This document shows positions 1 through 64,000 of a DNA stretch of 64,000 nucleotides, in pieces; position 1 is the first letter of the stretch; each line of letters opens with the position of its first letter. The notes below the pieces were generated by a model. The model saw only the letters and a list, made by a program, of their open reading frames with translations, was not told the DNA's origin and made no database searches. Both the position numbers and the translations under genes were made by a program. The DNA is from Rhodococcus sp. 06-462-5 (GTDB taxonomy: Bacteria; Actinomycetota; Actinomycetes; Mycobacteriales; Mycobacteriaceae), in NCBI RefSeq assembly GCF_002258315.1, contig NZ_NOYD01000018.1:186001-250000 (forward strand), written 5' to 3'.

Positions 1-65
1 AGGGCATATGCCACCAGCTTGCGAATGACTCTCGCTTGGAGTGGGCGCGGGGGGCAAGGTCGTGA
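1..65 (+). CDS. 3' end of an upstream gene, probably the effector of the ABC-3C system (partial)
   Basis: The third forward frame is open from the window edge to a TGA at 63-65. That stop overlaps the proposed GTG start of the next gene (GTGA at 62-65), the usual sign of translational coupling. Only about 20 residues are visible, so the family cannot be read. In ABC-three-component systems a variable effector gene normally precedes the middle component and the ATPase, and the position fits that. The assignment is by context only. Confidence 0.4.
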   Translation, partial: GICHQLANDSRLEWARGARS

Positions 66-535
66 AGCCACTCAACAGTCCGGTTGAGGTCGGTTTGCGC
101 GTCCTGATGGTCTTGACAGAGGCGTTTCCCGAGCATCTGGATATGGATCAGTTGTTATTGCTGGACCACAGTTTGCTCCATAGCGCAGACTTTGGGGGAC
201 CGGAAAGTCTGCACCCGCCGGTACCTGTACGCGCAGGCGAGCTGGGCGTAAAACGCCACCTGATCGAAACTGGCCTCGAGGTGATGATTCGTGCTCACTT
301 GATACACGGCGGTGTAAGCGAGCGAGGCATCGAATTCTGGGCCAGCGAGGCAGCAGACGGATTCACAAAATTGCTGCAGACGGAGTATGCGTTGCAGTTG
401 AGAGTGCGGGCATCATGGGTTGTGGGTAACTTCGGGTCTTTAGACGAGCCCACCCTGCGTGCGGCGATGAGTTCAGTGACAAAGCATTGGTCACAGGAAT
501 TTGCTCAAGTTATCGACCAGGAAAGGCTGCGCTGA
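62..535 (+). CDS. ABC-three-component system middle component (MC2-like)
   Basis: A 157-residue protein beginning MKPLNSPVEVGLR, with LLLLDHSLLHS, a GGPESLHP segment and a late RASWVV motif, which I recognise as the middle-component family that accompanies ABC-3C ATPases. The family is mostly alpha-helical and is thought to couple the ATPase to an effector; its biochemistry is little known. GTG at 62 is preferred over GTG at 41 because family members start at this point and it overlaps the upstream stop. The ATPase gene begins one base after this stop, so the genes form one operon. The surrounding DNA has lower GC than the right half of the window, suggesting transfer. The role in phage or plasmid defence is inferred from the family. 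Confidence 0.7.
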   Translation: MKPLNSPVEVGLRVLMVLTEAFPEHLDMDQLLLLDHSLLHSADFGGPESLHPPVPVRAGELGVKRHLIETGLEVMIRAHLIHGGVSERGIEFWASEAADGFTKLLQTEYALQLRVRASWVVGNFGSLDEPTLRAAMSSVTKHWSQEFAQVIDQERLR

Positions 536-536
536 G

Positions 537-2369
537 ATGTCGCAGATCAGACTCACCCATCTGACCTTCATCGGCGCAACGGTGGAGCCCGCACGGGTGG
601 TGTTCGGGCCTGCGGTGACGTTGGTCCGTGGGCCTTCCGATACAGGGAAGTCCTTCATAGTTGATGCCTTGGATTTTATGATGGGTGCTAACGCGTTAAA
701 GGAAATACCAGAGCGGCAAAATTATTCTACGGTGTTGCTTGGCGTTCAAATGCCTGATGAGCGTCTTGTGACTCTGACTCGATCGGTGGACGGTGGAAAC
801 TTCGGCCTCTACAGGTCAGACATCCGAAGTGGCCCGCTCGCCCCGCCAGATGAGACTTTGACTCCAAAGCATAATGTCGCGTCCGAGACCAACATCTCGC
901 GATTCTTCCTTGCGTGCATAGGACTTGATGGGCGCCGGGTTCGAAAAAATCTACGCAATGCGACTGACAGTCTGAGCTTTCGGAACGTGGTCAACTTATG
1001 TGTGGTCGATGAGACACAGATGCAGGCTGACACACCGCCGGCTTTGACGGGAAACTACGTCACGAGGACCAAGGAGGTATCGGTTCTCAAGATGTTCTTA
1101 CAGGATTCTGACGATTCTGATCTGGTGGAAGTCGAGTCGAAATCTGACGTAGCGAAGGTGAGTGCAGCAAAAATTGAGGTGATAGACCGCATGCTGGCGA
1201 ACCTAGAAGCGGCGCTAGCCGACGCGCCGGAGGCCACAATATTGCGGGACCAGCTCGCCCGGTTGAACTCGACAATTGAGCAGCAGAGCGCATCCATCGG
1301 CGGTCTACTTGAGAGACGCGCGACGGTTAATAGTGAACTCCGATCACAACAGGATCAGTTTTCTAAGCTTGAAGTCGAGTGGGGCGACACATTCGCGCTG
1401 CAGAATCGATTTTTCTTATTGCACCGAAAGTATTTGTCGGACCTCGCGCGTCTAGATACTGTGCGGGAGGCGGGAAACTTGCTGGGCTATTTCGCGGTCG
1501 GAACCTGTGTATTTTGTGGCGCGGAGGCCGAGGACCAACACTACAACACTGATTGTAACGGGGAAGCAACAAATTTTGGTTCAGCGATCGATGAACAGTC
1601 ACGTCGTACCCGCGCGTTGTCAGATGATCTGCAATCGACCATCGACGACCTCGTAGTACGTCGAAAAGAACTTAAGGAACTTGCTCGCCTGTCGTCAGCG
1701 GAGCAATCGAGATTGAGGTCTCGGTTAGCAGATGACGAGCGCACCTTGGCCGTTGATAATTCGGCGCTGAACGAGTACATCCGTAAGCGAAGCGACGTCG
1801 AGCGCTCGTTGGGATTGTATGATCAAATTGAATCTCTCGAAAAGATGAAGCTCGTTGTCCTCGATGAATCGACTGCGGAAACAGCCGCTGTGTCAACATC
1901 AGTCAGCCTGCGGGCTCAGCGCGAATTTTCGCGCGAATTGGTAGATCGTCTCAAGTCATGGGGCTACCCAAAACCCACCGAGGTTCGTTACGACGCATCC
2001 GTGCAGGACATTATTGCTGGTGATCAGATGCGATCAGCCCACGGCAAGGGAGTTCGCGCAATTTTGCATGGTGCCTTCACTCTTGCGCTTGCGCAGTATT
2101 GTTCCGATCGAGTAATCGCGCATCCGGGATTTGTTGTACTCGACAGTCCGCTCGTAACCTACCGACCTCCAGATCAGCCCCAGGTAGATGTAGGAGAGCC
2201 GCCGCGTGACGTCGTAGCCGCATTTTATCGAGACCTGCAGCATAATTCCACGGGACAGGTCATCGTCATGGAGAATACGGATCCACCTGAAGCGCTTGAC
2301 GATCAGACAATGGACATAGTGTTTACTGCCTCCGAAACTGGACGGTATGGATTCTTCCCAGTGCCCTAG
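537..2369 (+). CDS. ABC-three-component system ATPase (Rad50/SMC-like, DUF3732 type)
   Basis: A 610-residue ATPase. Walker A is GPSDTGKS at residues 32-39. A long coiled-coil stretch (about 190-500) is interrupted by a CVFC zinc-hook-like motif at 324-327 followed by further Cys and His. A C-terminal HGKGVRAILHGA signature-like segment and Walker B VVLDSPL (Asp near 536) complete the split head. This is the SMC/Rad50 layout of ABC-3C ATPases, which are proposed to sense nucleic acids and activate an effector. ATG 537 is chosen because it follows the preceding stop by one base; upstream in-frame codons lie inside the middle-component gene. Walker B has Ser after Asp rather than the usual Glu, so hydrolysis may be slow or atypical. 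Confidence 0.75.
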   Translation: MSQIRLTHLTFIGATVEPARVVFGPAVTLVRGPSDTGKSFIVDALDFMMGANALKEIPERQNYSTVLLGVQMPDERLVTLTRSVDGGNFGLYRSDIRSGPLAPPDETLTPKHNVASETNISRFFLACIGLDGRRVRKNLRNATDSLSFRNVVNLCVVDETQMQADTPPALTGNYVTRTKEVSVLKMFLQDSDDSDLVEVESKSDVAKVSAAKIEVIDRMLANLEAALADAPEATILRDQLARLNSTIEQQSASIGGLLERRATVNSELRSQQDQFSKLEVEWGDTFALQNRFFLLHRKYLSDLARLDTVREAGNLLGYFAVGTCVFCGAEAEDQHYNTDCNGEATNFGSAIDEQSRRTRALSDDLQSTIDDLVVRRKELKELARLSSAEQSRLRSRLADDERTLAVDNSALNEYIRKRSDVERSLGLYDQIESLEKMKLVVLDESTAETAAVSTSVSLRAQREFSRELVDRLKSWGYPKPTEVRYDASVQDIIAGDQMRSAHGKGVRAILHGAFTLALAQYCSDRVIAHPGFVVLDSPLVTYRPPDQPQVDVGEPPRDVVAAFYRDLQHNSTGQVIVMENTDPPEALDDQTMDIVFTASETGRYGFFPVP

Positions 2370-2392
2370 ACAGGTTTTTAGGTCTGGGCCAC
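2361..2392 (+). terminator. Hairpin overlapping the ATPase stop codon
   Basis: GTG-CCC-AGAC pairs with GTCT-GGG-CAC around a ten-base loop, with one bulged base on each side. It begins inside the last codons of the ATPase gene. There is no downstream T-run, so it may be a weak terminator or only an mRNA 3' stabiliser. Confidence 0.4.
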
Positions 2393-2823
2393 ATTTCAGC
2401 ATTTACTATTTCTGGCGTGTGCGGATTCTTTGTCGGATTCGAAGCTACTCAAAGGCTTTGTTTGAGATCGATGTGAGTCTCCGCGCTTCGTTCCCGCGTC
2501 CATTGTTGTGTTGAGTTTATGGCTGCTCGCTTGATTAAAAACAGGGAGTGAGGGGGAGTTCGCGACAGTCGTCGGCAAGCGATCTTTCGATCATGGCTCA
2601 GTAGTGCCGCGGTGTGTCAACGGTGCTCAGACGCCACCACTTCTGTTTGGCCACGCCATTAGATCGCATTGCTCTATGAGGTCGGCGAGGGACGCCAGTC
2701 GAATCTGCTTGATGGGTTCCGGTGGGCATCGGTGAGTGCCACCCTATTTCGCCCGCATTCAACATAGTCCCCTAATGTGCGACTTTTGGTAGGTAACGCG
2801 ATAAGGTGTCTGGATTGCAGGGG
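2393..2823. other. Intergenic region between convergent genes; no gene seen
   Basis: About 430 bases of lower-GC sequence between the ABC-3C ATPase and the convergent membrane-protein gene. Short reading frames here lack a ribosome binding site and protein-like composition. No RNA gene or repeat is recognised. Confidence 0.4.
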
Positions 2824-4251
2824 TCAGTCTTCGAGCTCAAAAGTCTGCGACTCTACGGTAAGGCCAGAAATGAGGTCGACCTCTCGAATAGCTTTATTGA
2901 TATTGTGTCTGACGACAATCAAATAGATCAGAGTCAAGACGCATACAATCGAGGCTGTAAGCCATGTAAGGGCGATTACACGACCGCTCATATTGACGAA
3001 AATCGGCACTGTTGCCATCGTGGTGAAGAAGGCGGACATGCCGACGACGAATCTAGGAACGGCCAGCAAGCTGGCGCGCACCTCATGTTCCCCTGGCTGC
3101 GCGAAATAAGCTGAGACCAAAGAAGGTATAATTAGAAGCAACGCCACAGTTGAACCCGATGTAGCGGTAGCAATATTGTTGAGTCGGCCGTCCGATGCAT
3201 GCAGGATTACTCCGAGAGTGAGGATGAGCATGGCTGAAGCGACGGAGATGAAAGATGGTATTAGAAATGAGCGCGTGGTCGGCCTTAGCTCTAGGTAAAG
3301 ATTATAAACGTCAGAGGATTCAGAATTGAGGTACAGTGTCGCGGCAGAGCGAGTGGTCATCTGATGTATGGAGTTCGACGGGCGAAGAGTGCCCGACGCT
3401 TCCTCTGTACCCGATAGCCCTTGTGTGACAATTGGTTCGGTCGCAAATGTGCCCTCAGGGGCATTCAGTCGAATATGTTCTCGCTGGGCTAGTCCGCTAT
3501 TAGTTGCGGTGTATTGAATCAATACACCATCAATGGCAAGTCTTTCCTTGATCGATCTCTGCCCCAGTACGGGCTCGCTGTCAGTGATACTTGTTTTTAG
3601 TATAAAATCCGTATCTAGTGAACCGGAAGTAACAAAGACGATAGGCATGAATTGTAAGGTAAAGGTCGCCATAAACTGTCGGAATTTTGGATCACCGAAC
3701 GCTCGGTCCCACGTCTCGACCTGGAGGGCACTGCTCGACTGTCCTGTCTGGATTCCCCAGAGCTTCTTCAGGCTATCATTATTAATTCCACTACTGACTG
3801 CTTGCACGATGTCGTCGGTGGGGAACGAATGTGCAATGTTATACACTTTGTCAATAGCAGTACTGGAGAACTCCATCGGATCAATACCGCTCTTCTCCGC
3901 GCATGCAAGAATGAGTGCCTGTGCAGCAACAGAGTCGCGCGAGCTCGTTACGAGCGGAATCGCGGCTCCGTTCCCATCTCGGATACTGAAGTCGACCAAG
4001 AGTCCTTTTGGCATCAGTTCCAGGGGGATGAAAATTCCGTTTGCGATCGAGATTTGGTGCTTGCGTGCCCGGCGGAGAAGCTCCGGACCTGAAATAGTCA
4101 TCGAGACGGATCTGCGGGCTCGCTGCAGATCCACGAAATCGATCACCGTTACTCGTCTCTGAACCCAAGACGGATCCTCGACCAGGTCTAGAAAGTACCG
4201 GCCAAGTCTGGCTAAATCTGCCCAGTTTTGGGAGCCTTCAGGCAGCTGCAT
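2824..4251 (-). CDS. Uncharacterised protein with four C-terminal membrane segments
   Basis: A 475-residue protein of no family I recognise. The first 320 or so residues are soluble-looking, with no signal peptide. They are followed by four hydrophobic segments at roughly 333-355, 365-385, 395-415 and 422-445 and a short charged tail. This architecture, a soluble sensor ahead of a terminal TM bundle, recurs in membrane-acting defence effectors, but nothing here proves that role. The start codon lies 6 bases after the stop of the 65-codon ORF upstream, so the two are probably cotranscribed. Base composition is clearly lower in GC than the right half of the window, and the gene sits beside the ABC-3C system, consistent with acquired cargo. 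Confidence 0.6.
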   Translation of the reverse strand: MQLPEGSQNWADLARLGRYFLDLVEDPSWVQRRVTVIDFVDLQRARRSVSMTISGPELLRRARKHQISIANGIFIPLELMPKGLLVDFSIRDGNGAAIPLVTSSRDSVAAQALILACAEKSGIDPMEFSSTAIDKVYNIAHSFPTDDIVQAVSSGINNDSLKKLWGIQTGQSSSALQVETWDRAFGDPKFRQFMATFTLQFMPIVFVTSGSLDTDFILKTSITDSEPVLGQRSIKERLAIDGVLIQYTATNSGLAQREHIRLNAPEGTFATEPIVTQGLSGTEEASGTLRPSNSIHQMTTRSAATLYLNSESSDVYNLYLELRPTTRSFLIPSFISVASAMLILTLGVILHASDGRLNNIATATSGSTVALLLIIPSLVSAYFAQPGEHEVRASLLAVPRFVVGMSAFFTTMATVPIFVNMSGRVIALTWLTASIVCVLTLIYLIVVRHNINKAIREVDLISGLTVESQTFELED

Positions 4252-4257
4252 ACACGA

Positions 4258-4455
4258 CTACTGAGTGGTGTGGGCTGGCTTGAGGTGTCTAGACATTTTC
4301 TCGGAGACCACGCCCCCTCCGCCGGTCTTGATGACAATGGAGCCCTTCGACCCGTCCTTAGCCACACGCTCAATGAGCCGCTTCTGGGCGTCGCTGTGCT
4401 TGCCGCCGGCAATGAACTTCAATTTGCCGGTCTTGGCTCGAGCAAGCTTGCTCAT
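4258..4455 (-). CDS. Small basic protein upstream of the membrane-protein gene
   Basis: A 65-residue ORF rich in Lys, Arg and Gly, with the segment GSIVIKTGGGGVVSEK. Six bases separate it from the following membrane-protein gene, suggesting a two-gene operon. I do not recognise a family. It could be a small regulatory or nucleic-acid-binding partner, or an antitoxin-like companion; these are guesses from size, charge and position. Codon use is moderately typical of high-GC coding DNA, which argues for a real gene. Confidence 0.45.
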   Translation of the reverse strand: MSKLARAKTGKLKFIAGGKHSDAQKRLIERVAKDGSKGSIVIKTGGGGVVSEKMSRHLKPAHTTQ

Positions 4456-4844
4456 GCGTGTGCTGTCGATTCGCTTGTGGGCATGGGTCGGGACCGCTCT
4501 CGTTCTCTTCGCGTGGCGTCAGTTTGGCTGTGTCGGCGCTCTGAGCTGGGGCGTCCGTTGCAAGCGATGCTACGTGCTCGACCTTTGAGACCTTCCACTC
4601 GCCAGCTCCTTGCCACCGTAGAAAAGATGATTCAGGCTACCAGGGATGTTAAACGAGTGTTTGCCGAGGGTGCCGACGACACTCCGGGGGCCGGTCTGGC
4701 TCTGCCAAGAGTGTCAGGGAGGGAGGCCCTGGCAGATCGGACCTCGGTACGCCCCTCTCGCCAGTCTGCGGCTCCATCGTGTGGCGATGCGGGCTACCCG
4801 GAGGGTGCCTCGCGGCTCGAACTTAGTGTGGGTTCGTTAGTCAC
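4456..4844. other. Junction region between acquired block and catabolic cluster; no gene seen
   Basis: Roughly 390 bases with only overlapping frames of poor quality. It lies between the lower-GC block on the left and the truncated PucR gene on the right. No transposase, integrase or tRNA fragment is recognisable that would explain the junction. Confidence 0.35.
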
Positions 4845-6041
4845 TCAAAACATTGGCCGTTGCAATGGAGTCGCAGGAGCCCATTGATGCGGTGGTGCAC
4901 TATGTGTCAGACAGCGGAGAGTCGCCGACCTCCGCCATTTCGCTGAATCCCCGCCCCAGTGCGGGGACGTTGATGTTTCCCGGACAACGAAAGCGCTTGC
5001 TGCGTCTATGTTTTGGGTCAGCATGGCCGGTACGGCTACTTCGGTGTAAAAGGTGAGCGGCGTCGGGCGCTGCGCCATGCGGGCCGAGCGTTCGGCCATG
5101 GCCGCGTCGTGGTGAGAGCGCTGGAAGCCTGCCAACCCGGTTCCACGGGCACCGACTGCTACGCGAATGTCTCGGGTGGAGGGTCGATGGTCGACGAGGG
5201 GGAGGGTGATCGGAAAGCGGCGGCGCCCGCCCCAGGCCCAGACGTTGGCGGCACCGACGGGAAGCACGAGCCGCTGCGTGGCGCCGGCTGCAGTGAGCGC
5301 GTCGTGGGCGGCAGCGTGCAGGTCGGTCGTGTCGGCGCGGCGGCGCGCCGGCTCGAACCACAGGGTCAGCGCGATGTGCTCGACGCTGACGTCGTAATCC
5401 AGTGCCGCGGTGGCGGCGGCTGCGTCGTCGAGTTCGCCGGCGAGGATCGCGCGCACCGCTTCGGCGCGGGTGGCCGCGGCGCTGGCCATCCATCGGTCGC
5501 GTTCGGCGACGTACTCGGTGGCCATGGCCCCAGAGAATTCGTCGATGTAGTCGAAGAGCAGCTCGGAGATGCGTTGCATCTGCGGCACGCGCTGCTCAGC
5601 GTCGACGTAGCGGGTGCAGGCGGCCATGAAGGCGCGCGAGAGGGCTGCATGACCGAGGCGGACACCGCGCAGCACTCGGTCGAGGGCGACTCCGCGGCGG
5701 ACGAATTCACGGTCCCCGCGCAGCGCTTCGTCGGTGATGGCCGGCATGGCATCGTCGAGCTCGGCGATCCGCAACAGAGCGCGGATGGCTGACGATTCGG
5801 TCCCCATCCGCAGTGTGTCGAGTTGTTCGGTACCGCCGCCGATCTCGGGGATCTCCTCGACGATGGTGGTCGCCATCGCCGAACCCACCTCGCAGGCCCA
5901 CGCGACCGGACCGCTGCCGATGCGTTCTGCGGCATCGGCGATGGTGGCCGCGGTACTGGCCGGCGCGGGGGTCTGCGGGTCGATGGGCACCAGGTTGCGC
6001 AGCCACCCCGACCCGGCCACGTCGGGTGCGCCGGTCACCAC
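4845..6041 (-). pseudogene. PucR/CdaR-family transcriptional regulator, C-terminally truncated
   Basis: The frame encodes 398 residues. The first 355 or so resemble PucR-family regulators: an N-terminal helical region and a GGDEF-like middle part ending at AASAFVVRE. Family members continue from there into a C-terminal HTH_30 DNA-binding domain. Here the remaining 43 residues are out-of-frame-looking, rich in Ser, Pro and His, and contain no HTH. The break lies near 4977. The gene starts (GTG) 17 bases after the LeuD-like gene and is last in the catabolic operon. It was presumably a local regulator and can hardly bind DNA in this form. Any protein made would be a stub. Confidence 0.7.
4948..4967. 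repeat. Perfect 7-bp inverted repeat at the PucR break point
   Basis: TCCCCGC and GCGGGGA are separated by six bases, about ten bases beyond the last residue of recognisable PucR homology. It may be a scar of the rearrangement that truncated the gene, or chance in GC-rich DNA. Confidence 0.4.
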
Positions 6042-6057
6042 GGCCCCAGCTCGATGT

Positions 6058-6648
6058 TCATGCGGTGGTTCGGGGCATTCTGGAAGGTCGGCGACGCTCG
6101 AAGTCGGCGATGTCGGCGTCGTACTGGAGCGTCGAGGCGATGTCGTCGAGCCCGTCGAGAAGCTTTCTGCGGGTGGTGGGATCGATGCCGAACGGCACGG
6201 TCAGGGTACCGGCGGTGATGGTGCAGGTGTGCAGGTCGACGGTCATGTTCTCACCGGGGTGCGAGTCGATGTGTTTCCACAGCAGTTCGACGTCGGGTTG
6301 GGCGACCTCGGCGGCGAGCAGGCCGGCTTCGCCGGCGTTGGATCGGAAGATGTCGGCGAACCGCGATGATACGGCGACGCGAAAGCCGAAGTCCCACAAC
6401 GCCCATACTGCGTGTTCGCGGGAGGATCCGATCCCGAAATCGGGTCCGGTCACCAAAATCTGTCCGGTGTCGAACGGCGGACGGTTCAGAATGAAGTCCG
6501 GGTCGGCCCGCCAGCTGGCGAACAGTGCGTCGTCGTAGCCGGTGCGAGTGACGCGCCTCATGTATTCCGAGGGGCAGATCTGGTCGGTGTCGACTCCGCT
6601 ACGCCGCAGGGGCGCAGCGATTCCGGTGACGGTGGTGAAGGCCTGCAT
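6058..6648 (-). CDS. 3-isopropylmalate dehydratase small-subunit-like hydratase (LeuD family)
   Basis: A 196-residue aconitase-superfamily swivel subunit. The family pattern [11 protein letters not shown] is at about residues 77-87, followed by [12 protein letters not shown]. LeuD acts only with a LeuC-type iron-sulfur large subunit, and no large subunit is present in the window. In this operon it more likely hydrates an unsaturated ring-cleavage acid than makes leucine; that is inference. ATG 6648 is preferred over GTG 6660 because a GGAGGTG ribosome site lies 9 bases before it. Two strong hairpins separate it from the upstream LigA gene, so its expression may be reduced relative to the rest of the operon. 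Confidence 0.8.
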
Positions 6649-6692
6649 GGGTTGGTGCACCTCCGGTGCTGCGCGGAGTTGGGTTGCCGGGA

Positions 6693-6723
6693 CCGGGGTG
6701 GCACGCGCGTACGGTCACCCCGG
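6693..6723 (-). terminator. Hairpin in the LigA-LeuD gap
   Basis: CCGGGGTG and CACCCCGG form an 8-bp perfect stem around 15 bases. It is the second of two hairpins in this 124-base gap. No U-tract follows, so it may be an RNA processing or attenuation element rather than a full terminator. Confidence 0.35.
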
Positions 6724-6732
6724 GCCCGGCTG

Positions 6733-6763
6733 TTCTACTCGGCCGGTCGGTCGGCCAGTAGAA
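6733..6763 (-). terminator. Strong hairpin just after the LigA gene
   Basis: TTCTACT pairs with AGTAGAA, extended inward by GGCC/GGCC with one bulged C. It starts ten bases after the LigA stop on the coding strand. There is no T-run, but the stem is long enough to act as an intrinsic terminator-like or attenuating structure in a high-GC actinobacterium. Confidence 0.45.
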
Positions 6764-6772
6764 GATCTGCAC

Positions 6773-7138
6773 TCAGGTCGCGACCGAGGGATACGGCTTG
6801 CCGAGCCAGTGCTGGAGCTGAGCGCCGAATTCGCGTTGGAAGGACAGTGGGCCCTTCTCGAGTGCCCAGGTTTCGTCGTAGATCGCGATGAACAGCGTGA
6901 GGTTGAGGAAGAAGTGTGCGCCCATCTCGAACAGTGCCACGTAGTCGTGGTTGATCAGAGCCTCGCGCTCTTCGTCGGTGAGCGCATAGACGGTGGTGCG
7001 TTCACTGTCGGAGAGCTTGGGCCCGATTTCCTCCTCCCAGCGGCCGACGAACTCTTTCGGGTCCTTGGCGTAGGCGTCGAGGTAGTCGGGGTCGCGGTCG
7101 ACGGTGAACAGGAACTTGTCGACGTAGTACTTGCTCAT
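6773..7138 (-). CDS. Extradiol ring-cleavage dioxygenase, LigA-type small subunit
   Basis: A 121-residue protein matching the alpha subunit (LigA fold) of protocatechuate 4,5-dioxygenase-type enzymes: YYVDKFLFTVDRDP at the N terminus, LTDEEREALINHD in the middle, and an ALFEMGAHFFL helix that covers the active site of LigB. The catalytic iron is held by LigB. The start ATG overlaps the LigB stop by four bases (ATGA), so the two subunits are translationally coupled. The aromatic substrate cannot be read from sequence. Confidence 0.85.
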   Translation of the reverse strand: MSKYYVDKFLFTVDRDPDYLDAYAKDPKEFVGRWEEEIGPKLSDSERTTVYALTDEEREALINHDYVALFEMGAHFFLNLTLFIAIYDETWALEKGPLSFQREFGAQLQHWLGKPYPSVAT

Positions 7139-7995
7139 GCCGGATCTCCGTTCGGGTACCAGGTGAAGTAGGCCTCCATCGTGTGATAGAGATCGAAATT
7201 GTCTACGTACGCGGCCTTTTCGGGTCCGGCGATGCCCATCATCAAGATCAGGTCCATGAAACCGTGGGTGGCGTTTCCGTGACCTGCGAGGGTCTCGAGG
7301 GTGACGTTGTCGAGGATGGCCTCGATGTTGCCTTCGGAGAGCCAGCGGATGGCGTTGGCGTCGAATTCGGGATCGGGTCCGTGTTCACCGAATTGACGTG
7401 GTCCGCCGAGTTCGAGGGACAGATGCCCACTGCCGATGGCCGCGATCCGCTGATCGGAGGGGTACTCGTCGATGACCTCGCGGATCGCGCGGCCGAGATC
7501 CCAGAACCGTTTCGGCGACGGGAGCGGCGGGGCGAAGATGTTGGTGTAGATCGGCACCACCGGTAGGTCGGCCTCGGGGCGAGTGGTGATGATCGGGCAG
7601 ATGATCGAGTGATCGATCTTGAGTTCGTTGCTGAACGAGAAGTCGAACCCGCGGTCCATCAGCCCTTGGAGCAGGAAACCGGAGAGCTCTTCGTGGCCCT
7701 CCAGAACATATTTGGGGATGCCGAATTCGCGTTCTTCGTTGTAGAAGGTGGCGTCGTAGCGCGGCGCTTTCCCGATGAGGAAGGTCGGGTAGTTGTCGAG
7801 GAAGAACTGGTGGAAGTGGTCGGCTCCGACCATCACCAGGATGTCCGGCTTCGCCGCGGTCAGTGTCTCGCGGTAGGCCTCGACCTTTCGCTTCCACTCC
7901 GCCGCGAACGGGGGCTGTTCCTCCACCGGGCCGGTGGTGGCTTTGTAATAGAACGGGTGATGGGTAGTGCCGAGCACTGCCGCCAGTGTCGCCAT
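7135..7995 (-). CDS. Extradiol ring-cleavage dioxygenase, LigB-type catalytic subunit
   Basis: A 286-residue class III extradiol dioxygenase. His residues expected to bind Fe(II) and act as base are visible in GTTHHPF near the start and in VGADHFHQFF near residue 58. SGHLSLE (about 187-193) and AGHGNATHGF match the conserved C-terminal half. The family cleaves catecholic rings next to the hydroxyls (protocatechuate, gallate, methylgallate, dihydroxypyridines). It lies in an operon with a flavin hydroxylase that could make the dihydroxylated substrate. ATG 7995 is preceded by GAGGAGAC spaced as a ribosome site. No LigC, LigI, LigJ or LigK homologue is present, so the downstream route differs from the classical 4,5-pathway. 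Confidence 0.85.
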   Translation of the reverse strand: MATLAAVLGTTHHPFYYKATTGPVEEQPPFAAEWKRKVEAYRETLTAAKPDILVMVGADHFHQFFLDNYPTFLIGKAPRYDATFYNEEREFGIPKYVLEGHEELSGFLLQGLMDRGFDFSFSNELKIDHSIICPIITTRPEADLPVVPIYTNIFAPPLPSPKRFWDLGRAIREVIDEYPSDQRIAAIGSGHLSLELGGPRQFGEHGPDPEFDANAIRWLSEGNIEAILDNVTLETLAGHGNATHGFMDLILMMGIAGPEKAAYVDNFDLYHTMEAYFTWYPNGDPA

Positions 7996-8043
7996 GAAAA
8001 GAGTCTCCTCGGTGAAGGTAGCGGATGGGCTGTAGTGAAGCTT

Positions 8044-8880
8044 TTACGTTGCGGAGGAATCGGTGTCGGCGGGATCGACGTAGTACGCACCGCGGTCGAC
8101 GTTCATGTAGATGTCGTTGGCGATGGGGTTGCGTCGTTCCTCGGTGAGTTGTCCGATCAGGCCGGCGCATCGGGCGAGCAGCGCGAAACCGCGCAGCATC
8201 TCGGTCGGCAGGCCCAGGTCCGCCAGCGCGGCCCCGCACACACCGGCTCCGTTGAGCGGCAGGTGTCGTCCGACGCCGCGCTCGGACATCCGGCCGATGG
8301 CCTCGAACAACTGCAGGTGCGGTCCGCGCAGGCCCTCTTCGGTGGCGATGGAAATCAGCACCGGCGTGCGTGGATCGCCGCCCTTGTGGTTGGGGTGCCC
8401 CAGGCCGGGGACGTGCTTTCCTGATTTACGTTGCCGGGCAATGGCATCGAGAGCCATCTGATCCCAACCCTCGTCGCTGTCCGGCAGAGTTCCACCGCCG
8501 GCGGCGTGCGCTGCCAGTGCATCGGCCAGGAACTGTCCGCAGTCTTCGGTGACGCCGAGGAATCGCGATCCTCCGCCGAGCAGCCCGGCCGCGAGCGCTC
8601 CCTGCAATGAGTCGGGGGCGCTGAGATAGGTCACGCGGGCGGCGATGGCGGTCGGGGTGAACCCGTGATCGGTCAGTGCAACCAGGACGGACTCGAAGAC
8701 GCGGACCTCGCCGGGGGTGGGTCGGCGCATGGCGACCATCCAGAAGGCGAGTTCTCCGAAGCCGACCTTGCCCATGAGGTCGCCGGCCAGGTCCTGGCCG
8801 AGGAGCTTGATCTCGGTGGCCGACGATGTGCCCAGAGAGGTCGGGAAGTCCGTGCGCGGTGTGTAGTCGGCGTTGCTCAT
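8044..8880 (-). CDS. Citryl-CoA lyase-like protein (citrate synthase superfamily)
   Basis: A 278-residue single-domain citrate-synthase-fold protein. PGLGHPNHKGGDPR (about residues 168-181) is the superfamily's catalytic-His segment, and LPLNGAGVCGA follows near 219. Stand-alone short members of this superfamily act as citryl-CoA lyases or related aldol-cleaving enzymes. ATG 8880 overlaps the CoA-transferase stop (ATGA), so activation by CoA and cleavage are coupled by gene order. A likely job is splitting a citryl- or citramalyl-type CoA thioester into acetyl-CoA plus oxaloacetate or pyruvate. The exact substrate is inference. Confidence 0.75.
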   Translation of the reverse strand: MSNADYTPRTDFPTSLGTSSATEIKLLGQDLAGDLMGKVGFGELAFWMVAMRRPTPGEVRVFESVLVALTDHGFTPTAIAARVTYLSAPDSLQGALAAGLLGGGSRFLGVTEDCGQFLADALAAHAAGGGTLPDSDEGWDQMALDAIARQRKSGKHVPGLGHPNHKGGDPRTPVLISIATEEGLRGPHLQLFEAIGRMSERGVGRHLPLNGAGVCGAALADLGLPTEMLRGFALLARCAGLIGQLTEERRNPIANDIYMNVDRGAYYVDPADTDSSAT

Positions 8881-10079
8881 CGTTGTCCCTGTCCAGTGGT
8901 CGGCGGCGCGGTGGTGGTGGCCGCGGAGAGCCAGGCGCGGACCTCGTCGCTGTCCTGACCGAGTGTCGGCGGTGCGAGGTCGTAGCGGGGGGCGAAGCCG
9001 CTGAAGGTGATGGGGTTGCGCACCCCGGGGACGGTTGCTCCGGGTGGCCCGACCTGGACGACCGGTTCGAGGCCGAGTTTCTCGGCGTACTGCACCCCTT
9101 GGGCGATGGTGTTGATCGGGCCGTTCGGGACACCGACCTCGTTGAGCTTGTCGAACCAATGGGTCGCCGACTCGGTACGCAGGCGTTCGACCAGCAATGG
9201 CCGCAACTCTTCCCGGCGTTCGGTGCGGTCCTCGTTCTTGGCGAAACGGGGATCGTCGGCGAGCTCGGGAACGCCGAGCACGCCGACCAGTTTGCGGAAC
9301 TGGGCGTCGTTGCCGGCGGTGATGATCAGGTCGTTGTCGGCGGTGGGGAGCGGTTCGTATGGGAACAGGCTGGGGTGCGCGTTACCCATCCGGTGCGGAG
9401 TGACCCCGCCGGCGACGTACGCGGAGGTCTGGTTGACCAGCCCGCTCATCGCCGATGCCAGCAACGAGGTTTCGATGTGCTGGCCTTCCCCGGTCGCGGA
9501 CCGGTGCGCCAACGCGGCGAGGATGCCGATGGTCGAGTGCAGTCCGGCCATGACGTCGAAGACGCTGATGCCGGCGCGGTAGGCCGGGCCGTCCGGGTCG
9601 CCGGTCAGGCTCATCAGGCCCGACATCGCTTGCACGATCAGGTCGTAGCCGGGCAGCGATGCACCCTCCGCGGACCCGAAGCCGCTGATCGAGCAGTAGA
9701 CGATCGCCTCGTTGCGCTCTTTCACCGTGTCGTAGTCCAGGCCGAATCGGCGCAGGCCACCGGGCTTGAAGTTCTCCACCACGACGTCGGCGCGACCGGT
9801 CAATGCGTGGGCGACGGTGAGGTCGTCGTCGTTCTTGAAGTCGAGGACGATCGACTTCTTGTTGCGGTTGATCGCGGCGTAGTACGTCGAGACGCCGTCC
9901 TCGCGCACGGGCGGAATCCACGAGCGGGTGTCGTCGCCGCCGGGGCTTTCGACCTTGATCACCTCGGCACCCATGTCGGCGAGCAGCATCGTCGCGTAGG
10001 GCCCGGCGAGGACGCGGGAGAGGTCCGCGACGACGATGCCGTTCAGGGGTCGGGCGGGGGAGGTGCCTGTGGGAGCCAC
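8877..10079 (-). CDS. CaiB/BaiF-family (class III) CoA-transferase
   Basis: A 400-residue family III CoA-transferase. It opens GIVVADLSRVLAGPYATM and has GADVIKVE-like AEVIKVESPGGDD with the family Asp region, then NRNKKSIVLD and VVENFKPGG. These enzymes swap CoA between acids and often start anaplerotic breakdown of dicarboxylic acids. GTG 10079 is selected because homologous sequence begins right after it and AAAGGA lies upstream; an ATG further up would add unrelated residues. Its stop overlaps the citryl-CoA-lyase-like gene, so it probably supplies that enzyme's thioester substrate. Confidence 0.8.
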   Translation of the reverse strand: MAPTGTSPARPLNGIVVADLSRVLAGPYATMLLADMGAEVIKVESPGGDDTRSWIPPVREDGVSTYYAAINRNKKSIVLDFKNDDDLTVAHALTGRADVVVENFKPGGLRRFGLDYDTVKERNEAIVYCSISGFGSAEGASLPGYDLIVQAMSGLMSLTGDPDGPAYRAGISVFDVMAGLHSTIGILAALAHRSATGEGQHIETSLLASAMSGLVNQTSAYVAGGVTPHRMGNAHPSLFPYEPLPTADNDLIITAGNDAQFRKLVGVLGVPELADDPRFAKNEDRTERREELRPLLVERLRTESATHWFDKLNEVGVPNGPINTIAQGVQYAEKLGLEPVVQVGPPGATVPGVRNPITFSGFAPRYDLAPPTLGQDSDEVRAWLSAATTTAPPTTGQGQR

Positions 10080-10128
10080 GAGGTCAGATCCTTTCCAGCA
10101 GAGTGTCAGTGGGTGCGGGGTGCACCGG

Positions 10129-11496
10129 TCAGCCTTCGACGAGGTCGAAGGAGAACAGCCGATCGCGGGAGGCTTCGGCGCGAGCACGGATGTCGGCGAT
10201 GTCGCAGCCGACGAGCCTGCCGCCGTATTTGCGGACCTCGCCGGCGACGAAGACGGTGTCGATGTTTCCGGGATGTCCGGCTCCGACGATGCTGGCGGCG
10301 ATATCGTTGGCGGGCAACAGGTTCGCGTCGTCGAGGCGGATCACGATCAGGTCGGCGTCCTTGCCGGGGGTGATCGATCCGCTCTTGTGATCGAGTCCCG
10401 ACGCACGTGCGCCTTCGATGGTGGCCATGGCGAGCAGGTCGGCCGGGGTGAACGCCGGGAGTGTGCCGTAGGTGTCGGGGTCGATGCTGATTCCGACGTT
10501 CTGTGCCGTCAACGCCGCGCGCATGACGTTGAACATGTCTCCGGCGACGGATGCTTCGGTGTCGATGCTCAGGCTGGGGCGGATACCGGCAGCGAGCAGG
10601 CGTCCGGTGGCGGGGGCACCGAGGCCGGGCAGGACTGCCTCGACCGCGGCGGAGACCGAGGCGTGTGCGCCGGAGTCGGCGAGCATCTTCAGTTCGTCGT
10701 CGTCGCTGGTGCAGCAGTGGATGAACAGCAGGTCCTCGGCGAGCAGGCCGGCGTCGCCGAGCGAGCCGATGCCCCGGAATTCCGGACCCCACGGGCCGTT
10801 CCCGACGTGCATCGAGGATCGGATTCCGAGCTCACGTGCCATCGCGAGGTCTTTGCTGGTCACATCGAGAGTGGACAGTTCCGGTCCGCGGAGCATGGCC
10901 TGCAGGGTGACCAGGGCGTCGTCGTCGGCGAGAACGTCGGAGCGGACGCGGCGGATGTCCTCGGGGTGGGTGGCTTCACCGCGCAGCATCCACTTGTTGG
11001 AATCGATCGAGGGCCAACCGAACGCGAAGACGCCGCGGATACCGGAATCGCGCAGTGCGGCGATGGCGGCATCGGTGTGCTGGGTGCTGTTCTGGATGTG
11101 CGACTCGTCGCGCAGGGTGGTGATGCCGGCGTCGAGCGCACCGAGTGCGCCGGTGAGGTTGCCGATGTAGACATCGTCGGGCGTGAATTCCGGGCCCCAG
11201 GTGAGCTGAATATGCTGGCGGTACTTCGGGAAGTCCCATCCGGTGCCGACCTGGCGGATCGCCCCTTGCCAGGTGTGACGGTGGGTGTCGACGAAGCCGG
11301 GCAGTACGGCCCGATCGGTGCCGTCGATGACGGTGGCCCCGGCGGCGTCGAGATCGGTGCCGACCTCGACGATCTTGCCGCCGTCGATGAGAACGTCACC
11401 GACGAAGTCGCCGAGAGCATCGTCCTGGGTGAGCAGATGCGCGCCGCGAATGAGGATGCGGCCCTCGGGGATTGCTGAACTGGTGGGGGTGGTCAT
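10129..11496 (-). CDS. Amidohydrolase-superfamily hydrolase (ATZ/TRZ or cytosine-deaminase-like)
   Basis: A 455-residue TIM-barrel metallohydrolase. The DTHRHTWQG motif near residue 70 carries the HxH metal pair. SMHVGNG, LFIHCC and SIDTEAS supply later metal and base positions, and the composite beta domain ends in KDADLIVI. Subgroup members deaminate or dehalogenate N-heterocycles and aryl amines. Its presence in a dioxygenase operon suggests removal of an amino group or hydrolysis of an amide on the substrate or a ring-opened product; this is inference. ATG overlaps the stop of the alpha/beta-hydrolase gene (ATGA). Confidence 0.75.
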   Translation of the reverse strand: MTTPTSSAIPEGRILIRGAHLLTQDDALGDFVGDVLIDGGKIVEVGTDLDAAGATVIDGTDRAVLPGFVDTHRHTWQGAIRQVGTGWDFPKYRQHIQLTWGPEFTPDDVYIGNLTGALGALDAGITTLRDESHIQNSTQHTDAAIAALRDSGIRGVFAFGWPSIDSNKWMLRGEATHPEDIRRVRSDVLADDDALVTLQAMLRGPELSTLDVTSKDLAMARELGIRSSMHVGNGPWGPEFRGIGSLGDAGLLAEDLLFIHCCTSDDDELKMLADSGAHASVSAAVEAVLPGLGAPATGRLLAAGIRPSLSIDTEASVAGDMFNVMRAALTAQNVGISIDPDTYGTLPAFTPADLLAMATIEGARASGLDHKSGSITPGKDADLIVIRLDDANLLPANDIAASIVGAGHPGNIDTVFVAGEVRKYGGRLVGCDIADIRARAEASRDRLFSFDLVEG

Positions 11497-12632
11497 CGGT
11501 GATCTCCTTCTGCACTGAGTCGGTCGGTGACACCGAGGCGGTCGGCGAACCAGTCGCCGAGCCGGGTGTGCTTGTCGTGGGAGTGGTTGTAGATGCAGTG
11601 ATCCCCGTCGGGGAACTCGCTGAACGTCTTGTCCGACGATGCTGCGCCGTCGTGGAGAGCCCGGGCGTTCTCGATCAGGAAGATCTGATCGGGTGTGCCG
11701 TGCATGACGTGCAGAGGGCAGGTCAAGCCCGAGAGGGTCTCGTCGGTGAGCACGAAGGCGTTCATCGTCTCGACGGCCTTGTCGGGGTCGTCGATCCCCA
11801 GCAGCGCTTGCACTTTGGTCACGAAACGCTTGTAGCGATCGAGGATTTCCGCCGGGCGGACGGTGCCGCCGTTGACCGCGCAGGCCGCGATGCGGGAGTC
11901 GCTGGCCGCGACGAGCGCTGCGAGGTAGCCGCCCATGCTGTTGCCCCAGATCCCGATTCTGTCGCTGAGACGGTCATCGGTCTGCAGATGATCGATCAGG
12001 GCCGAAAACGCTTCGGGGACATCGGCATCGAGATACAGGCCCTGCAGGATCCGACTCTCGCCCTGGCCTGGTCCGTCGACGAGGAACACCGCGATCCCGC
12101 GGGCGAGCAGATACGTTGCGCCCACGTGGTATTCCTCGCGCCATCCGTCGAACCCGCCCATGACGATCACCACCGGGGGAGTGTCGATACCGGCGGGCCG
12201 CAGCAGCCATCCGCACAACCGTGCACCGCGGTAGGGGACCTCGACGTGTTCGACCGGCGGATCGGCCAGTTCGCCTGCTGCGCCGTAGTATTCGATGAGT
12301 TTGCGATACATCGGTTTCTTGTGCGGATCGGAGTCGGGCAGGGGCACCTGCCCGACTCGGTAGCAGGCACTGGCTCGGAGGTAGTCACTGCGAGCGGTGA
12401 CCAGATGTCCCTCGGACTTCGATGCGGCCGCCGAGGCTGCGATGCGCTCGCCCAGTTGTGCGCCGGCATCGGCCCACGGGATACCGGAGTCGGCGAGTGC
12501 GTAGAGCTCGGTGACGTCGGCGTAGTCCAGGCCGTTGCCGATCAGTCGCTGCAACGGCATCGCCCGCTTGCGGGCAGCGACTTCCGCTGCCCACGGCGGT
12601 GTGGTGTCGGTGGTCTCTGCCACGTCAGACAC
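11493..12632 (-). CDS. Alpha/beta hydrolase of the FrsA/2,6-dihydroxypseudooxynicotine hydrolase type
   Basis: A 379-residue protein: a helical N-terminal domain of about 130 residues, then an alpha/beta-hydrolase core with nucleophile elbow GNSMGG, oxyanion region VIVMGGFDGWREE, late Asp in HGTPDQ and His in DGDHCIYNH. The layout matches the family of 2,6-dihydroxypseudooxynicotine hydrolase, which breaks C-C bonds beta to a ring. In this cluster it may trim a side chain from an aryl or pyridyl ketone. The GTG start overlaps the preceding monooxygenase stop by eight bases. Substrate unknown. Confidence 0.75.
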   Translation of the reverse strand: MSDVAETTDTTPPWAAEVAARKRAMPLQRLIGNGLDYADVTELYALADSGIPWADAGAQLGERIAASAAASKSEGHLVTARSDYLRASACYRVGQVPLPDSDPHKKPMYRKLIEYYGAAGELADPPVEHVEVPYRGARLCGWLLRPAGIDTPPVVIVMGGFDGWREEYHVGATYLLARGIAVFLVDGPGQGESRILQGLYLDADVPEAFSALIDHLQTDDRLSDRIGIWGNSMGGYLAALVAASDSRIAACAVNGGTVRPAEILDRYKRFVTKVQALLGIDDPDKAVETMNAFVLTDETLSGLTCPLHVMHGTPDQIFLIENARALHDGAASSDKTFSEFPDGDHCIYNHSHDKHTRLGDWFADRLGVTDRLSAEGDHR

Positions 12633-14247
12633 CTGCCGTGGCCGCGTCGACGGCGCGATCGGGCTGCGCTTCGTCGGGCTGGGGGACCCGGGCGGGGGTG
12701 GGGAAGCGGCCGGCGAGACCGTCGGCGAGCGAGTCGAGCAGTGCTCCTGTCTGGGAGGCCTGTTCGGCGGATCCGAAGAGCCAGAAGTCCGGTCGGATCA
12801 GCACCGTGGTGGCACCGAGGCCGCTCAGCCACTGCAGGTAGGTGCCATCGACGTCGACGATCTTCGCGCCAGATCCGGGTGCCCCGACATGGGCGGTGAT
12901 GATGCCGATGCGGTCGATGAGGTCACGTTGCTGCTCGGACAGTGACGTCAGAGCGTCGGCGTCGGTGGTCAGCAGAACCCAGCCGGTTCCGACGAGATTG
13001 TCGAACAGGCCCTTCGTGCCGTCGACCTCGACCATGCCCTGCACGCCGACCGTGCTGGCGGTGGGATCGTTCGGACGCACGAACGACGTCGGGCCGGGGA
13101 TCTCGGGCATCGGAGGAATCAGCGACGGGTCGGCCATCGCAGCTTTGAGGCCCTGATCTCGCATGGCCGCGATCTCGGGGTCGGTGATCACGCACGGCAG
13201 TCCGATTTCGCGGGAGAGATTCATCCACGCGACGAAAATGGGCTTGCGGTCGGCGGTGTAGCTGTCGAGGATCTGCGGCGATGCCTGATCACGCAGCACC
13301 AGGTTCAGCCTCCACGCGAGCGAGGATGCATCGCGGATGCCGTTGCACATTCCCTCACCGGCGAAAGGCCACAACACATGGGCGGAGTCTCCGGCGAGGA
13401 ACACTCGACCATCCTGCCAATGCTCGGCGACCACTTCCCGGAAGTTGTAGACCGGACGGCGCAGGATCTCGACATCGTCGGGGCCCACCCAGGGCTTCAA
13501 CAGCTCCCATACCCGCTCTTCGGTGAAGTCCTCCGGCTTCTCGCCGGGCAACAGTGTCCACTCCCACCGGTGGTGGTGAGCACCGAGCTGGAACAGACAT
13601 CCCGGCCGCTCAGGGTCGGCGAACTGACCGTTGTCGAACTCGAAGTTGAGCTTGTGCTTCTCGCGGCAGTCGACGACGAGCTGGTTGTAGTCGCAGTTGC
13701 CGACCCAGGTCTTGATCCCTAGGCGCTCGCGGATGGAGCTGTTAGCGCCGTCCGCGGCGATGAGGTACTTCGCCCGCACCTGAGTCTGCTCGCCGCTCTT
13801 GCGGTGCTCGAGGGTGATGGTCACCCCGTCGTCGTCCTGCTCGAAGCCCACGGCCTTGGTGCCCATGGTGATGTCGACGTTGCCGGTTTCGGTGACTGCC
13901 CGGTGCATCGCGAGCTCGAGGTAGTTCTGGTAGAAGATCCAATGGCCACGGTGACCGTGGGGGCCGACCTGCGACCAGTCCATGCGCAGCAGCAGCTCGC
14001 CGTCGAAAGCCTTGGTGCGCATGTCGTACATGTCCCACGGCACCGCGTCGGACTTGAATTCTTCGTCGATGCCGATCTTCTGCAGCGTGCGGACGATCTC
14101 GTCGTCCATGTGGCCGGCGCGGGAGAGGCCGTACAGGGTCTCGTAGGCCTCGAACGCGGCAACGGAATGCCCTGCCTGCCCGAGCTGGGCACTGAGCATC
14201 TGCCCGACGGGTCCGAAACCGATGACTACAACGTCGTAGTTCTTCAT
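12625..14247 (-). CDS. FAD-dependent aromatic monooxygenase (MhpA/PheA-like)
   Basis: A 540-residue class A flavoprotein hydroxylase. The N-terminal GFGPVG dinucleotide fold starts at residue 10. The FAD-ribityl motif GDSAHVLWPFAGEGMCNG is near 285, followed by ASSLAWRL, and a thioredoxin-like C-terminal domain follows. It resembles 3-(3-hydroxyphenyl)propionate hydroxylase, which inserts an ortho hydroxyl using NADH and O2. As first gene of the operon it likely prepares the diol for LigAB. ATG 14247 is preferred because AAAGGA lies 8 bases upstream and the Rossmann start follows at once. Confidence 0.85.
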   Translation of the reverse strand: MKNYDVVVIGFGPVGQMLSAQLGQAGHSVAAFEAYETLYGLSRAGHMDDEIVRTLQKIGIDEEFKSDAVPWDMYDMRTKAFDGELLLRMDWSQVGPHGHRGHWIFYQNYLELAMHRAVTETGNVDITMGTKAVGFEQDDDGVTITLEHRKSGEQTQVRAKYLIAADGANSSIRERLGIKTWVGNCDYNQLVVDCREKHKLNFEFDNGQFADPERPGCLFQLGAHHHRWEWTLLPGEKPEDFTEERVWELLKPWVGPDDVEILRRPVYNFREVVAEHWQDGRVFLAGDSAHVLWPFAGEGMCNGIRDASSLAWRLNLVLRDQASPQILDSYTADRKPIFVAWMNLSREIGLPCVITDPEIAAMRDQGLKAAMADPSLIPPMPEIPGPTSFVRPNDPTASTVGVQGMVEVDGTKGLFDNLVGTGWVLLTTDADALTSLSEQQRDLIDRIGIITAHVGAPGSGAKIVDVDGTYLQWLSGLGATTVLIRPDFWLFGSAEQASQTGALLDSLADGLAGRFPTPARVPQPDEAQPDRAVDAATAGV

Positions 14248-14423
14248 CGCTGGTGGGTCCTTTCGAGTACTTCTGTCTGCCGCCGGTGGGGCGGGGTGCA
14301 TCTGTGCGGTGTTCCGGTCTGGCCTCGACCGTCGGCGCGGCCGCAGGCTGTTCGCGGCCGGACAACCCGGTGAGCTACTCGATCGGACCCTTGCGCTTTG
14401 TTTCAGCAGCTCAAGCCTTTATC

Positions 14424-14447
14424 GTCCGTCTAGCGGACAGTGGTCCG
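14424..14447. promoter_or_regulatory. Candidate IclR operator: three alternating half-sites
   Basis: In the divergent region between the monooxygenase operon and the IclR gene, GTCCG-TCTAG-CGGAC-AGTG-GTCCG gives two overlapping perfect inverted repeats. IclR-family regulators of aromatic catabolism bind such short palindromes between divergent genes. It lies 177 bases from the operon start and 168 from the IclR start, so it could control both. The rest of this 368-base gap shows no gene. Confidence 0.5.
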
Positions 14448-14615
14448 TTCGTGTAGGTTCAAGAATGCCTTCCAAGATTCGATGTGTCAAGCGTCATACG
14501 CGTGTAGGAGCGTTGTGCAGCGCACAGCCGTATCGGCATCCGCGCGACGAACTTCATCGGCGACCGGCTACAACTGAAGGTGCTGCACCAACGACATGAG
14601 AGAAGAGGCAGTTCA

Positions 14616-15446
14616 GTGGCTGAACGCGGACAGGGACCGGACTTCATCGAAGCGCTGGCCCGAGGGCTGCACGTGCTCCGGATCTTCTCGGCCGATAAGC
14701 CGGTGATGTCGTTGACCGAGGTCGCCGCTGGTGCCGAGCTGGCACGGCCGACAGCCCGGCGGATACTGCTCACGCTCGAGGAGCTCGGCTACGTCAGATC
14801 CGGCCACGCCGGCTACACCCTGACCCCGCGGGTGCTCGAACTCGGAATGGCGTACATCGGTGCCCTCAACCTCTGGGACATGGCCAGACCCCACCTCGAA
14901 GAATTGGTGGCCTTCACCGGCGAATCGTCTTCGATGGCTCAGCTCGACGGCTCCGACATCGTGTATGTCGCCCGCGTGGCGGTGCCCAAGCTCATCTCGC
15001 TTCGAGTCGACATCGGAACCCGATTTCCCGCGATGGTGACCTCCCAAGGGCGGGCCCTTCTCTCGGCGATGGACCGGGGTTCGGTACACGAGCGCCTGTC
15101 CGAGCCAACCCGCTCAGGGCTCGCTGCGAAAGTGTTCACGACCGAGCAGATCGACGAGATACTCGACGAAACAGCGCAGCGCGGTTGGGCGCTGGCCGAT
15201 CAGGATCTGGCACCGGGCGTCCGCTCGATCGCGGTACCGGTACACGACGGCCGTGGAGTCGCACGCGCAGCCATGAACATCACCGTCCACGCCGCAGAAA
15301 CCAGCGTCGGCACTCTCGAGGAGACCTACCTACCGAAGCTTCTGTCTGCTGCCGCCCAGACATCAGCCGACTGGAGCGCATGGCAGAACCGCCCGATCGA
15401 ACCCGCGCCCCGCGGCACGTCGATCGACCCACAATCGCGTCCCTGA
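14616..15446 (+). CDS. IclR-family transcriptional regulator (PcaR/PobR-like)
   Basis: A 276-residue regulator. An N-terminal winged HTH (SLTEVAAGAELARPTARRIL, about residues 32-51) precedes an IclR effector domain with MAQLDGSDIVYVAR, TSQGRALLSAM and GVRSIAVPV. Members with the early FIEALARGLHVLRIF segment usually control protocatechuate or other aromatic acid pathways. GTG 14616 is chosen because AGAAGAGG lies just upstream and the upstream in-frame codons are atypical. It is divergent from the catabolic operon and is the obvious candidate to control it, more so since the PucR gene is broken. Confidence 0.85.
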   Translation: MAERGQGPDFIEALARGLHVLRIFSADKPVMSLTEVAAGAELARPTARRILLTLEELGYVRSGHAGYTLTPRVLELGMAYIGALNLWDMARPHLEELVAFTGESSSMAQLDGSDIVYVARVAVPKLISLRVDIGTRFPAMVTSQGRALLSAMDRGSVHERLSEPTRSGLAAKVFTTEQIDEILDETAQRGWALADQDLAPGVRSIAVPVHDGRGVARAAMNITVHAAETSVGTLEETYLPKLLSAAAQTSADWSAWQNRPIEPAPRGTSIDPQSRP

Positions 15447-15521
15447 GGTTGCATGGCCTCCTTGCGGATTCAGCGAACTTCGGCGAAGTCTGTCGACGCC
15501 AGCCTCGATGTCCGGCCCGGA

Positions 15522-15970
15522 TGGATGCCTGGCTTGGAGCTGCGGCGGCTGGTATCGCGGTCTCTGCCTATGGTCGCGATGATGCCGTCGTGATGGGTGT
15601 CAGTGCGGCCCGGTTGCACGGGGCGATTCCGCGGGCGTTAGCGACTGCTGTGGTGGCTGTCCCGACGCGCCACGATCCGATTCGGTTGGCGGATCGTGAG
15701 GCGGTGATTCGGTTCGTCGTTCGCGACATGGCACGTCTGGATGCGGAGCGCATCGATACCGAGTTGGGTGCGGTGCTGGTGACTACTGCGAAGCAGACGG
15801 TGTTTGATCTGGCGATGTGTCCGGGGCTCGGTGACGCCTAGGGTGAGGCGCGGCCCGCTGTGGAGCAGTTGAATCGGAAGTGCGACCGAGGCGTTTTGGC
15901 GGAGATCGCTGGGGCTCAGAAGATGACAACGACTGTATTGCGGCTGCAGGCTCGGTTGGGGCAAAAGTAG
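15522..15970 (+). pseudogene. AbiEi-type antitoxin relic (copy 1)
   Basis: Similar throughout to the copy at 23.4 kb. Residues such as DDAVVMGVSAARLHGAIPRA and PTRHDPIRLADR are near-identical in the two. This copy lacks the first 65 or so codons and has lost one base near 15535 relative to copy 2. It carries an in-frame TAG at 15839-15841, after which the frame stays readable (AEIAGAQKMTT...) to TAG 15968-15970. AbiEi proteins are winged-helix antitoxins of type IV toxin-antitoxin systems. With no N-terminal DNA-binding part and a nonsense codon it is dead. The toxin remnant follows immediately. Confidence 0.75.
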
Positions 15971-16155
15971 TGAATCTCGACGAGCTAGCCTCGGTGGCAA
16001 CGCAATTCGGTGTCACGCGTGCACAGGTCGACCGGGGTCATCTCATCTCTCACCTGCTTGACTATCTGGGTGCGCACTTCGCGGATCAGGTTGTATTCAT
16101 CGGCAACTGCTTCCCTATCATCCTGTCAGCGATGATGATGACGATGATGAGTTGA
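15970..16155 (+). pseudogene. AbiEii-type nucleotidyltransferase toxin remnant
   Basis: GTG 15970 shares one base with the antitoxin stop, as in intact AbiE pairs. The first 45 residues (VTRAQVDRGHLISHLLDYL, then FADQVVFIG) fit the start of AbiEii toxins, which continue into a GGTAL nucleotidyltransferase motif. Here the frame runs instead into NCFPIILSA and a Met-rich low-complexity tail and stops at 61 residues. Both catalytic motifs are missing, so this is a non-functional fragment. Confidence 0.6.
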
Positions 16156-16228
16156 ATGGGTGCAGGACTCGAATATCACTTCTAGTCGGCGAGGAAAGTC
16201 TCTAGGGCCCTTTGGTGATCTTGTGGTT

Positions 16229-16570
16229 TCAGTGTAACGCGCGGTAAACGGTTCTGAACTCTTCAAGCTCTGCGACCCGTACAGCAACTTCGACCCAAGT
16301 CTCTTCGAGGTCGTTGTCTGTCAGCGTTCGCAGTGTTCGCGCTGCGTCGACGGATTTTGGAGACTCGACACCCCGAGGAGTTGCGGACAAGATGCAAGAT
16401 GTGATTGTTGCAAGGCTCTTAAATGCCGAGTATTCGGCAAGATCTGCCGCCCACCAATTTAATGGTCGGTCATTTTCTATGGCTTTCCTGAGCTGCTGAA
16501 ACGCCTGCCGTGTCGCAGCTAAGGCGCTGACCTCATCGGCGGTCAGAGACCGCTCGGCGGACACCTTCAC
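16229..16570 (-). CDS. Small uncharacterised protein, last gene of the HEPN-helicase operon
   Basis: A 113-residue soluble, mostly helical protein (KVSAERSLTADEVSAL at the start, a WWAADLAEYSAF patch in the middle). I do not recognise a family. The GTG start follows the one-TM gene stop by 6 bases, so it is translated in the same unit. It could be an accessory or immunity component of the proposed defence operon. Nothing in the sequence shows an enzyme motif. Confidence 0.5.
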   Translation of the reverse strand: MKVSAERSLTADEVSALAATRQAFQQLRKAIENDRPLNWWAADLAEYSAFKSLATITSCILSATPRGVESPKSVDAARTLRTLTDNDLEETWVEVAVRVAELEEFRTVYRALH

Positions 16571-16576
16571 CAGTAA

Positions 16577-16930
16577 TTACTCGATGTTTCCATCAATCTG
16601 CGCGGCGCGGTTTTGGCATTGCCAAACAAGATCGTTGTTCTTCTGGCCTCTTAGCGACCCTGAATGCAACGAGTCCCATGACTTCCACGTCGAGAAGAAA
16701 TCACCGTACAAACGGTGAAACTCGTTAACGGCTTGTAAATCAAACTCGCGTAGCTTCTTGATTCTGTCCCACCTATCTGTGATTCGGGCCGTCACAAACC
16801 ATCCTGCGATCAAGGTTAGGCAAGCCGTTGCAGGAGCGACGATGAAAGGCGCGATCGCAGTGATGGTCACACCAGCACTGTATAGGTCGCGAAACCCTGG
16901 TTGCCGGTGTGGCGGGTCTGTCGCAGGCAT
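16577..16930 (-). CDS. Small protein with one membrane segment
   Basis: A 117-residue protein: a short N-terminal stretch, one hydrophobic segment from about residue 19 to 43 (AGVTITAIAPFIVAPA and onward), then a charged cytoplasmic-looking domain with RITDRWDRIKKLREFD. Family unknown. ATG 16930 is preferred over the 182-codon frame because the upstream part overlaps the helicase gene end and has shadow-like composition. It sits between the helicase and the 113-residue protein, and its single TM anchor could tether the system to the membrane. Confidence 0.5.
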   Translation of the reverse strand: MPATDPPHRQPGFRDLYSAGVTITAIAPFIVAPATACLTLIAGWFVTARITDRWDRIKKLREFDLQAVNEFHRLYGDFFSTWKSWDSLHSGSLRGQKNNDLVWQCQNRAAQIDGNIE

Positions 16931-17048
16931 CCGGCTGCATCGACAGCGCGACTTGGAACTGACCTGTTTCGATGTAGGCCGCCCGCTAAGTTCGTGCTGT
17001 CGCCATTGGGACTGAATAGGGGAGCCCGGTCCGCAAACTCCGGCGGTT

Positions 17049-20000
17049 CTAACCGGTCTCCCAGCTCCAGCCCGGCAACGTCTCCAGTTTGGCTGATCGC
17101 TCGGCTTTGATGTTCTCCCGCCCACGCCACTGCTCCCGGACCCACGCGCCTAGTTTGACGCCCTTTTCCACGTGGTCATCCGGGGGCTTGATGTGACCTT
17201 CACGCGCTACGTATTGCTCGAGCATCTCGAATTTTTGGTTCCAGATGTGATCGCTTTTTGTGCCCCAGAACCAACCGGGTATGGCTTCCAACTGAGCTTG
17301 TCTGTCAGAGTCGAGTCTTGTGTGTTCGCGTCGACGGAGCCTGGCCCATTGACCGATCTTCAGACCGTCCTCGACGAAGTCGACAGGAACGCTCGTATGG
17401 CCTTCCCTTCGTGCGTAAGACCGCAGCAGCTCGAGGTGTTGCGTCCATGAGTCGTCGAGGGTGTTCCAGCTCCAGCCAGGAACGGCCTCCAAGCGCTGGC
17501 GTCGGTCCTCGGTCATCTTGGCCCAATTGCCCCGTTGCTCTCCGACCCAACCGCCCAGATTGACCCCGTCGGCAATGTGGCCGCGCGAGACCCGCGTGTG
17601 TCCGTGCTGTTCCGCGTAAGAGACCAGCGCGGCGTACGCACGATCCCAAGCATCCGTGTACGGGTCCCACGACCATCCTGGAACCGCTTCCAGGTGCTCC
17701 CGACGTTCCTGAACAATGCTGGCGCGGTTATTCCTTTGTGCTAGAACCCAACCGCCGAGTTGCACGCCGTCTTCCTTGAATCCCTGCGGTACTAGCGCAT
17801 GGCCCTCCCGCCGTTGATACTGCCTGAGCAGTTCGAGCTTCTGCTGCCACATCGCGGCTCGCGAATCCCACACCCAACCGGGCAGCGATTGTAGGCGATC
17901 TAGATCGCTCGCAGACAGATTTCTCTGATTGCCTCGTTGGACGGTGACCCACTTACCGAGCCGAAAGCCGTTCTCCACGTGCGTGTTAGGAACGCGAGCA
18001 TGGCCTTCTCGCGCGACGAAGGCCGTAAGAAATTTGTAGCCGCGGTCCCACTTCTCGGCCTGTGGTGCCCACGACCATCCCGGCAGTGCCTCGAGGAGTC
18101 GGACCCGCTCCGACGATAAGTCGTCGCGGTTGGTGCGCTGCGCGGCCACCCACTGCCCCAGTCTGACACCGTCCTCCACCAGCCGCGGCGACGGCTGAGC
18201 GCGGCCCATTCGTGCGGCAAACGCCTTCAGTGCTTGGTAGTTCCGCGCCCAGGTGTCCTCGCGGGTATCCCACACCCAACCAGCGAGCGCTTCGAGTTCC
18301 CGTGTCCTTTCCTCTGACAACCGACCACGCTTGTGCAGACCACGCTGAGTCGCGACCCAGCTCCGGAGGTTCGAGTCGCCGACCGCGTAGGGAAATGGAA
18401 CGTCGGCGTGACCATGTTCGGCTACGAACTGCTCCATGAGTTGGATCCACGTACTCCATTGATCTGCCAGTACGTCCCATGCCCACCCGGGAAGTCGATC
18501 CAGCGCGGACCGCCTGTCATCGCTGAGGGTCTTGTTGGTCAGCGCGATCCTTTGGACGCTTGCCCATTGCCCGAGTGCGTATCCGTCGACGACGTAGTCG
18601 ACGGCCACTCTTGAGGTGCCCTTGTCTGCGGCGTATTGCTCCAGCATCCCGTACCAGAAATGCCAGGGGGCACTAGTCTTCTCGATCAAACGAACATCGA
18701 ACGCGTCGACGAATGCCTTCCCGACGGTGTGCGCCACGTCCAGGTGGATCTTGTCCGGAATGCGTGCGCGCCCACCTGTGCGGCCGAGTTCACGGCGCAT
18801 TTCGTCGATCTGCTGCGCCATCTGTTCGTCGTGAGAGCGCAGAGCAATAACGACACGCCAGACAGACTTGAACGATGAATCTTTGAGCGCGGTTTCGGGA
18901 TCTGCGGCGGTGTCGATGAATACGGGAATGACAATGGTTCCGACGGTTTTGTTCTCGGCCAGCCGAATTGCCCGCCCGACGGCCTGAACGATGTCTACCT
19001 CCGAGCCCCTCGGGTCGATAAAGGCGATGCCGTCGAGGGTGGGGACGTCGACACCCTCGCCGAGACACCGCGCGTTCGTCAGCAAGCCGCGCTCGTCGTC
19101 ATCGAGGTGACGAAGACGTTGAAGGCGGACGTGTCGCTCACCGGAAGACATTTCACCGGAAGCGAACCCGGTCCACAATGCTCCCGGCGGCCGCTGCTCT
19201 TCAGGCATCCATTCGAGGATCTCGGGCATTTCGGCGGCAAATCGCCTGGCGCGGAGCACACGGGAGTGGAAGCTGATCACGCGGCGAAGGTCGTATTTTC
19301 GCATCGCTTTCGCAAGTCCGATCTGGCTGGCCAGGGTTCGCGCGTCGGTGCTCTGTTCCTCTCGCCGGACCAGAACGCCGTTGGTCGCCCACTCACGAAA
19401 TGTCGAGTTGTCGACCCCGACGACAGTGACTTGGTAATCAGTGAGTAGTCCGCGTCGAATGGCTTCTCCGTAACTCAGACGGTGGAACACCTCCCCGAAT
19501 TTCGTGGCGTCGTCCATCGACGCGACTTCCATCTCCGAGCCACGCGCCGCCGTCAGCACCCGTCCGGTGTAGTAGCGCGGTGTCGCCGTCATGAACAGCC
19601 GCCGGCGGGCTGCGATGGCGTTCGAGTCGAGAATCGTTGCGAATACGGTCGATTCGTCGCCCGCGACACGGTGACTCTCGTCCGCGATGGCCAGGTCGAA
19701 ATGCGGGACTTGTCCGAGGGTGAATGCTTTCGCGATCTGCGGCGAGGACTGATACGTCGAAAACACCACACGTGGTCCACTGCGTTGAAGGAACTCGGCG
19801 ATCTCGGCGGGGTCGTTCTGGACTGGGAGGCACAGTTCGCTGGTGGACGTCAAGGCTGCGTCGTCCTGGGTGACGGTTTCATCGGAGCAGACTGGTAGCG
19901 CCTCGAACGGTTCGGTCGCGTTCGTCCTCCATACCGCCATCGTCTGCTTCAGCAGGGACAAGGACGGCAACAGAACCAATGTTCGCTGCGCGTGAAGTTC

Positions 20001-20648
20001 TTGCTTGATGAACAGAGACGTGAGTGTCTTTCCTGTACCGCACGCCATGACGAGCTGACCACGATCGGCGTTCTGGAAGCCGTCCACGACGTTGTCGACC
20101 GCTTCGGTCTGGTGATCGCGCGGTAGGGCCGGCTGCGGTGATGGGATGGGATGTAGGAGGTCCGGGGACTCCGCCCAGTCGATGTCGGCAGTTTGGAGGT
20201 CGGCAAGGCCGATCAAGCCAACCGGTTTCTCCTGGGGCTCGATAGTTCTCCGCGCGACGTGGTGTATCCGGTCAGTGGTTGCGATGAGGAGGCGATAGTG
20301 GAACCGCCTCCTGGACGACTCGGACAGGAACTTGTCGACGTCGTTCTTTGTGACGGCGCGATCTGAGGCATATGCCTTCGCCTGTACCGCCCAGAGTTTT
20401 CCTTCGTTGTCTTCGACCACGAGGTCGATACCGGAGTCGCTGCCCCATCTGTGCTCCCAGTCGTCCCAGAGCCAGACATTGCGAACGGTTTGTCGGTAGT
20501 ACGCGTCGTTCTCGAGGTACCACTTGCAGATGCGTTCGAACTGCCTGCCCCGGATGTGGTTGTCCTTGGAGAGGTTGCCGTACAGGGTGGCGAATGTGCC
20601 CATCCTGGAGACGTTAACCGTCCTTGCCGACAGGCTCGTTTCCTTCAC
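17049..20648 (-). CDS. Mrr-like nuclease fused to SF2 helicase with eight helicase-associated repeats
   Basis: A 1199-residue protein. Residues 30-150 look like a PD-(D/E)xK restriction domain (GIDLVV with Asp75, QAK at 89-91). An SF2 helicase follows: CGTGKT 203-208, DESH 323-326, TATPR 354-358, QAVGRAIRL 555-563. From about 662 to the end there are eight tandem repeats of 66-70 residues, each with a W near its start, EGH/EHGH-like and LGxWVxxQR segments, and ending PGWxW; this is the helicase-associated (HA) domain. Such proteins are restriction-type or DNA-translocating defence factors. Start uncertain: GTG 20648, or ATG 20603 at MGTFATLYGN. Downstream small genes appear cotranscribed. Confidence 0.8.
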   Translation of the reverse strand: MKETSLSARTVNVSRMGTFATLYGNLSKDNHIRGRQFERICKWYLENDAYYRQTVRNVWLWDDWEHRWGSDSGIDLVVEDNEGKLWAVQAKAYASDRAVTKNDVDKFLSESSRRRFHYRLLIATTDRIHHVARRTIEPQEKPVGLIGLADLQTADIDWAESPDLLHPIPSPQPALPRDHQTEAVDNVVDGFQNADRGQLVMACGTGKTLTSLFIKQELHAQRTLVLLPSLSLLKQTMAVWRTNATEPFEALPVCSDETVTQDDAALTSTSELCLPVQNDPAEIAEFLQRSGPRVVFSTYQSSPQIAKAFTLGQVPHFDLAIADESHRVAGDESTVFATILDSNAIAARRRLFMTATPRYYTGRVLTAARGSEMEVASMDDATKFGEVFHRLSYGEAIRRGLLTDYQVTVVGVDNSTFREWATNGVLVRREEQSTDARTLASQIGLAKAMRKYDLRRVISFHSRVLRARRFAAEMPEILEWMPEEQRPPGALWTGFASGEMSSGERHVRLQRLRHLDDDERGLLTNARCLGEGVDVPTLDGIAFIDPRGSEVDIVQAVGRAIRLAENKTVGTIVIPVFIDTAADPETALKDSSFKSVWRVVIALRSHDEQMAQQIDEMRRELGRTGGRARIPDKIHLDVAHTVGKAFVDAFDVRLIEKTSAPWHFWYGMLEQYAADKGTSRVAVDYVVDGYALGQWASVQRIALTNKTLSDDRRSALDRLPGWAWDVLADQWSTWIQLMEQFVAEHGHADVPFPYAVGDSNLRSWVATQRGLHKRGRLSEERTRELEALAGWVWDTREDTWARNYQALKAFAARMGRAQPSPRLVEDGVRLGQWVAAQRTNRDDLSSERVRLLEALPGWSWAPQAEKWDRGYKFLTAFVAREGHARVPNTHVENGFRLGKWVTVQRGNQRNLSASDLDRLQSLPGWVWDSRAAMWQQKLELLRQYQRREGHALVPQGFKEDGVQLGGWVLAQRNNRASIVQERREHLEAVPGWSWDPYTDAWDRAYAALVSYAEQHGHTRVSRGHIADGVNLGGWVGEQRGNWAKMTEDRRQRLEAVPGWSWNTLDDSWTQHLELLRSYARREGHTSVPVDFVEDGLKIGQWARLRRREHTRLDSDRQAQLEAIPGWFWGTKSDHIWNQKFEMLEQYVAREGHIKPPDDHVEKGVKLGAWVREQWRGRENIKAERSAKLETLPGWSWETG

Positions 20649-20921
20649 GGGTTTGACCCGAAGCTAGAGCTCGCGATCAGGCGCGCACCTGCGCCTATAC
20701 GAACCCACTTTGGCGCACGTGAGCAAGTCCGGTGGGCGTGACAGCTTTGTAGGTGTGTCGCAGGAATCGCAGCGAACAGTGGACGGCCGCAAGTACGAGC
20801 GCCCGCGCCATGAAAGCCAATGCCGAAGTAGTATTTTACGACTAAGCCGCGCTCCGCGGCATCGTCTCCGCACGCATGCACGCATGCACGCACGGATCGT
20901 GATCGATCGCGACCGGAGTCG

Positions 20922-22808
20922 TCATTCATGTGTCGGTTGCGTTTTATTCGCGGCCAGGACCACGATTCGCAGGGCGATGTGGATGAGTACCGCGGCGACA
21001 CCGGAGTCGACGTTTTTCACGTAGCCGTGTGCGAGAAGGTTTCGGGTATTCCAGCCGGCTGGGTGATTGCATATGGCGTTGAACATCCGACGATCGTCTT
21101 CGGGGACGTCGTACTCGGTGCAGAAAAGGTTCAACATGACTCCCAGGCCGACGTATTGGCCTGGCGACTGTCCCTGTTGCAGTCGATATATGCCTTGGTC
21201 GGCGGCAAGTACTGCAGTGCGGAGCATTGACTCGATCACTGGGGTTGTGGTGTACGCGGCCGCTTCCGGGTCGCCCGACCAGAAGCGAAACAGTGCGCGG
21301 CACAACCGAGTCGAGGTGTCGCTGGTCATCGCGGGACCAATGTTGAGCACATGGTGCAGGTTCTCGGCCGGCGGCGTGCCGAAGCGGTGGACGATCTCAT
21401 GGAGCGCGGCGGCGAAGATTGGTGCCCAATGACCGAGGAGCTGGGTTTCCCACTTCACCATGTCCATGTCGAGACGTTCCGCGTCGGTCGTTGGGGCCCA
21501 GAGTGGCAAACCCTCTGGAGTCTGCAGTTGAGTCGAGAATAGGGCGGTCAGAGGAGCGAGGGCGTATTGCTCTCGGACGCGGCGCTCGGTGGTGGCGATG
21601 GGTCCAGTGACTGTGGTGAACGATGCGAACGCCGACAGCGCCTCCGACCAGTTTGCTGAGGGTTCGTCGGGCGCATCTCCGGCTTCGGCGGTCGGTCTCG
21701 TCGATGTGTCGGTGCCGAGAACTGCGTCGACGCACGAGTCCCACTCTTCCTGGAACTGACGCGACGATGCGGTGAGGTGCATCATTTCCAGGTCGAGCTC
21801 TCGGACCTGTTGGAGGCGGACGGTGGCTTCGTTGCGAAGCGCTGGGTCATTTGAGCGCTCTGCCAGTTCGACCGCCTGGTGGAGGCGGGTGGCTTTCATG
21901 ATGTTGTTGGTTTCGCTGTCCGCCCGGTCGAGGAAGGTGTGGACTCGGCGTCGCCAGATTTCGGCGCGCTCCGAAGGTGACGTGGCGGATTCGAGGGCGA
22001 GGTTGAGGATGCGGTCTCGTTGAGTCGGGTCGGGCCACTTCTTCTCGGCTGTGGCCAACAAGCGCGTAGTGGTTCCCGGACTGCCTTCTCCAGTGAGCGT
22101 GATCAGCGCGCCGACCACGGACCCGAACGGTGGATCGTCCTGTCCGAGGAGCCGCTCGACGAGGACGCAGAGCTGGTCGATGGACGTACTCAATGTTGTG
22201 TCGTCGTTGATAGCCCGACTGAGCCGGATAGCAGCCCGGCAATCCGCAACGGCGTCGTAGTTGCGCGCTTCTAGTGCGGACGCGTCGATGTAGGCGGCGA
22301 TTGCGGCACGCGCGTGGTTGAGTCTGTCCCCGCTGCCGACCTGGAAGAGCAAGTGGTGAAGTCGTGCTCGGGTCGGGGCGTGCTGGACGAGTCCTGCGAG
22401 ACCTCTCCACGTGGCAACGATGGTTGAGTCCACTGACCTGGTGTCGGGTGGGTTGGTGCTGTCGGGTCCGCGGAACTCGGGGAGCAATCGAACGCGTTCG
22501 CTTCCCGACGACCTATCGAAATCAAGTTGGTACCGCAGCGACCACCATGCAGCGCGGTGCTCCAAGGTGAGGTGGTTGCCGCTGTCGGTGTCATCGCTCT
22601 CATCGTCGACCATACGGTGGTCGACGAAGACATCACGAGCAGCGGCGTATCGGCGGTACTCAGAATCGTGTTCCGCCACGCTATCGAGGGCGTCCGCCGC
22701 TTGATGAAGCTTCTCGTCGTCGGGTTTGGATGACTCCTCTGATTCAGCATTCAGCTGGTTAACTTTTCGATCCTCGCCAGGATCGGGCGGGTGGGGATCT
22801 GTGACCAT
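20922..22808 (-). CDS. Large HEPN-motif protein (DUF7380/DUF4209-like)
   Basis: A 628-residue mostly helical protein. An N-terminal charged region is followed by a long repeat-like helical body (about 150-450). The C-terminal domain contains RNLLAHG at about 589-595, the R-x4-H motif of HEPN ribonucleases, followed by a hydrophobic helix. I associate this layout with DUF4209/DUF7380 proteins, many found in defence islands. It lies upstream of the nuclease-helicase on the same strand with a 273-base gap, so the pair may be one system in which the helicase senses foreign DNA and the HEPN domain cuts RNA; that is inference. ATG 22808 is chosen; upstream codons look like non-coding frame. Confidence 0.6.
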   Translation of the reverse strand: MVTDPHPPDPGEDRKVNQLNAESEESSKPDDEKLHQAADALDSVAEHDSEYRRYAAARDVFVDHRMVDDESDDTDSGNHLTLEHRAAWWSLRYQLDFDRSSGSERVRLLPEFRGPDSTNPPDTRSVDSTIVATWRGLAGLVQHAPTRARLHHLLFQVGSGDRLNHARAAIAAYIDASALEARNYDAVADCRAAIRLSRAINDDTTLSTSIDQLCVLVERLLGQDDPPFGSVVGALITLTGEGSPGTTTRLLATAEKKWPDPTQRDRILNLALESATSPSERAEIWRRRVHTFLDRADSETNNIMKATRLHQAVELAERSNDPALRNEATVRLQQVRELDLEMMHLTASSRQFQEEWDSCVDAVLGTDTSTRPTAEAGDAPDEPSANWSEALSAFASFTTVTGPIATTERRVREQYALAPLTALFSTQLQTPEGLPLWAPTTDAERLDMDMVKWETQLLGHWAPIFAAALHEIVHRFGTPPAENLHHVLNIGPAMTSDTSTRLCRALFRFWSGDPEAAAYTTTPVIESMLRTAVLAADQGIYRLQQGQSPGQYVGLGVMLNLFCTEYDVPEDDRRMFNAICNHPAGWNTRNLLAHGYVKNVDSGVAAVLIHIALRIVVLAANKTQPTHE

Positions 22809-22915
22809 GACAGACAGTGTGCAGGCGGGGCCCGACAAAATCTTCGACGCAATGCCGTGCTGACGAATCGCCATCGGTAGTTGCGTGCGGGGTGCGGTCG
22901 CTGATGCCTTGCTCT

Positions 22916-23088
22916 TCGGTGTCACGAGCGTGTCACATGTCGGGACTTACGACGGTGGATTCGGGTGGTGCTGGTTGGACGATTGACGCAGGTCAGAGTA
23001 TCTGTGATGGTTCCATGCGGACGTATCTGGTTGTCTCGCAACATACTTGTAAGCGAGCGGTCAACGGTTCAATCCCGTTAGGAGGCTC
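22916..23088 (+). repeat. 173-bp direct repeat, copy A
   Basis: Aligns without gaps to 33984-34156 with 14 mismatches by hand count (about 92% identity); the last 70 bases are identical. The repeat ends exactly at the 3' end of a tRNA-like sequence, after which the two copies diverge. Confidence 0.85.
22998..23086 (+). tRNA. tRNA-Thr(UGU)-like sequence, degenerate copy
   Basis: The 3' half has a perfect T arm (AACGG-TTCAATC-CCGTT) and an anticodon-type loop CTTGTAA flanked by CTCGC/GCGAG, but six extra bases (AACATA) enlarge the loop. The D arm is not canonical. The acceptor pairing is poor in this copy and there is no encoded CCA. Most likely a pseudo-tRNA or mobile-element relic rather than a working tRNA. 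Confidence 0.35.
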
Positions 23089-23402
23089 TTTCGGACGGCT
23101 CTGACCAGCGAAAACGGTTGGGGTCGTCGTTTTTTGGCCTATCTCGGCCGGTCGTTTCTTGGGTGAGCCCGGTTCGTCCACCTGGGTTTATGTGTCGTTT
23201 GTGACCTGGGGATTTGCCGGTTCGGCGGCTCGATCCGGCGTTCGGTGTCACAGAATGTCACAACTCGTTGCTAACTCATCGGTGAGCATTCGTGTGGATG
23301 TAGGTGGATGCGTACGGACTGGGCGGGAGGTTGCCGGACCGGATTGCAGTGTCGGTTTTGTAGGCCTGGAGCATACGTATTCGACACTTGATGGAGGTGT
23401 CT
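23089..23402. other. Intergenic region after repeat copy A; no gene seen
   Basis: A weak stem (CCAGC/GTTGG) followed by a T6 run near 23130-23136 could terminate a transcript of the tRNA-like element. The rest, up to the AbiEi relic, contains no supported gene. Confidence 0.35.
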
Positions 23403-24061
23403 GTGACGACAAGCGATGTTCGACGCCGTCAGGCCGGGTTAGCTCCGGAGTTCGCTCCGCTTCCGATGCGGACGGTGCGAGCCGCCTCGGCGGCCGATGT
23501 CTACGCACACCCGCGCGCTGAGCTTTCGAGGCTGACGGACTTGGGTCTGATGCATCGGGTGGCGACGGGCTTCTTCGTGGCGGTGCCAGACGATCGGGTT
23601 GGGACCGAGTGGATGCCTGGATTCGAGGCTGCGGCGACAGGTATCGCGGTTGCGGCCTACAGCGCCGACGATGCCGTCGTGATGGGTGTCAGCGCGGTCC
23701 GGTCGCATGGCGTGATTCCGCGGGCGTTGGCGACGGCTGTGGTGGCTGTGCCGACGCGCCACGATCCGATTCGGTTGGCGGATCGGCAGGCGGTGGTTCG
23801 GTTCGTCGTGCGCGACACGGCACGTCTGGATGCGGAGCGCATCGATACCGAGTTGGGAGCGGTGCTGGTGACTACTGCGGAGCAGGCGGTGTTGGATCTG
23901 GTGAAGCGCCCTAGGCTCGGTGACGTCGAGGGATGCGGTGTGGCCTGCAGTGCTGCAGTTGTACAGACGTTGCGACGCAGATGTTCTGGGGGAGATCGCT
24001 GAGGCTCAGAAGATGCGAATGACGTTGATGCGGTTGCGCGATCGGTTGGGGAGCAGCGGTG
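23403..24061 (+). pseudogene. AbiEi-type antitoxin with frameshift (copy 2)
   Basis: The frame starts at GTG 23403 behind a strong GGAGG site and encodes a winged-helix-type N terminus (AELSRLTDLGLMHRVATGFF) and the AbiEi middle domain. It ends prematurely at 24002. Comparison with copy 1 shows one extra G in the GGG run at 23930-23932. Removing it restores EDAVWPAVLQLYRRCDADVL and on to a stop overlapping the toxin start. AbiEi represses its operon and neutralises an AbiEii nucleotidyltransferase; here both partners are broken. Without the alignment it would look like a 200-residue intact gene. Confidence 0.75.
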
Positions 24062-24100
24062 AACCCCGATGAATTGGCTTCGTTCTCTGGGCAATTCGAT
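24059..24100 (+). pseudogene. AbiEii toxin start remnant (copy 2)
   Basis: GTG 24059 begins VNPDELASFSGQF, matching VNLDELASVATQF of the copy at 15970, and homology ends there. Only about 14 codons survive. A 45-codon ORF in another frame (24069-24206) follows, but it has no good ribosome site. Confidence 0.45.
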
Positions 24101-24332
24101 TGGCGAAGCACTCGAAGTCCATGTTCGCGAACGACAGGTTGTTCTCGCACTCGACATCTCGGTGGGGATGATGCGAAAGATACTGCCGTGCAGTTGTTCC
24201 GGATAGTAGGTCCCGGTGTAGGCGACGATGGGCGTCTTCGGCCCGATCACGAACTCCGAACTACGGTGCGCAGGCTTTGCTGAACTTCTACGGAACTGTG
24301 CTGATGCTCCACATTCGATCGTGGTGACTCAA

Positions 24333-24659
24333 TCAGGAATCGGCCATGCTGCGCCGAATGTCGAGAATGTTGTTGATGTCGACGACGTTGGCTTCCTGCA
24401 ACAGGGGATTTGCGCAGCTGTCACCACGCACGGGGGGTGCAGCGAAGTCGACAGGAGAACACCCGAAGATGTCGCACAGTGCGGTCAACACTTTCAGGGA
24501 CACGAGCATCGGACGCTGCGCGACGAGTCTGCGCACCTGAGGTTCGCTCAGATGGACTCCGCGGTCGGCCAGATGCGGTAGCAAGTCGGTGCTGTCTCGC
24601 ATTCCGTGGGCATCCATGAAGTCGGCCAAGCACGAGTTCTGTGCGCCTGTCTGGATCAT
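24333..24659 (-). CDS. XRE-type helix-turn-helix regulator
   Basis: A 108-residue protein with a Cro/C1-like HTH (residues about 20-72: LLPHLADRGVHLSEPQVRRL, then LCDIFGCSPVDF). Close relatives occur in actinobacteria beside tandem integrase genes of Tn554-like elements; here no integrase is present, so it may be a survivor of a decayed element. ATG 24659 is chosen because GAAAGG lies 5 bases upstream; the longer frame has atypical sequence. Targets unknown. Confidence 0.65.
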   Translation of the reverse strand: MIQTGAQNSCLADFMDAHGMRDSTDLLPHLADRGVHLSEPQVRRLVAQRPMLVSLKVLTALCDIFGCSPVDFAAPPVRGDSCANPLLQEANVVDINNILDIRRSMADS

Positions 24660-24790
24660 CGCTGCCTTTCGTTGGGGTGTTGTGGTCGCTGGCACCGTGT
24701 CGTCGAGCACGAGGAAGCGGACTGCACGATGATCAGGTCCGGGGAGGGAAACGATCATCGTGCAGCCCGATCTCTCGGATTACGAACCGA

Positions 24791-24889
24791 TCAGAAGAAC
24801 AGACCCTTGATCGCGTAGGGAATGACACCGATCACGAGGGCTCCGAGGCCGCCAGCGAGAGTCAGGGTGGTGGTGAGGGGATTGAACAT
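24791..24889 (-). CDS. 32-residue single-membrane-segment peptide
   Basis: ATG 24889 has an excellent ribosome site (AAGGAG, 6 bases before). The product starts MFNPLTTTLTLAGGLGALV and is almost entirely one hydrophobic helix with Lys near the end. It lies 74 bases downstream of the flavin oxidase gene on the same strand, so it is probably the last gene of that operon. Peptides like this can be membrane regulators, type I toxins or bacteriocin-like; nothing decides between them here. Confidence 0.55.
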   Translation of the reverse strand: MFNPLTTTLTLAGGLGALVIGVIPYAIKGLFF

Positions 24890-24963
24890 GTTCTTCTCCT
24901 TGTGAAGTCGCCCATCGCGGATCGATGGGACGTGATGTGGCGCTCGGGTCCGGACGTTCGAGT

Positions 24964-26661
24964 TCAGAGACCCAACCGGCGGGTGAGCGACGTGGTGAAC
25001 AGGTTGTGCGGGTCGAGATCGGCCAAGGTTTTGGCCGCAGTCGACCACTGCGGATACACGTCAGGGATCTCGTGGCGAAGCGCGTTGGGGTCGGTCCAGG
25101 CACCTCCGTCTCCGTGGCCCCACCGCTTCGCCCATTCGGGTCTAACAATTCCGAGTTCGGCTGGAAAAGACCGAAAGAAGCGCTGCTCGAGATCGGCGTA
25201 GAAGTCCGCCTGCCCAGGGGTACCCGGCAAAGTCAGCGTGTCGAGCCACACCGCTGTATCGAAGTCGGTGCGTCCGGGCACGGGCGTAGCGGGGGACAGG
25301 GCGGGAGCTTTGTCGTCTGGGTATCTAGAATCCAACCCGGTAACCCTGATTTCCACACAGCTGTTGATTGGGTATTCGCCGCGTGCGGCGTACTCGTCGA
25401 GCATCGTGCTGATCACTTCGGTGAACTCGTGAACAACATGCTGGACATTGTCTCGACGGGTGATCACCGCATGGCTGGCCGCTGTGACGCGTAGCGTTGT
25501 GGGTCTGACGAAGTGAATGAAATCTTTTGCTGGACCCCACATGTCGCGAGCACCCGTCAGGGTCAGGCCTGCATCGGTAGCAGCGATGACGGCGTTCCCG
25601 AATGCCGGTGCGAGTTCGGTATGGCCTTCGATGATCCGGCCGAGTATCTGCGGAATCGGATCGGGCAGGTTGTCGGCGAAGGGAAAATTGAATGGGCCTG
25701 TGGTCTGGCGTGATTCGGCCGGCCGAGTGGAAGAGATGGACCACTGTTGAATCCATGGTCGATCGGTGAAGGTGTACCAGATGATCCCGACTCGACCTGC
25801 GTCGTCGAGCATCGCGGCCAGCGACCGCGGGCCTGCTGCGTTGGGTGCTGCGAACAGTTCCCGAGTCGGGATGTCCGTGAAGGTCCGACACCGCAGGTTG
25901 TGTGTCGGCACTGTGGACAGACGCACTCGGGTGACCAACGCGCGTCCCAAGTGCACCAGCAAAGAGGAACATTCGGGATCGGAACGGGTGAAGCTCTTTT
26001 CGGCGTATGTGCCGGTGCGACTGTCGAATACGACGGCCGAGACAGTTTCGACGAGGTCGCTTATCGAACCGAACGGCAACGACCGGTTACCTTGTTCGGC
26101 GGTGGAAGCGACGGCGCTGCCGTGCCCACCCACCGCGAGGACTCCTCCGACGGTCACGTCTCCCGGAGCCGGTGCGGAAAGCACTGCGCGACCGTGTATA
26201 TGGAGATAGGCGAGTAGGTCCTGCATGGAGGCGCCGGCCTCGACGTCGACAACGGTGTCGTCCACCATCGCCATCGATTTCAAGGCCGTCATGTCCAGAA
26301 GAAGCACTCGCGCCGACGAGGGCGTACCCGAATCGACGACCAACGGTGACCAATTGTGCCGGAAACCATGTGGGCGAACCGTATACGAGTTGATCCGAGC
26401 CCACTCAGCTACCTTCACTGCAGCGTCGGCCGAGTTTATAGCTACTGTCCACAGGTCCTCGGTGAGGATGACACCGTCCCAATTGCGAAACTGCGCCTTG
26501 CGCAGGGACAGTCCTGCGGGGAAGCCGGGAAGCACGGTCTCTGCCCGTACCGGCGCGGAGAAGCCGGCGAACAGTAGACCCGTCACGGCAGCGGTGCCAG
26601 TGAGAAAAGACCGGCGATCGAAAGTGCTATCGGTCGCTCGGCGCGAGTGCTTCGGGCTCAT
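24964..26661 (-). CDS. Tat-exported FAD oxidase of the cholesterol-oxidase type II (VAO) family
   Basis: A 565-residue flavoprotein. The N terminus carries a Tat signal (RRSFLTG with R16-R17, hydrophobic core, VRA cleavage region). A VAO-type FAD-binding domain follows; His102 in GFRHNWSPL is positioned for covalent FAD linkage as in Brevibacterium sterolicum cholesterol oxidase II. GDVTVGGVLAVGGHG is the FAD-binding glycine region. The C-terminal part matches the cholesterol-oxidase substrate-binding domain. Sterol or another bulky alcohol is the likely substrate, oxidised outside the membrane with release of H2O2. Start ATG 26661 overlaps the stop of the secreted-protein gene (ATGA), so the two are coupled. 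Confidence 0.8.
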   Translation of the reverse strand: MSPKHSRRATDSTFDRRSFLTGTAAVTGLLFAGFSAPVRAETVLPGFPAGLSLRKAQFRNWDGVILTEDLWTVAINSADAAVKVAEWARINSYTVRPHGFRHNWSPLVVDSGTPSSARVLLLDMTALKSMAMVDDTVVDVEAGASMQDLLAYLHIHGRAVLSAPAPGDVTVGGVLAVGGHGSAVASTAEQGNRSLPFGSISDLVETVSAVVFDSRTGTYAEKSFTRSDPECSSLLVHLGRALVTRVRLSTVPTHNLRCRTFTDIPTRELFAAPNAAGPRSLAAMLDDAGRVGIIWYTFTDRPWIQQWSISSTRPAESRQTTGPFNFPFADNLPDPIPQILGRIIEGHTELAPAFGNAVIAATDAGLTLTGARDMWGPAKDFIHFVRPTTLRVTAASHAVITRRDNVQHVVHEFTEVISTMLDEYAARGEYPINSCVEIRVTGLDSRYPDDKAPALSPATPVPGRTDFDTAVWLDTLTLPGTPGQADFYADLEQRFFRSFPAELGIVRPEWAKRWGHGDGGAWTDPNALRHEIPDVYPQWSTAAKTLADLDPHNLFTTSLTRRLGL

Positions 26662-27098
26662 TTCCGGGTGGAGGAGCAGAAGGTGATGATGTCCTTCACC
26701 GTCGCGGGCTGGTGGAAGGCAACATCGTTGACGGCGTACACGGGTGCTTGCAGGACGTCGACGAACAATCCCTCGAGCACCTGATACGGGGAGGCGGAGA
26801 ACGTGAGGATGGACGTGGCGAGAGCCGTGTTGCGCTTGATCGTGGCCTTGATGTCGTTCCCGTGGTCTCTGAAATTCGTGTTCAACCAACTGAAGGTTGC
26901 GGTCGGTCCGCTGCACACCGGAATCAGTGCCAGAGCTTCGTCATGGCTCGGTGCCCAGACGCCGTTTCCGGTCGGCGCGGCCTGCGTCGTGGGTCCGGTC
27001 GTTGTCGCAGGTGCTGCCGAAGCGAGCGGCGACGCAATAGTTGCTGCTGTGATTGCCACGGCGGCGGCACCGATGACGGTTTTGATCGAACGCTTCAT
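26658..27098 (-). CDS. Secreted protein paired with the flavin oxidase
   Basis: A 146-residue protein with a clear signal peptide (MKRSIKTVIGAAAVAITAA, predicted cleavage after SAAP). The mature part of about 115 residues has two Cys (IPVCSG and ITFCSS) that could form a disulfide. No family recognised. ATG 27098 is preferred because the signal peptide starts there. Overlap with the oxidase gene suggests a partner, for example a small exported subunit or chaperone. Confidence 0.65.
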   Translation of the reverse strand: MKRSIKTVIGAAAVAITAATIASPLASAAPATTTGPTTQAAPTGNGVWAPSHDEALALIPVCSGPTATFSWLNTNFRDHGNDIKATIKRNTALATSILTFSASPYQVLEGLFVDVLQAPVYAVNDVAFHQPATVKDIITFCSSTRK

Positions 27099-27239
27099 GT
27101 GAGCTCCTGAATCGAAGAGATTGAAACCAACCCGGGAAACCGGCTTGGTCCCTGTATTCAGACACAATGGCTAACTTTCAGCAACCTCAGGAGACGGTCG
27201 ATATTTGCTCCATTTCACGGACCGCACCCCTTCGGTCTC

Positions 27240-27254
27240 TACCGGGAACCGGTA
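27240..27254. promoter_or_regulatory. Perfect palindrome upstream of the secreted protein/oxidase operon
   Basis: TACCGG-GAA-CCGGTA, 142 bases before the operon start, in a 700-base region between divergent transcription units (27099-27797). It is a candidate operator for an unknown regulator; no other gene or RNA is recognised in this gap. Confidence 0.4.
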
Positions 27255-27797
27255 AAGCGGCAGCATCAGAGGCGAATCCCCGCTTGTCTCGCGGTGCGGT
27301 CCCGTTCTGCAGTGTCTTACGTCTCAGTGCCCATCGGTGCTAGAAAGTAACTAGCTTCCGGAGGGGTGCGACTTGCCGGGTGTGACAAGCCCTCGAGCTG
27401 GGTTGTGGTCTGTCGCACATTAGAGGGGCCTCTGAGGGGCTGATTCGTGTGGAACAATTGCTACTGAACATGTAAGTCTGCGGCGCGGGCGCTTGCGATC
27501 GGGCCCGATCGACCCACGGCGTTTGCGCGAATCGAGCCTCCGATGCTCGCTCGTTGCGCGTTCTGGTTCGATGTGTCGACAGCCTGCGCCACGTGCAGTG
27601 GGCCTACTGCACGTCACCGAATCATGTTGCAGCGCAGTGCTGCTGATTCGGATTCCTGCCGGGAGAAGGAATTTCGGGCGCGTTGGTGTTTGGAATCACA
27701 GCACTGACGAGTAACGCGACATTTTCGAGCAGCGACACATTTTGTATTGCCGGATGTCACATCTCGGTTCAATTACCACCAATTTTATGGAGGGGTC

Positions 27798-27860
27798 ATG
27801 TACTGCGTAAACGAGATCGGCACGTGGTCCACCTCCGCATGGGGTCGGTGCTTGCCATGA
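27798..27860 (+). CDS. 20-codon leader peptide overlapping the next gene
   Basis: ATG 27798 follows GGAGG by four bases and encodes MYCVNEIGTWSTSAWGRCLP. Its TGA (27858-27860) overlaps the ATG of the secreted repeat protein (ATGA). Upstream ORFs placed this way usually couple or regulate translation of the main gene. Whether the peptide itself matters is unknown. Confidence 0.4.
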   Translation: MYCVNEIGTWSTSAWGRCLP

Positions 27861-28663
27861 CCTCGGTGGGACGAAAAGTTGGCCTGGCGATGTGCTGTGC
27901 GGCCCTGACCTCGGGTGTCTTCGCCATAGCTGTGGCAGGTCAGACGTCGGCGGCGAGCACCATCGAAATATGCATCGGACGGCCAGGAGCATGTGGGGGC
28001 TCAGCACCGACGACGACCACTGTGGAGCCGACGACGACCACTGTCGAGCCGACCACGACCACTGTCGAGCCGACCACGGCGACCACTGTGGAGCCGACGA
28101 CGACCACTGTGGAGCCGACGACGACCACTGTGGAGCCGACGACGACCACTGTCGAGCCGACCACGGCGACCACTGTGGAGCCGGCCACGGCGACCGGCAC
28201 CTCGGAGCCGGCATCGGACGACCCGCGGAAGACCGCCGACGTCGAGCCACCGCTTGTCGATGGTGAGCCGCGTCTTGCTCCCCCCGACTCGGTGCCCGCG
28301 GTCGTCGAGCCGACGATGCCCTCGCCTGATCCGCGGTCCGCGGAGACTTCGACCTCCGACGTTGCCGCTACGAACTCACCCATGCCTCGTGCGCCGGGAC
28401 CCCGTCTCCTATCGACCGAAACCACTACTTCTCCGTCTCCGAGGCCGGGATCGATCGACGGCGGCGGCGGACCCGATGACGGGGATCAGGATGCCGAGTT
28501 GTATTCCGCGTCGAGCGATCTCGATTCGGTAGCTCCTCTGTCGGTCGTCGGTGGTGTCGCAGGGCTCACCTTGGCGGGGGCAGGGGCAGGCGTTATCACC
28601 CTTCGCGGTGCTCGTGCCACCGAGGCGCGACGGTCGGCCGCACGTTCAGAGTTCTTCCCATGA
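27857..28663 (+). CDS. Secreted Thr-Val-Glu-Pro repeat protein with C-terminal membrane anchor
   Basis: A 268-residue protein: signal peptide (GRKVGLAMCCAALTSG onward, cleavage near TSA), then a low-complexity stalk of eight TTxTVEP units, a Pro/Ser/Thr-rich linker, and a C-terminal hydrophobic helix (VVGGVAGLTLAGAGAGVI) followed by Arg-rich residues. This is the plan of a cell-envelope protein spanning the actinobacterial wall, with no LPXTG motif. ATG 27857 gives the best signal peptide and overlaps the leader peptide. The next gene overlaps its stop (ATGA). Function unknown; repeat length may vary between strains. Confidence 0.6.
   Translation: MTSVGRKVGLAMCCAALTSGVFAIAVAGQTSAASTIEICIGRPGACGGSAPTTTTVEPTTTTVEPTTTTVEPTTATTVEPTTTTVEPTTTTVEPTTTTVEPTTATTVEPATATGTSEPASDDPRKTADVEPPLVDGEPRLAPPDSVPAVVEPTMPSPDPRSAETSTSDVAATNSPMPRAPGPRLLSTETTTSPSPRPGSIDGGGGPDDGDQDAELYSASSDLDSVAPLSVVGGVAGLTLAGAGAGVITLRGARATEARRSAARSEFFP
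28010..28183 (+). repeat. Two-tier tandem repeat in the stalk gene
   Basis: Basic unit 21 bases (encoding TTTTVEP) three times plus one 24-base unit (TTATTVEP), the 87-base block being present twice. Copies differ by a few C/G changes. In-frame and prone to slippage. Confidence 0.8.
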
Positions 28664-29151
28664 TCCGATCGCACCGCCGCGTGTCTGCCGCAGTCGATGT
28701 CGTGTTCGATATTGCTGCTGCCACGACCGAATTCGACCTGGAGGATATCGTCGCCGCCGTCGCCGAAGAGCGAGGCCGGTCGATCGAAGTCGAGATGGCC
28801 GCGTTGCCTCCAGGTGTGTGTGGACAACGACGTGCATACCCCGACCATGACGTCATAGTTCTGGCCCCGGATTTACCGAACTACGAACGGACGCTGGCAC
28901 ACGAGCTCGGACACATCGTGTTTCGGCACGAGGGCACGCCGGTAGAGCGGTCGTTGCATGTCGTCAGTGAGGAACTGATCGCCTTCATGCTCAGCGAGCG
29001 CAGCTTGGCGTCCACGGTCGTGGACGGGGCGGACGAGTTGGCCGAATGGGAGGCCGAGACTTTTGCCGGTCAACTGCTGCAGCGCCTGCGGCGTATGAAT
29101 ACCCGCGGTACACCGCTGTCGGTACTGCGTTTCGATCAGGCCCTGGGGTGA
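28660..29151 (+). CDS. ImmA/IrrE-type zinc metallopeptidase (M78-like)
   Basis: A 163-residue protein with the zinc motif HELGH in LAHELGHIVFRHEG (about residues 87-100) and a downstream EAETFA segment that can supply the third ligand, as in ImmA/IrrE proteins that cleave phage or stress repressors. ATG overlaps the preceding gene stop (ATGA), and the MAB_1171c-type gene follows after 1 base. A convergent EspR/XRE regulator two genes away is a plausible substrate. No signal peptide, so cytoplasmic. Confidence 0.75.
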   Translation: MIRSHRRVSAAVDVVFDIAAATTEFDLEDIVAAVAEERGRSIEVEMAALPPGVCGQRRAYPDHDVIVLAPDLPNYERTLAHELGHIVFRHEGTPVERSLHVVSEELIAFMLSERSLASTVVDGADELAEWEAETFAGQLLQRLRRMNTRGTPLSVLRFDQALG

Positions 29152-29152
29152 C

Positions 29153-30070
29153 ATGGACTGGCTAGCAGCGTTGTTGGTGTGGATCGCAGTCGGTGCGCGC
29201 ATCGGCCGAGCTGTGGTGCGAAGCGCCAGTACCGTGCGCGTGTCCATCGTGCTCGCCGTCGGCTTCCTCGCGTTGGCACAGACGCTGCTCGTCGATGACG
29301 TTGCGCGGCTTCTGGAGCCGTATGTCGATGTGCCGATCGTGATCGGTCTGTGTTGGATCGGCGTCGCCGCAGCGTCCGCGGCTATCACCCTGACTACTCG
29401 GCCGACGCTTGATGCGGTACAACGGCGTCGGGCGATCGCAGCGGTCGTGTGCACGGGGGTGGCTGCCGGTATCGCCTCCGTCGCGTTTCCCACTGTCGCG
29501 TGGACCTTCGTCCTTCTCACGCTGCCCCTGATCATCGTCACAGGTGTCGGAATGGTCGACCGAACGCCGTTGGGCCGTGCTGTCGCTCTGTTCTGTATCG
29601 GCTTCTGTGCACCGGGCTTCGTCGCCGTATCTGTCGTCTTCGGATCCACCCCCCGACACTCCATTCTCACTGCAGGTGCGTTGCTGATGGCTGCGGCCGC
29701 GGTGTGGGTTCTCGCGACGAGCTGGGTTCGCGCGCGGATCCTTTTGTGGCGCATCAACAACCTTCATCGCACCCTCACGCGTAGGTTCCCGGAAGTACTG
29801 GGTGAAAAACGGTCGGGGGCACCAACGGTGTTACGCGCATCGGACCACGTCTCGGAGATCATGGACGCGTTGTACCTTCAGGTCGGTGCCGGGCAATTCG
29901 ACGATGGAGTCGCGGCGCCAGCAGATTCCGGTGCCCGCGCCGGGCGTGTAGCCCAGACGGTTCGGGATCCGCTTTCGGACCCAATCATGGGCGGCCACTG
30001 GATCGCCGTGCCGAGCGGCGTTTCACTTGCTCGGTGGGTGACGATGATCGCCTTCGAATTCGGGCGCTGA
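29153..30070 (+). CDS. MAB_1171c-family membrane protein (putative transporter)
   Basis: A 305-residue protein with about six or seven hydrophobic helices in the first 200 residues, then a soluble C-terminal domain starting near WRINNLHRTLTRRFPEVLG. This matches the mycolata MAB_1171c family, usually next to an ImmA/IrrE peptidase and an XRE regulator, as here. Transport function is only a database label for the family. It starts 1 base after the metallopeptidase stop, so it is in the same operon. Confidence 0.65.
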   Translation: MDWLAALLVWIAVGARIGRAVVRSASTVRVSIVLAVGFLALAQTLLVDDVARLLEPYVDVPIVIGLCWIGVAAASAAITLTTRPTLDAVQRRRAIAAVVCTGVAAGIASVAFPTVAWTFVLLTLPLIIVTGVGMVDRTPLGRAVALFCIGFCAPGFVAVSVVFGSTPRHSILTAGALLMAAAAVWVLATSWVRARILLWRINNLHRTLTRRFPEVLGEKRSGAPTVLRASDHVSEIMDALYLQVGAGQFDDGVAAPADSGARAGRVAQTVRDPLSDPIMGGHWIAVPSGVSLARWVTMIAFEFGR

Positions 30071-30093
30071 CACAGAATTCGTCGAACGAGAAA

Positions 30094-30519
30094 TCAGGCG
30101 GAGCCGTCCGGCGGAACTGCGGGCAATCCCTCGCTTGCTCTCAGCTTCTCCGCCATTGCGGCCAACAGGTTCTGTGATTCCTCGGACAGGTCGAACGCCC
30201 GTTGGGACAGTCGTCGTAAGCCGTAGCCCTGAAGTTGCGAGAGCACTTCGAGATCACGATCCACCGTTGCCTCGTAGACGGGATCGAAGAAGTAGTCGGG
30301 CTTGACTTTGAAGAAGCGCGCAAGCGCGGCGACGGTCTCGTTCGAGGGATTGGTTCGATGACCGGATCTCAATTGGGAGATGTAGGGCTTCGAGATCGAG
30401 TGACCTGCAGCCGCTAGGGCTTCGGCAACATCGGCATTGGTGTACGGCTTACGTCCCGCAGGATGTACCGATCCGAACAGTTTGTTCAGACGTTCTGCGA
30501 AAGACCCCTGCGTCGGCAC
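30094..30519 (-). CDS. EspR-like XRE transcriptional regulator
   Basis: A 141-residue protein close in layout to mycobacterial EspR: FAERLNKLFGSVHPAGR at the start, HTH with SKPYISQLRSGHRTNPS, then ALARFFKVKPDYF and a C-terminal helical dimerisation region (RRLSQRAFDLSEESQ). EspR is a nucleoid-associated activator of ESX-1 secretion and envelope genes. GTG 30519 is preferred because GAGGAGG lies 8 bases upstream and homology begins there; the frame could be extended 38 codons but that part is atypical. It is convergent with the peptidase/membrane operon and may regulate it. Confidence 0.75.
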   Translation of the reverse strand: MPTQGSFAERLNKLFGSVHPAGRKPYTNADVAEALAAAGHSISKPYISQLRSGHRTNPSNETVAALARFFKVKPDYFFDPVYEATVDRDLEVLSQLQGYGLRRLSQRAFDLSEESQNLLAAMAEKLRASEGLPAVPPDGSA

Positions 30520-30702
30520 TGCCCAAGCCCTCCTCGGTGGTGGTGTGAGCCTCGGGATAACCGACCGATAGCTCCGAGTCACGATGTTACCTTTTCGAGA
30601 CCGACAGTTCGCGCCTCGCGGGGCGGAAGTCACTCTCCTACCCCGGATTGTCCTGCCGTGGAGGGCAGAGTGATGCTATTGCCGACTCGGATGTCTCCAC
30701 CG

Positions 30703-30924
30703 TCAGCCGTCGCGACAGACCGACCGCACCAGACGTCGTCGCTCCTCGGCAGAGAGGGTCGGACTATCGGGCAGCGTGAGCGCCAGGCGCAGCCGGCGAC
30801 GGAACTCGTGCGCGGAAATTCCGAATGTCTCCTTTATCGTCTCTTCATCCGCACCGCCGAGTCGGTCCCAGCGAAGTGCGAAATTCAAGAACGTTTCTGT
30901 TGCTCGAATGTTCACCACGTCCAT
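30703..30924 (-). CDS. Small DUF3263-like protein, copy 1
   Basis: A 73-residue protein with FLNFALRWDRLGGADEETIK and ISAHEFRRRLRLAL, an HTH-like pattern found in DUF3263 proteins of actinobacteria, thought to bind DNA. It is paralogous to the protein at 32542 and lies 28 bases downstream of the diguanylate cyclase start region on the other side. Start ATG 30924 is in good context. Function unknown. Confidence 0.55.
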   Translation of the reverse strand: MDVVNIRATETFLNFALRWDRLGGADEETIKETFGISAHEFRRRLRLALTLPDSPTLSAEERRRLVRSVCRDG

Positions 30925-30951
30925 CGATTCATCGTTCCCACACTCGGTACT

Positions 30952-31998
30952 TCAGATGGTGATCGGGGGATCAGCGGTGGCACAGGTTTCGCCGGTGTCA
31001 CCGGCCAGGTCCGGGAAGTTGCGTCGAAAGCGTTTGTTGCAGTAAAGCTCTGAATCAGCAGTCGAGATCAAAGTTCCGAACGGGTCCGTATCGGGCTCGG
31101 CCGTAGCCACTCCGTAGGACACTTCGACGTGCTGGCCACCGACCAGCGAGGATGCGAGTGCCTCTGCTTCGGAGCGACTGCGACCGGTTGTCAGGACGGC
31201 AAATTCGTCACCGCCCAAGCGAACCAAGACGTCCGAAGGTGCCAGCGAGGCCATCCATGACCGTGCCAGCTCGACGAGGATGCGATCGCCTTCCGCATGC
31301 CCGTGGCAGTCGTTGACCGCCTTGAAGTCGTCGACATCGAGCGCGATGACGACCAGATTCTCGCCGCGCTTCCTGCTGTGCGCGAGAAGATGGGTGGCGG
31401 CATGAGCCGCACCTGCTCGATTGAGCGCACCGGTCAAAGGGTCGCGCAATGCCCCATCGATCAGAGTCGCTCCCATCGCGCCGAAGACTTCGGCAGCCAC
31501 GGACACACTCACGAGATAGAAACCGATCCATACCAGCGGTGAGGGTGTGGGGGAGAGGACCGCCGACGTTATAGCCATCGTGGCCAGCGCGCAGACGAGA
31601 AGTCGGGCAGTTCGGGCCTGGTAGAAGACGCGAATGTAGATGGCCAGGAACAGGATCGACACAAGGCCCCACATCTGCAGCATTGCAAGTCCTTGCGCGA
31701 CGAGGGTGCACGGCGGCAGCGAGACTGCACACAAAAGCGCGATCGAATGACGGGCATCGCTGGCGTTCGGTACAGCCAGCGATGCCAACCCGAAGACTGC
31801 GACCAGTAGGGCCGCAAAGAACCACCAGAAGGTGCCCTCGGTGGCATGTCGACCGTCGCCTGCAAACCCCACCGACGTGAGTCCGACACCGTTCGCGACG
31901 GTCAACAAAGCGAGCACCGACAGCAGTATCCACCGCCCACCCTCCCGAAAATGAACTGTGGGTCGTAGCGTGCTGGGCACTTGTCTCACTCCCCGCAT
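30952..31998 (-). CDS. Membrane-bound diguanylate cyclase (GGDEF)
   Basis: A 348-residue protein: five or six N-terminal hydrophobic helices (about 25-180) without a recognised sensor domain, then a GGDEF domain with DPLTGALNRAG, DVDDFKAVND and active-site RLGGDEFAVL near 262-271. It should make cyclic di-GMP from GTP in response to an unknown membrane signal. The upstream RxxD inhibitory site is not obvious. It is transcribed toward the DUF3263-like gene, 27 bases away, and the two may be cotranscribed. A second cyclase sits at 59.3 kb. Confidence 0.8.
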   Translation of the reverse strand: MRGVRQVPSTLRPTVHFREGGRWILLSVLALLTVANGVGLTSVGFAGDGRHATEGTFWWFFAALLVAVFGLASLAVPNASDARHSIALLCAVSLPPCTLVAQGLAMLQMWGLVSILFLAIYIRVFYQARTARLLVCALATMAITSAVLSPTPSPLVWIGFYLVSVSVAAEVFGAMGATLIDGALRDPLTGALNRAGAAHAATHLLAHSRKRGENLVVIALDVDDFKAVNDCHGHAEGDRILVELARSWMASLAPSDVLVRLGGDEFAVLTTGRSRSEAEALASSLVGGQHVEVSYGVATAEPDTDPFGTLISTADSELYCNKRFRRNFPDLAGDTGETCATADPPITI

Positions 31999-32541
31999 AT
32001 CGGTGCAGCTATGATTTCGTTACTGTCGATGAGTGCCGATTTCTCTACTAAAACAGCACTTGACGAGCGTAAAGATCAGTCTTTGTTCCAATCTTGGGGC
32101 TTGGTACGTACCCTGAGGCTCACTCAGCAACATTGTAGCTAATAAAGTTGGTCGCAGGCGGTCGGAGAGTCTGGAGTTTCAGGTCCCCGATTCGCGGACT
32201 GCCGTGATCGTTCTCGGCTCGAGTGGAACGGGACTGTGTACAGGCCGCAGTTTGGACCGTCCGTTGCTTTGCTGCATGGTTGCTGATGGTGGAGTCGGGT
32301 CGATGTATGTGTGACGGATGTCCGCGAGAATGGTGGAGCGGCGGCAGAACCATCGAGTGTCGGGATTGTCCATAGCATTGACAGTGTTTGGATGCGAGCG
32401 CTATTCGTGCTTCCGATTGGTCTCGGTGTGACGTGAAGCAGGGGTCTTCGTTTGCAGGGGTAGTTGGACGGCAGGATTAGTTTCAATGATAGCTTGATGT
32501 TAGCTGTATGTGCCAATATCCCTCGATCGAAGGTCGACCCG
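31999..32541. other. Intergenic region; no gene seen
   Basis: About 540 bases of slightly lower GC with only poor, overlapping frames. It presumably contains the promoters of the divergent cyclase and DUF3263-like genes, but no convincing motif was found. Confidence 0.35.
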
Positions 32542-32757
32542 ATGATGCCACGACAAACCGAGGACGCCGTTGTCCTGGATTTCGCCCGCAAGTGGGAGCC
32601 TTACGGTGGCGCGGACGCCTCGGAGATTCTGCTGTGCTTCGGCCTGTCCGTCGACGAGTTCCGAGCACGCTTGCACCGCATCTTGACTCGTAAGTCCGCA
32701 TTCGACCTGGAACCCGATCTGCACAGACGTCTCCTCAGGTACGCGGCTACCCGGTGA
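32542..32757 (+). CDS. Small DUF3263-like protein, copy 2
   Basis: A 71-residue protein (starts MMPRQ or MPRQ, two adjacent ATG codons at 32542 and 32545) with VVLDFARKWEPYGGADASEI and LSVDEFRARLHRIL. It aligns along its whole length with the 73-residue protein at 30703 although identity is moderate. The shared plan suggests a tandem duplication with divergence, now on opposite strands around the cyclase gene. Role unknown, DNA binding likely. Confidence 0.55.
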   Translation: MMPRQTEDAVVLDFARKWEPYGGADASEILLCFGLSVDEFRARLHRILTRKSAFDLEPDLHRRLLRYAATR

Positions 32758-32946
32758 GTGATCCGCGGCGATTGTGACCGTCGCGTGTGTGCAGGTCTCG
32801 TCGTCTGTGCCTCGCGTTGCCCGAAAGGGTCCTTCGCCGGCGAGGCATTGCCACACAATGTGATTCGGTCCAGCAGTTGCGTCGCGAAGCGCGGCATCGA
32901 GATGCGCTCCGTGGCGGTGCGAAAGTGGATCTGCTTGAATACCCAC

Positions 32947-33189
32947 ATGTCTGATACGCGAGGTAACACAAAGGTTGAGGTCAATGTCGGTGACATCGTC
33001 CAGGTGCGTCGCGACAAGGTCCTCGTCAGCGGGACCATCGTCGAGGACTACGCGGAATTTTCGGGCCTCGGAAAGGGGCTCGGCCGTACTTGGGCGCATC
33101 CGCATCGTTGGGCGATCGCGCTCGCGTCCGGTGTGCTGGTGTTCGTTGATGACGGTGATCTCGAGGTCGGGGAGGCCGAGAGCGACTGA
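32947..33189 (+). CDS. Small uncharacterised beta-rich protein
   Basis: An 80-residue ORF (MSDTRGNTKVEVNVGDIVQV at the start), with alternating hydrophobic residues and a GLGKGLGRTWAHPHRW segment. No family recognised; the pattern suggests a small beta-barrel such as an SH3-like fold. The ribosome site is weak, and the frame remains open upstream to 32758, so the start is uncertain. Codon bias supports coding. Confidence 0.4.
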   Translation: MSDTRGNTKVEVNVGDIVQVRRDKVLVSGTIVEDYAEFSGLGKGLGRTWAHPHRWAIALASGVLVFVDDGDLEVGEAESD

Positions 33190-33983
33190 CGCAGGGTCGG
33201 CACTGGGGGTGCCGAGGGATGCCCCGTTGCTGGCCTCGATTTTGGGATGCTAAATATTTGCTACGAAATTCGAAGCATGTGAGTTGGTACTCGGGTGCCA
33301 ACTACTCTGGTGGCTACGATGGGCGAGGGCGGCTACTGATAATGCAGGCTACAGGCAATGCAATGAGGGTTCCCTGATGCGTGTCTCTTGCTCTGCCGAA
33401 GGATATTCGAGTGCAGATGCACCGGGTGTGAGACTCGAGCCCTCGGGGGTGAGCTCCTCCGCACCCGGTGCAGCCGACGCCGTCTGCGTGGTCGACGCCA
33501 GCGTGAATAATGATAGCTGAAAAATAGCTGTATCGAAATTCGATGGGAGTGGTCGTCGCCGTCGCCGTAGCCGTCGTCGTGCAGGGAGGGCTGGTCGTAC
33601 TCGGAGGTCGTCTGGCAGCAGGGAAGGGGCGCCGCGGGTGGTGTGATCCATCCGATCGAGAAGTCGGACCTGACCCCTGTGAATCTGCCGTACAAATGAA
33701 AGGACCGACACCGTGACCGTGCCGATATGCCCAGCCGCCCGCTTCGCGGCTAGACCTCCCCGCTCGTCATCGAAGCGATTGCATAGGTCCGCTCGGTCCT
33801 AGGCGGTCCCGCTGGGCGGGTCGGGGTGTATGGACTGCGTAAGACTGTGCACTCGGGTTGTCTTCCAGGCTGATCGTGGGTGTTTCGTGGCTCGCCAGCG
33901 GTGGTCCGGGCGTCGGAGGGCGCTCCAAGTTGGTGCGTGTTCGGGAGGATTTACTATCGTCCCCCGGACTTTCGGAGCAGGTC
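33190..33983. other. Gene-poor region before repeat copy B
   Basis: About 800 bases. One 57-codon ORF (33543-33716, MGVVVAVAVAVVVQGGLVV at the start) would give a membrane peptide but lacks a ribosome site. Longer frames on either strand look like shadows. A short AGCCGC/GCGGCT hairpin lies near 33730. Nothing else is supported. Confidence 0.35.
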
Positions 33984-34156
33984 TCGGTGTCACGAGCGTG
34001 TCACATGCCGGTACTGACGCCGGTGGATTCGGATGGTCCCGCCTGGACGATCGACGCAGGTCAGAGCCTCTGTGGTGGTTCCATGTGGACGTATCTGGTT
34101 GTCTCGCAACATACTTGTAAGCGAGCGGTCAACGGTTCAATCCCGTTAGGAGGCTC
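33984..34156 (+). repeat. 173-bp direct repeat, copy B
   Basis: Gapless match to 22916-23088 (14 mismatches by hand count, all in the first 103 bases). The repeat covers about 80 bases 5' of the tRNA-like part as well, so it is more than a duplicated tRNA end. Confidence 0.85.
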
Positions 34157-34158
34157 CA
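34066..34158 (+). tRNA. tRNA-Thr(UGU)-like gene or pseudo-tRNA
   Basis: Acceptor strands GCCTCTG and AGGAGGC pair at six of seven positions (one G-U, one mismatch) and are followed by T and an encoded CCA. The T arm AACGG-TTCAATC-CCGTT is perfect. CTCGC/GCGAG could form the anticodon stem with anticodon TGT at 34116-34118, but the loop is 13 rather than 7 bases. The D arm cannot be drawn in standard form. A terminator follows at once, so this copy may be transcribed. Length 93 is too long for a normal tRNA-Thr. Confidence 0.45.
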
Positions 34159-34161
34159 CTG

Positions 34162-34194
34162 CTCCGATCCCGCTGCTGGGGTCGGAGTTTTTCT
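34162..34194 (+). terminator. Rho-independent terminator after the tRNA-like gene
   Basis: CTCCGATCCC and GGGGTCGGAG form a 10-bp stem (one G-U) with a six-base loop followed by TTTTT. It begins four bases after the encoded CCA. Confidence 0.75.
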
Positions 34195-34319
34195 TGTCTG
34201 TGCGGGCCGGTGTGGAGGGTTCGCGCGCAAGTACGCCCCTCGTGGGAATTCACGGAGCCTGCAGGCGGTGCGGATTCCGACGAGGTGCGTGGATGGCCGG
34301 CAACGCCTGCCGGTTTCGG

Positions 34320-35300
34320 TCAGGGCGTACGCGTGGTTGCCAGTCGATGCTGAACGATGGCGACGACAGCCACGATCGCAACTCCGACGGCGAACAATCC
34401 CAAGGCAGCGGGCCATTCGTTGCCGACGGCCAGCAGCTCTCTGTTCTCGCCCTGCCACGGCCACAGTGCACGCAACGAACCCAACAGCAGGCCGGCAGCG
34501 GCGACCATCGCCAGATCGTGGTAGTTCGCCAGCAACCACTCGAGCACCCGAACGAAGCTGACCAACCCCACCAGAGCGCCCAGAGCGAACACGGCCAGGT
34601 AGGTCAGGTTCCGCTCGTCGACGGCCGTGAGCGTCGGCGCATACAGGCCGATGACCAGCAGAAAGAACGACCCCGATACTCCTGGCAACACGAGCGCACA
34701 TATTGCGATCGTCGCGGCGAAGAACACCAGAATCAACGACGGATTCGACGCCTCGACCCCGGGTAGCGACGTGAGAACGACGACCCCGACAGCGAGAACG
34801 ACGAACAGAACCACGGCGGACAGTCGGGACCGGGTGGTGGGGAAAGCTCCACGACTGATCTCCATGAACGGGATCGCCACAGACATCGCGATCATGCCCA
34901 TGAACAGTGCCTTGGAGTAGACGGGCTGATCCGTGACGAAATCCGCCATGATCCCCGCCACCGAGAACACCATCAACAGCATGCCGACGCCGACCGTGAC
35001 GAGCAGCCACCAATCGACCTGACGGATCTCGGCGCGCACGTCGGACCGTGTCAGCACGGCCTTGGGGATGTCCGTCAGATGCTTCGCCGACGCGATGGCC
35101 CTGGTGTAGATGCCGGTGACGAGGGCGACCGTGCCGCCGGAGACCCCGGGAACCGTTTCCGCCAGACCGATCAGGCCGCCGCGAACGACGTTGGTCGCCA
35201 ATTCCGTCGCCGGCGGCCGCCCCCTGACAACCTCATCGAGTCCGGGTCGATCCTGCTCCTTGTCACCATGGTCGGAGGGCGTCTGCCGGTTCGTCGTCAT
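34320..35300 (-). CDS. DUF368 membrane protein, polyprenyl-phosphate transporter (PopT-like)
   Basis: A 326-residue integral membrane protein with eight or so helices. Two internal-repeat signatures, ETVPGVSGGTVAL (about 48-60) and LVLPGVSGSFFLL (about 206-218), define DUF368. Family members flip undecaprenyl phosphate back across the membrane to recycle the carrier for peptidoglycan and other wall polymers. In a mycolic-acid bacterium the substrate would be decaprenyl phosphate. ATG 35300 gives a charged cytoplasmic N terminus of about 35 residues. Monocistronic; 270 bases separate it from the next gene. Confidence 0.8.
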   Translation of the reverse strand: MTTNRQTPSDHGDKEQDRPGLDEVVRGRPPATELATNVVRGGLIGLAETVPGVSGGTVALVTGIYTRAIASAKHLTDIPKAVLTRSDVRAEIRQVDWWLLVTVGVGMLLMVFSVAGIMADFVTDQPVYSKALFMGMIAMSVAIPFMEISRGAFPTTRSRLSAVVLFVVLAVGVVVLTSLPGVEASNPSLILVFFAATIAICALVLPGVSGSFFLLVIGLYAPTLTAVDERNLTYLAVFALGALVGLVSFVRVLEWLLANYHDLAMVAAAGLLLGSLRALWPWQGENRELLAVGNEWPAALGLFAVGVAIVAVVAIVQHRLATTRTP

Positions 35301-35573
35301 GCCCGAATCGTCCCAAACGCCGCAATGCCGCTCGACACCGGCTCGACAAGCTCGGGTGTGATCGCACCCGCGAGCGAGCGTTCGACGGTTCGATCCGCCC
35401 TACCCTTACCGCCGCCACGAATCAGCTCCCCGTTCTTGTGAACCCGACGCCGATCGGAGTCGGGTATCCGAAACGGAGGAGCCGATCCGAGGTGGTCGGT
35501 CACAGAGACGGCCTCCGCGAACATCGGCGTGGATCCGAGTCCGCAGCGGAAGATCAGCGCGTGCCTGAACCGG

Positions 35574-36488
35574 TCACGTCCAGGCCAGTCGAGAGCGGTT
35601 GTCCCAGTACCTCTCTGGCGATTCTGCAAGTCCCGGATCGCTCGCTGCGATCAGTTCGCGGTCGATCGAGAGAGCTGCGACGTTCTGCTCGAGTTGCGCC
35701 GCGGTGGCCGCGCCGGAGAGCACGACATCGGCCCAGGGTTGGGCGAGTGCACTTGCCAGCGCCAGTGCGTCGCGGCCGATTCCGGCGGTGTCCGCGACGC
35801 GGGCGAGTGCAGACTCTTCGGCCACGAGTCGGCCGTTGGCCATGGCCTCTTTGACGACGACGAACCAGCCGGCTTCGTGTGCGCGTGCCAGGGCCGGGCC
35901 GACCGACGGCTCGAGGGGGTTCCACGTCGACTGCACCGAGCTGAACACCCCGATCTCCAGTGCAGCAGCCGCCACGTCGGCTTGATGTGGCCCGCTCGTG
36001 CTGATGCCGATTCGGGTACCACCCTCGGCTATGGCACGTAGGTCGTCGAGCAGGGCAGTATCACTCAGGGCCGGACTGTCCGGGGTGACGCTGTGGACCA
36101 GGTAGTGGTCCGGTGCACCGCCGAGGTCGCGCAGAGTCTGCGGCCACTGCTCGGCCAAACGGGCAACCGAGTGCTCCTTAACCTCGTGCACCTCGGCACC
36201 CCGCTGGAAATCGGCGACGTACGCGTATCCCCACTTGGAGCCGATCACCAGCTCGTCTCGCCGAGAAGGGTGTCGCGACAACCAGCTGCCGAGGAAGCGC
36301 TCGGCAAAGCCGTAGGAGCGCGCGACGTCGAAGTGTCTGATTCCGCTGTCCCATGCGGCGTCGAGTACTGCGTGGCACAGCTGCTCGAGGGCTGCCGGAT
36401 CGAATCGCCCGTCGACGGCGTCGGAGTGCCCGACTGTCAGGTACTCGGGGCGTCCGAGTGCGGCAAGGCCGAGACCGAGTTGCGTCAT
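35574..36488 (-). CDS. Aldo/keto reductase
   Basis: A 304-residue AKR-fold protein. Catalytic residues can be placed: Asp and Tyr in HFDVARSYGFAE (about 50-61), Lys in IGSKWGY, His in HYLVHSV. The later cofactor-binding segment (LSGAATAAQLEQNVAAL) is also present. Such enzymes reduce aldehydes or ketones with NADPH; substrate unknown. ATG 36488 (MTQLGLGLAALG) is preferred over a codon 12 residues upstream because the beta hairpin typical of AKRs begins there. It is divergent from cyanase. Confidence 0.8.
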   Translation of the reverse strand: MTQLGLGLAALGRPEYLTVGHSDAVDGRFDPAALEQLCHAVLDAAWDSGIRHFDVARSYGFAERFLGSWLSRHPSRRDELVIGSKWGYAYVADFQRGAEVHEVKEHSVARLAEQWPQTLRDLGGAPDHYLVHSVTPDSPALSDTALLDDLRAIAEGGTRIGISTSGPHQADVAAAALEIGVFSSVQSTWNPLEPSVGPALARAHEAGWFVVVKEAMANGRLVAEESALARVADTAGIGRDALALASALAQPWADVVLSGAATAAQLEQNVAALSIDRELIAASDPGLAESPERYWDNRSRLAWT

Positions 36489-36657
36489 GTCGTCAGTACT
36501 TTCGTTGTGCCGTGGCGGAAACAACCACCATATCTGCGACCGGACCGTGCTCGCGAGATCGATACCAGATGTTGCGAGACAGGATCATCGAGCTGAGACT
36601 GGGAAGTCGAGGTCCAATCGGATTGCGCTTGTAGCACGCGGACAAAGGAGAAAGCTG

Positions 36658-37107
36658 TTGACCGATTTTGCAGGTAAGCCCTTGATCAGCGAGATTAGAC
36701 TTGCACGAGCTCGAGCCGGATTGAGTTGGGCCGCTTTGGCCGAGACCATCGACATGCCGGTGGCATGGACGGTGTCGGCACTCTACGGACAGCATCCTCT
36801 CAGTCACGCCCAGGCCGAACTGCTCGCCGAAAAACTGGGCATGCCCGACGGTTCGTTGTTCGAGCTGACCCTGGCTCCCTATCGCGGGTCACTGGACATC
36901 TCCTCGGACCCCACGGTCTACCGGTTTCACGAGGCGCTGCAGGTGTACGGCCCTGCGCTCAAAGAACTGATCGCCGAGGAATTCGGCGACGGCATCATGA
37001 GCGCCATCAACTTCACGATGAACATCGAACGACGCCCGCACGACGACGGAGATCGGGTCGTGGTGACGTTCGACGGGAAGTTCCTCGACTATCGATGGAC
37101 CGAGTAG
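36658..37107 (+). CDS. cynS: Cyanate hydratase (cyanase)
   Basis: A 149-residue protein, normal cyanase size. Residues 1-75 form the helical POU-like N-terminal domain. The catalytic triad of the decameric enzyme is present: Arg89 and Glu92 in YRFHEAL and Ser115 in GDGIMSAINF. It turns cyanate plus bicarbonate into CO2 and carbamate, which decays to ammonia. The start is an uncommon TTG at 36658, chosen because AAAGGAG lies 8 bases upstream and no ATG fits the family N terminus. No cynT or cynA is adjacent. Confidence 0.9.
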   Translation: MTDFAGKPLISEIRLARARAGLSWAALAETIDMPVAWTVSALYGQHPLSHAQAELLAEKLGMPDGSLFELTLAPYRGSLDISSDPTVYRFHEALQVYGPALKELIAEEFGDGIMSAINFTMNIERRPHDDGDRVVVTFDGKFLDYRWTE

Positions 37108-37121
37108 GCCGAAATCGACAG

Positions 37122-38465
37122 TCAGGGGGCCGATTCGGAAGATGGGCCGACCAGTGCGCGTCGCATCCATCCGTACACCCTCTCGTCGTTGAGCAAGGTG
37201 AAGTGATGTGCGCTCTTGATCGCCAGCCCGTCGTCCGGGCGAAGTCCTATGTCGCGCAGTTTGTTCCGTCCGCCGGCACTGTCGGTGCGAACCAGGCCGT
37301 CGCCCACGAAAATTCCGATTGGGTGTCGCGGGTTTCCTGTGATGACGGCGGACGCGTGATGATGCCGCACCCCGTCCGGAACCGAGATGTCCGCGGCTAC
37401 TCCGACGTCGAATCCGTCGGCGTAGCTCGCATGTCCCTCGTCTGCGGTGATCGATCCGTGAATCAGGTCGCGGACTCCGGCGCTTCGACGCGCCAACAGG
37501 TTCGCGAACGGACGGGTCTCGGGCGCGAGTGCCAGCGCTGCCGTGGCGACGTGAACGCCGCGCGCAAGCGGCGCACCCAGATGTGGTGTCCCCAGGGTGA
37601 ATACGTCCGTCAACAGCTCCACCCATCGGCGGCCGTTCTCCGCAGCGTGGTGTGCGGCGCTGCGCGAGACCAGCCCGCCCATGGAATGACCGACCAGGGT
37701 GATGCGGTGAACCCGTACTGGCCAGGCCGGCACGAGCTGTTCCAGCAGGTCCGACAGGTCGGCACCGTTGGTGGCAATTCGACGGCCGGTGTTGTAGCGC
37801 AGAAAGATCGAGGTTGTTCCGGCTTCGGAGTCCAGGCGCTCCCCGTACGTGGGTCGCCCACCGAGCCGCCATGCCGATTCGGTCTCGACGAGCCCGTGCA
37901 GGAACACCACGAGATGCGCTCCCGCGTCGGGAAACGCCGTGGCCAGAGCGCGGTACTTCGGAACTACCGGGCGTCCGTCGACACGTATCGACATCGGGTA
38001 GGCGAGGACTCGGGAACTGCGCTCCATGTCGTCACCGATGAGACCGTGCAGGACAGCGATGGTCTGAGCGCCGCGGGTGGTGTGCGACGGTGACGGCCGC
38101 GCATCGTCCTCGGTGATCTCGTCGCCGGTCATTTCGGAACTGCCGGTCAGCGCACCGACTGTCTTGGCTGCGCCGGAGCAGGCGGCGACGATGCTCGCGT
38201 AGGTGCCGGCGGCGATCGCGTCGTGCATCAGCTGTGTCGGCAAGACAGCCGGCCCTACGCCGAGTTTCACGGCGGCAAATGTGCGTCGTGCAATAGCCGA
38301 GTGAACTGCGCGAACACCACCGGCGGCCGACGCCAACTCGCGAAGCGTGATTTCTGCGAGTTCACCCAACTCCTGTGTGCGCTGAGTTTTCTTCCCCACT
38401 CGATTCAGTGTACGTGTGTCCACTGGATCCGTCAGGGCTGCGATGACTGCGGTTTCCCACGTCAC
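37122..38465 (-). CDS. Alpha/beta hydrolase (lipase/esterase-like), end of stress operon
   Basis: A 447-residue protein. The first 150 residues are helical and of unknown role. The C-terminal alpha/beta-hydrolase core has HGLVETES (oxyanion), nucleophile elbow GHSMGG, LGTPHLG, and a late His in SAHHFTLL. It resembles actinobacterial lipase or PGAP1-like esterases. The GTG start overlaps the stop of the cNMP/thioredoxin-reductase gene (GTGA), which supports both the start and membership of the chaperone operon. No signal peptide. Substrate unknown. Confidence 0.7.
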   Translation of the reverse strand: MTWETAVIAALTDPVDTRTLNRVGKKTQRTQELGELAEITLRELASAAGGVRAVHSAIARRTFAAVKLGVGPAVLPTQLMHDAIAAGTYASIVAACSGAAKTVGALTGSSEMTGDEITEDDARPSPSHTTRGAQTIAVLHGLIGDDMERSSRVLAYPMSIRVDGRPVVPKYRALATAFPDAGAHLVVFLHGLVETESAWRLGGRPTYGERLDSEAGTTSIFLRYNTGRRIATNGADLSDLLEQLVPAWPVRVHRITLVGHSMGGLVSRSAAHHAAENGRRWVELLTDVFTLGTPHLGAPLARGVHVATAALALAPETRPFANLLARRSAGVRDLIHGSITADEGHASYADGFDVGVAADISVPDGVRHHHASAVITGNPRHPIGIFVGDGLVRTDSAGGRNKLRDIGLRPDDGLAIKSAHHFTLLNDERVYGWMRRALVGPSSESAP

Positions 38466-40162
38466 CGTCGCTCGAAATACTCGTGGACCTGGCGTACCGA
38501 CATCGCTCCTTCACCGACTGCGGATGCGACTCGCTTCACCGAGCCGCTGCGGACGTCGCCCGCCGCGAACAGGCCGGGTCGGCTCGTTTCGAGCGTCCCG
38601 CACAGCGCTGCTCCGATCTGCAGGGCGCCGTCTCCGCGAGCGAGAGCTGCGTCCGTACCGGTGACGACGAACCCGTGTTCGTCGAGTGCGATGGCGTCGG
38701 CAAGCCACCCCGTGTAAGGCGTCGCTCCGATGAACACGAACAGGGCGTGCGCCCTGATCGTGTCCTGTTCGCCCGTGCGGTTGTTCTCGACCACGACTTC
38801 GTCGAGGTATTTCTTGCCGCGGACCGCGCGAACCTCGGTGTGGCGATGCACGGTCACATGCGGGTGGTGTTCGATCTGGTCGACCAGGTAACGGGACATG
38901 CTCTTTCCGAGATCGTCATTGCGGATGAGCAAGTGGACGTCCGAAACATGTTCGGCGAGAAACACTGTCGCCTGGCCTGCGGAGTTGCCGCCGCCGACGA
39001 TGGCCACCGGGTAGGTCCCGCACATGCGGGCTTCCTGATGAGTGGCGGCGTAGTACACACTCGTGCCTTCCAGTTCCGCGATACCGGGAACGGTCAACTT
39101 GCGGTACCGCGCGCCGGTGGCGAGCACGATGGACCGGCCGCGAACCGTGCCGCCGTCAGAGAGCCGGAGCACGTGGTATCCGGCTTCGGACGTCAATCCG
39201 GTCACCTCTGCCGAGACCAGGATGCGGGCACCGAACTTGTCGGCCTGGATCACGGCCCGCTCGGCCAATTCGGAGCCGGAGATTCCGGCCGGGAATCCCA
39301 GATAGTTCTCGATTCGGGAGGAGGTGCTGGCCTGTCCCCCTGCGGCGATCGTCTCCAGTGTCACCGTGTTCAACCCGTCCGAGGCTCCGTATACGGATGC
39401 GGCCAGTCCGGCCGGTCCTGCACCCACGACGACCAGATCGAACACGTCCTGGGCCGCGTTCGGCACGGAAAGTCCGACGATGCGTGCGAGCTCTGTGTTC
39501 GTCGGATTGCGCAGTACCTTCTCGCCGTGCCAGATGACGACGGGAACGTCTTCGGGGGCGATGTCCAGGCTGCGCAACAGCTGCTCCGCCCGCTCGTCCC
39601 GCTCGAGATCGATCCATCTGTGGGGCAATCGATTTCGCATTGCGAACTCTCGAAGCCGCAACGTGTCCGGTGAATAGCAGGACCCGATGATCCGGAACCC
39701 CGAGCCGAGCCCGATCAGCAGGTGCCGACGCAGGAGGTAGGCCCGCAGGATCAGATCGCTCAGCACTGGATCGTGGGCAACCAGTTCGCGCACCCGCTCG
39801 GCGGGAGTGACGAGCAGCTCGCCGTCTTCGATCGCTTCGGCGGTGTAGAACGCCACCTGGCCTTCGAGCAGTCCGAGCTCGCCCAAGAAGCGGCCGGGTC
39901 CGTGCACGCGCAGTATCCGACGTTCACCGTCCCGGTCACCCTCGTCGAGAACGGCGACCTTGCCGGACAGAACGACGAAGAAGTCGTTGCTGGGCGCACC
40001 CTCGCGTATCAGCACCTCTCCGGTACGAACCGATCGACGCGTGCCACCGACCTCGAGCACTGCGACCTGATCGTCCGTCAGCCGCGGGAACGCGCCGTGC
40101 TCGTCCGTGGTCTCGTCGACGACCGCTGGTCCGGCGTCCTCAGACGAAATTTCGGTCGACAT
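38462..40162 (-). CDS. Cyclic-nucleotide-binding domain fused to thioredoxin-reductase-like flavoprotein
   Basis: A 566-residue fusion. Residues about 25-135: cNMP-binding fold (VRTGEVLIREG, GPGRFLGELGLL). About 155-235: a glutaredoxin-like domain with one Cys (IGSCYSPDTLRLREF). From 240: FAD/NAD domain with VVGAGPAGLAASVYGASDG, IENYLGFPAGISG and VGGGNSAGQA. The usual CxxC of thioredoxin reductase is replaced by YAAT in VYYAATHQEARMC, so it cannot reduce thioredoxin in the standard way. ATG 40162 has GGAGG 7 bases upstream. It overlaps the zinc-finger gene by 23 bases. Possibly a ligand- or redox-sensing partner of the chaperones. Confidence 0.8.
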   Translation of the reverse strand: MSTEISSEDAGPAVVDETTDEHGAFPRLTDDQVAVLEVGGTRRSVRTGEVLIREGAPSNDFFVVLSGKVAVLDEGDRDGERRILRVHGPGRFLGELGLLEGQVAFYTAEAIEDGELLVTPAERVRELVAHDPVLSDLILRAYLLRRHLLIGLGSGFRIIGSCYSPDTLRLREFAMRNRLPHRWIDLERDERAEQLLRSLDIAPEDVPVVIWHGEKVLRNPTNTELARIVGLSVPNAAQDVFDLVVVGAGPAGLAASVYGASDGLNTVTLETIAAGGQASTSSRIENYLGFPAGISGSELAERAVIQADKFGARILVSAEVTGLTSEAGYHVLRLSDGGTVRGRSIVLATGARYRKLTVPGIAELEGTSVYYAATHQEARMCGTYPVAIVGGGNSAGQATVFLAEHVSDVHLLIRNDDLGKSMSRYLVDQIEHHPHVTVHRHTEVRAVRGKKYLDEVVVENNRTGEQDTIRAHALFVFIGATPYTGWLADAIALDEHGFVVTGTDAALARGDGALQIGAALCGTLETSRPGLFAAGDVRSGSVKRVASAVGEGAMSVRQVHEYFERR

Positions 40163-40406
40163 AACACCACCTCCAATCTTCTCCGGGTTCCATCGACCGA
40201 ACGATCGGATGGCCGACGACATGTGCGTGCGCGCTCGCGTGTTTTCCCGGCGAGGAGTCGCAACACCCGACGTGTCCGCACGTCAGACACAGCCTCAGGT
40301 GCACCCACGGGGTGCCGAGACGGAGGCATTCTTCGCAGCCCTGCGGGGTTCTGGGCACCACGGACCGGATTGCGTTCACGTGCGGGTCCACATGCACGAA
40401 CGTCAT
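40140..40406 (-). CDS. UBP-type zinc finger protein
   Basis: An 88-residue protein made of one ZnF_UBP domain: Cys pairs in GCEECL and LCLTCGHVGCCD, then His residues in KHASAHAHVVGHP and a final W-C-Y strand. In eukaryotes this fold binds ubiquitin C-termini; bacterial versions have no known ubiquitin and sit beside redox genes. Start ATG 40406 shares four bases with the thioredoxin stop (ATGA). It is probably a small zinc/redox adaptor in the operon. Confidence 0.8.
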   Translation of the reverse strand: MTFVHVDPHVNAIRSVVPRTPQGCEECLRLGTPWVHLRLCLTCGHVGCCDSSPGKHASAHAHVVGHPIVRSMEPGEDWRWCYVDRNFV

Positions 40407-40855
40407 GATGTCGCCTCCTTGTCTGCATTCTTCGACAGCGCTCGATCGAGCCATGCGCGTAGCTGGGGTACCGGGGCTGCACCGGCCTGCCGAGCGAGGA
40501 CCTCACCTCGATCCATCACCAGCAGGGTCGGCACGGCGCGGACGGTGAATCGTTCGGACGTCAGGGGCGCGGCATCCACGTCGACCTTGACCAGCTTGAT
40601 CCGCCCTGCTCGTTCTCCGGCGAGCTGTTCGAGCGCCGGGCTGACCATGCGGCACGGTCCGCACCAGGTCGCCCAGAGATCGACGAGTACGGGCACCGAC
40701 GATTGTTCGGCGACCGCTGCGAAGTCCTCGTCCCGTGCTGCGGCGATCCACGGCAGCGGCTCGTGGCAGTTCCCGCACCGGGGTGTCCCGTCCGCTGCGG
40801 CAGGCACCCTGTTGACCTTGCCGCAGTGCGCGCACTTCACCTTCTCCGATTCCAT
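40403..40855 (-). CDS. Thioredoxin with N-terminal zinc ribbon (thioredoxin-2/TrxC type)
   Basis: A 150-residue protein. Residues 1-35 hold two CxxC pairs (KCAHCGK, RCGNCHE) forming a zinc ribbon. The thioredoxin domain follows with active site WATWCGPC near residue 64 and cis-Pro in RAVPTLLV. TrxC proteins are oxidative-stress thioredoxins. It lies 14 bases after clpB and before the zinc-finger gene with overlapping codons, linking disulfide repair to the disaggregation machinery. Confidence 0.9.
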   Translation of the reverse strand: MESEKVKCAHCGKVNRVPAAADGTPRCGNCHEPLPWIAAARDEDFAAVAEQSSVPVLVDLWATWCGPCRMVSPALEQLAGERAGRIKLVKVDVDAAPLTSERFTVRAVPTLLVMDRGEVLARQAGAAPVPQLRAWLDRALSKNADKEATS

Positions 40856-40869
40856 GGCGACATCTCCTC

Positions 40870-43503
40870 TCAGGCCGCCGCGACGGCGGGTTCCGCATAC
40901 GCGACGACGAGTTCTCCGTCGACCACCGTGACGGCGATGGTGCCGCCGGGTTCGATGTCCCCTCGCAGTAGCGCGCGACCGATCCTGGTCTCGACCTCGT
41001 GGGCGATGTATCGACGCAGTGGCCGTGCACCGTAGACCGGGTCGAATCCGCGTTCGGCGACGAGCCTGCGCGCGTCCGGGGTGATGTCCAGGTCGATCCT
41101 GCGCTCCGACAACCGGTTCCGAAGATCGGCGAGCTGCAACCCGACGATGTGCTCGATCTGGGGCAGGGTGAGTGGGGTGAACAGCACGATGTCGTCGACC
41201 CGGTTCAGGAACTCGGGACGGAAATGCCCACGCAGTTCCGCGAAAACCCGCTCGCGGGCGTTCGGCTCGATCTCGCCGTCGGGTGTGACTCCTTCGAGGA
41301 GATGCTGGGAGCCGATGTTGGAGGTCATGATGATGACTGTGTTCCTGAAATCGACCTGCCTGCCTTGTGAATCGGTGATCCGGCCGTCGTCGAGCACCTG
41401 TAGCAGGGTATTGAAGACATCTGCGTGCGCCTTCTCGATCTCGTCGAAAAGCACTACGGAGTAGGGCTTTCGGCGCACCGCCTCGGTGAGCTGTCCGCCC
41501 TCGTCGTACCCCACGTATCCGGGAGGTGCCCCGATGAGCCGGCTCACCGTGTGCCGCTCCTGGTACTCGCTCATGTCCAGGCGCACCATGTTGTCTTCGC
41601 TGTCGAAGAGAGCACCGGCCAATGTTTTTGCGAGCTCGGTCTTTCCCACGCCCGTCGGGCCCAGAAAGATGAACGACCCGATCGGCCGACGTGGATCACG
41701 GATGCCGGACCTCGCCCGGATCACCGCGTCCGCGACCAGCTGCACCGCCTCGTCCTGACCGACGACCCTCTCGTGCAGAATCTCGTCGAGCTGCAACAAC
41801 TTCTGTCGCTCGCCTTCCTGCAGCCGAGCGACCGGGATCGAAGTCCACGCAGCCACGATTTCCGCGATCTCGTCCTCGGTGACCACTTCGCGCAACAGCG
41901 GGCTCCGGCATTGTCTGGTGGCCAGTTGCTCCTCTGCCGACTCGAGCCTGCGTTCGAGCTCGACGATCTCGCCGTAGCGCAACTCGGCGGCCCGATTGAG
42001 GTCGTAGGCGCGCTCCGCCTCCTCGGCCTCGTGGCGCAGGCGCTCGAGCTCGCTCCGAAGCTCTTGCACCCGGCGGATCGCCTGTCGTTCCGCCTCCCAC
42101 TGAGCGTGCCGGGCATCGGCCTCGGCCCGCAGGTCGGCCAGCTCCTTGCGCAGCTCGTCGAGGCGCGCCTTGCTCGCTCCGTCGGTCTCTTTGGACAGCG
42201 CGGCATCTTCGATCTCGAGCCGGGTCACCTTCCGGGTGAGTTCGTCGAGTTCGGCCGGCATCGAATCGATTTCGGTGCGCAACCGAGCGCACGCCTCGTC
42301 GACCAGATCGATGGCCTTGTCCGGGAGAAAGCGGTCGGTGATGTAGCGGTGCGAGAGGGTGACGGCAGCGACGAGAGCGCCGTCCTGAATCTTCACGCCG
42401 TGAAACACCTCGAGGCGTTCGCGGAGTCCGCGCAGGATCGAGATGGCATCCTCGGCGCTCGGCTCGTCGACGAGGACGGTTTGGAACCGTCGCTCCAATG
42501 CCGCATCGGATTCGATGTGCTTGCGATACTCGTCGAGCGTGGTGGCACCGATCATGTGCAGCTCGCCTCGGGCGAGCATCGGCTTGAGCATGTTGCCGGC
42601 GTCGAGGGACCCCTCACCGCCTGCTGATCCGGCACCGACCACGGTATGCAACTCGTCGACGAACAACAGAATCCGCCCGTCGGCTGCCTTCACCTCGGCC
42701 AGTACCGCCTGCAGACGCTCCTCGAATTCCCCGCGGTACTTCGCACCGGCCACCAGGGAACCCATGTCGAGTGAGAAGATCGTTCTGTCGCGCAGGCCTT
42801 CCGGAACGTCGCCGCGGACGATCCGCTGGGCAAGGCCCTCGACGATCGCGGTCTTCCCGACGCCTGGATCGCCGATGAGAACCGGATTGTTCTTGGTCTT
42901 GCGGCTCAGGATCTGCGTGACCCTGCGGATTTCGGCGTCTCGTCCGATCACCGGATCGAGTTTGCCGGCCCGCCCCTCGGCGACGAGGTCGCGTCCGTAC
43001 TTCTCCAGCGCGTCGTACGCACCTTCCGGGCTGGCCGAGGTGACGCGTTGATTGCCGCGCACCTTCGTCAGCGCTGTGAGGAAGGAGTCCCTGGTGATTC
43101 CATGACGGGCGAGAACTCGCCCTGCCGCAGTGGCCGAACCCTCTTCGGCGAGGCCCATCAGGAGATGCTCCACCGACACGTAGGAATCCTTGAGCCGCTT
43201 CGCCTCTCGCTCGGCGGCGTCGAGGAGCACGGACAAGCGTCGGGTGATCGTCACCTGACCGGTCCCGGCACCGGGGCCGCTGACCTTGGGCCTTCGCGAG
43301 AGTTCACCTTCCAGATCGGATTGCAGGGCATCGACCTCGGCACCGGCCTGCTCGAGCAATCGGGGCACCAACCCATCCTGCTGACCGACCAAGGCGAGCA
43401 GCAGGTGCTCTCCGTCGACCTCGGTGTGACCCATTCTGGTCGCAAGGCTCTGGGCCTCCTGCAGCGCTTCGCGCGACTTCTCGGTCAGGTTGCTGATGTC
43501 CAT
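40870..43503 (-). CDS. clpB: ATP-dependent disaggregase ClpB
   Basis: An 877-residue Hsp100. Clp N-domain repeats at 1-145, first AAA+ with GDPGVGKT near 207-214, coiled M-domain about 405-525, second AAA+ with GPTGVGKT near 603-610 and [19 protein letters not shown]. There is no ClpP-binding loop evident, as expected for ClpB. It threads aggregated proteins with DnaK help. It overlaps the cbpM gene by 19 bases and is in the same operon as its partners DnaK, GrpE and DnaJ. The locus looks like an accessory copy of the chaperone set; a main set elsewhere is assumed. Confidence 0.93.
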
Positions 43504-43814
43504 GTGGTTGTCCTCCTTCTGCGGGAAGATGCTTCGAGTGTCTCGATTCGTTCCAGCAGGTCGAGCACGAGCCCGATTGCCGAGTAGTTCAGGCCGAGAC
43601 CGGTCCGCAGTCGTCGAATGCGGGCAGCATGGGCCACTTCGGTTGGTGCGAAGAACATTTCGCCACCTACGACGCGGTCGGCGTCGAGCAGACCGAGGGC
43701 CACGAGCTTCCGTGCCAGTTCCGGATGCAGCCCGGTACGTTCGGCGAAGGCGTCGGTCGACAGTTCGGTGCGACGAACCAGTACGTACCGGACCACCGGG
43801 TTCGGGTCGCTCAT
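43485..43814 (-). CDS. Chaperone-modulator CbpM-like (MerR-type) protein
   Basis: A 109-residue protein: [20 protein letters not shown], then a MerR-like helical region [20 protein letters not shown] and [19 protein letters not shown]. This is the CbpM/HspR size and pattern. CbpM binds and restrains the J-domain protein CbpA encoded next to it; HspR would repress the operon. No HAIR operator was found upstream of dnaK, so CbpM is favoured. Start ATG 43814 overlaps the dnaJ stop (ATGA). Confidence 0.7.
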
Positions 43815-44740
43815 GTCTTTGTCCTCGGATCGAAGTTCGATTCTGCGGCCAACTGCTCGAACAGTGCGCGTTCGCGTGTTGTCGGTTTCGACGGCACCAT
43901 CACCTTGATCTCGGCATACAGGTTGCCGTTGGTGCCACGTGGATTCGGCATTCCTTCGCCGCGCAGGCGCAGCTTCCTTCCAGTCGACGAGCCCGGAGCC
44001 ACTTTGACTTTCGCCTCGCCACCCGGGGTGGTGACGGCGACGGTCGCCCCGAGAACCGCCTCCCATGGCGATACCGGGAGGTCGACGTGAATGTCTCGGC
44101 CCTGTACTCGGAACCGGGAATGTGGCTCGATCCGCACCACGAGGTACAGATCCCCTGGCGGCGCGCCGCCGTTGCTCCGTCCGCCTTGTCCGGCCAACCG
44201 AATTCGCTGGCCGTCCACGACCCCGGCCGGAATGTCGACGTCGTACTGCCGTCCGTCCAGCCCGAGCGTGCGTGTGCCGCCCCGATACGCCTCCTCGACC
44301 GTCAAGGCCAGTTCCGCTTCCTGATCGGCACCGGGAATCGGCCCGTACCCGCCACCGCCGCCGAACATCTGCCCGAAGAGGTCGTCGAGATCGACGCCGC
44401 CGTCGCCACCGGGACCGAAGTGCACGCGTCTGCCCCCGCGGTCGTATCCTCCGCCGCTGTTCCCGCCACCGCCGTACCCACCCGAGTTGGTGCGGGTCCG
44501 TTCGTCGTAATCCTCGGGGACACGCCGAAAGTCGGCACCGAACCGGTCGTAGCGTTTCCGGGTGTCCGGGTCGGACAACACCTGGTAGGCCTCGTTCATC
44601 TCCTTGAACGTGTCTTCCGCAGTGGGGTCCTTGTTCACGTCGGGGTGATACTTGCGAGCCAGCTTGCGGTAGGCCTGCTGGATCTCGTCGGTGCTCGCAC
44701 CCCGCGGGACTCCGAGCGATTCGTAGTGGTCACGCGCCAT
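43811..44740 (-). CDS. J-domain co-chaperone (CbpA/DnaJ2 type, no zinc fingers)
   Basis: A 309-residue Hsp40. J domain at 1-70 with KYHPDVNKD (HPD), Gly-rich linker at about 85-135, then two substrate-binding beta domains beginning [17 protein letters not shown]. The CxxCxGxG zinc fingers of classical DnaJ are absent, as in CbpA. It stimulates DnaK ATPase and delivers clients. It lies 6 bases after grpE and overlaps cbpM, so it is the middle of the operon. Confidence 0.9.
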
Positions 44741-44746
44741 CGGTGC

Positions 44747-45271
44747 TCACCCCTCGGGGCGGCTGACGACCACCGACGCCGGCCGCAGTTGCCGTCCGTC
44801 CTCTCCGTAACCCGGACGGACGACGTCGATCACGGTCCCGGACGGAAGGTCGGGCCGGACCACCACGCTGACCACTTCGTGCAATTGCGGGGAGAACGGA
44901 ACTCCGACCTCGTCGTGACGCTCGAAACCGAACCGTGACAGCACCTGCACCGCCTGATCGCGGATCGCCTTGACGCCGTCGACAACGGTCTGCGAATCGC
45001 TGTCCGCATGTGCCAACGCAAGTTCCAGATTGTCCAGTACCGGCAGCCACGCCGCGGACACCTTCGTCACCTCCGCGGCCCTTTCTCGCTCCAGGTCCTT
45101 GGCATACCGCTTGCGCAGGTTGTCCAGATCGGCAAGGGCTCTGCGCCAGCGGTCGTCGAGTCGAGCCGCCTCGGCGCTCGTGTCGGCATGATCCGGTACC
45201 GTCTCGGTTCGATCTCCCTCCGTGACGTCGGCCGCTGGTTCGGGTGTCGAATGATCTGCAGCCCTTTCCAT
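44747..45271 (-). CDS. grpE: Nucleotide exchange factor GrpE
   Basis: A 174-residue protein. An acidic N-terminal tail is followed by the long dimer helix (RRALADLDNLRKRYAKDLER), the LPVLDNLELAL segment and the beta domain with QVLSRFGFE and PQLHEVVS. It releases ADP from DnaK. Only 8 bases separate it from the dnaK stop. Normal length for actinobacterial GrpE apart from a shorter tail. Confidence 0.9.
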   Translation of the reverse strand: MERAADHSTPEPAADVTEGDRTETVPDHADTSAEAARLDDRWRRALADLDNLRKRYAKDLERERAAEVTKVSAAWLPVLDNLELALAHADSDSQTVVDGVKAIRDQAVQVLSRFGFERHDEVGVPFSPQLHEVVSVVVRPDLPSGTVIDVVRPGYGEDGRQLRPASVVVSRPEG

Positions 45272-45279
45272 CTCGTGCC

Positions 45280-47160
45280 TCAGCTTCGATCGAATTCGGC
45301 GTCGATCACGTCGTCGTCATCGGTCGAGGCCGCGTCCGCGCCACCGACCTGACGTCCGTCACCGCCGTCCTGTACCGGCACGAGCCCGTAGAGGAGCTGT
45401 TGGAGCTCGGAGGCGAGTGGTTGTACATCTGCAGGCGAAGCGCCGTCCTTCACGGCCTTTCTGGCATCGGCGATCAGCATCTCGGCCCGTGCCCTGTCGT
45501 GCGGTGGCGCGCTGTCGCCGAGTTCGGCGAGTCGCCGTTCCACCTGATACGCAACGGAATCGAGTTCGTTGCGCGCGTCGACAGCTTTGCGCAGCGCCTC
45601 GTCATCGCCCCGATTCCGTTCGGCCTCGGCCAGCATGCGTTCGACCTCGCTCGGGTCCAGATTGCTCTGCTCACTGATCGTGATGCTCTGTTCCTTGCCG
45701 GTGTCCTTGTCCCTGGCCGTGACATTGAGGATGCCGTTGGCGTCGATATCGAACGTGACCTCGACCTGGGCGTCGCCGCGCGGTGCGGGCCGGATGTCTT
45801 CCAGACGGAAACGTCCGAGCGAACGGTTGTCGGCGGCCCGCTCGCGTTCGCCCTGCAGCACAACGACATCCACGGCGGACTGCTCGTCCTCCGCGGTGGA
45901 GAACACTTCGCTGCGGCGGGCCGGGATGGTCGTGTTGCGCTCGATGATCTTGGTCATCACCCCGCCCTGTGTCTCGACGCCGAGAGACAACGGGGTGACG
46001 TCGAGCAGCAGCACGTCGGAGACCTCGCCCTTGAGTACGCCGGCTTGAACCGCCGCGCCGAGAGCCACGACTTCGTCCGGATTGACGCCCATGTGGGGGT
46101 CCTTGCCGCCGGTGAGCCGGCGAACCAGGGCTTGCACCGCCGGGATGCGCGTCGAACCACCGACCAGAATCACTTCGTCTATGTCGTTGGCGGTGACCTT
46201 GGCATCACTCATTGCCTGCTTCACCGGGTCGAGGCAGCGCTCCACGAGATCCGCCGTCAGATCCTCGAACTTCGATCGCATGACGGTGGTCGTGAGGTGC
46301 TTGGGACCGTCCGAATCGGCGGTGACGAACGGCAGGTTGACCTGGGCCTGGGTCACCGAGGACAACTCGACCTTGGCCTTCTCTGCGGCCTCGAAAAGGC
46401 GCTGCAATGCCTGTGCGTCCTTGCGTAGATCGATGTTCTCCACCTGCTGGAAGTCGTCGGCGAGGTAGTCCACCAGGCGTCGATCGAAGTCGTCCCCGCC
46501 CAGGTGAGAGTCGCCGGCCGTCGACCGAACCTCGACGACACCCTCGCCGACGTCGAGCAAGCTCACATCGAAGGTGCCGCCGCCGAGGTCGAAGACCAGT
46601 ACGGTTTCGTGGACCTGCTTGTCCATGCCGTACGCCAGCGCCGCAGCGGTCGGCTCGTTGATGATCCGTAGGACTTCGAGGCCCGCGATGCGGCCGGCGT
46701 CCTTGGTGGCGTTGCGCTGTGCGTCGTTGAAGTAGGCCGGAACTGTGATCACCGCTTCCTTGACCTTCTCGCCGAGAAACTTGCTCGCGTCGTCGACGAG
46801 CTTGCGCAGGACGAGGGCACTGATCTCCTCCGGCGCATACTTCTTGCCCCGCACATCGATTCGGGCCTCGCCGTTGTCACCGGGCGCGATGTCGAAGCTG
46901 ACCGCTCTTGCCTCATCGGAGATCTCGTCGTAGTGACGTCCGATGAAGCGTTTCGCCGAGTAGATCGTGCCCTTCGGGTTCAAGATCGCCTGCCGTCGGG
47001 CAAGCTGACCCACCAGCCGTTCTCCGCTCTCGGTGAAGGCCACCACCGACGGCGTCGTCCGCGCTCCCTCGATATTGGAGATCACCACCGGCTCGCCGCC
47101 TTGCCAGCTGGCGATGACGGAGTTGGTGGTGCCCAGGTCTATACCCACAGCTGTCGCCAT
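45280..47160 (-). CDS. dnaK: Molecular chaperone DnaK (accessory copy)
   Basis: A 626-residue Hsp70. N-terminal ATPase with [40 protein letters not shown] and [11 protein letters not shown]. The substrate domain begins near [13 protein letters not shown], and the lid ends in [13 protein letters not shown] 47160 is the family start; upstream frame is not conserved. First gene of a nine-gene stress operon. The sequence diverges somewhat from typical main DnaK (for example [10 protein letters not shown] in the lid), and the gene neighbours differ from the usual dnaK-grpE-dnaJ-hspR locus, so it is probably a second copy. Confidence 0.93.
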
Positions 47161-47788
47161 GACTCGTTCCTTTCGATAGGTCCGGCCGGTGAGCATGTGG
47201 ACGGCGTCGTCCGTTACCCCGACATCGGCGAAGACTTGGTAGTGAGGTGGTTGTACTGGCTGGTACGAGTCGAGATCGACTCGCCTGTCGGGCAACGCAG
47301 GTCGGGAAGGTAGCCGGCAGGACGCAGCGCCGAAATGACTTCTCGAGAACGAATCAAGTTGATAGACAGCACTATTCGACGCGGCGACTAGGTTCACCGA
47401 CCTGAACTCCTTGGTCGCGATCGTCGTCGTCGGCGAGTGTCGGTCGTTCGATATTTCTGTATCCGTGCGGAATTCGATCGACCTGTCAGTCGATCGAGTA
47501 GATCGTGATCTTCGAGCCGATACGCGGTGTGGGCGGTTCGCAGCAGCACACTGAATTGACCGGTAACCCAAAACGTTGGCACATCAACATGTTTCGCGAC
47601 GTGACCGAAATTCGGCCGGCGCTGCACCTGGCGTGTCTATTCCCTCTACCGGTCGAGTCTCCTCTCTCGGCTGCGAGATTACTAGGGGCAAAACCAAATT
47701 CGTTCTTGCTCGGACTGCAGGCCCTTCCCTTTGCCGGTCCGAGGTGTGATGCTTAGCCGTGTCCACCACCTCGAACAGGAGAATCGTC
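47161..47788. other. Divergent regulatory region between dnaK operon and ABM-domain gene
   Basis: About 630 bases with no supported gene. No HAIR (CTTGAGT-N7-ACTCAAG) or CIRCE inverted repeat was found by eye. A short ATCAA-G-TTGAT palindrome lies near 47352. Control of the stress operon is therefore unresolved. Confidence 0.4.
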
Positions 47789-48085
47789 ATGGTCACCAAG
47801 GCACTGCTGGTCCGACTCGAAGCCAAGCCCGGCAAGGAAGATGCAGTCGAGGAGTTTCTCCGGTCGGCCCAACCGCTCGTCGAACAGGAGCCCGGCACCC
47901 GACCCTGGTTGGCGGTACGGTTCGGCCCATCGACGTTCGGCATCGTCGATGCTTTCCCGGACGACGCCGCCCGTGAAACGCATCTGAACGGACCGGTCGG
48001 CCAGGCTCTCGGCGAACGGGCGGACGAACTCTTCGCCTCGCCGCCCGAAATAAGCTACCTCGATGTACTCGCCGAGAAGCTCTGA
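47789..48085 (+). CDS. Antibiotic biosynthesis monooxygenase (ABM) domain protein
   Basis: A 98-residue ferredoxin-like fold protein: MVTKALLVRLEAKPGKEDAV, then TWLA-like PWLAVRFGPSTFGIVDAF and a DELFASPPEI tail. ABM-fold proteins include quinone-forming monooxygenases and many of unknown role; no catalytic pair can be assigned. ATG 47789 with AGGAG upstream is chosen. Monocistronic. Confidence 0.75.
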   Translation: MVTKALLVRLEAKPGKEDAVEEFLRSAQPLVEQEPGTRPWLAVRFGPSTFGIVDAFPDDAARETHLNGPVGQALGERADELFASPPEISYLDVLAEKL

Positions 48086-48326
48086 CCTGGACTGCACACT
48101 TCGCTCACCTGCGAGCCCGACTGTCGTTGTGAATTGTTGGCCCGCTTCGGTTGTCCGCTCGGGTGTGTGCCGACAACATGTCCACGCTGAGTGAGATCGG
48201 TTGTCCCAGTTGCATTCCGGTGATTCTGCGAGGTGCGTATCGTTCGTCGATCGGTTCGCGGACACCGGCGCTGTGACGCGCCGATAGGGGTGGGCACGAC
48301 CGGGTCTCGGCGCGAGTACCGTCGGC

Positions 48327-49301
48327 TCAGTCTCGGCGGCCGACCACCGGGTTCAGTTCGGAGGCCGCGAGGCCGCCGGGCTCGACACCGGGGAGGAACT
48401 CGCGCCACGTGCCACTGATCAGTGTCGGCGATTCCACGACCCGAGCCCCGTCGGCGAAATAGGTGGTGGCCAGTGCTCGGCGCGGCTGTGTCGTCCGGTT
48501 CGGCCCGGCGGTGTGGAAGCACAGCGCGGAGTGGAAGGACACGTCGCCCACTTCGAACGGTTCCGATGCCACCGCCACGCTGCGCTCGACGAAGCGCTGG
48601 GCGACGGCCTCGTCGTACGACGTGCCGACCTTGTCGAACTCCAGATCTGCGACCTCGTCGAGCACGTCTGCTCCGCGCGCGAACGACAGCGGACCCATGC
48701 GGCCGGGGATGGCCGACATCGGCATCCACGCGGTGACCGCCTGGACGGTCTGCAGTGGGAAATGCTCCGCGTCGTGATGCCAGGGCGTGCGTCCACAGCC
48801 GGGCTCCTTGGACAGCGCGTTGTCGTGGTAGAGCCGCACGGCCGGTTCGTCCAGCAAGGCTGCGGCCAGGCCGCCGATCCGGGGCGAGAGTGCCACGGCA
48901 CGCATCAGGTCGTCGTGGAGCCACATCTGCTCCAGTGCGGTGAACCGACCGGCGACGTTCTCGCCGTGCTCGGCGCGCAGTAGCTCCTCGAGGCGCTCGG
49001 CGAGGCGTCGTACCACGGCAGGGGAGAACACGGCGGGCAGCCGCACGAAGGCCTCCCGAGCGAAGGACTCGACCGCGGCCGGGTCGAGGTCGTACGGCTC
49101 GGCAAGCTCACGCTCGACCTGCTCGTCCGTGGCCGCGTCGACGTCCGGCAGGCCCGGCCCGTCGACCAACTCGGCGGGTGCATGGTCGTTGGCAGCAAGC
49201 GTGACGTACCAGTCCCACCAGTCCTGATCGTCGCCGGCCCAGTCCTGATCGATACCGCCATCGCGATTCTGTTCGGGGAGCCTGTCGTTCGTCAGAGCCA
49301 C
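48327..49301 (-). CDS. Phytanoyl-CoA dioxygenase (PhyH) family oxygenase
   Basis: A 324-residue Fe(II)/2-oxoglutarate oxygenase. The HxD pair is in TPWHHDAEHFP (about 173-183), with the distal His in SALCFHTAGPN near 262 and Arg shortly after. Such enzymes hydroxylate lipids or natural-product scaffolds. Its start overlaps the methyltransferase stop by ten bases, so the two are cotranscribed and may modify the same molecule. Substrate unknown. Confidence 0.8.
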   Translation of the reverse strand: MALTNDRLPEQNRDGGIDQDWAGDDQDWWDWYVTLAANDHAPAELVDGPGLPDVDAATDEQVERELAEPYDLDPAAVESFAREAFVRLPAVFSPAVVRRLAERLEELLRAEHGENVAGRFTALEQMWLHDDLMRAVALSPRIGGLAAALLDEPAVRLYHDNALSKEPGCGRTPWHHDAEHFPLQTVQAVTAWMPMSAIPGRMGPLSFARGADVLDEVADLEFDKVGTSYDEAVAQRFVERSVAVASEPFEVGDVSFHSALCFHTAGPNRTTQPRRALATTYFADGARVVESPTLISGTWREFLPGVEPGGLAASELNPVVGRRD

Positions 49302-50104
49302 AGCAGGGCCGCCTCGTGCGAGAAGGTGTAGGAACCCGACGCGTCGCGACAGGAGGCAAGGTAGTCGCCCAGCACGGGTGCCGCCTCCATCTCCTCCAGC
49401 GACACGGAGTCGTCGAAGGCGCAGCGCTGCAGAAAGCCCTCGGCGACAACACGATCGGATGTCCCGGTGGTGTACGTGACGCGCTGGTCACGCACATCCG
49501 CGCCGGCTCGAATCAGCGCGTCGCGCACCTGCTCGGCCGTCGTGTACGGGGTCGCGTCACGCACGCCTGCGCGAAAGGCGTCGTAGAACGCCAGGTAGTG
49601 GGAGCTCGCCGTGGCCTGCGCGACCAAACCGAGGCCGCCGGGGGCCAGTGCAGCCACGAATCGTTCTGCCGCGGAGTCCAATTCCGCTGGCGGAAGGGCG
49701 TACAGCGCGTGGGTGGCCCACACGATGTCGTACCCGGTCCGATCGGCGGGTAGGTCCTGCAGGGTCATCACCAGGTCGTCTCGAGGCACGAACGGTGTGC
49801 CGAGCGCTCCGCGCGCCTCGGCCACCGAGAACGCAGACGGGTCGAGCAGGTCGTAGGCCAACTCTGGCACCGTCGACAGATCGGTGTAGCGGCGTAGAGC
49901 GGTGGGGAACTTGCCGCTGCCGCAGGCCACGTCGAGCAGCGACCAGCCGTCGCGGCTGTGCTCGGCGAGCAGGGCGGGCCAGTCGGCGGCCAGTGCCAGT
50001 TGGTGGTAGTCCTCGGTGGCCAGGGCGTAGAAGGCCTCCATGCCTGTGCGGCCGGCCTCGCTCCAGTGCTCGAGACTGCGCTCGGCTGTGTCTCCGTTGC
50101 TCAT
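49292..50104 (-). CDS. Class I SAM-dependent methyltransferase
   Basis: A 270-residue Rossmann-fold methyltransferase with SAM motif LLDVACGSGKFPTAL near 52-66, acidic PELAYDLLDPS, DIVWATHALYALP and LAPGGLGLV. Substrate type not evident. ATG 50104 (MSNGDTAERSLEHW) is favoured; it lies in the 60-base divergent region opposite another methyltransferase gene. Overlap with the PhyH gene indicates a two-gene operon. Confidence 0.8.
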   Translation of the reverse strand: MSNGDTAERSLEHWSEAGRTGMEAFYALATEDYHQLALAADWPALLAEHSRDGWSLLDVACGSGKFPTALRRYTDLSTVPELAYDLLDPSAFSVAEARGALGTPFVPRDDLVMTLQDLPADRTGYDIVWATHALYALPPAELDSAAERFVAALAPGGLGLVAQATASSHYLAFYDAFRAGVRDATPYTTAEQVRDALIRAGADVRDQRVTYTTGTSDRVVAEGFLQRCAFDDSVSLEEMEAAPVLGDYLASCRDASGSYTFSHEAALLWL

Positions 50105-50164
50105 GGCACTCCTCTCGGGAAGCCAACCGCAACGCATTCCCGGGTGCGTCGTGGTTCACTCGAT

Positions 50165-51028
50165 GTGGTGTCCAACATAGCTCCGTATCAGTCGAGCGAC
50201 GCCGCAGCCGGGTTCCTCGACGCGTTACGCGCCCTGCGGCGTGACTCCGGGCCTCTGCCCGGTCTCGCGCCCGACTCCTACGCCCGAGACCACGCCGCTT
50301 TCGAGCGACTGTCCGACCAGCGCGGTCTTATCGCCGAGCACTTCGCCGCCCGGCTGGCAGCGATGGGGGATGGACCGATCTCGGTGCTGTCGGTGGGCTG
50401 CGGTGACGGGTCGCTGGACGTCCGGCTTGCCGCAGGTCTGGTGCAGCGGCTGTCCGGGGAACCGGTGCGGTACGTGGGCATCGACCCCTGGCCCGGGAGC
50501 GTGGAGCTGTTCACCGCCAGGATGGCCGCGCTGACGACCGACGAGCTCAGCGTCGATGCGCACGTCGCGTCCTTCGGTGACGCCCCGGTCGACGAGACTT
50601 TCGACGTCGTGTTGTTCGTGCACTCGATGTACTACGTCGCCGACGTGGGGGCGACGCTGCGAAGCGCTCTCGACCTGCTGCGGCCCGGCGGTGAGCTGTG
50701 GGTGGCCGTTGCACCGTCGGCCGCGCTCAACGCTCTGGTGGGCGTTCTCGCCCCGCCGCTCGAGGGCCACCGGCAGTGGTTCAGTGCCGACGTCGAGAAA
50801 GCCTTCGTCGACGGCGGGATCGCAGTGGACGACGTGGCCACTCTGGACGCGTTGGTCGACCTCGCCTCTGCCAGCGACGAGGTACTCGACTTCGCGGTGC
50901 AGGCCCGGCTGACTCCCGAGTTGTACGGCACCGTGCGGGCCTATCTCGACGCGGTCTCGGTGCCGGGCACCGACGGCAGACTTCGGGTGCCGCACCCGGT
51001 CGACGTGTTCGCCGCAACCCGTCGTTGA
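50165..51028 (+). CDS. Class I SAM-dependent methyltransferase
   Basis: A 287-residue methyltransferase with SVGCGDGSLDVRLAAGL (SAM loop, about 74-90), YVGIDPWPGS, DVVLFVHSMYYVAD and LLRPGGELWVAV. It is divergent from the methyltransferase/PhyH pair and separated by only 60 bases, so both directions likely share one promoter region. Start is one of two adjacent GTG codons (50165 or 50168). It resembles histamine-methyltransferase-like SAM enzymes in outline, but the substrate cannot be stated. Confidence 0.75.
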   Translation: MVSNIAPYQSSDAAAGFLDALRALRRDSGPLPGLAPDSYARDHAAFERLSDQRGLIAEHFAARLAAMGDGPISVLSVGCGDGSLDVRLAAGLVQRLSGEPVRYVGIDPWPGSVELFTARMAALTTDELSVDAHVASFGDAPVDETFDVVLFVHSMYYVADVGATLRSALDLLRPGGELWVAVAPSAALNALVGVLAPPLEGHRQWFSADVEKAFVDGGIAVDDVATLDALVDLASASDEVLDFAVQARLTPELYGTVRAYLDAVSVPGTDGRLRVPHPVDVFAATRR

Positions 51029-51263
51029 CCGGTCGCGCTGAGGATCTGTGCCGGCGATGTGCGGCCCGTCGCCGCGAATGAGCTCCTCGGGGGTCGGACA
51101 GACGCCCCTCGTCCTGAGCCACAGCGCGCGAACGGGGTGTGGATTGCCACCGGAGGCGAAAATCTTCGATTACATATTGACACGAAGGCGTTCCTAGTTG
51201 CATGGTGAACTGAGAACGGTGCCGTTCCTGTTTGGTGCCGATGACGGAATGTGGAGGAATGTC

Positions 51264-52184
51264 ATGGCGTCGAGCGCGGCACTGATGTCTCGGAAGTGGG
51301 TGACCGGGCGAGCGGTCGGTCGCCGGATCGAGGAACTCGACCCGGTTGTCGGCAACGAGGAAGCCACGCATCTGAGCCTCGAAGTCCGTTATGGCGACGC
51401 CATTTTCGCTCATGCCGCGTACACCGTGGCTTTCGCTCGGCAGGTGGCGATTCCGTCGATCGCGCGAATTCTGTACCGCACCGGTACCGGCGACATGATG
51501 CACGACGTGCGCAGACGCAACGACGACACGCTGCTCTTCTTCGGGGAGATGCTCCATCACGGCCACTCGAGTGAATACGGACGATCGTTCATCGACCGCA
51601 TGGAGCAGATCCACTCACGATTCGGTATCACCGACGACGACAAGCTGTACACACTGGGATCGCTGGCCTTCGAGCCGGACCGCATCGTCGAACACCTCGG
51701 GCTCAGCGTCTTCACCGACAACGAGCGCGAAGCTCGTTTTCACTTCTGGCGTCAGGTCGGAGAGTACATGGGCCTCGATGTTCCGCAGACGCGAGAGCGC
51801 TTCTTGCGCTGGACCTTCGACTACGAGTCTCGGTACGCGCACACCGACGGTGCCCGCAAGATCGTCGATCAATTGTTCGTCGATTGGCAGGAGCGATGGT
51901 TCCCCGGTCGGACGAGGCGCTTCGCCGACGGCATTCTGCTGTCGGTGTTCACCGAGGACCTGCGTGCGATACATCGATTGCCTGAGCCGTCGCGAGGCCA
52001 TCGGCTTGTCGTACCGCCGGCGATCGGGGCGTACCTGGCATTTCAAGGCGTTCGCCCGCATCGGCCCCACCGATCCTGGTCCGACCACTTCGGAACGCGG
52101 CATCCCAAGCCACTGGACATTCCGACGCTCGGCCACCGCAAGCCCATCGCGCGCACGATTCGTCCGACAGGAGAAAGCCATTGA
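51264..52184 (+). CDS. Oxygenase MpaB family protein (DUF2236, Lcp superfamily)
   Basis: A 306-residue helical protein of the DUF2236/MpaB family, related to latex-clearing protein, with RYGDAIFAHAAYTVAFARQ, LLFFGEMLHHGH (possible heme-binding His), a long Trp/Arg-rich middle and an ETLG-free C terminus. Family members are heme b oxygenases or their relatives. ATG 51264 is preferred because GGAGG lies 6 bases before it. It may act with the neighbouring acyl-CoA dehydrogenase in lipid turnover; not shown. Confidence 0.7.
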   Translation: MASSAALMSRKWVTGRAVGRRIEELDPVVGNEEATHLSLEVRYGDAIFAHAAYTVAFARQVAIPSIARILYRTGTGDMMHDVRRRNDDTLLFFGEMLHHGHSSEYGRSFIDRMEQIHSRFGITDDDKLYTLGSLAFEPDRIVEHLGLSVFTDNEREARFHFWRQVGEYMGLDVPQTRERFLRWTFDYESRYAHTDGARKIVDQLFVDWQERWFPGRTRRFADGILLSVFTEDLRAIHRLPEPSRGHRLVVPPAIGAYLAFQGVRPHRPHRSWSDHFGTRHPKPLDIPTLGHRKPIARTIRPTGESH

Positions 52185-52309
52185 TGGACAACAAAGTCAC
52201 GAGTACTCCGTGGCGTGCACTCGACGCGACCAAGACGCCTCAGCACCGCTGGGTCCTCGATTCGTCTGAATCCACGTCACATGGCAGTGGACGTAAGACG
52301 TTGCGCTGA
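52184..52309 (+). CDS. 41-codon ORF coupled to the MpaB-family gene
   Basis: ATG 52184 shares its A with the preceding TGA (TGATG), and GGAGA lies about 10 bases upstream. The product begins MDNKVTSTPWRALDATK and is hydrophilic and basic. No family recognised. The stop/start arrangement supports translation; lack of known homology keeps confidence low. Confidence 0.35.
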   Translation: MDNKVTSTPWRALDATKTPQHRWVLDSSESTSHGSGRKTLR

Positions 52310-52323
52310 CCGATAGTGGTCTG

Positions 52324-53502
52324 ATGGACACGCTGAATCCCGATGTACCCGACGACGTCTTCGCCGACGTGTTGAAGCAGATTTCGCAGTTCGTGCGCTC
52401 GCGTGTCGTCCCGCGCGAACTCGAGATCATGAACACCGATGCCATTCCGGAGGATCTGCGCACGCAGGCTGCGGAGATGGGATTGTTCGGCTACGCGCTT
52501 CCGCAGGAGTGGGGTGGGCTGGGTCTGAATCTGATTCAGGATGTCGAGTTCGCCATGGAGCTCGGGTACACCTCTCTGGCGCTGCGATCGATGTTCGGTA
52601 CCAACAACGGAATCGCCGGGCAGGTGCTGGTGGGGTTCGGCACCGAGGAGCAGAAGGCGACGTGGTTGCCGGGCATGGCGTCCGGTGACATCGTTGCGTC
52701 CTTTGCACTGACCGAGGACGGGGCCGGATCCAATCCGGCGGGCCTCAAGACCACTGCGACGGTGGACGGCTCGGGCTGGGTGATCAACGGCAGCAAGCGA
52801 TACATCACCAATGCGCCGATCGCGAACATGTTCGTCGTCTTCGCGAAACTGGATCCGAAACCGGAGAGTGGCAACGGTATTGCGGTATTCCTGGTTCCCG
52901 CCGACGCCGCGGGAATCGAGGTCGGCATCAAGGACGCGAAGATGGGGCAGCAAGGTTCGGGCACGTCCGACGTGAACTTCACCGACGTACGTGTCGAGGC
53001 CGACGCGTTGGTGGGCGGCAACAGCGATATCGGCTACAAGGCGGCGATGACGTCGCTGGCGCGGGGGCGGGTGCACATTGCTGCGCTGGCCGTCGGTCAG
53101 GCGCAGCGGGCATTGGACGAATCGGTTTCGTATGCCGCGGCGTCCACGCAGGGCGGAGAGCCGATCGGGAACTTCCAACTGGTGCAGGCCATGATCGCCG
53201 ATCAGCAGGTCGGTGTGATGGCGGGCCGGGCCATGGTCCGTGAGGCTGCGCGGGCGTGGGTGCAGGAGACCGATCGGCGTATCGCACCGTCCGCGGTGAA
53301 ACTCTTCTGCACCGAGATGGTGGGCAAGGTGGCCGATCTCGCCGTCCAGATCCACGGTGGTGCCGGATACATGCGTGAGGTTCCGGTCGAGCGCATCTAT
53401 CGGGATGTGCGACTGCTGCGCCTGTACGAGGGCACGAGCGAAATTCAGCGACTGATCGTCGGCGGCGGCCTGATCCGGGCCGAACAGAAGCGTAACTCGT
53501 AA
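52324..53502 (+). CDS. Acyl-CoA dehydrogenase
   Basis: A 392-residue flavoprotein of the ACAD family: helical N-domain, beta-domain with FALTEDGAGSNPAGL (FAD contact, about 120-134), and C-domain with QIHGGAGYMREVPVER and catalytic Glu in LYEGTSEIQ near 377. It oxidises an acyl-CoA to the trans-2-enoyl-CoA. Chain length not predictable. It starts 14 bases after the small ORF and is followed by a VOC protein gene, so the three may be one transcript. Confidence 0.9.
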   Translation: MDTLNPDVPDDVFADVLKQISQFVRSRVVPRELEIMNTDAIPEDLRTQAAEMGLFGYALPQEWGGLGLNLIQDVEFAMELGYTSLALRSMFGTNNGIAGQVLVGFGTEEQKATWLPGMASGDIVASFALTEDGAGSNPAGLKTTATVDGSGWVINGSKRYITNAPIANMFVVFAKLDPKPESGNGIAVFLVPADAAGIEVGIKDAKMGQQGSGTSDVNFTDVRVEADALVGGNSDIGYKAAMTSLARGRVHIAALAVGQAQRALDESVSYAAASTQGGEPIGNFQLVQAMIADQQVGVMAGRAMVREAARAWVQETDRRIAPSAVKLFCTEMVGKVADLAVQIHGGAGYMREVPVERIYRDVRLLRLYEGTSEIQRLIVGGGLIRAEQKRNS

Positions 53503-53547
53503 GCGCGGTTCGGCTCGATGGAAATGCTCGGAGGGATACTGGTTTCC

Positions 53548-54006
53548 ATGACTGACGCCACGTCCTTCAGAATTCTTCGCTCCGACCATGTCGGATTCTC
53601 TGTCGGGTCGCTCGATGACGCCCTTCGATTCTGGACCGACGGTCTCGGAGCAACCCTCGAACGGACGGGGGAGATGGGCGGGGAATTTCTGGGAGAGGTC
53701 ACCGGAGCACACGGAGCGGCAGTTCGGATGGCGGTGGTCACCGTTGCGGGTCAGACGATCGAGCTGCTGGAGTACCGCGATATTCGCGGAGAGTCTGGGT
53801 CGTCTCGACCCTACGATCCGGGTTTCGCCCACCTTGCTTTCGAGGTCGACGACCTCGATGCGGTCCTGACGCGCATAGCGGAGTTCGGGTGGACGGCGCA
53901 GGGAACTCCACAACCGATTGCCGGCGGCACCAAGGTGGGCACCCGAGTCATGTACGCAGTGGGCCCGAATGGAGAGGCCATCGAATTCATGGAGCCGCCG
54001 CGGTGA
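53548..54006 (+). CDS. VOC-superfamily protein (glyoxalase/methylmalonyl-CoA epimerase-like)
   Basis: A 152-residue single-domain VOC protein: LRSDHVGFSVGSLDDALRFW with a first metal His, GQTIELLEYRD with Glu, FAHLAFEVDDLDAV with second His, and GEAIEFMEPP with final Glu. The spacing fits epimerases acting on acyl-CoA. ATG 53548 is chosen; an in-frame ATG ten codons upstream is possible. Its position after an acyl-CoA dehydrogenase supports an acyl-CoA role. Confidence 0.75.
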   Translation: MTDATSFRILRSDHVGFSVGSLDDALRFWTDGLGATLERTGEMGGEFLGEVTGAHGAAVRMAVVTVAGQTIELLEYRDIRGESGSSRPYDPGFAHLAFEVDDLDAVLTRIAEFGWTAQGTPQPIAGGTKVGTRVMYAVGPNGEAIEFMEPPR

Positions 54007-54031
54007 CGATCAGGCAGGTGCGCGCAGGAAG

Positions 54032-55537
54032 TCAGGTTCCGCAGAAGGTCCGAAAACCGGCACTGAAGTTCTCGGGCGCAGGCAGGGCGTAATCCGCCCG
54101 GTCATCGTGTCGGTCGAACGGCGATGTGACGACCTCGAGAAGACGCTCGAAGGGCCCGAGATCGCCGGTAGTCGCAGCCTGGAGCGCAGCGTCGACCAGG
54201 TGGTTGCGGGGAATGTATGCCGGGTTGACGCGGTCCATACCGTCGGCGACGGATAAAAAGTCCTGTCCCCGAGCCGAAACCGCAGTCCGCCAACTCTCGA
54301 GCCAACTCCTGGAAGCGTCGGGTGGGACGAGGGAGTCGAACGGTGCCGAATTCCCGCGTAGGTTCTCGGCGAGGGCGCGGAAAGTCATGGTCCAGTCGGC
54401 TCGGTGGTCCGTGAGCAACCGGTGCAGGTCGTCGACGAGAGCGCCGTCGACTGCACCCTCGTCCAGGCCGAGTTTCGCGGCCATCGCGGCAGAGTAGTGC
54501 CGTCGGTAGCGATCCCCGTAGGTGTCCAGGACCGCGGTCAGGGCGGTGATCGCGAGATCGGGAGTCGAATTCACCAATGGCAGCAGTGTTTCGCCGAATC
54601 GCGCCAGATTCCACCCGAGAACGGCGGGTTGGTTGCCGTAGGCGTAGCGTCCACCGTGGTCGATGGAGCTGAACACCGTGGCGGGATCGTAGGCGTCCAG
54701 GAAGGCACACGGCCCGTAGTCGATGGTCTCGCCGGAAATCGTCGTGTTGTCGGTGTTCATGACACCGTGCACAAATCCGACCGACATCCATTGTGCGACA
54801 AGGGACGCCTGAGCCTCGACGACGGCCTCGAAGAATGCGAGGTAGCGATCCTCGGGTGCTCGCTCGACGAATTCGGGGTAGTGGCGGGCGATCGCGTAGT
54901 CCGCGAGGGTCTGCGCGAGTCCTTCTCTTCGGGCGGCGAACTCGAAGGTGCCCACCCGCAGATGGCTCGACGCGACCCTGGCCAGTACCGCGCCGGGCTG
55001 CGGACCTCCCTCTCGCACCACCTGTTCTCCGGTCGTGACGACGGCGAGTGAGCGGGTGGTGGGGATGTGCAGCGCATGCATCGCCTCGCTGATCAGGTAC
55101 TCGCGCAGCATGGCTGCCACCACCGCACGCCCGTCACCACCGCGCGAGAACGGCGTGGCACCGGAACCCTTGAGATGCAGATCGATCCGACGGCCCTGAT
55201 CGTCGCGAAGCTCACCGAGCAGCAGCGCTCGGCCGTCCCCGAGCAGTGGCTGGAAGTTGCCGAACTGATGACCCGCGTAGGCCATGGCCACGGTGGCGGT
55301 CTCGGTCGGAGAAATGGACCCCGACAGCACGCCTGCTCCGTCCGGAGTGCGCAGCGACGCAGGGTCGAGCGCGAGCGACCGGGCCAGGCCGTCGTTGAGC
55401 ATCAGTACGCGAGGATTCGGTGCGTGGGTGCCCTGCCACGGCAGGGTGACGCCGGGAACCTGGTCGGCCAAGGTCGACTCGAACCCGAATGGGGGCAGGC
55501 TCGTGGTCGAAACGCCCGGTCCGAAAGATTCGCTCAT
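54032..55537 (-). CDS. selO: SelO/YdiU-family protein adenylyltransferase (pseudokinase fold)
   Basis: A 501-residue SelO protein: GHQFGNFQPLLGDGRA near 90-105, LHLKGSGATPFSRGGDGRAV, TTRSLAVVTTGE, FVHGVMNTDN (Asp near 262) and YGPCAFLDAY, ending in FCGT. SelO transfers AMP to target proteins, including redox enzymes, in oxidative stress. The C-terminal Cys replaces the selenocysteine motif of eukaryotic SelO. ATG 55537 fits family length. Monocistronic and convergent with the VOC gene. Confidence 0.88.
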   Translation of the reverse strand: MSESFGPGVSTTSLPPFGFESTLADQVPGVTLPWQGTHAPNPRVLMLNDGLARSLALDPASLRTPDGAGVLSGSISPTETATVAMAYAGHQFGNFQPLLGDGRALLLGELRDDQGRRIDLHLKGSGATPFSRGGDGRAVVAAMLREYLISEAMHALHIPTTRSLAVVTTGEQVVREGGPQPGAVLARVASSHLRVGTFEFAARREGLAQTLADYAIARHYPEFVERAPEDRYLAFFEAVVEAQASLVAQWMSVGFVHGVMNTDNTTISGETIDYGPCAFLDAYDPATVFSSIDHGGRYAYGNQPAVLGWNLARFGETLLPLVNSTPDLAITALTAVLDTYGDRYRRHYSAAMAAKLGLDEGAVDGALVDDLHRLLTDHRADWTMTFRALAENLRGNSAPFDSLVPPDASRSWLESWRTAVSARGQDFLSVADGMDRVNPAYIPRNHLVDAALQAATTGDLGPFERLLEVVTSPFDRHDDRADYALPAPENFSAGFRTFCGT

Positions 55538-55597
55538 GGTTCAGGGGTACCACGAATCGTGGCACCCAATCCCCGGGGCAGTGCAGTCCGATCCCGA

Positions 55598-56415
<818 letters not shown>

Positions 56416-56419
<4 letters not shown>

Positions 56420-57414
56420 CGAATTCCTCTCTTGCGAGCCATGATTGCGATGAAAGCGGGAACGCCCACCAACGCCGTCCCGACGCCGACCGGCAGTGGG
56501 GTCGGGGCGAAGGCGACTCGGGAGACGGCGTCGACCCACACCATGAAGATCGCGCCGATGACGGCAGTGGTGGGCACGAGGCGGCTGTGGTTGGGCCCCA
56601 CCAACAGTCGCGCCGCGTGCGGAAGAATGAGGCCGACGAAGCCGATGGCACCGGCCACGCTGACGAGTGTCGCGGTGATCAGGGCGGTTCCGACGAGCAG
56701 TGCCAGGCGCACCTTCTTGACGTCGAAGCCCAACGAGGACGCCACCGAGTTGCCGAATGCGAACGCGTCGAGCACGTATGCGTAGTAGCAACACACCACT
56801 GCGCCGATGCCCGCCACCGTCACGCACAGCACGACGTCGTTCCATCGCACTCCCTCGAACGATCCGAGGAGCCAGAACATCACGCCGCGGGTCTCGTCGG
56901 AGTCCGCGAACGCGAAGATCACGAACGAGGTGAGAGCAGAGAACAATTGGGTGGTCGCGACACCGGCGAGGATGACGCGGTCGTTTCCGCTGCCGGACAT
57001 GCGGGCGAGGAAGAGTACGAGCGCGAACGCGACGAGCGCGCCGATGAACGCGCCGCCCGACAGACCGAGTGCGGCACCGCCGACACCGAGAACGCCGACC
57101 ACGACGGCTCCCGTCGACGCACCCGAGGACACCCCGAGCACGAACGGATCCGCCAACGGATTGCGCAGGAGCGATTGCATGATGACGCCGCAGATCCCGA
57201 GCCCGACGCCACTGGCCGCAGCGACGAGTGCTCGGGGGAGCCGCTCCTCCCAGACGATGGCGTTCTTCGACACCTTCACCGGCACGTCGGTGACGCCGAG
57301 ATGGTTGAGCACCACATCGCGGACGTTGACCAGAGAAATGTTCGCCGGCCCGAGCGTGATTGCGACGAGAACCGACACCACACACAGCGCGACACCGCCC
57401 AGCAGGGCCAACAC
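56416..57414 (-). CDS. FecCD-type ABC permease
   Basis: A 332-residue membrane protein with about nine or ten helices and the FecCD signatures RLPRALVAAASGVGLGICG, LADPFVLGVSSGAS, GFVGLILPHAARLLVG and PLPVGVGTALVGVP. It forms the channel of a siderophore or cobalamin importer. The first available start is GTG 57414, which gives a very short N terminus before helix 1; 65 bases separate it from the binding-protein stop. Confidence 0.9.
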
Positions 57415-57479
57415 CCAACGCCACAGGTGGCGGGAGGTCTGCGATCGCTTGGCGGTGCGCTGCGGGGTGATGGTCGCGG

Positions 57480-58526
57480 TCAGGACGACAGTCCCAGGTC
57501 GCGCAGTCCGGCCGACACCTTCTCGACGCCGTCGACGGCCCGGATCGACGGGTTCATCTCCGCACCGTGCAGCGAGATGTAGCGCTTGTCGCGGACGGCC
57601 GCCATCGTGCTGGTGACGGGGTCGGACTCGAGGAATGCGATCTTGTCGGCGAGTAGATCACCGGGAAAACGGTTGCGCGCCAGGTCGCCCAGTACGAGGA
57701 CCGTCGGATCTCGATCCACCATGGTCTCCCAGCCGACGGCAGGCCAGTCGTCGTCGGTGTCGGCGAAGACGTTCGTCATTCCGACCGTCCTGGCGAGCAG
57801 GTCGGCCGAGCCGCGTCCGCCTGCGATGTACGGGCTCTTGGTGTCCGCGAACCAGAATGCCACGGAGACATCGGATGTCGCATTGGTCGCGGTGGCGTCG
57901 GCCATGCGGGTCTTCAGTTCGTCGACGAATTCGGCACCGCGCTCGTTGACGTCGAAAATCGCCGCGAGTTCGGTGATCTCCTGGTACAGCGACTCCATGG
58001 TGAGCGACGTCGTCCGGGTGTTGCCCCCGTTGACGCTACGACCGGCGTCGCAGTCGGTGGGTGAAAGATACGTGGCGGCACCGGTTTCGGTGAAGCGCGA
58101 ACGCTGCGCGACGCCGCCCTGCTCGAAGTGGCGTCCGAACGATGCGGTGACGAAATCGGGTTCGGTATCGACCACGACCTCGTAGGTGGGAGCATTGTCG
58201 GCCAGTCGGGGAACCGAGGCGTTCGCGTCGGCGAGGTTCTCACGAACCGGATCGGTCCAGGACGCCGTGCCCACCATACGATCCTGAACACCTAGCGAGA
58301 GAAGGATTTCGGTGGAGTTCTGATCGAGTGACACCACTCGCTGCGGGGCGGAGTCGAAGGTGACCGACTCGCCGCAGTTCTCGATCGTCAGCGGATACGA
58401 CGTCCCGCCGTCGGTGGCTGCCGCCGCCGCGTCGGGTACCTCCTCGGATGCTCCGCAGGCGACGAGCGATCCGACCAGGGCGGCAGCGGCGGCGAGGGTG
58501 CCGACGCGGCGACGAACGTTGAGCAC
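57480..58526 (-). CDS. FecB-type iron-siderophore binding lipoprotein
   Basis: A 348-residue protein with a lipoprotein signal (RRRVGTLAAAAALVGSLVAC, lipid Cys at 24), then a two-lobe TroA fold with PQRVVSLDQNSTEILLSLGV and a late VEKVSAGLRDLG. It captures a ferric chelate outside the membrane and hands it to FecCD. GTG 58526 is used; AAGGA is upstream. First gene of the three-gene importer operon. A possible IdeR box is upstream, favouring iron over cobalamin. Confidence 0.88.
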   Translation of the reverse strand: MLNVRRRVGTLAAAAALVGSLVACGASEEVPDAAAAATDGGTSYPLTIENCGESVTFDSAPQRVVSLDQNSTEILLSLGVQDRMVGTASWTDPVRENLADANASVPRLADNAPTYEVVVDTEPDFVTASFGRHFEQGGVAQRSRFTETGAATYLSPTDCDAGRSVNGGNTRTTSLTMESLYQEITELAAIFDVNERGAEFVDELKTRMADATATNATSDVSVAFWFADTKSPYIAGGRGSADLLARTVGMTNVFADTDDDWPAVGWETMVDRDPTVLVLGDLARNRFPGDLLADKIAFLESDPVTSTMAAVRDKRYISLHGAEMNPSIRAVDGVEKVSAGLRDLGLSS

Positions 58527-58607
58527 GTGGAATGTCCTTCGGGTTCAGACAGCAACGAGCCGCCGGGGATTACCCGACGGCGCAGCGCGCCCGGGGCGCG
58601 CATGAGC

Positions 58608-58624
58608 ACAGGCTAACCTTTGCC
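58608..58624 (-). promoter_or_regulatory. Possible IdeR/DtxR iron box upstream of the FecBCD operon
   Basis: AAAGGTTAGCCTGTG on the coding strand, 83 bases before the binding-protein start, matches the AGGTTAGSCT core of the IdeR consensus in its left half; the right half is poor. It suggests iron repression, not proof. Confidence 0.45.
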
Positions 58625-58691
58625 CGGCTGTGACGGAAATCGTCGGTTTCGATCACGTCCGAAACGACCTGATGCGCGCCATACTCGACCT

Positions 58692-59111
58692 ATGGCCGAC
58701 TTCGATCAGATGATCATCGACGAGTTCCGGAGCAACGGCGGACACGTGTCGACGGCAGGATTCGGTGATGCGCTCGTCGTGCTCCACTCCATCGGAGCCA
58801 AGAGTGGTGAGGTCCGGTTGAACCCGCTCATGGCGATTCCGGAGCACGACAGCTGGCTGATCGTGGGCTCGGCCGCCGGCTCACCGAAACATCCCGCGTG
58901 GGTGCACAATCTGCGTGCACACCCCACCATCGACGTCGAGGTTCCCGGCGACGGTGCCGTCCGGACCATCGCGGTGAACGTTACCGAAATTCCCGACGAC
59001 GAGTGGGACGCGAACTGGCAGAAGTTCTTGGACGCGTCCGAGGGCTTCGCGAAATACGTCGAGACGGCGGAGGGACGGCGGTTCCCGATCTTTCGGTTGA
59101 CGCCCGCCTGA
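58692..59111 (+). CDS. Deazaflavin (F420)-dependent nitroreductase-family protein (Ddn-like)
   Basis: A 139-residue split beta-barrel protein: VLHSIGAKSGEVRLNPLMAI is the family's F420-binding start, followed by SAAGSPKHPAWVHNLRAHP and a WQKFLDASEGFAKY helix. Ddn-family enzymes use reduced F420 to reduce quinones or nitro compounds and are typical of mycobacteria and rhodococci. ATG 58692 is chosen by homology. Monocistronic. Confidence 0.85.
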   Translation: MADFDQMIIDEFRSNGGHVSTAGFGDALVVLHSIGAKSGEVRLNPLMAIPEHDSWLIVGSAAGSPKHPAWVHNLRAHPTIDVEVPGDGAVRTIAVNVTEIPDDEWDANWQKFLDASEGFAKYVETAEGRRFPIFRLTPA

Positions 59112-59258
59112 CCTGGCGTAGGCGCTACATCGTTCCGGTTTCAACGAGCATCGCGCCCCCTGGCAGAATGAGGCCGTCGCCACGGGACTCGGGGTCGGCT
59201 CGGTGCAGAAGCGTCGGGTCGTGGTGACGTCACTCTCGTACCCGAAGGCCACATCCAC

Positions 59259-60323
59259 ATGCATCTGCTTCGACGATGGTGGTCGTTTCCCGCCGATTTC
59301 GCCTGGTCGGCTGCCTATCATCGAATGAGTCCGTTGCTGAGCCGCGTCCACGTCGCGGTGGGCGTCTGGTGCGGATTCTTCGCGGCGTTGTGCGTCGCCG
59401 CTACACACACTCCTGCAGGGTTCGACTCCGATTCTGCCGAGAGAGCCGGCTATGCGATCGCCGTGGCGAACATGTTCGTCGGAGCCGCGTGGGTGCGCGG
59501 ACCGTTTCCGACCGAGAAGGTGTCTCGGTTGTTCGTCGCCTACATCGAGGTGGTGATCGCGGCCGTGTTGTTCCTGTTGGCAGATCCGTTCGTCGCGCTC
59601 CCCGGCGCGGCGGCCCTCGGAATCATCGGCAGCTACATAGCGGTCTTTCACAGTCCGAAGATGTTCGTGGCTCATCAGACCTTGTCCGTTGCGGTGATCG
59701 GAGCCCTGTTGTTCAGGGCTGTCTTGGAGCCATCGGCCGACGTGGTGCTGGCATACGCCTACGTGATTCTCCTGACCCTGATCTTGTTCTCCGCGCCGAT
59801 ACTGACTCAGGCACTTCTGTTGGTGTTGCGCAGCGACGCGGCCACTGCCTTCTACGATCCTCTGACCGGGCTGAGGAACAGACGAGGGTTGGACGCGGCG
59901 ATCACTGAGCGAGGCAACGCCCCGGACATACACGGTGGTTCGGCGGCGGTGCTCGTCCTGGATCTGGACGGGTTCAAGCTCGTGAACGACCGGTTCGGTC
60001 ACGCATACGGTGACGTCGTACTTCGAGTGACTGCGGAAGCGATCGACGCGGCATTCCCGCCGCCCGCCATCACTGCGCGTACCGGCGGCGAAGAATTCGT
60101 GATCCTCACCTGGGTCGACACAGACGCGGCAATCGAACAGGTCGCCGAGCTACAGACACGACTGGCAGCAGACCCGGAGGTGGGCGTCACGGTCAGCGTC
60201 GGCGGTGCTGACCTCGAGGCCACGTCCGTTGCTCGCGATTTCCGCCGGGCATGGAGCCGAGCGGACGTCGCGATGTACGCCGCGAAGCGGGCGGGCGGAA
60301 ACTCGGTGTCGTTCGACGGGTGA
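59259..60323 (+). CDS. Membrane-bound diguanylate cyclase (GGEEF variant)
   Basis: A 354-residue protein: six N-terminal membrane helices (about 30-190), then a GGDEF domain with YDPLTGLRNRRG, DLDGFKLVND and active-site RTGGEEFVIL near 286-295. GGEEF is an accepted active variant. No extracytoplasmic sensor recognised. The architecture matches the cyclase at 30952 (multi-TM then GGDEF), but sequence similarity outside the catalytic domain is low. Confidence 0.82.
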   Translation: MHLLRRWWSFPADFAWSAAYHRMSPLLSRVHVAVGVWCGFFAALCVAATHTPAGFDSDSAERAGYAIAVANMFVGAAWVRGPFPTEKVSRLFVAYIEVVIAAVLFLLADPFVALPGAAALGIIGSYIAVFHSPKMFVAHQTLSVAVIGALLFRAVLEPSADVVLAYAYVILLTLILFSAPILTQALLLVLRSDAATAFYDPLTGLRNRRGLDAAITERGNAPDIHGGSAAVLVLDLDGFKLVNDRFGHAYGDVVLRVTAEAIDAAFPPPAITARTGGEEFVILTWVDTDAAIEQVAELQTRLAADPEVGVTVSVGGADLEATSVARDFRRAWSRADVAMYAAKRAGGNSVSFDG

Positions 60324-60343
60324 ACGGTCGAGGAGTCAGCCCT

Positions 60344-60395
60344 TCGGAAGTCAACGACACGCTGGAGAAGTACCCGTCGCTCAATCGACTTCCGA
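60344..60395. repeat. Inverted repeat with a 34-base spacer downstream of the cyclase gene
   Basis: TCGGAAGTC and GACTTCCGA are perfect complements. It lies 20 bases after the cyclase stop, in a 360-base gap without genes (60324-60682). It may form an RNA hairpin limiting read-through or be an operator. Confidence 0.35.
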
Positions 60396-60682
60396 GCCGC
60401 GAAAGCTCACGGCCGCGTAATTTTTGCCGACTCGCAGGTGAACAACAGAGAACCGGCTGGCGTGATGGACCTCGACACCGGTTGGCGATCTCGATGCCCG
60501 ACGCGGCACCGCTCAGCAGATCCGCTGCGGCACATGGTCGGAAGGTTCCGAGTCGTTCGCGATAACCGTGAATTCGCGGGTTTCCGATGTCGGTTCAGGG
60601 CTTCCGGCCCGAAAGGTGCCAAACGGGTTCTGTTGGGGCACAATGCTCCTCGAACGGCACAACTCGACGACGGGGACGAGAT

Positions 60683-61147
60683 ATGCGAATCTTGGCGCGA
60701 ACCACCGGTGTTGCCGCAGCAGCGGCTCTTCTGCTACTCGTATCACCTGTCTCTGCGTTGGCTGCCGAATCCGGAGATGTCACTTACTCGTTCATTGCCG
60801 TCGGTTCGAGTGTCGAGAACACGATCACCAACAGCTCGGGCAGCGTGATCACCTGCGGGACGTCGCTCGCGCCGGCACCCGACGGAGTGCTTCCCCCGGT
60901 CGGTGAAGTGATCGGAAACGGTCAATCTCTCTACACGGGCGGGGAGGTGCCGGCAGGTGCCACCACGCAGGTGGTCACCGACGTGCCGGCCGGCACGTAC
61001 GTCGCCCTGGCGTCGTGTGGTCTGACCGAGGGCGACTCGACGACAGCGTGGATCTCGGACTATCCAGGTCTCGACGAATTCTTGGCGCAGATCCCCTGGA
61101 CGTCGTACACGGTGGAACAAGCCTCCGCCATCGTCACCGTCCAGTAA
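60683..61147 (+). CDS. Small secreted protein
   Basis: A 154-residue protein with a signal peptide (MRILARTTGVAAAAALLLLV, cleavage near ALA-AES). The mature part of about 125 residues is Gly/Thr/Val-rich, probably beta, with two Cys (VITCGTS, LASCGLT) that may form a disulfide. No family recognised. ATG 60683 is fixed by the signal peptide; GGGGACGAG precedes it. The SnoaL-like gene follows after 16 bases. Confidence 0.6.
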   Translation: MRILARTTGVAAAAALLLLVSPVSALAAESGDVTYSFIAVGSSVENTITNSSGSVITCGTSLAPAPDGVLPPVGEVIGNGQSLYTGGEVPAGATTQVVTDVPAGTYVALASCGLTEGDSTTAWISDYPGLDEFLAQIPWTSYTVEQASAIVTVQ

Positions 61148-61163
61148 CGCACAGGGATTCGAC

Positions 61164-61619
61164 GTGGCCGCAACCTCGGAGCAAGCCTCCTATGTCTTTC
61201 GTGAATGGCACAAGCGCATCGAGGAACGCGACGCGCCCGCCTTGTCGGAGCTCTACGCGGCAGATGCAGTTCTCGAAAGCCCCCTTGTCCCAGTGCTGTT
61301 CGATCTGAGATCCGGAATAGTCGAGGGAAGAATCGCACTCGACAGCTTCCTGCAGGAAACCACGCGAAAACGATTCGACGAGAATGCATCGCCGTCGCCC
61401 CACGGCACGGACATCTTCAGGTTCGACGGGCATCGCCTGGTCTGGGAACACCCACGTCAGACGACGAACGGCGACAAACTCGATCTCGTCGAGATCGTGG
61501 AACTGGACGGCCCTCTCATCTCGAGGCACAGAATCTACTGGGATTGGCACGGCGTCGGGCGGATCGATCCCGCCGAGCGGCCTCGAACCACTCGAAGGAA
61601 GCCAATCGGCCAGGGCTGA
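61164..61619 (+). CDS. SnoaL/NTF2-fold protein
   Basis: A 151-residue alpha+beta cone-fold protein: FREWHKRIEERDAPALSELY, then ADAVLESPLV and FRFDGHRLVWEH. NTF2-like proteins include isomerases, hydratases and dehydratases; active residues cannot be assigned. The gene starts with GTG 61164, 16 bases after the secreted-protein stop, and may share its transcript. Confidence 0.65.
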   Translation: MAATSEQASYVFREWHKRIEERDAPALSELYAADAVLESPLVPVLFDLRSGIVEGRIALDSFLQETTRKRFDENASPSPHGTDIFRFDGHRLVWEHPRQTTNGDKLDLVEIVELDGPLISRHRIYWDWHGVGRIDPAERPRTTRRKPIGQG

Positions 61620-61758
61620 GGGTGTTCCTCGTCGCGGTGGCGGTATCCGATTTCGGGGCAGTTCTCCGTACATCAGAGCCCGTGACTCGGGTGCGCGGTT
61701 TCCCACGGCTCCGATCGTGCACGACTCTCTGGCCGATCGTGAGCCGGGTCCGTGAAGT

Positions 61759-62034
61759 GTGGACACCGCCGCCGACGTATTTGCGGATGTGGTCGACGCG
61801 TGGCTGCTGCCGCCCAATCGCACTCTGCTCGTCGCCCGCTACACGCTGATTCTCGAGTCCTCACGATCCGACGAATTGGCACCGTTGTCGACCGCCGCGC
61901 GCAGTCGCTTCACCGCATTGGCGGAGTTGCTCTGTGCCGCAGCCGGTGTCGGTTCCGGGGAAGCTTCCATGGACCCGGCGATTCGGCTTGTGGCCTGGGC
62001 AGACGGTGGCGGTAAGGAGAAACTACGATCGTAG
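61759..62034 (+). pseudogene. Fragment of a TetR-family regulator C-terminal domain
   Basis: A 91-residue frame whose sequence (ARYTLILESSRSDELAPL, RFTALAELLCAAAG, RLVAWADG) looks like the ligand-binding C-terminal half of a TetR repressor. There is no HTH upstream; the 139 bases before it contain no continuation in any frame. Likely a relic. It does not match the TetR gene at the window end in its visible part, which is N-terminal. Confidence 0.45.
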
Positions 62035-62082
62035 TGTTCCGTCGATTCGACGGACGGGGGATATTCGGCCGAGGGGTGGACG

Positions 62083-62949
62083 ATGATCGAGGAACAGACG
62101 ACTTTCACGGTGGACGGTTTCGAAGTAGCCGCAGTGTTGACTTTGCCCGAAGGAGAGAACGCCATGCCGTGCCCGGCGGTGTTCACGGCTCCTGGGTTCG
62201 CCGGAGTGAAGGAAATGCTCATACCGAACTACAGCGCAGACCTGGCCACAGGTGGGGTGGCATCGCTCGCATTCGACTACCCGGGGTTCGGCGCAAGCGG
62301 AGGCGACGTACGCCAGCACATCGACCTACCTCAGCAGTTGCGGTCCTTCCATGCCGCGCTCGACGTACTGGCGCGCGACCCACGGATCGATTCCGACCGA
62401 ATTGCCGTGTGGGGAACCAGCATGTCGGGAGGGCATGCCATTGCTGTAGCCGCGGACGATCCGCGAGTGAAAGCGGTCGCCGCGATCATCCCGTTCATCC
62501 ACCTCACTCCCACCGGCAATCTCGAGCTCGCACCGGTCATCGTTCGGGACGCGCTGCGACGTCTGTTCCGCAGGCCGGGACTGACCATTCCGGCGGCGGG
62601 ACGGCCGGGTGAGGTGGCGACGATGAATTCGGACGGAGCCTACGAATGGTCACAGGAAATGGCGCGCGGAGCGGAGAACTACCGCAACGAGGTGACCGTC
62701 GCTTCGCTACCGGCCATGTTGCGGTGGTCGACGCGCAAGGCGGCAGCCCGACTCACCGTTCCGGTTCTCGCGATACTCGCCGAATCCGACACGATCACTC
62801 CGCCCTCGCGAGTGCGCACAGCGTTCGCTGACGTCGACACGGTCGAGTACGTGTCCTACCCCGAATCGCACTTCGAGCTGTTCACCGATCACGCTGACGC
62901 AGTTCGTAAGTCGACGGTGGAGTGGTTGGTCGACAAGCTCGGGGAATGA
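62083..62949 (+). CDS. Alpha/beta hydrolase
   Basis: A 288-residue alpha/beta hydrolase: FTAPGFAGVKE (oxyanion), nucleophile elbow GTSMSGG near 107-113, ILAESDTITPP (acid) and SHFELF with the catalytic His near 267. The pattern resembles actinobacterial acyl esterases or dienelactone-hydrolase-like proteins. No signal peptide; cytoplasmic. Substrate unknown. ATG 62083 in good context, 48 bases after the TetR fragment. Confidence 0.8.
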   Translation: MIEEQTTFTVDGFEVAAVLTLPEGENAMPCPAVFTAPGFAGVKEMLIPNYSADLATGGVASLAFDYPGFGASGGDVRQHIDLPQQLRSFHAALDVLARDPRIDSDRIAVWGTSMSGGHAIAVAADDPRVKAVAAIIPFIHLTPTGNLELAPVIVRDALRRLFRRPGLTIPAAGRPGEVATMNSDGAYEWSQEMARGAENYRNEVTVASLPAMLRWSTRKAAARLTVPVLAILAESDTITPPSRVRTAFADVDTVEYVSYPESHFELFTDHADAVRKSTVEWLVDKLGE

Positions 62950-62976
62950 CTCGCGGCACGTGACGTGATGGGTCTT

Positions 62977-63591
62977 TCAGTGCGCGAGGGCCTGCTGTCG
63001 GCCGGCTACTCGGGCGGCAATGGCAGAAGCGAGATCGGCGACCTCCGCAGCGAGAGCGTCGCTGGTCTTGGTATCGGTTTCGTGCAGGAAAGTCGTCCAT
63101 CCGACTGTCGCACCGCAGTATTCGACGATGCCCCGTTCGATCTGCGTCCGAAACGCGTCGTACACGCCGTGGCGATCGAAGCTGTCGGCGTCGTCGCCGG
63201 CAAGGGAGACCAAGTGGACGGTGAGTCGATCCAGCTTCTTGACGATGCCGTAGTCCGCAGTGAGGTCGTAGGCCCATCCGCTGACGAAGACGCGATCGAT
63301 CCACCCTTTGAGCAGGGCGGGCATGGACCACCAGTACATCGGGAAGACCAGAACCAGGTGATCGGCGCGGTCGATTCGTTCCTGTTCGGCCCGCACGTCC
63401 GCGGGCGTGTTTCCCTTTCCCCGAAACAGGTCGAGGTCGCCACCGGCGAACCGTGGGTCGAAGTTCTCCGCGGCGAGATCGGCCGTCTCGACGGTGCCAC
63501 CTGCGGTGCGGATCGCGTCCGATACGGCGCGGGCGACGTGGTGGGTCAGGGAATCGGGGTCGGAATGGGAGACTACGACGAGTGCGGTCAT
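62977..63591 (-). CDS. Flavodoxin-fold NAD(P)H quinone reductase (MdaB/KefF type)
   Basis: A 204-residue protein: ALVVVSHSDPDSLTHHVARA (FMN phosphate loop), LVFPMYWWSMPALLKGWIDR (family signature near 80-99), FVSGWAYDL and LVSLAGDDADSF. It reduces quinones or other electrophiles with two electrons. It is divergent from a TetR gene 81 bases away, a common regulator-target pair. ATG 63591 is the family start. Confidence 0.85.
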   Translation of the reverse strand: MTALVVVSHSDPDSLTHHVARAVSDAIRTAGGTVETADLAAENFDPRFAGGDLDLFRGKGNTPADVRAEQERIDRADHLVLVFPMYWWSMPALLKGWIDRVFVSGWAYDLTADYGIVKKLDRLTVHLVSLAGDDADSFDRHGVYDAFRTQIERGIVEYCGATVGWTTFLHETDTKTSDALAAEVADLASAIAARVAGRQQALAH

Positions 63592-63633
63592 GGCTGATTC
63601 CTTCGGGTGAGGTGAAAACGGCTATGTACCAAC

Positions 63634-63644
63634 AGTAGGTTACT
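63634..63644. promoter_or_regulatory. Candidate TetR operator between divergent genes
   Basis: AGTA-GGT-TACT is a short perfect inverted repeat in the 81-base gap between the quinone reductase and TetR genes. Small and AT-rich relative to surroundings; plausible autoregulatory site. Confidence 0.3.
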
Positions 63645-63672
63645 ATTCGTATATAGCGCAAGGAGGTGCCCG

Positions 63673-64000
63673 ATGGCCCGGACGCGACTGTCTCGCTCCG
63701 ACCGATACGACCAGTTGGTAGCGGTCTCCTGGGCTCTCGTGCGAGCGGAGGGGGCCGACGCTCTGACACTCGGCCGACTCGCCGAACATGCCGGCGTCGC
63801 AAAACCCGTGGTGTACAGCCACTTCGCCTCGCGTGCAGAACTCCTGGCCGCCCTGTTCACCGAATTCGACGACCGGCAAACGGTCATGCTCGAGGAATCC
63901 CTCCGCTCCGCGCCCACCTCGTTGAACGGACGCGCACAGGCCATCGCCAACTCGTACGTGGGCTGCGCGTTGGCACAGGGGCGTGAGCTGACGGGTGTGT
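63673..64000 (+). CDS. TetR-family transcriptional regulator (partial at window end)
   Basis: Starts at ATG 63673 after a near-perfect AAGGAGGTG site. The visible 109 residues contain the TetR HTH: LGRLAEHAGVAKPVVYSHFA (about 37-56) and ASRAELLAALF. The C-terminal ligand domain is cut by the window end. It presumably represses the divergent quinone reductase gene in response to an electrophile; inferred from arrangement. Confidence 0.85.
   Translation, partial: MARTRLSRSDRYDQLVAVSWALVRAEGADALTLGRLAEHAGVAKPVVYSHFASRAELLAALFTEFDDRQTVMLEESLRSAPTSLNGRAQAIANSYVGCALAQGRELTGV

Follow-up and report, generated by a model that had tools for sequence, protein, structure and literature searches.

The block at positions 16229 to 22808 of the window, by which we mean the whole stretch of 64,000 nucleotides analysed, is best read as a candidate set of two separable defence-type genes, one for a HEPN protein and one for an Mrr-SF2-HA helicase, together with a decaying orphan gene, all three being island cargo. 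We give this reading, and with it the independence of the HEPN and helicase genes, a probability of roughly 0.6. The host is a soil bacterium, a Rhodococcus/Rhodococcoides strain with a genome of 5.76 Mb, and the window lies within its contig 60 (C60). Family membership and genomic context, as judged from sequence comparison, favour a putative defence role of both the HEPN protein and the Mrr-helicase. Since the pairing of these two genes is rare elsewhere, they are probably neighbours and not one new system.

Gene content of the block

All three genes are on the minus strand. The HEPN gene comes first and the Mrr-SF2-HA gene second; the last one, hereafter the TM gene, encodes a single membrane stretch predicted by eye. 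The HEPN frame opens at 22925 and encodes 628 aa from an ATG at 22808 (20922..22808; identified by its ORF, Pfam matches below cut-off and PADLOC). The Mrr-SF2-HA frame opens with a GTG at 20648, which gives 1199 aa; counted from Met16, the start in relatives, the gene covers 17049..20603 (ORF, Pfam, LlaBIII match). The TM gene (16229..16870) is a single frame split by an in-frame TAA at 16577-16579, with the same frame on either side. In one related genome, G016, this frame is open throughout, including the stop position, whereas in a second one, G035, it is broken too, hence in two of the three genomes that contain the gene. The preliminary description had listed four co-directional genes, the last two being a "one-TM protein" and a "small protein". 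The minus-strand frames are indeed present at these positions, but the last two are halves of one frame, of which G016 holds an intact copy; the gene count is three, with one gene interrupted in the window, and the four-gene operon considered as a candidate is rejected on this ground. The gaps between the genes, 273 bp from the HEPN stop to the helicase GTG (318 bp to Met16) and 178 bp from the helicase stop to the TM frame, are evidence against a compact operon. No sigma-70-like site was found in the block and terminators are not in excess there, both of which are a weak guide in an actinomycete. The TM gene occurs in 3 of 201 relatives and in a single one of 348 genomes of the order, that one being the strain itself; plasmids gave no match to it at an E-value of 1e-5.

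By Pfam the 1199-aa protein consists of Mrr_cat_2, ResIII and Helicase_C plus eight HA stretches, which bears out the restriction-like nuclease, SF2 motor and eight HA repeats described before. The nuclease domain spans residues 47-160 (20169..20510, minus strand) and has D75 and Q89-A-K91. The catalytic residues named earlier were all recovered, with Asp75 in GIDLV, Lys91 in VQAKA and the Walker lysine as K207, and the helicase motifs DESH and QAVGRAIR are intact as well. The eight tandem HA repeats, delimited with a profile of our own, take up residues 656-1196 (17061..18683, minus strand) in units of 67-69 residues; the AlphaFold model, with a pLDDT of 93 on three repeats, gives each of them three helices. 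The type ISP enzyme LlaBIII (4xqk) aligns with residues 31-618 at an E-value of 7.7e-91 and LlaGI with residues 172-618, and motor and nuclease roles are supported because of this homology. ISP_coupler and N6_Mtase gave no match in the window helicase even at an E-value of 1. Relatives of about 40% identity within the genus cover the same nuclease-motor part, and the sole one scanned (L033) combines Mrr_cat_2 and the SF2 core with ISP_coupler and N6_Mtase, which makes it a type ISP enzyme. The best reading of the large protein is therefore, as far as its domains indicate, a type-ISP-like restriction motor that lacks a methylase.

Purifying selection has acted on the Mrr, motor and HA parts of the helicase alike, as estimated from substitution rates: against a 73%-identical homologue from Antrihabitans (L050), dN is 0.18 and dS, which is near saturation, 1.2, with a dN of 0.14 for the Mrr part, 0.13 for the motor and 0.23 for the HA part. 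The array of eight HA repeats is ordinary for the family and was wrongly considered unusually long, since seven relatives have 12, 8, 6, 9, 8, 8 and 5 HA stretches according to Pfam, a range of 5-12; our own profile gives 12, 8, 6, 9 and 8 in five of these seven. Two loci hold tandem Mrr-SF2-HA gene pairs (L049:8096-15089 and L103:7669-14740), the L049 pair with six HA stretches in one gene and nine in the other. Broken helicase remnants were encountered elsewhere in the genus and family (L051, which equals L154, and L155, L156, L157, L158), so that the gene seems to have been gained and lost.

The HEPN protein has a DUF7380-like N part and a C part of the DUF4209/C6orf70 type. The RNLLAHG motif reported before is present at residues 589-595 of the 628 (21024..21044, minus strand), and RNxxxHG is invariant in 13 of 13 proteins, i.e. 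the window protein and twelve homologues from genomes and plasmids. The DUF4209 match has an E-value of 6.6e-4 and, at 20.1 bits against a Pfam cut-off of 22.3, falls below it, as does DUF7380 with an E-value of 8.1e-4. PADLOC gave a divergent match to the candidate profile PDC-S39 (E 1.1e-10, in two stretches), the profile being matched in part only, with positions 98-189 of 615 as the best stretch; the seven homologues scanned all match PDC-S39 too. A structure model from the single sequence, with a pLDDT of 38, is useless for judging the fold. With its Rx4-6H motif the protein would belong to the HEPN superfamily and, within it, to the C6orf70/DUF4209 family. The available part of the survey by Anantharaman and co-workers (PMC3710099) has the C6orf70 family overlapping DUF4209 and retaining the HEPN motif, predicts RNase activity for the human representative, and lists the family as occurring in restriction-modification (R-M) related operons. 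In the accessible portions of PMC12839542 and PMC10853773 the terms DUF4209, helicase-associated and type ISP are all absent. Relatives of the HEPN protein are rare, with 5 among 201 related genomes and 5 among 348 genomes of the order, the strain's own genome being included in both counts, and the PDC-S39 profile matches in 11 genomes when 296 from the class are searched and in one among 14 controls.

Co-occurrence and neighbours of the two families

The helicase was compared across 14 other Mrr-SF2-HA loci (L047, L048, L049, L050, L064, L065, L066, L102-L107 and L163). L049 and L103 are the tandem pairs mentioned above and L104 is frame-shifted; L047, L049, L104 and L106 are shortened on one side by contig ends; and L065, L066 and L163 lie on plasmids of two Rhodococcus strains. 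L070 and L071, which have no Mrr match, and the duplicates L108 and L016 were left out. On plasmids, the Mrr part matched 137 records, and seven loci among the 60 listed were opened (H49-H53, H55, H59), one of which (L163) has HA repeats; the helicase matched 781 records, and five among the 40 listed were opened (H4, H5, H6, H8, H18). Further Mrr-SF2-HA loci beyond the 14 may exist.

A HEPN protein of the window's family stands beside the helicase in one of these 14 loci, and there as a relic identified by profile search. It lies on the Rhodococcus qingshengii plasmid RQCS_2 (L064), about 0.7 kb upstream of a helicase 52% identical to that of the window and on the same strand. A tblastn search for the HEPN protein at an E-value of 1e-3 found nothing in the helicase loci it covered, L163 not being among them, and the statement drawn from it, that no other helicase has a HEPN gene nearby, was overturned by this relic. 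Nor do we take the relic as proof of a conserved pair: the gene directly ahead of it encodes a P-loop protein, and a 60% homologue of this protein precedes the HEPN gene of another locus, L113. The HEPN protein closest to the relic is, however, that of L068, and that of L113 gives no match to it. No HEPN gene was found at the helicase remnants L051 (= L154) and L155-L158. In the other direction, the HA profile matched one of 14 HEPN loci, L067 on a plasmid of Streptomyces xanthophaeus, where the HA-domain gene ends about 6.7 kb upstream of the HEPN gene with seven annotated genes between; tblastn with the helicase at an E-value of 1e-10, run against 12 of the 14, gave no match. The TM gene was found in none of the 14 other helicase loci. 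Co-occurrence, which the preliminary description had proposed as a check across genomes, is thus mostly wanting: in these 14 loci no TM gene was found beside the helicase, and a HEPN gene once, as a relic. These counts and the merging of genes three and four leave a single new four-gene system without support.

Could the HEPN and helicase genes nevertheless form one two-gene system, in which the restriction motor restrains or releases the HEPN RNase according to the logic of PrrC/PrrI, so that DNA would be cut first and RNA second? Strand and order of both genes are indeed shared by three genomes, G016 differing from the window at 11 of the 5487 coding bases, and the decayed HEPN gene of RQCS_2 repeats this strand and order. 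Moreover, the immediate neighbours of HEPN relatives include large P-loop proteins (L113, by eye, and L114, a weak AAA_16 match) and a weak SF1-type match (L111), and a general proposal of this kind has been published (PMC3710099, as far as available). We consider such a system unlikely, however, since 13 of the 14 other helicase loci are without such a HEPN gene, 13 of the 14 HEPN loci are without HA repeats (L067 being the distant exception), the two genes of the window are 273 or 318 bp apart, and the RQCS_2 relic may belong to the P-loop protein which it follows. The P-loop proteins of L064 (2989-6978) and L113 (4319-8353) are about 1330-1345 aa long, and each is directly followed by a DUF4209-type HEPN gene, the relic in the case of L064; an NTPase-HEPN pair is possible in these two loci.

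A defence-type profile match beside the helicase was obtained in 5 of the 14 other loci: PglX upstream of the helicase in L048, not directly adjacent; an N6 methylase gene followed after a 56 bp gap by the 73%-identical helicase in Antrihabitans (L050); a PDDEXK-like protein and the P-loop protein, below the Pfam cut-off, in L064; ThiF and multiubiquitin in L103; and an MTES_1575-like nuclease match, below cut-off, in L104. Among the neighbours scanned in the other nine there was none. Genes for a VbhA-type antitoxin and Fic are annotated upstream in L163. The methylase of L050 and the PglX of L048 suggest that the window helicase might belong to an incomplete R-M system as its restriction subunit, the methylase having been lost or acting in trans. 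We regard this as improbable, as a methylase lies directly upstream in one of the 14 loci and PglX farther away in one more, while all three modules are under purifying selection in a lineage that has no adjacent methylase.

SF2-HA proteins are frequent on actinomycete plasmids: of the 781 records matched, a total that includes type ISP enzymes, 395 come from Streptomyces and 37 from Rhodococcus, and relaxase genes are near the helicase in L102 (by eye) and L163. As these proteins are so common on plasmids, part of the wider SF2-HA family may serve plasmid upkeep, and the window protein itself could be a maintenance or replication factor of a mobile element instead of a defence enzyme. For the window helicase we deem that very improbable: its Mrr nuclease motifs are intact, type ISP restriction enzymes are close to it, and chromosomal helicase loci adjoin defence-type genes.

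The neighbours of the HEPN relatives are equally varied. They include a SMODS nucleotidyltransferase (L112), HsdM with a ResIII fragment (L115), a DUF4238 protein (L109) and, within an integrative element, an adjoining integrase recognised by eye (L152); the genes surrounding L116 resemble ordinary housekeeping genes (by eye). Both families thus tend towards settings linked to defence or mobility, where their partners vary.

The probable island and its likely attachment-site repeats

On the plus strand at 22916..23088, next to the block, lies a direct repeat whose final 43 nt (23046-23088) reproduce the 3' end of a tRNA-Thr gene; it is likely an attachment site at the end of the island. A second copy, 92% identical over 173 nt, is found at 33984..34158 with a 45-nt tRNA-Thr match at 34114-34158. 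The intact tRNA-Thr(TGT) gene is at C60:18052-18126, and a tyrosine-integrase-like gene (by eye) adjoins it. These features point to an island of about 191 kb, C60:18052-209088, of which window positions 1-23088 would be the end, with the block at its far end. In G016 one copy of the 42-nt core lies in the tRNA-Thr gene and a second, at a distance of 96.7 kb, next to the block.

The block of the congeners G016 and G035 is 99.75-100% identical to that of the window, with HEPN and helicase frames open in both and, as here, a tRNA-Thr 3'-end copy adjoining it; that of G035 is identical, and that of G016 has the 11 differences in 5487 coding bases of HEPN and helicase given above. Outside the block G016 is 96.6% identical over 3.8 kb (window 37151-40923), against 99.8% within it. 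The left flank (14560-15446) is 100% identical in 3 of 37 genomes of the genus, the next best being 78%. The block is therefore cargo of a tRNA-Thr-integrated element, and these data fit a recent spread on an integrative element.

The surroundings had been described as a region of toxin-antitoxin relics, and AbiEi_1-type antitoxin relics do flank the block on both sides, at window positions 15539-15838 and 23628-23927; their DNA is 88% identical. A second segment of about 11 kb (window 23089-34158) has the same tRNA-Thr-type repeat on both flanks, and in G035 the 23.1-34.1 kb segment is absent at this place. Among its genes are one for a cholesterol-oxidase-type FAD enzyme (24964-26916) and one for a GGDEF protein (30952-31998), and at 27986-28246 there are 21-nt tandem repeats (with 24-nt steps) that encode a Thr/Val/Glu/Pro-rich stretch of the frame 27683-28663.

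Proposed action and comparison with known systems

Given its domains, the helicase most likely is an ATP-driven restriction motor. Its HA array would contact DNA and select the target, the SF2 motor would then translocate using ATP, and the Mrr domain would cut the DNA as type ISP enzymes do. Since no methylase adjoins the helicase, host DNA would be spared by other means, for instance if the enzyme recognises modified or structured targets or DNA ends, or if a mark is placed in trans. The HEPN protein, a putative RNase, would be silent before infection and most likely cleaves RNA upon an infection signal, in what would be an abortive response; each of the two genes may provide protection independently. 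The preliminary description had combined DNA and RNA cutting into one response. Its assignment of both proteins to defence is supported, its candidate new four-gene system is not, and the general logic, in which a HEPN RNase backs up DNA restriction, has already been proposed (PMC3710099, in the part available).

Should the HA array be a recognition module that has replaced the methylase and target-recognition domains, the protein would be a restriction-type enzyme lacking a methylase of its own, and its natural variants with 5 to 12 repeats would permit direct tests of self/foreign discrimination. The interest lies less in the HEPN pairing than in those relatives of type ISP enzymes that have HA repeats and no methylase. 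The pairing contributes a further case, of uncertain meaning, to the HEPN genes already published as neighbours of restriction enzymes. A bolder proposal, speculative and rather doubtful in our estimate, would be that Mrr-SF2-HA proteins form a class of restriction motors that is hitherto uncharacterised and has no methylase, a modular array of 5-12 HA repeats replacing the methylase/recognition end of type ISP enzymes and setting the target by repeat number and sequence, with the motor coupled here to a C6orf70-type HEPN RNase in a two-tier, DNA-then-RNA response, this coupling having arisen at least twice, in the block and, since decayed, on RQCS_2.

Among known systems the type ISP enzymes LlaBIII and LlaGI (for the type see the portions available of PMC4666363, PMC7049714 and PMC4872093) share the Mrr nuclease and SF2 motor with the window helicase. 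They differ from it in having a coupler, an N6-methylase and a recognition domain in the chain, none of which was found in the window helicase; its HA repeats follow the motor, where the methylase/recognition end of LlaBIII would be. On HA-repeat restriction enzymes there was no paper among the matches listed, judged by titles. The HEPN protein resembles PDC-S39 and the C6orf70/DUF4209 family by its RNxxxHG motif and DUF4209-like C part, with DUF4209 below cut-off and PDC-S39 matched partly. PrrC and RloC with their R-M systems, as described in the part of PMC3710099 available, are similar in that a HEPN gene adjoins a restriction-type enzyme; in contrast to them, the window HEPN is a separate protein that has no ABC ATPase part, and its adjacency is not conserved. 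Finally, the giant HEPN-helicase-nuclease proteins of the same source likewise combine an RNase-type HEPN domain with a helicase and a DNase and have no methylase, but they unite an SF1 helicase, Vsr and wHTH in one polypeptide, whereas the window has two genes and an SF2 motor.
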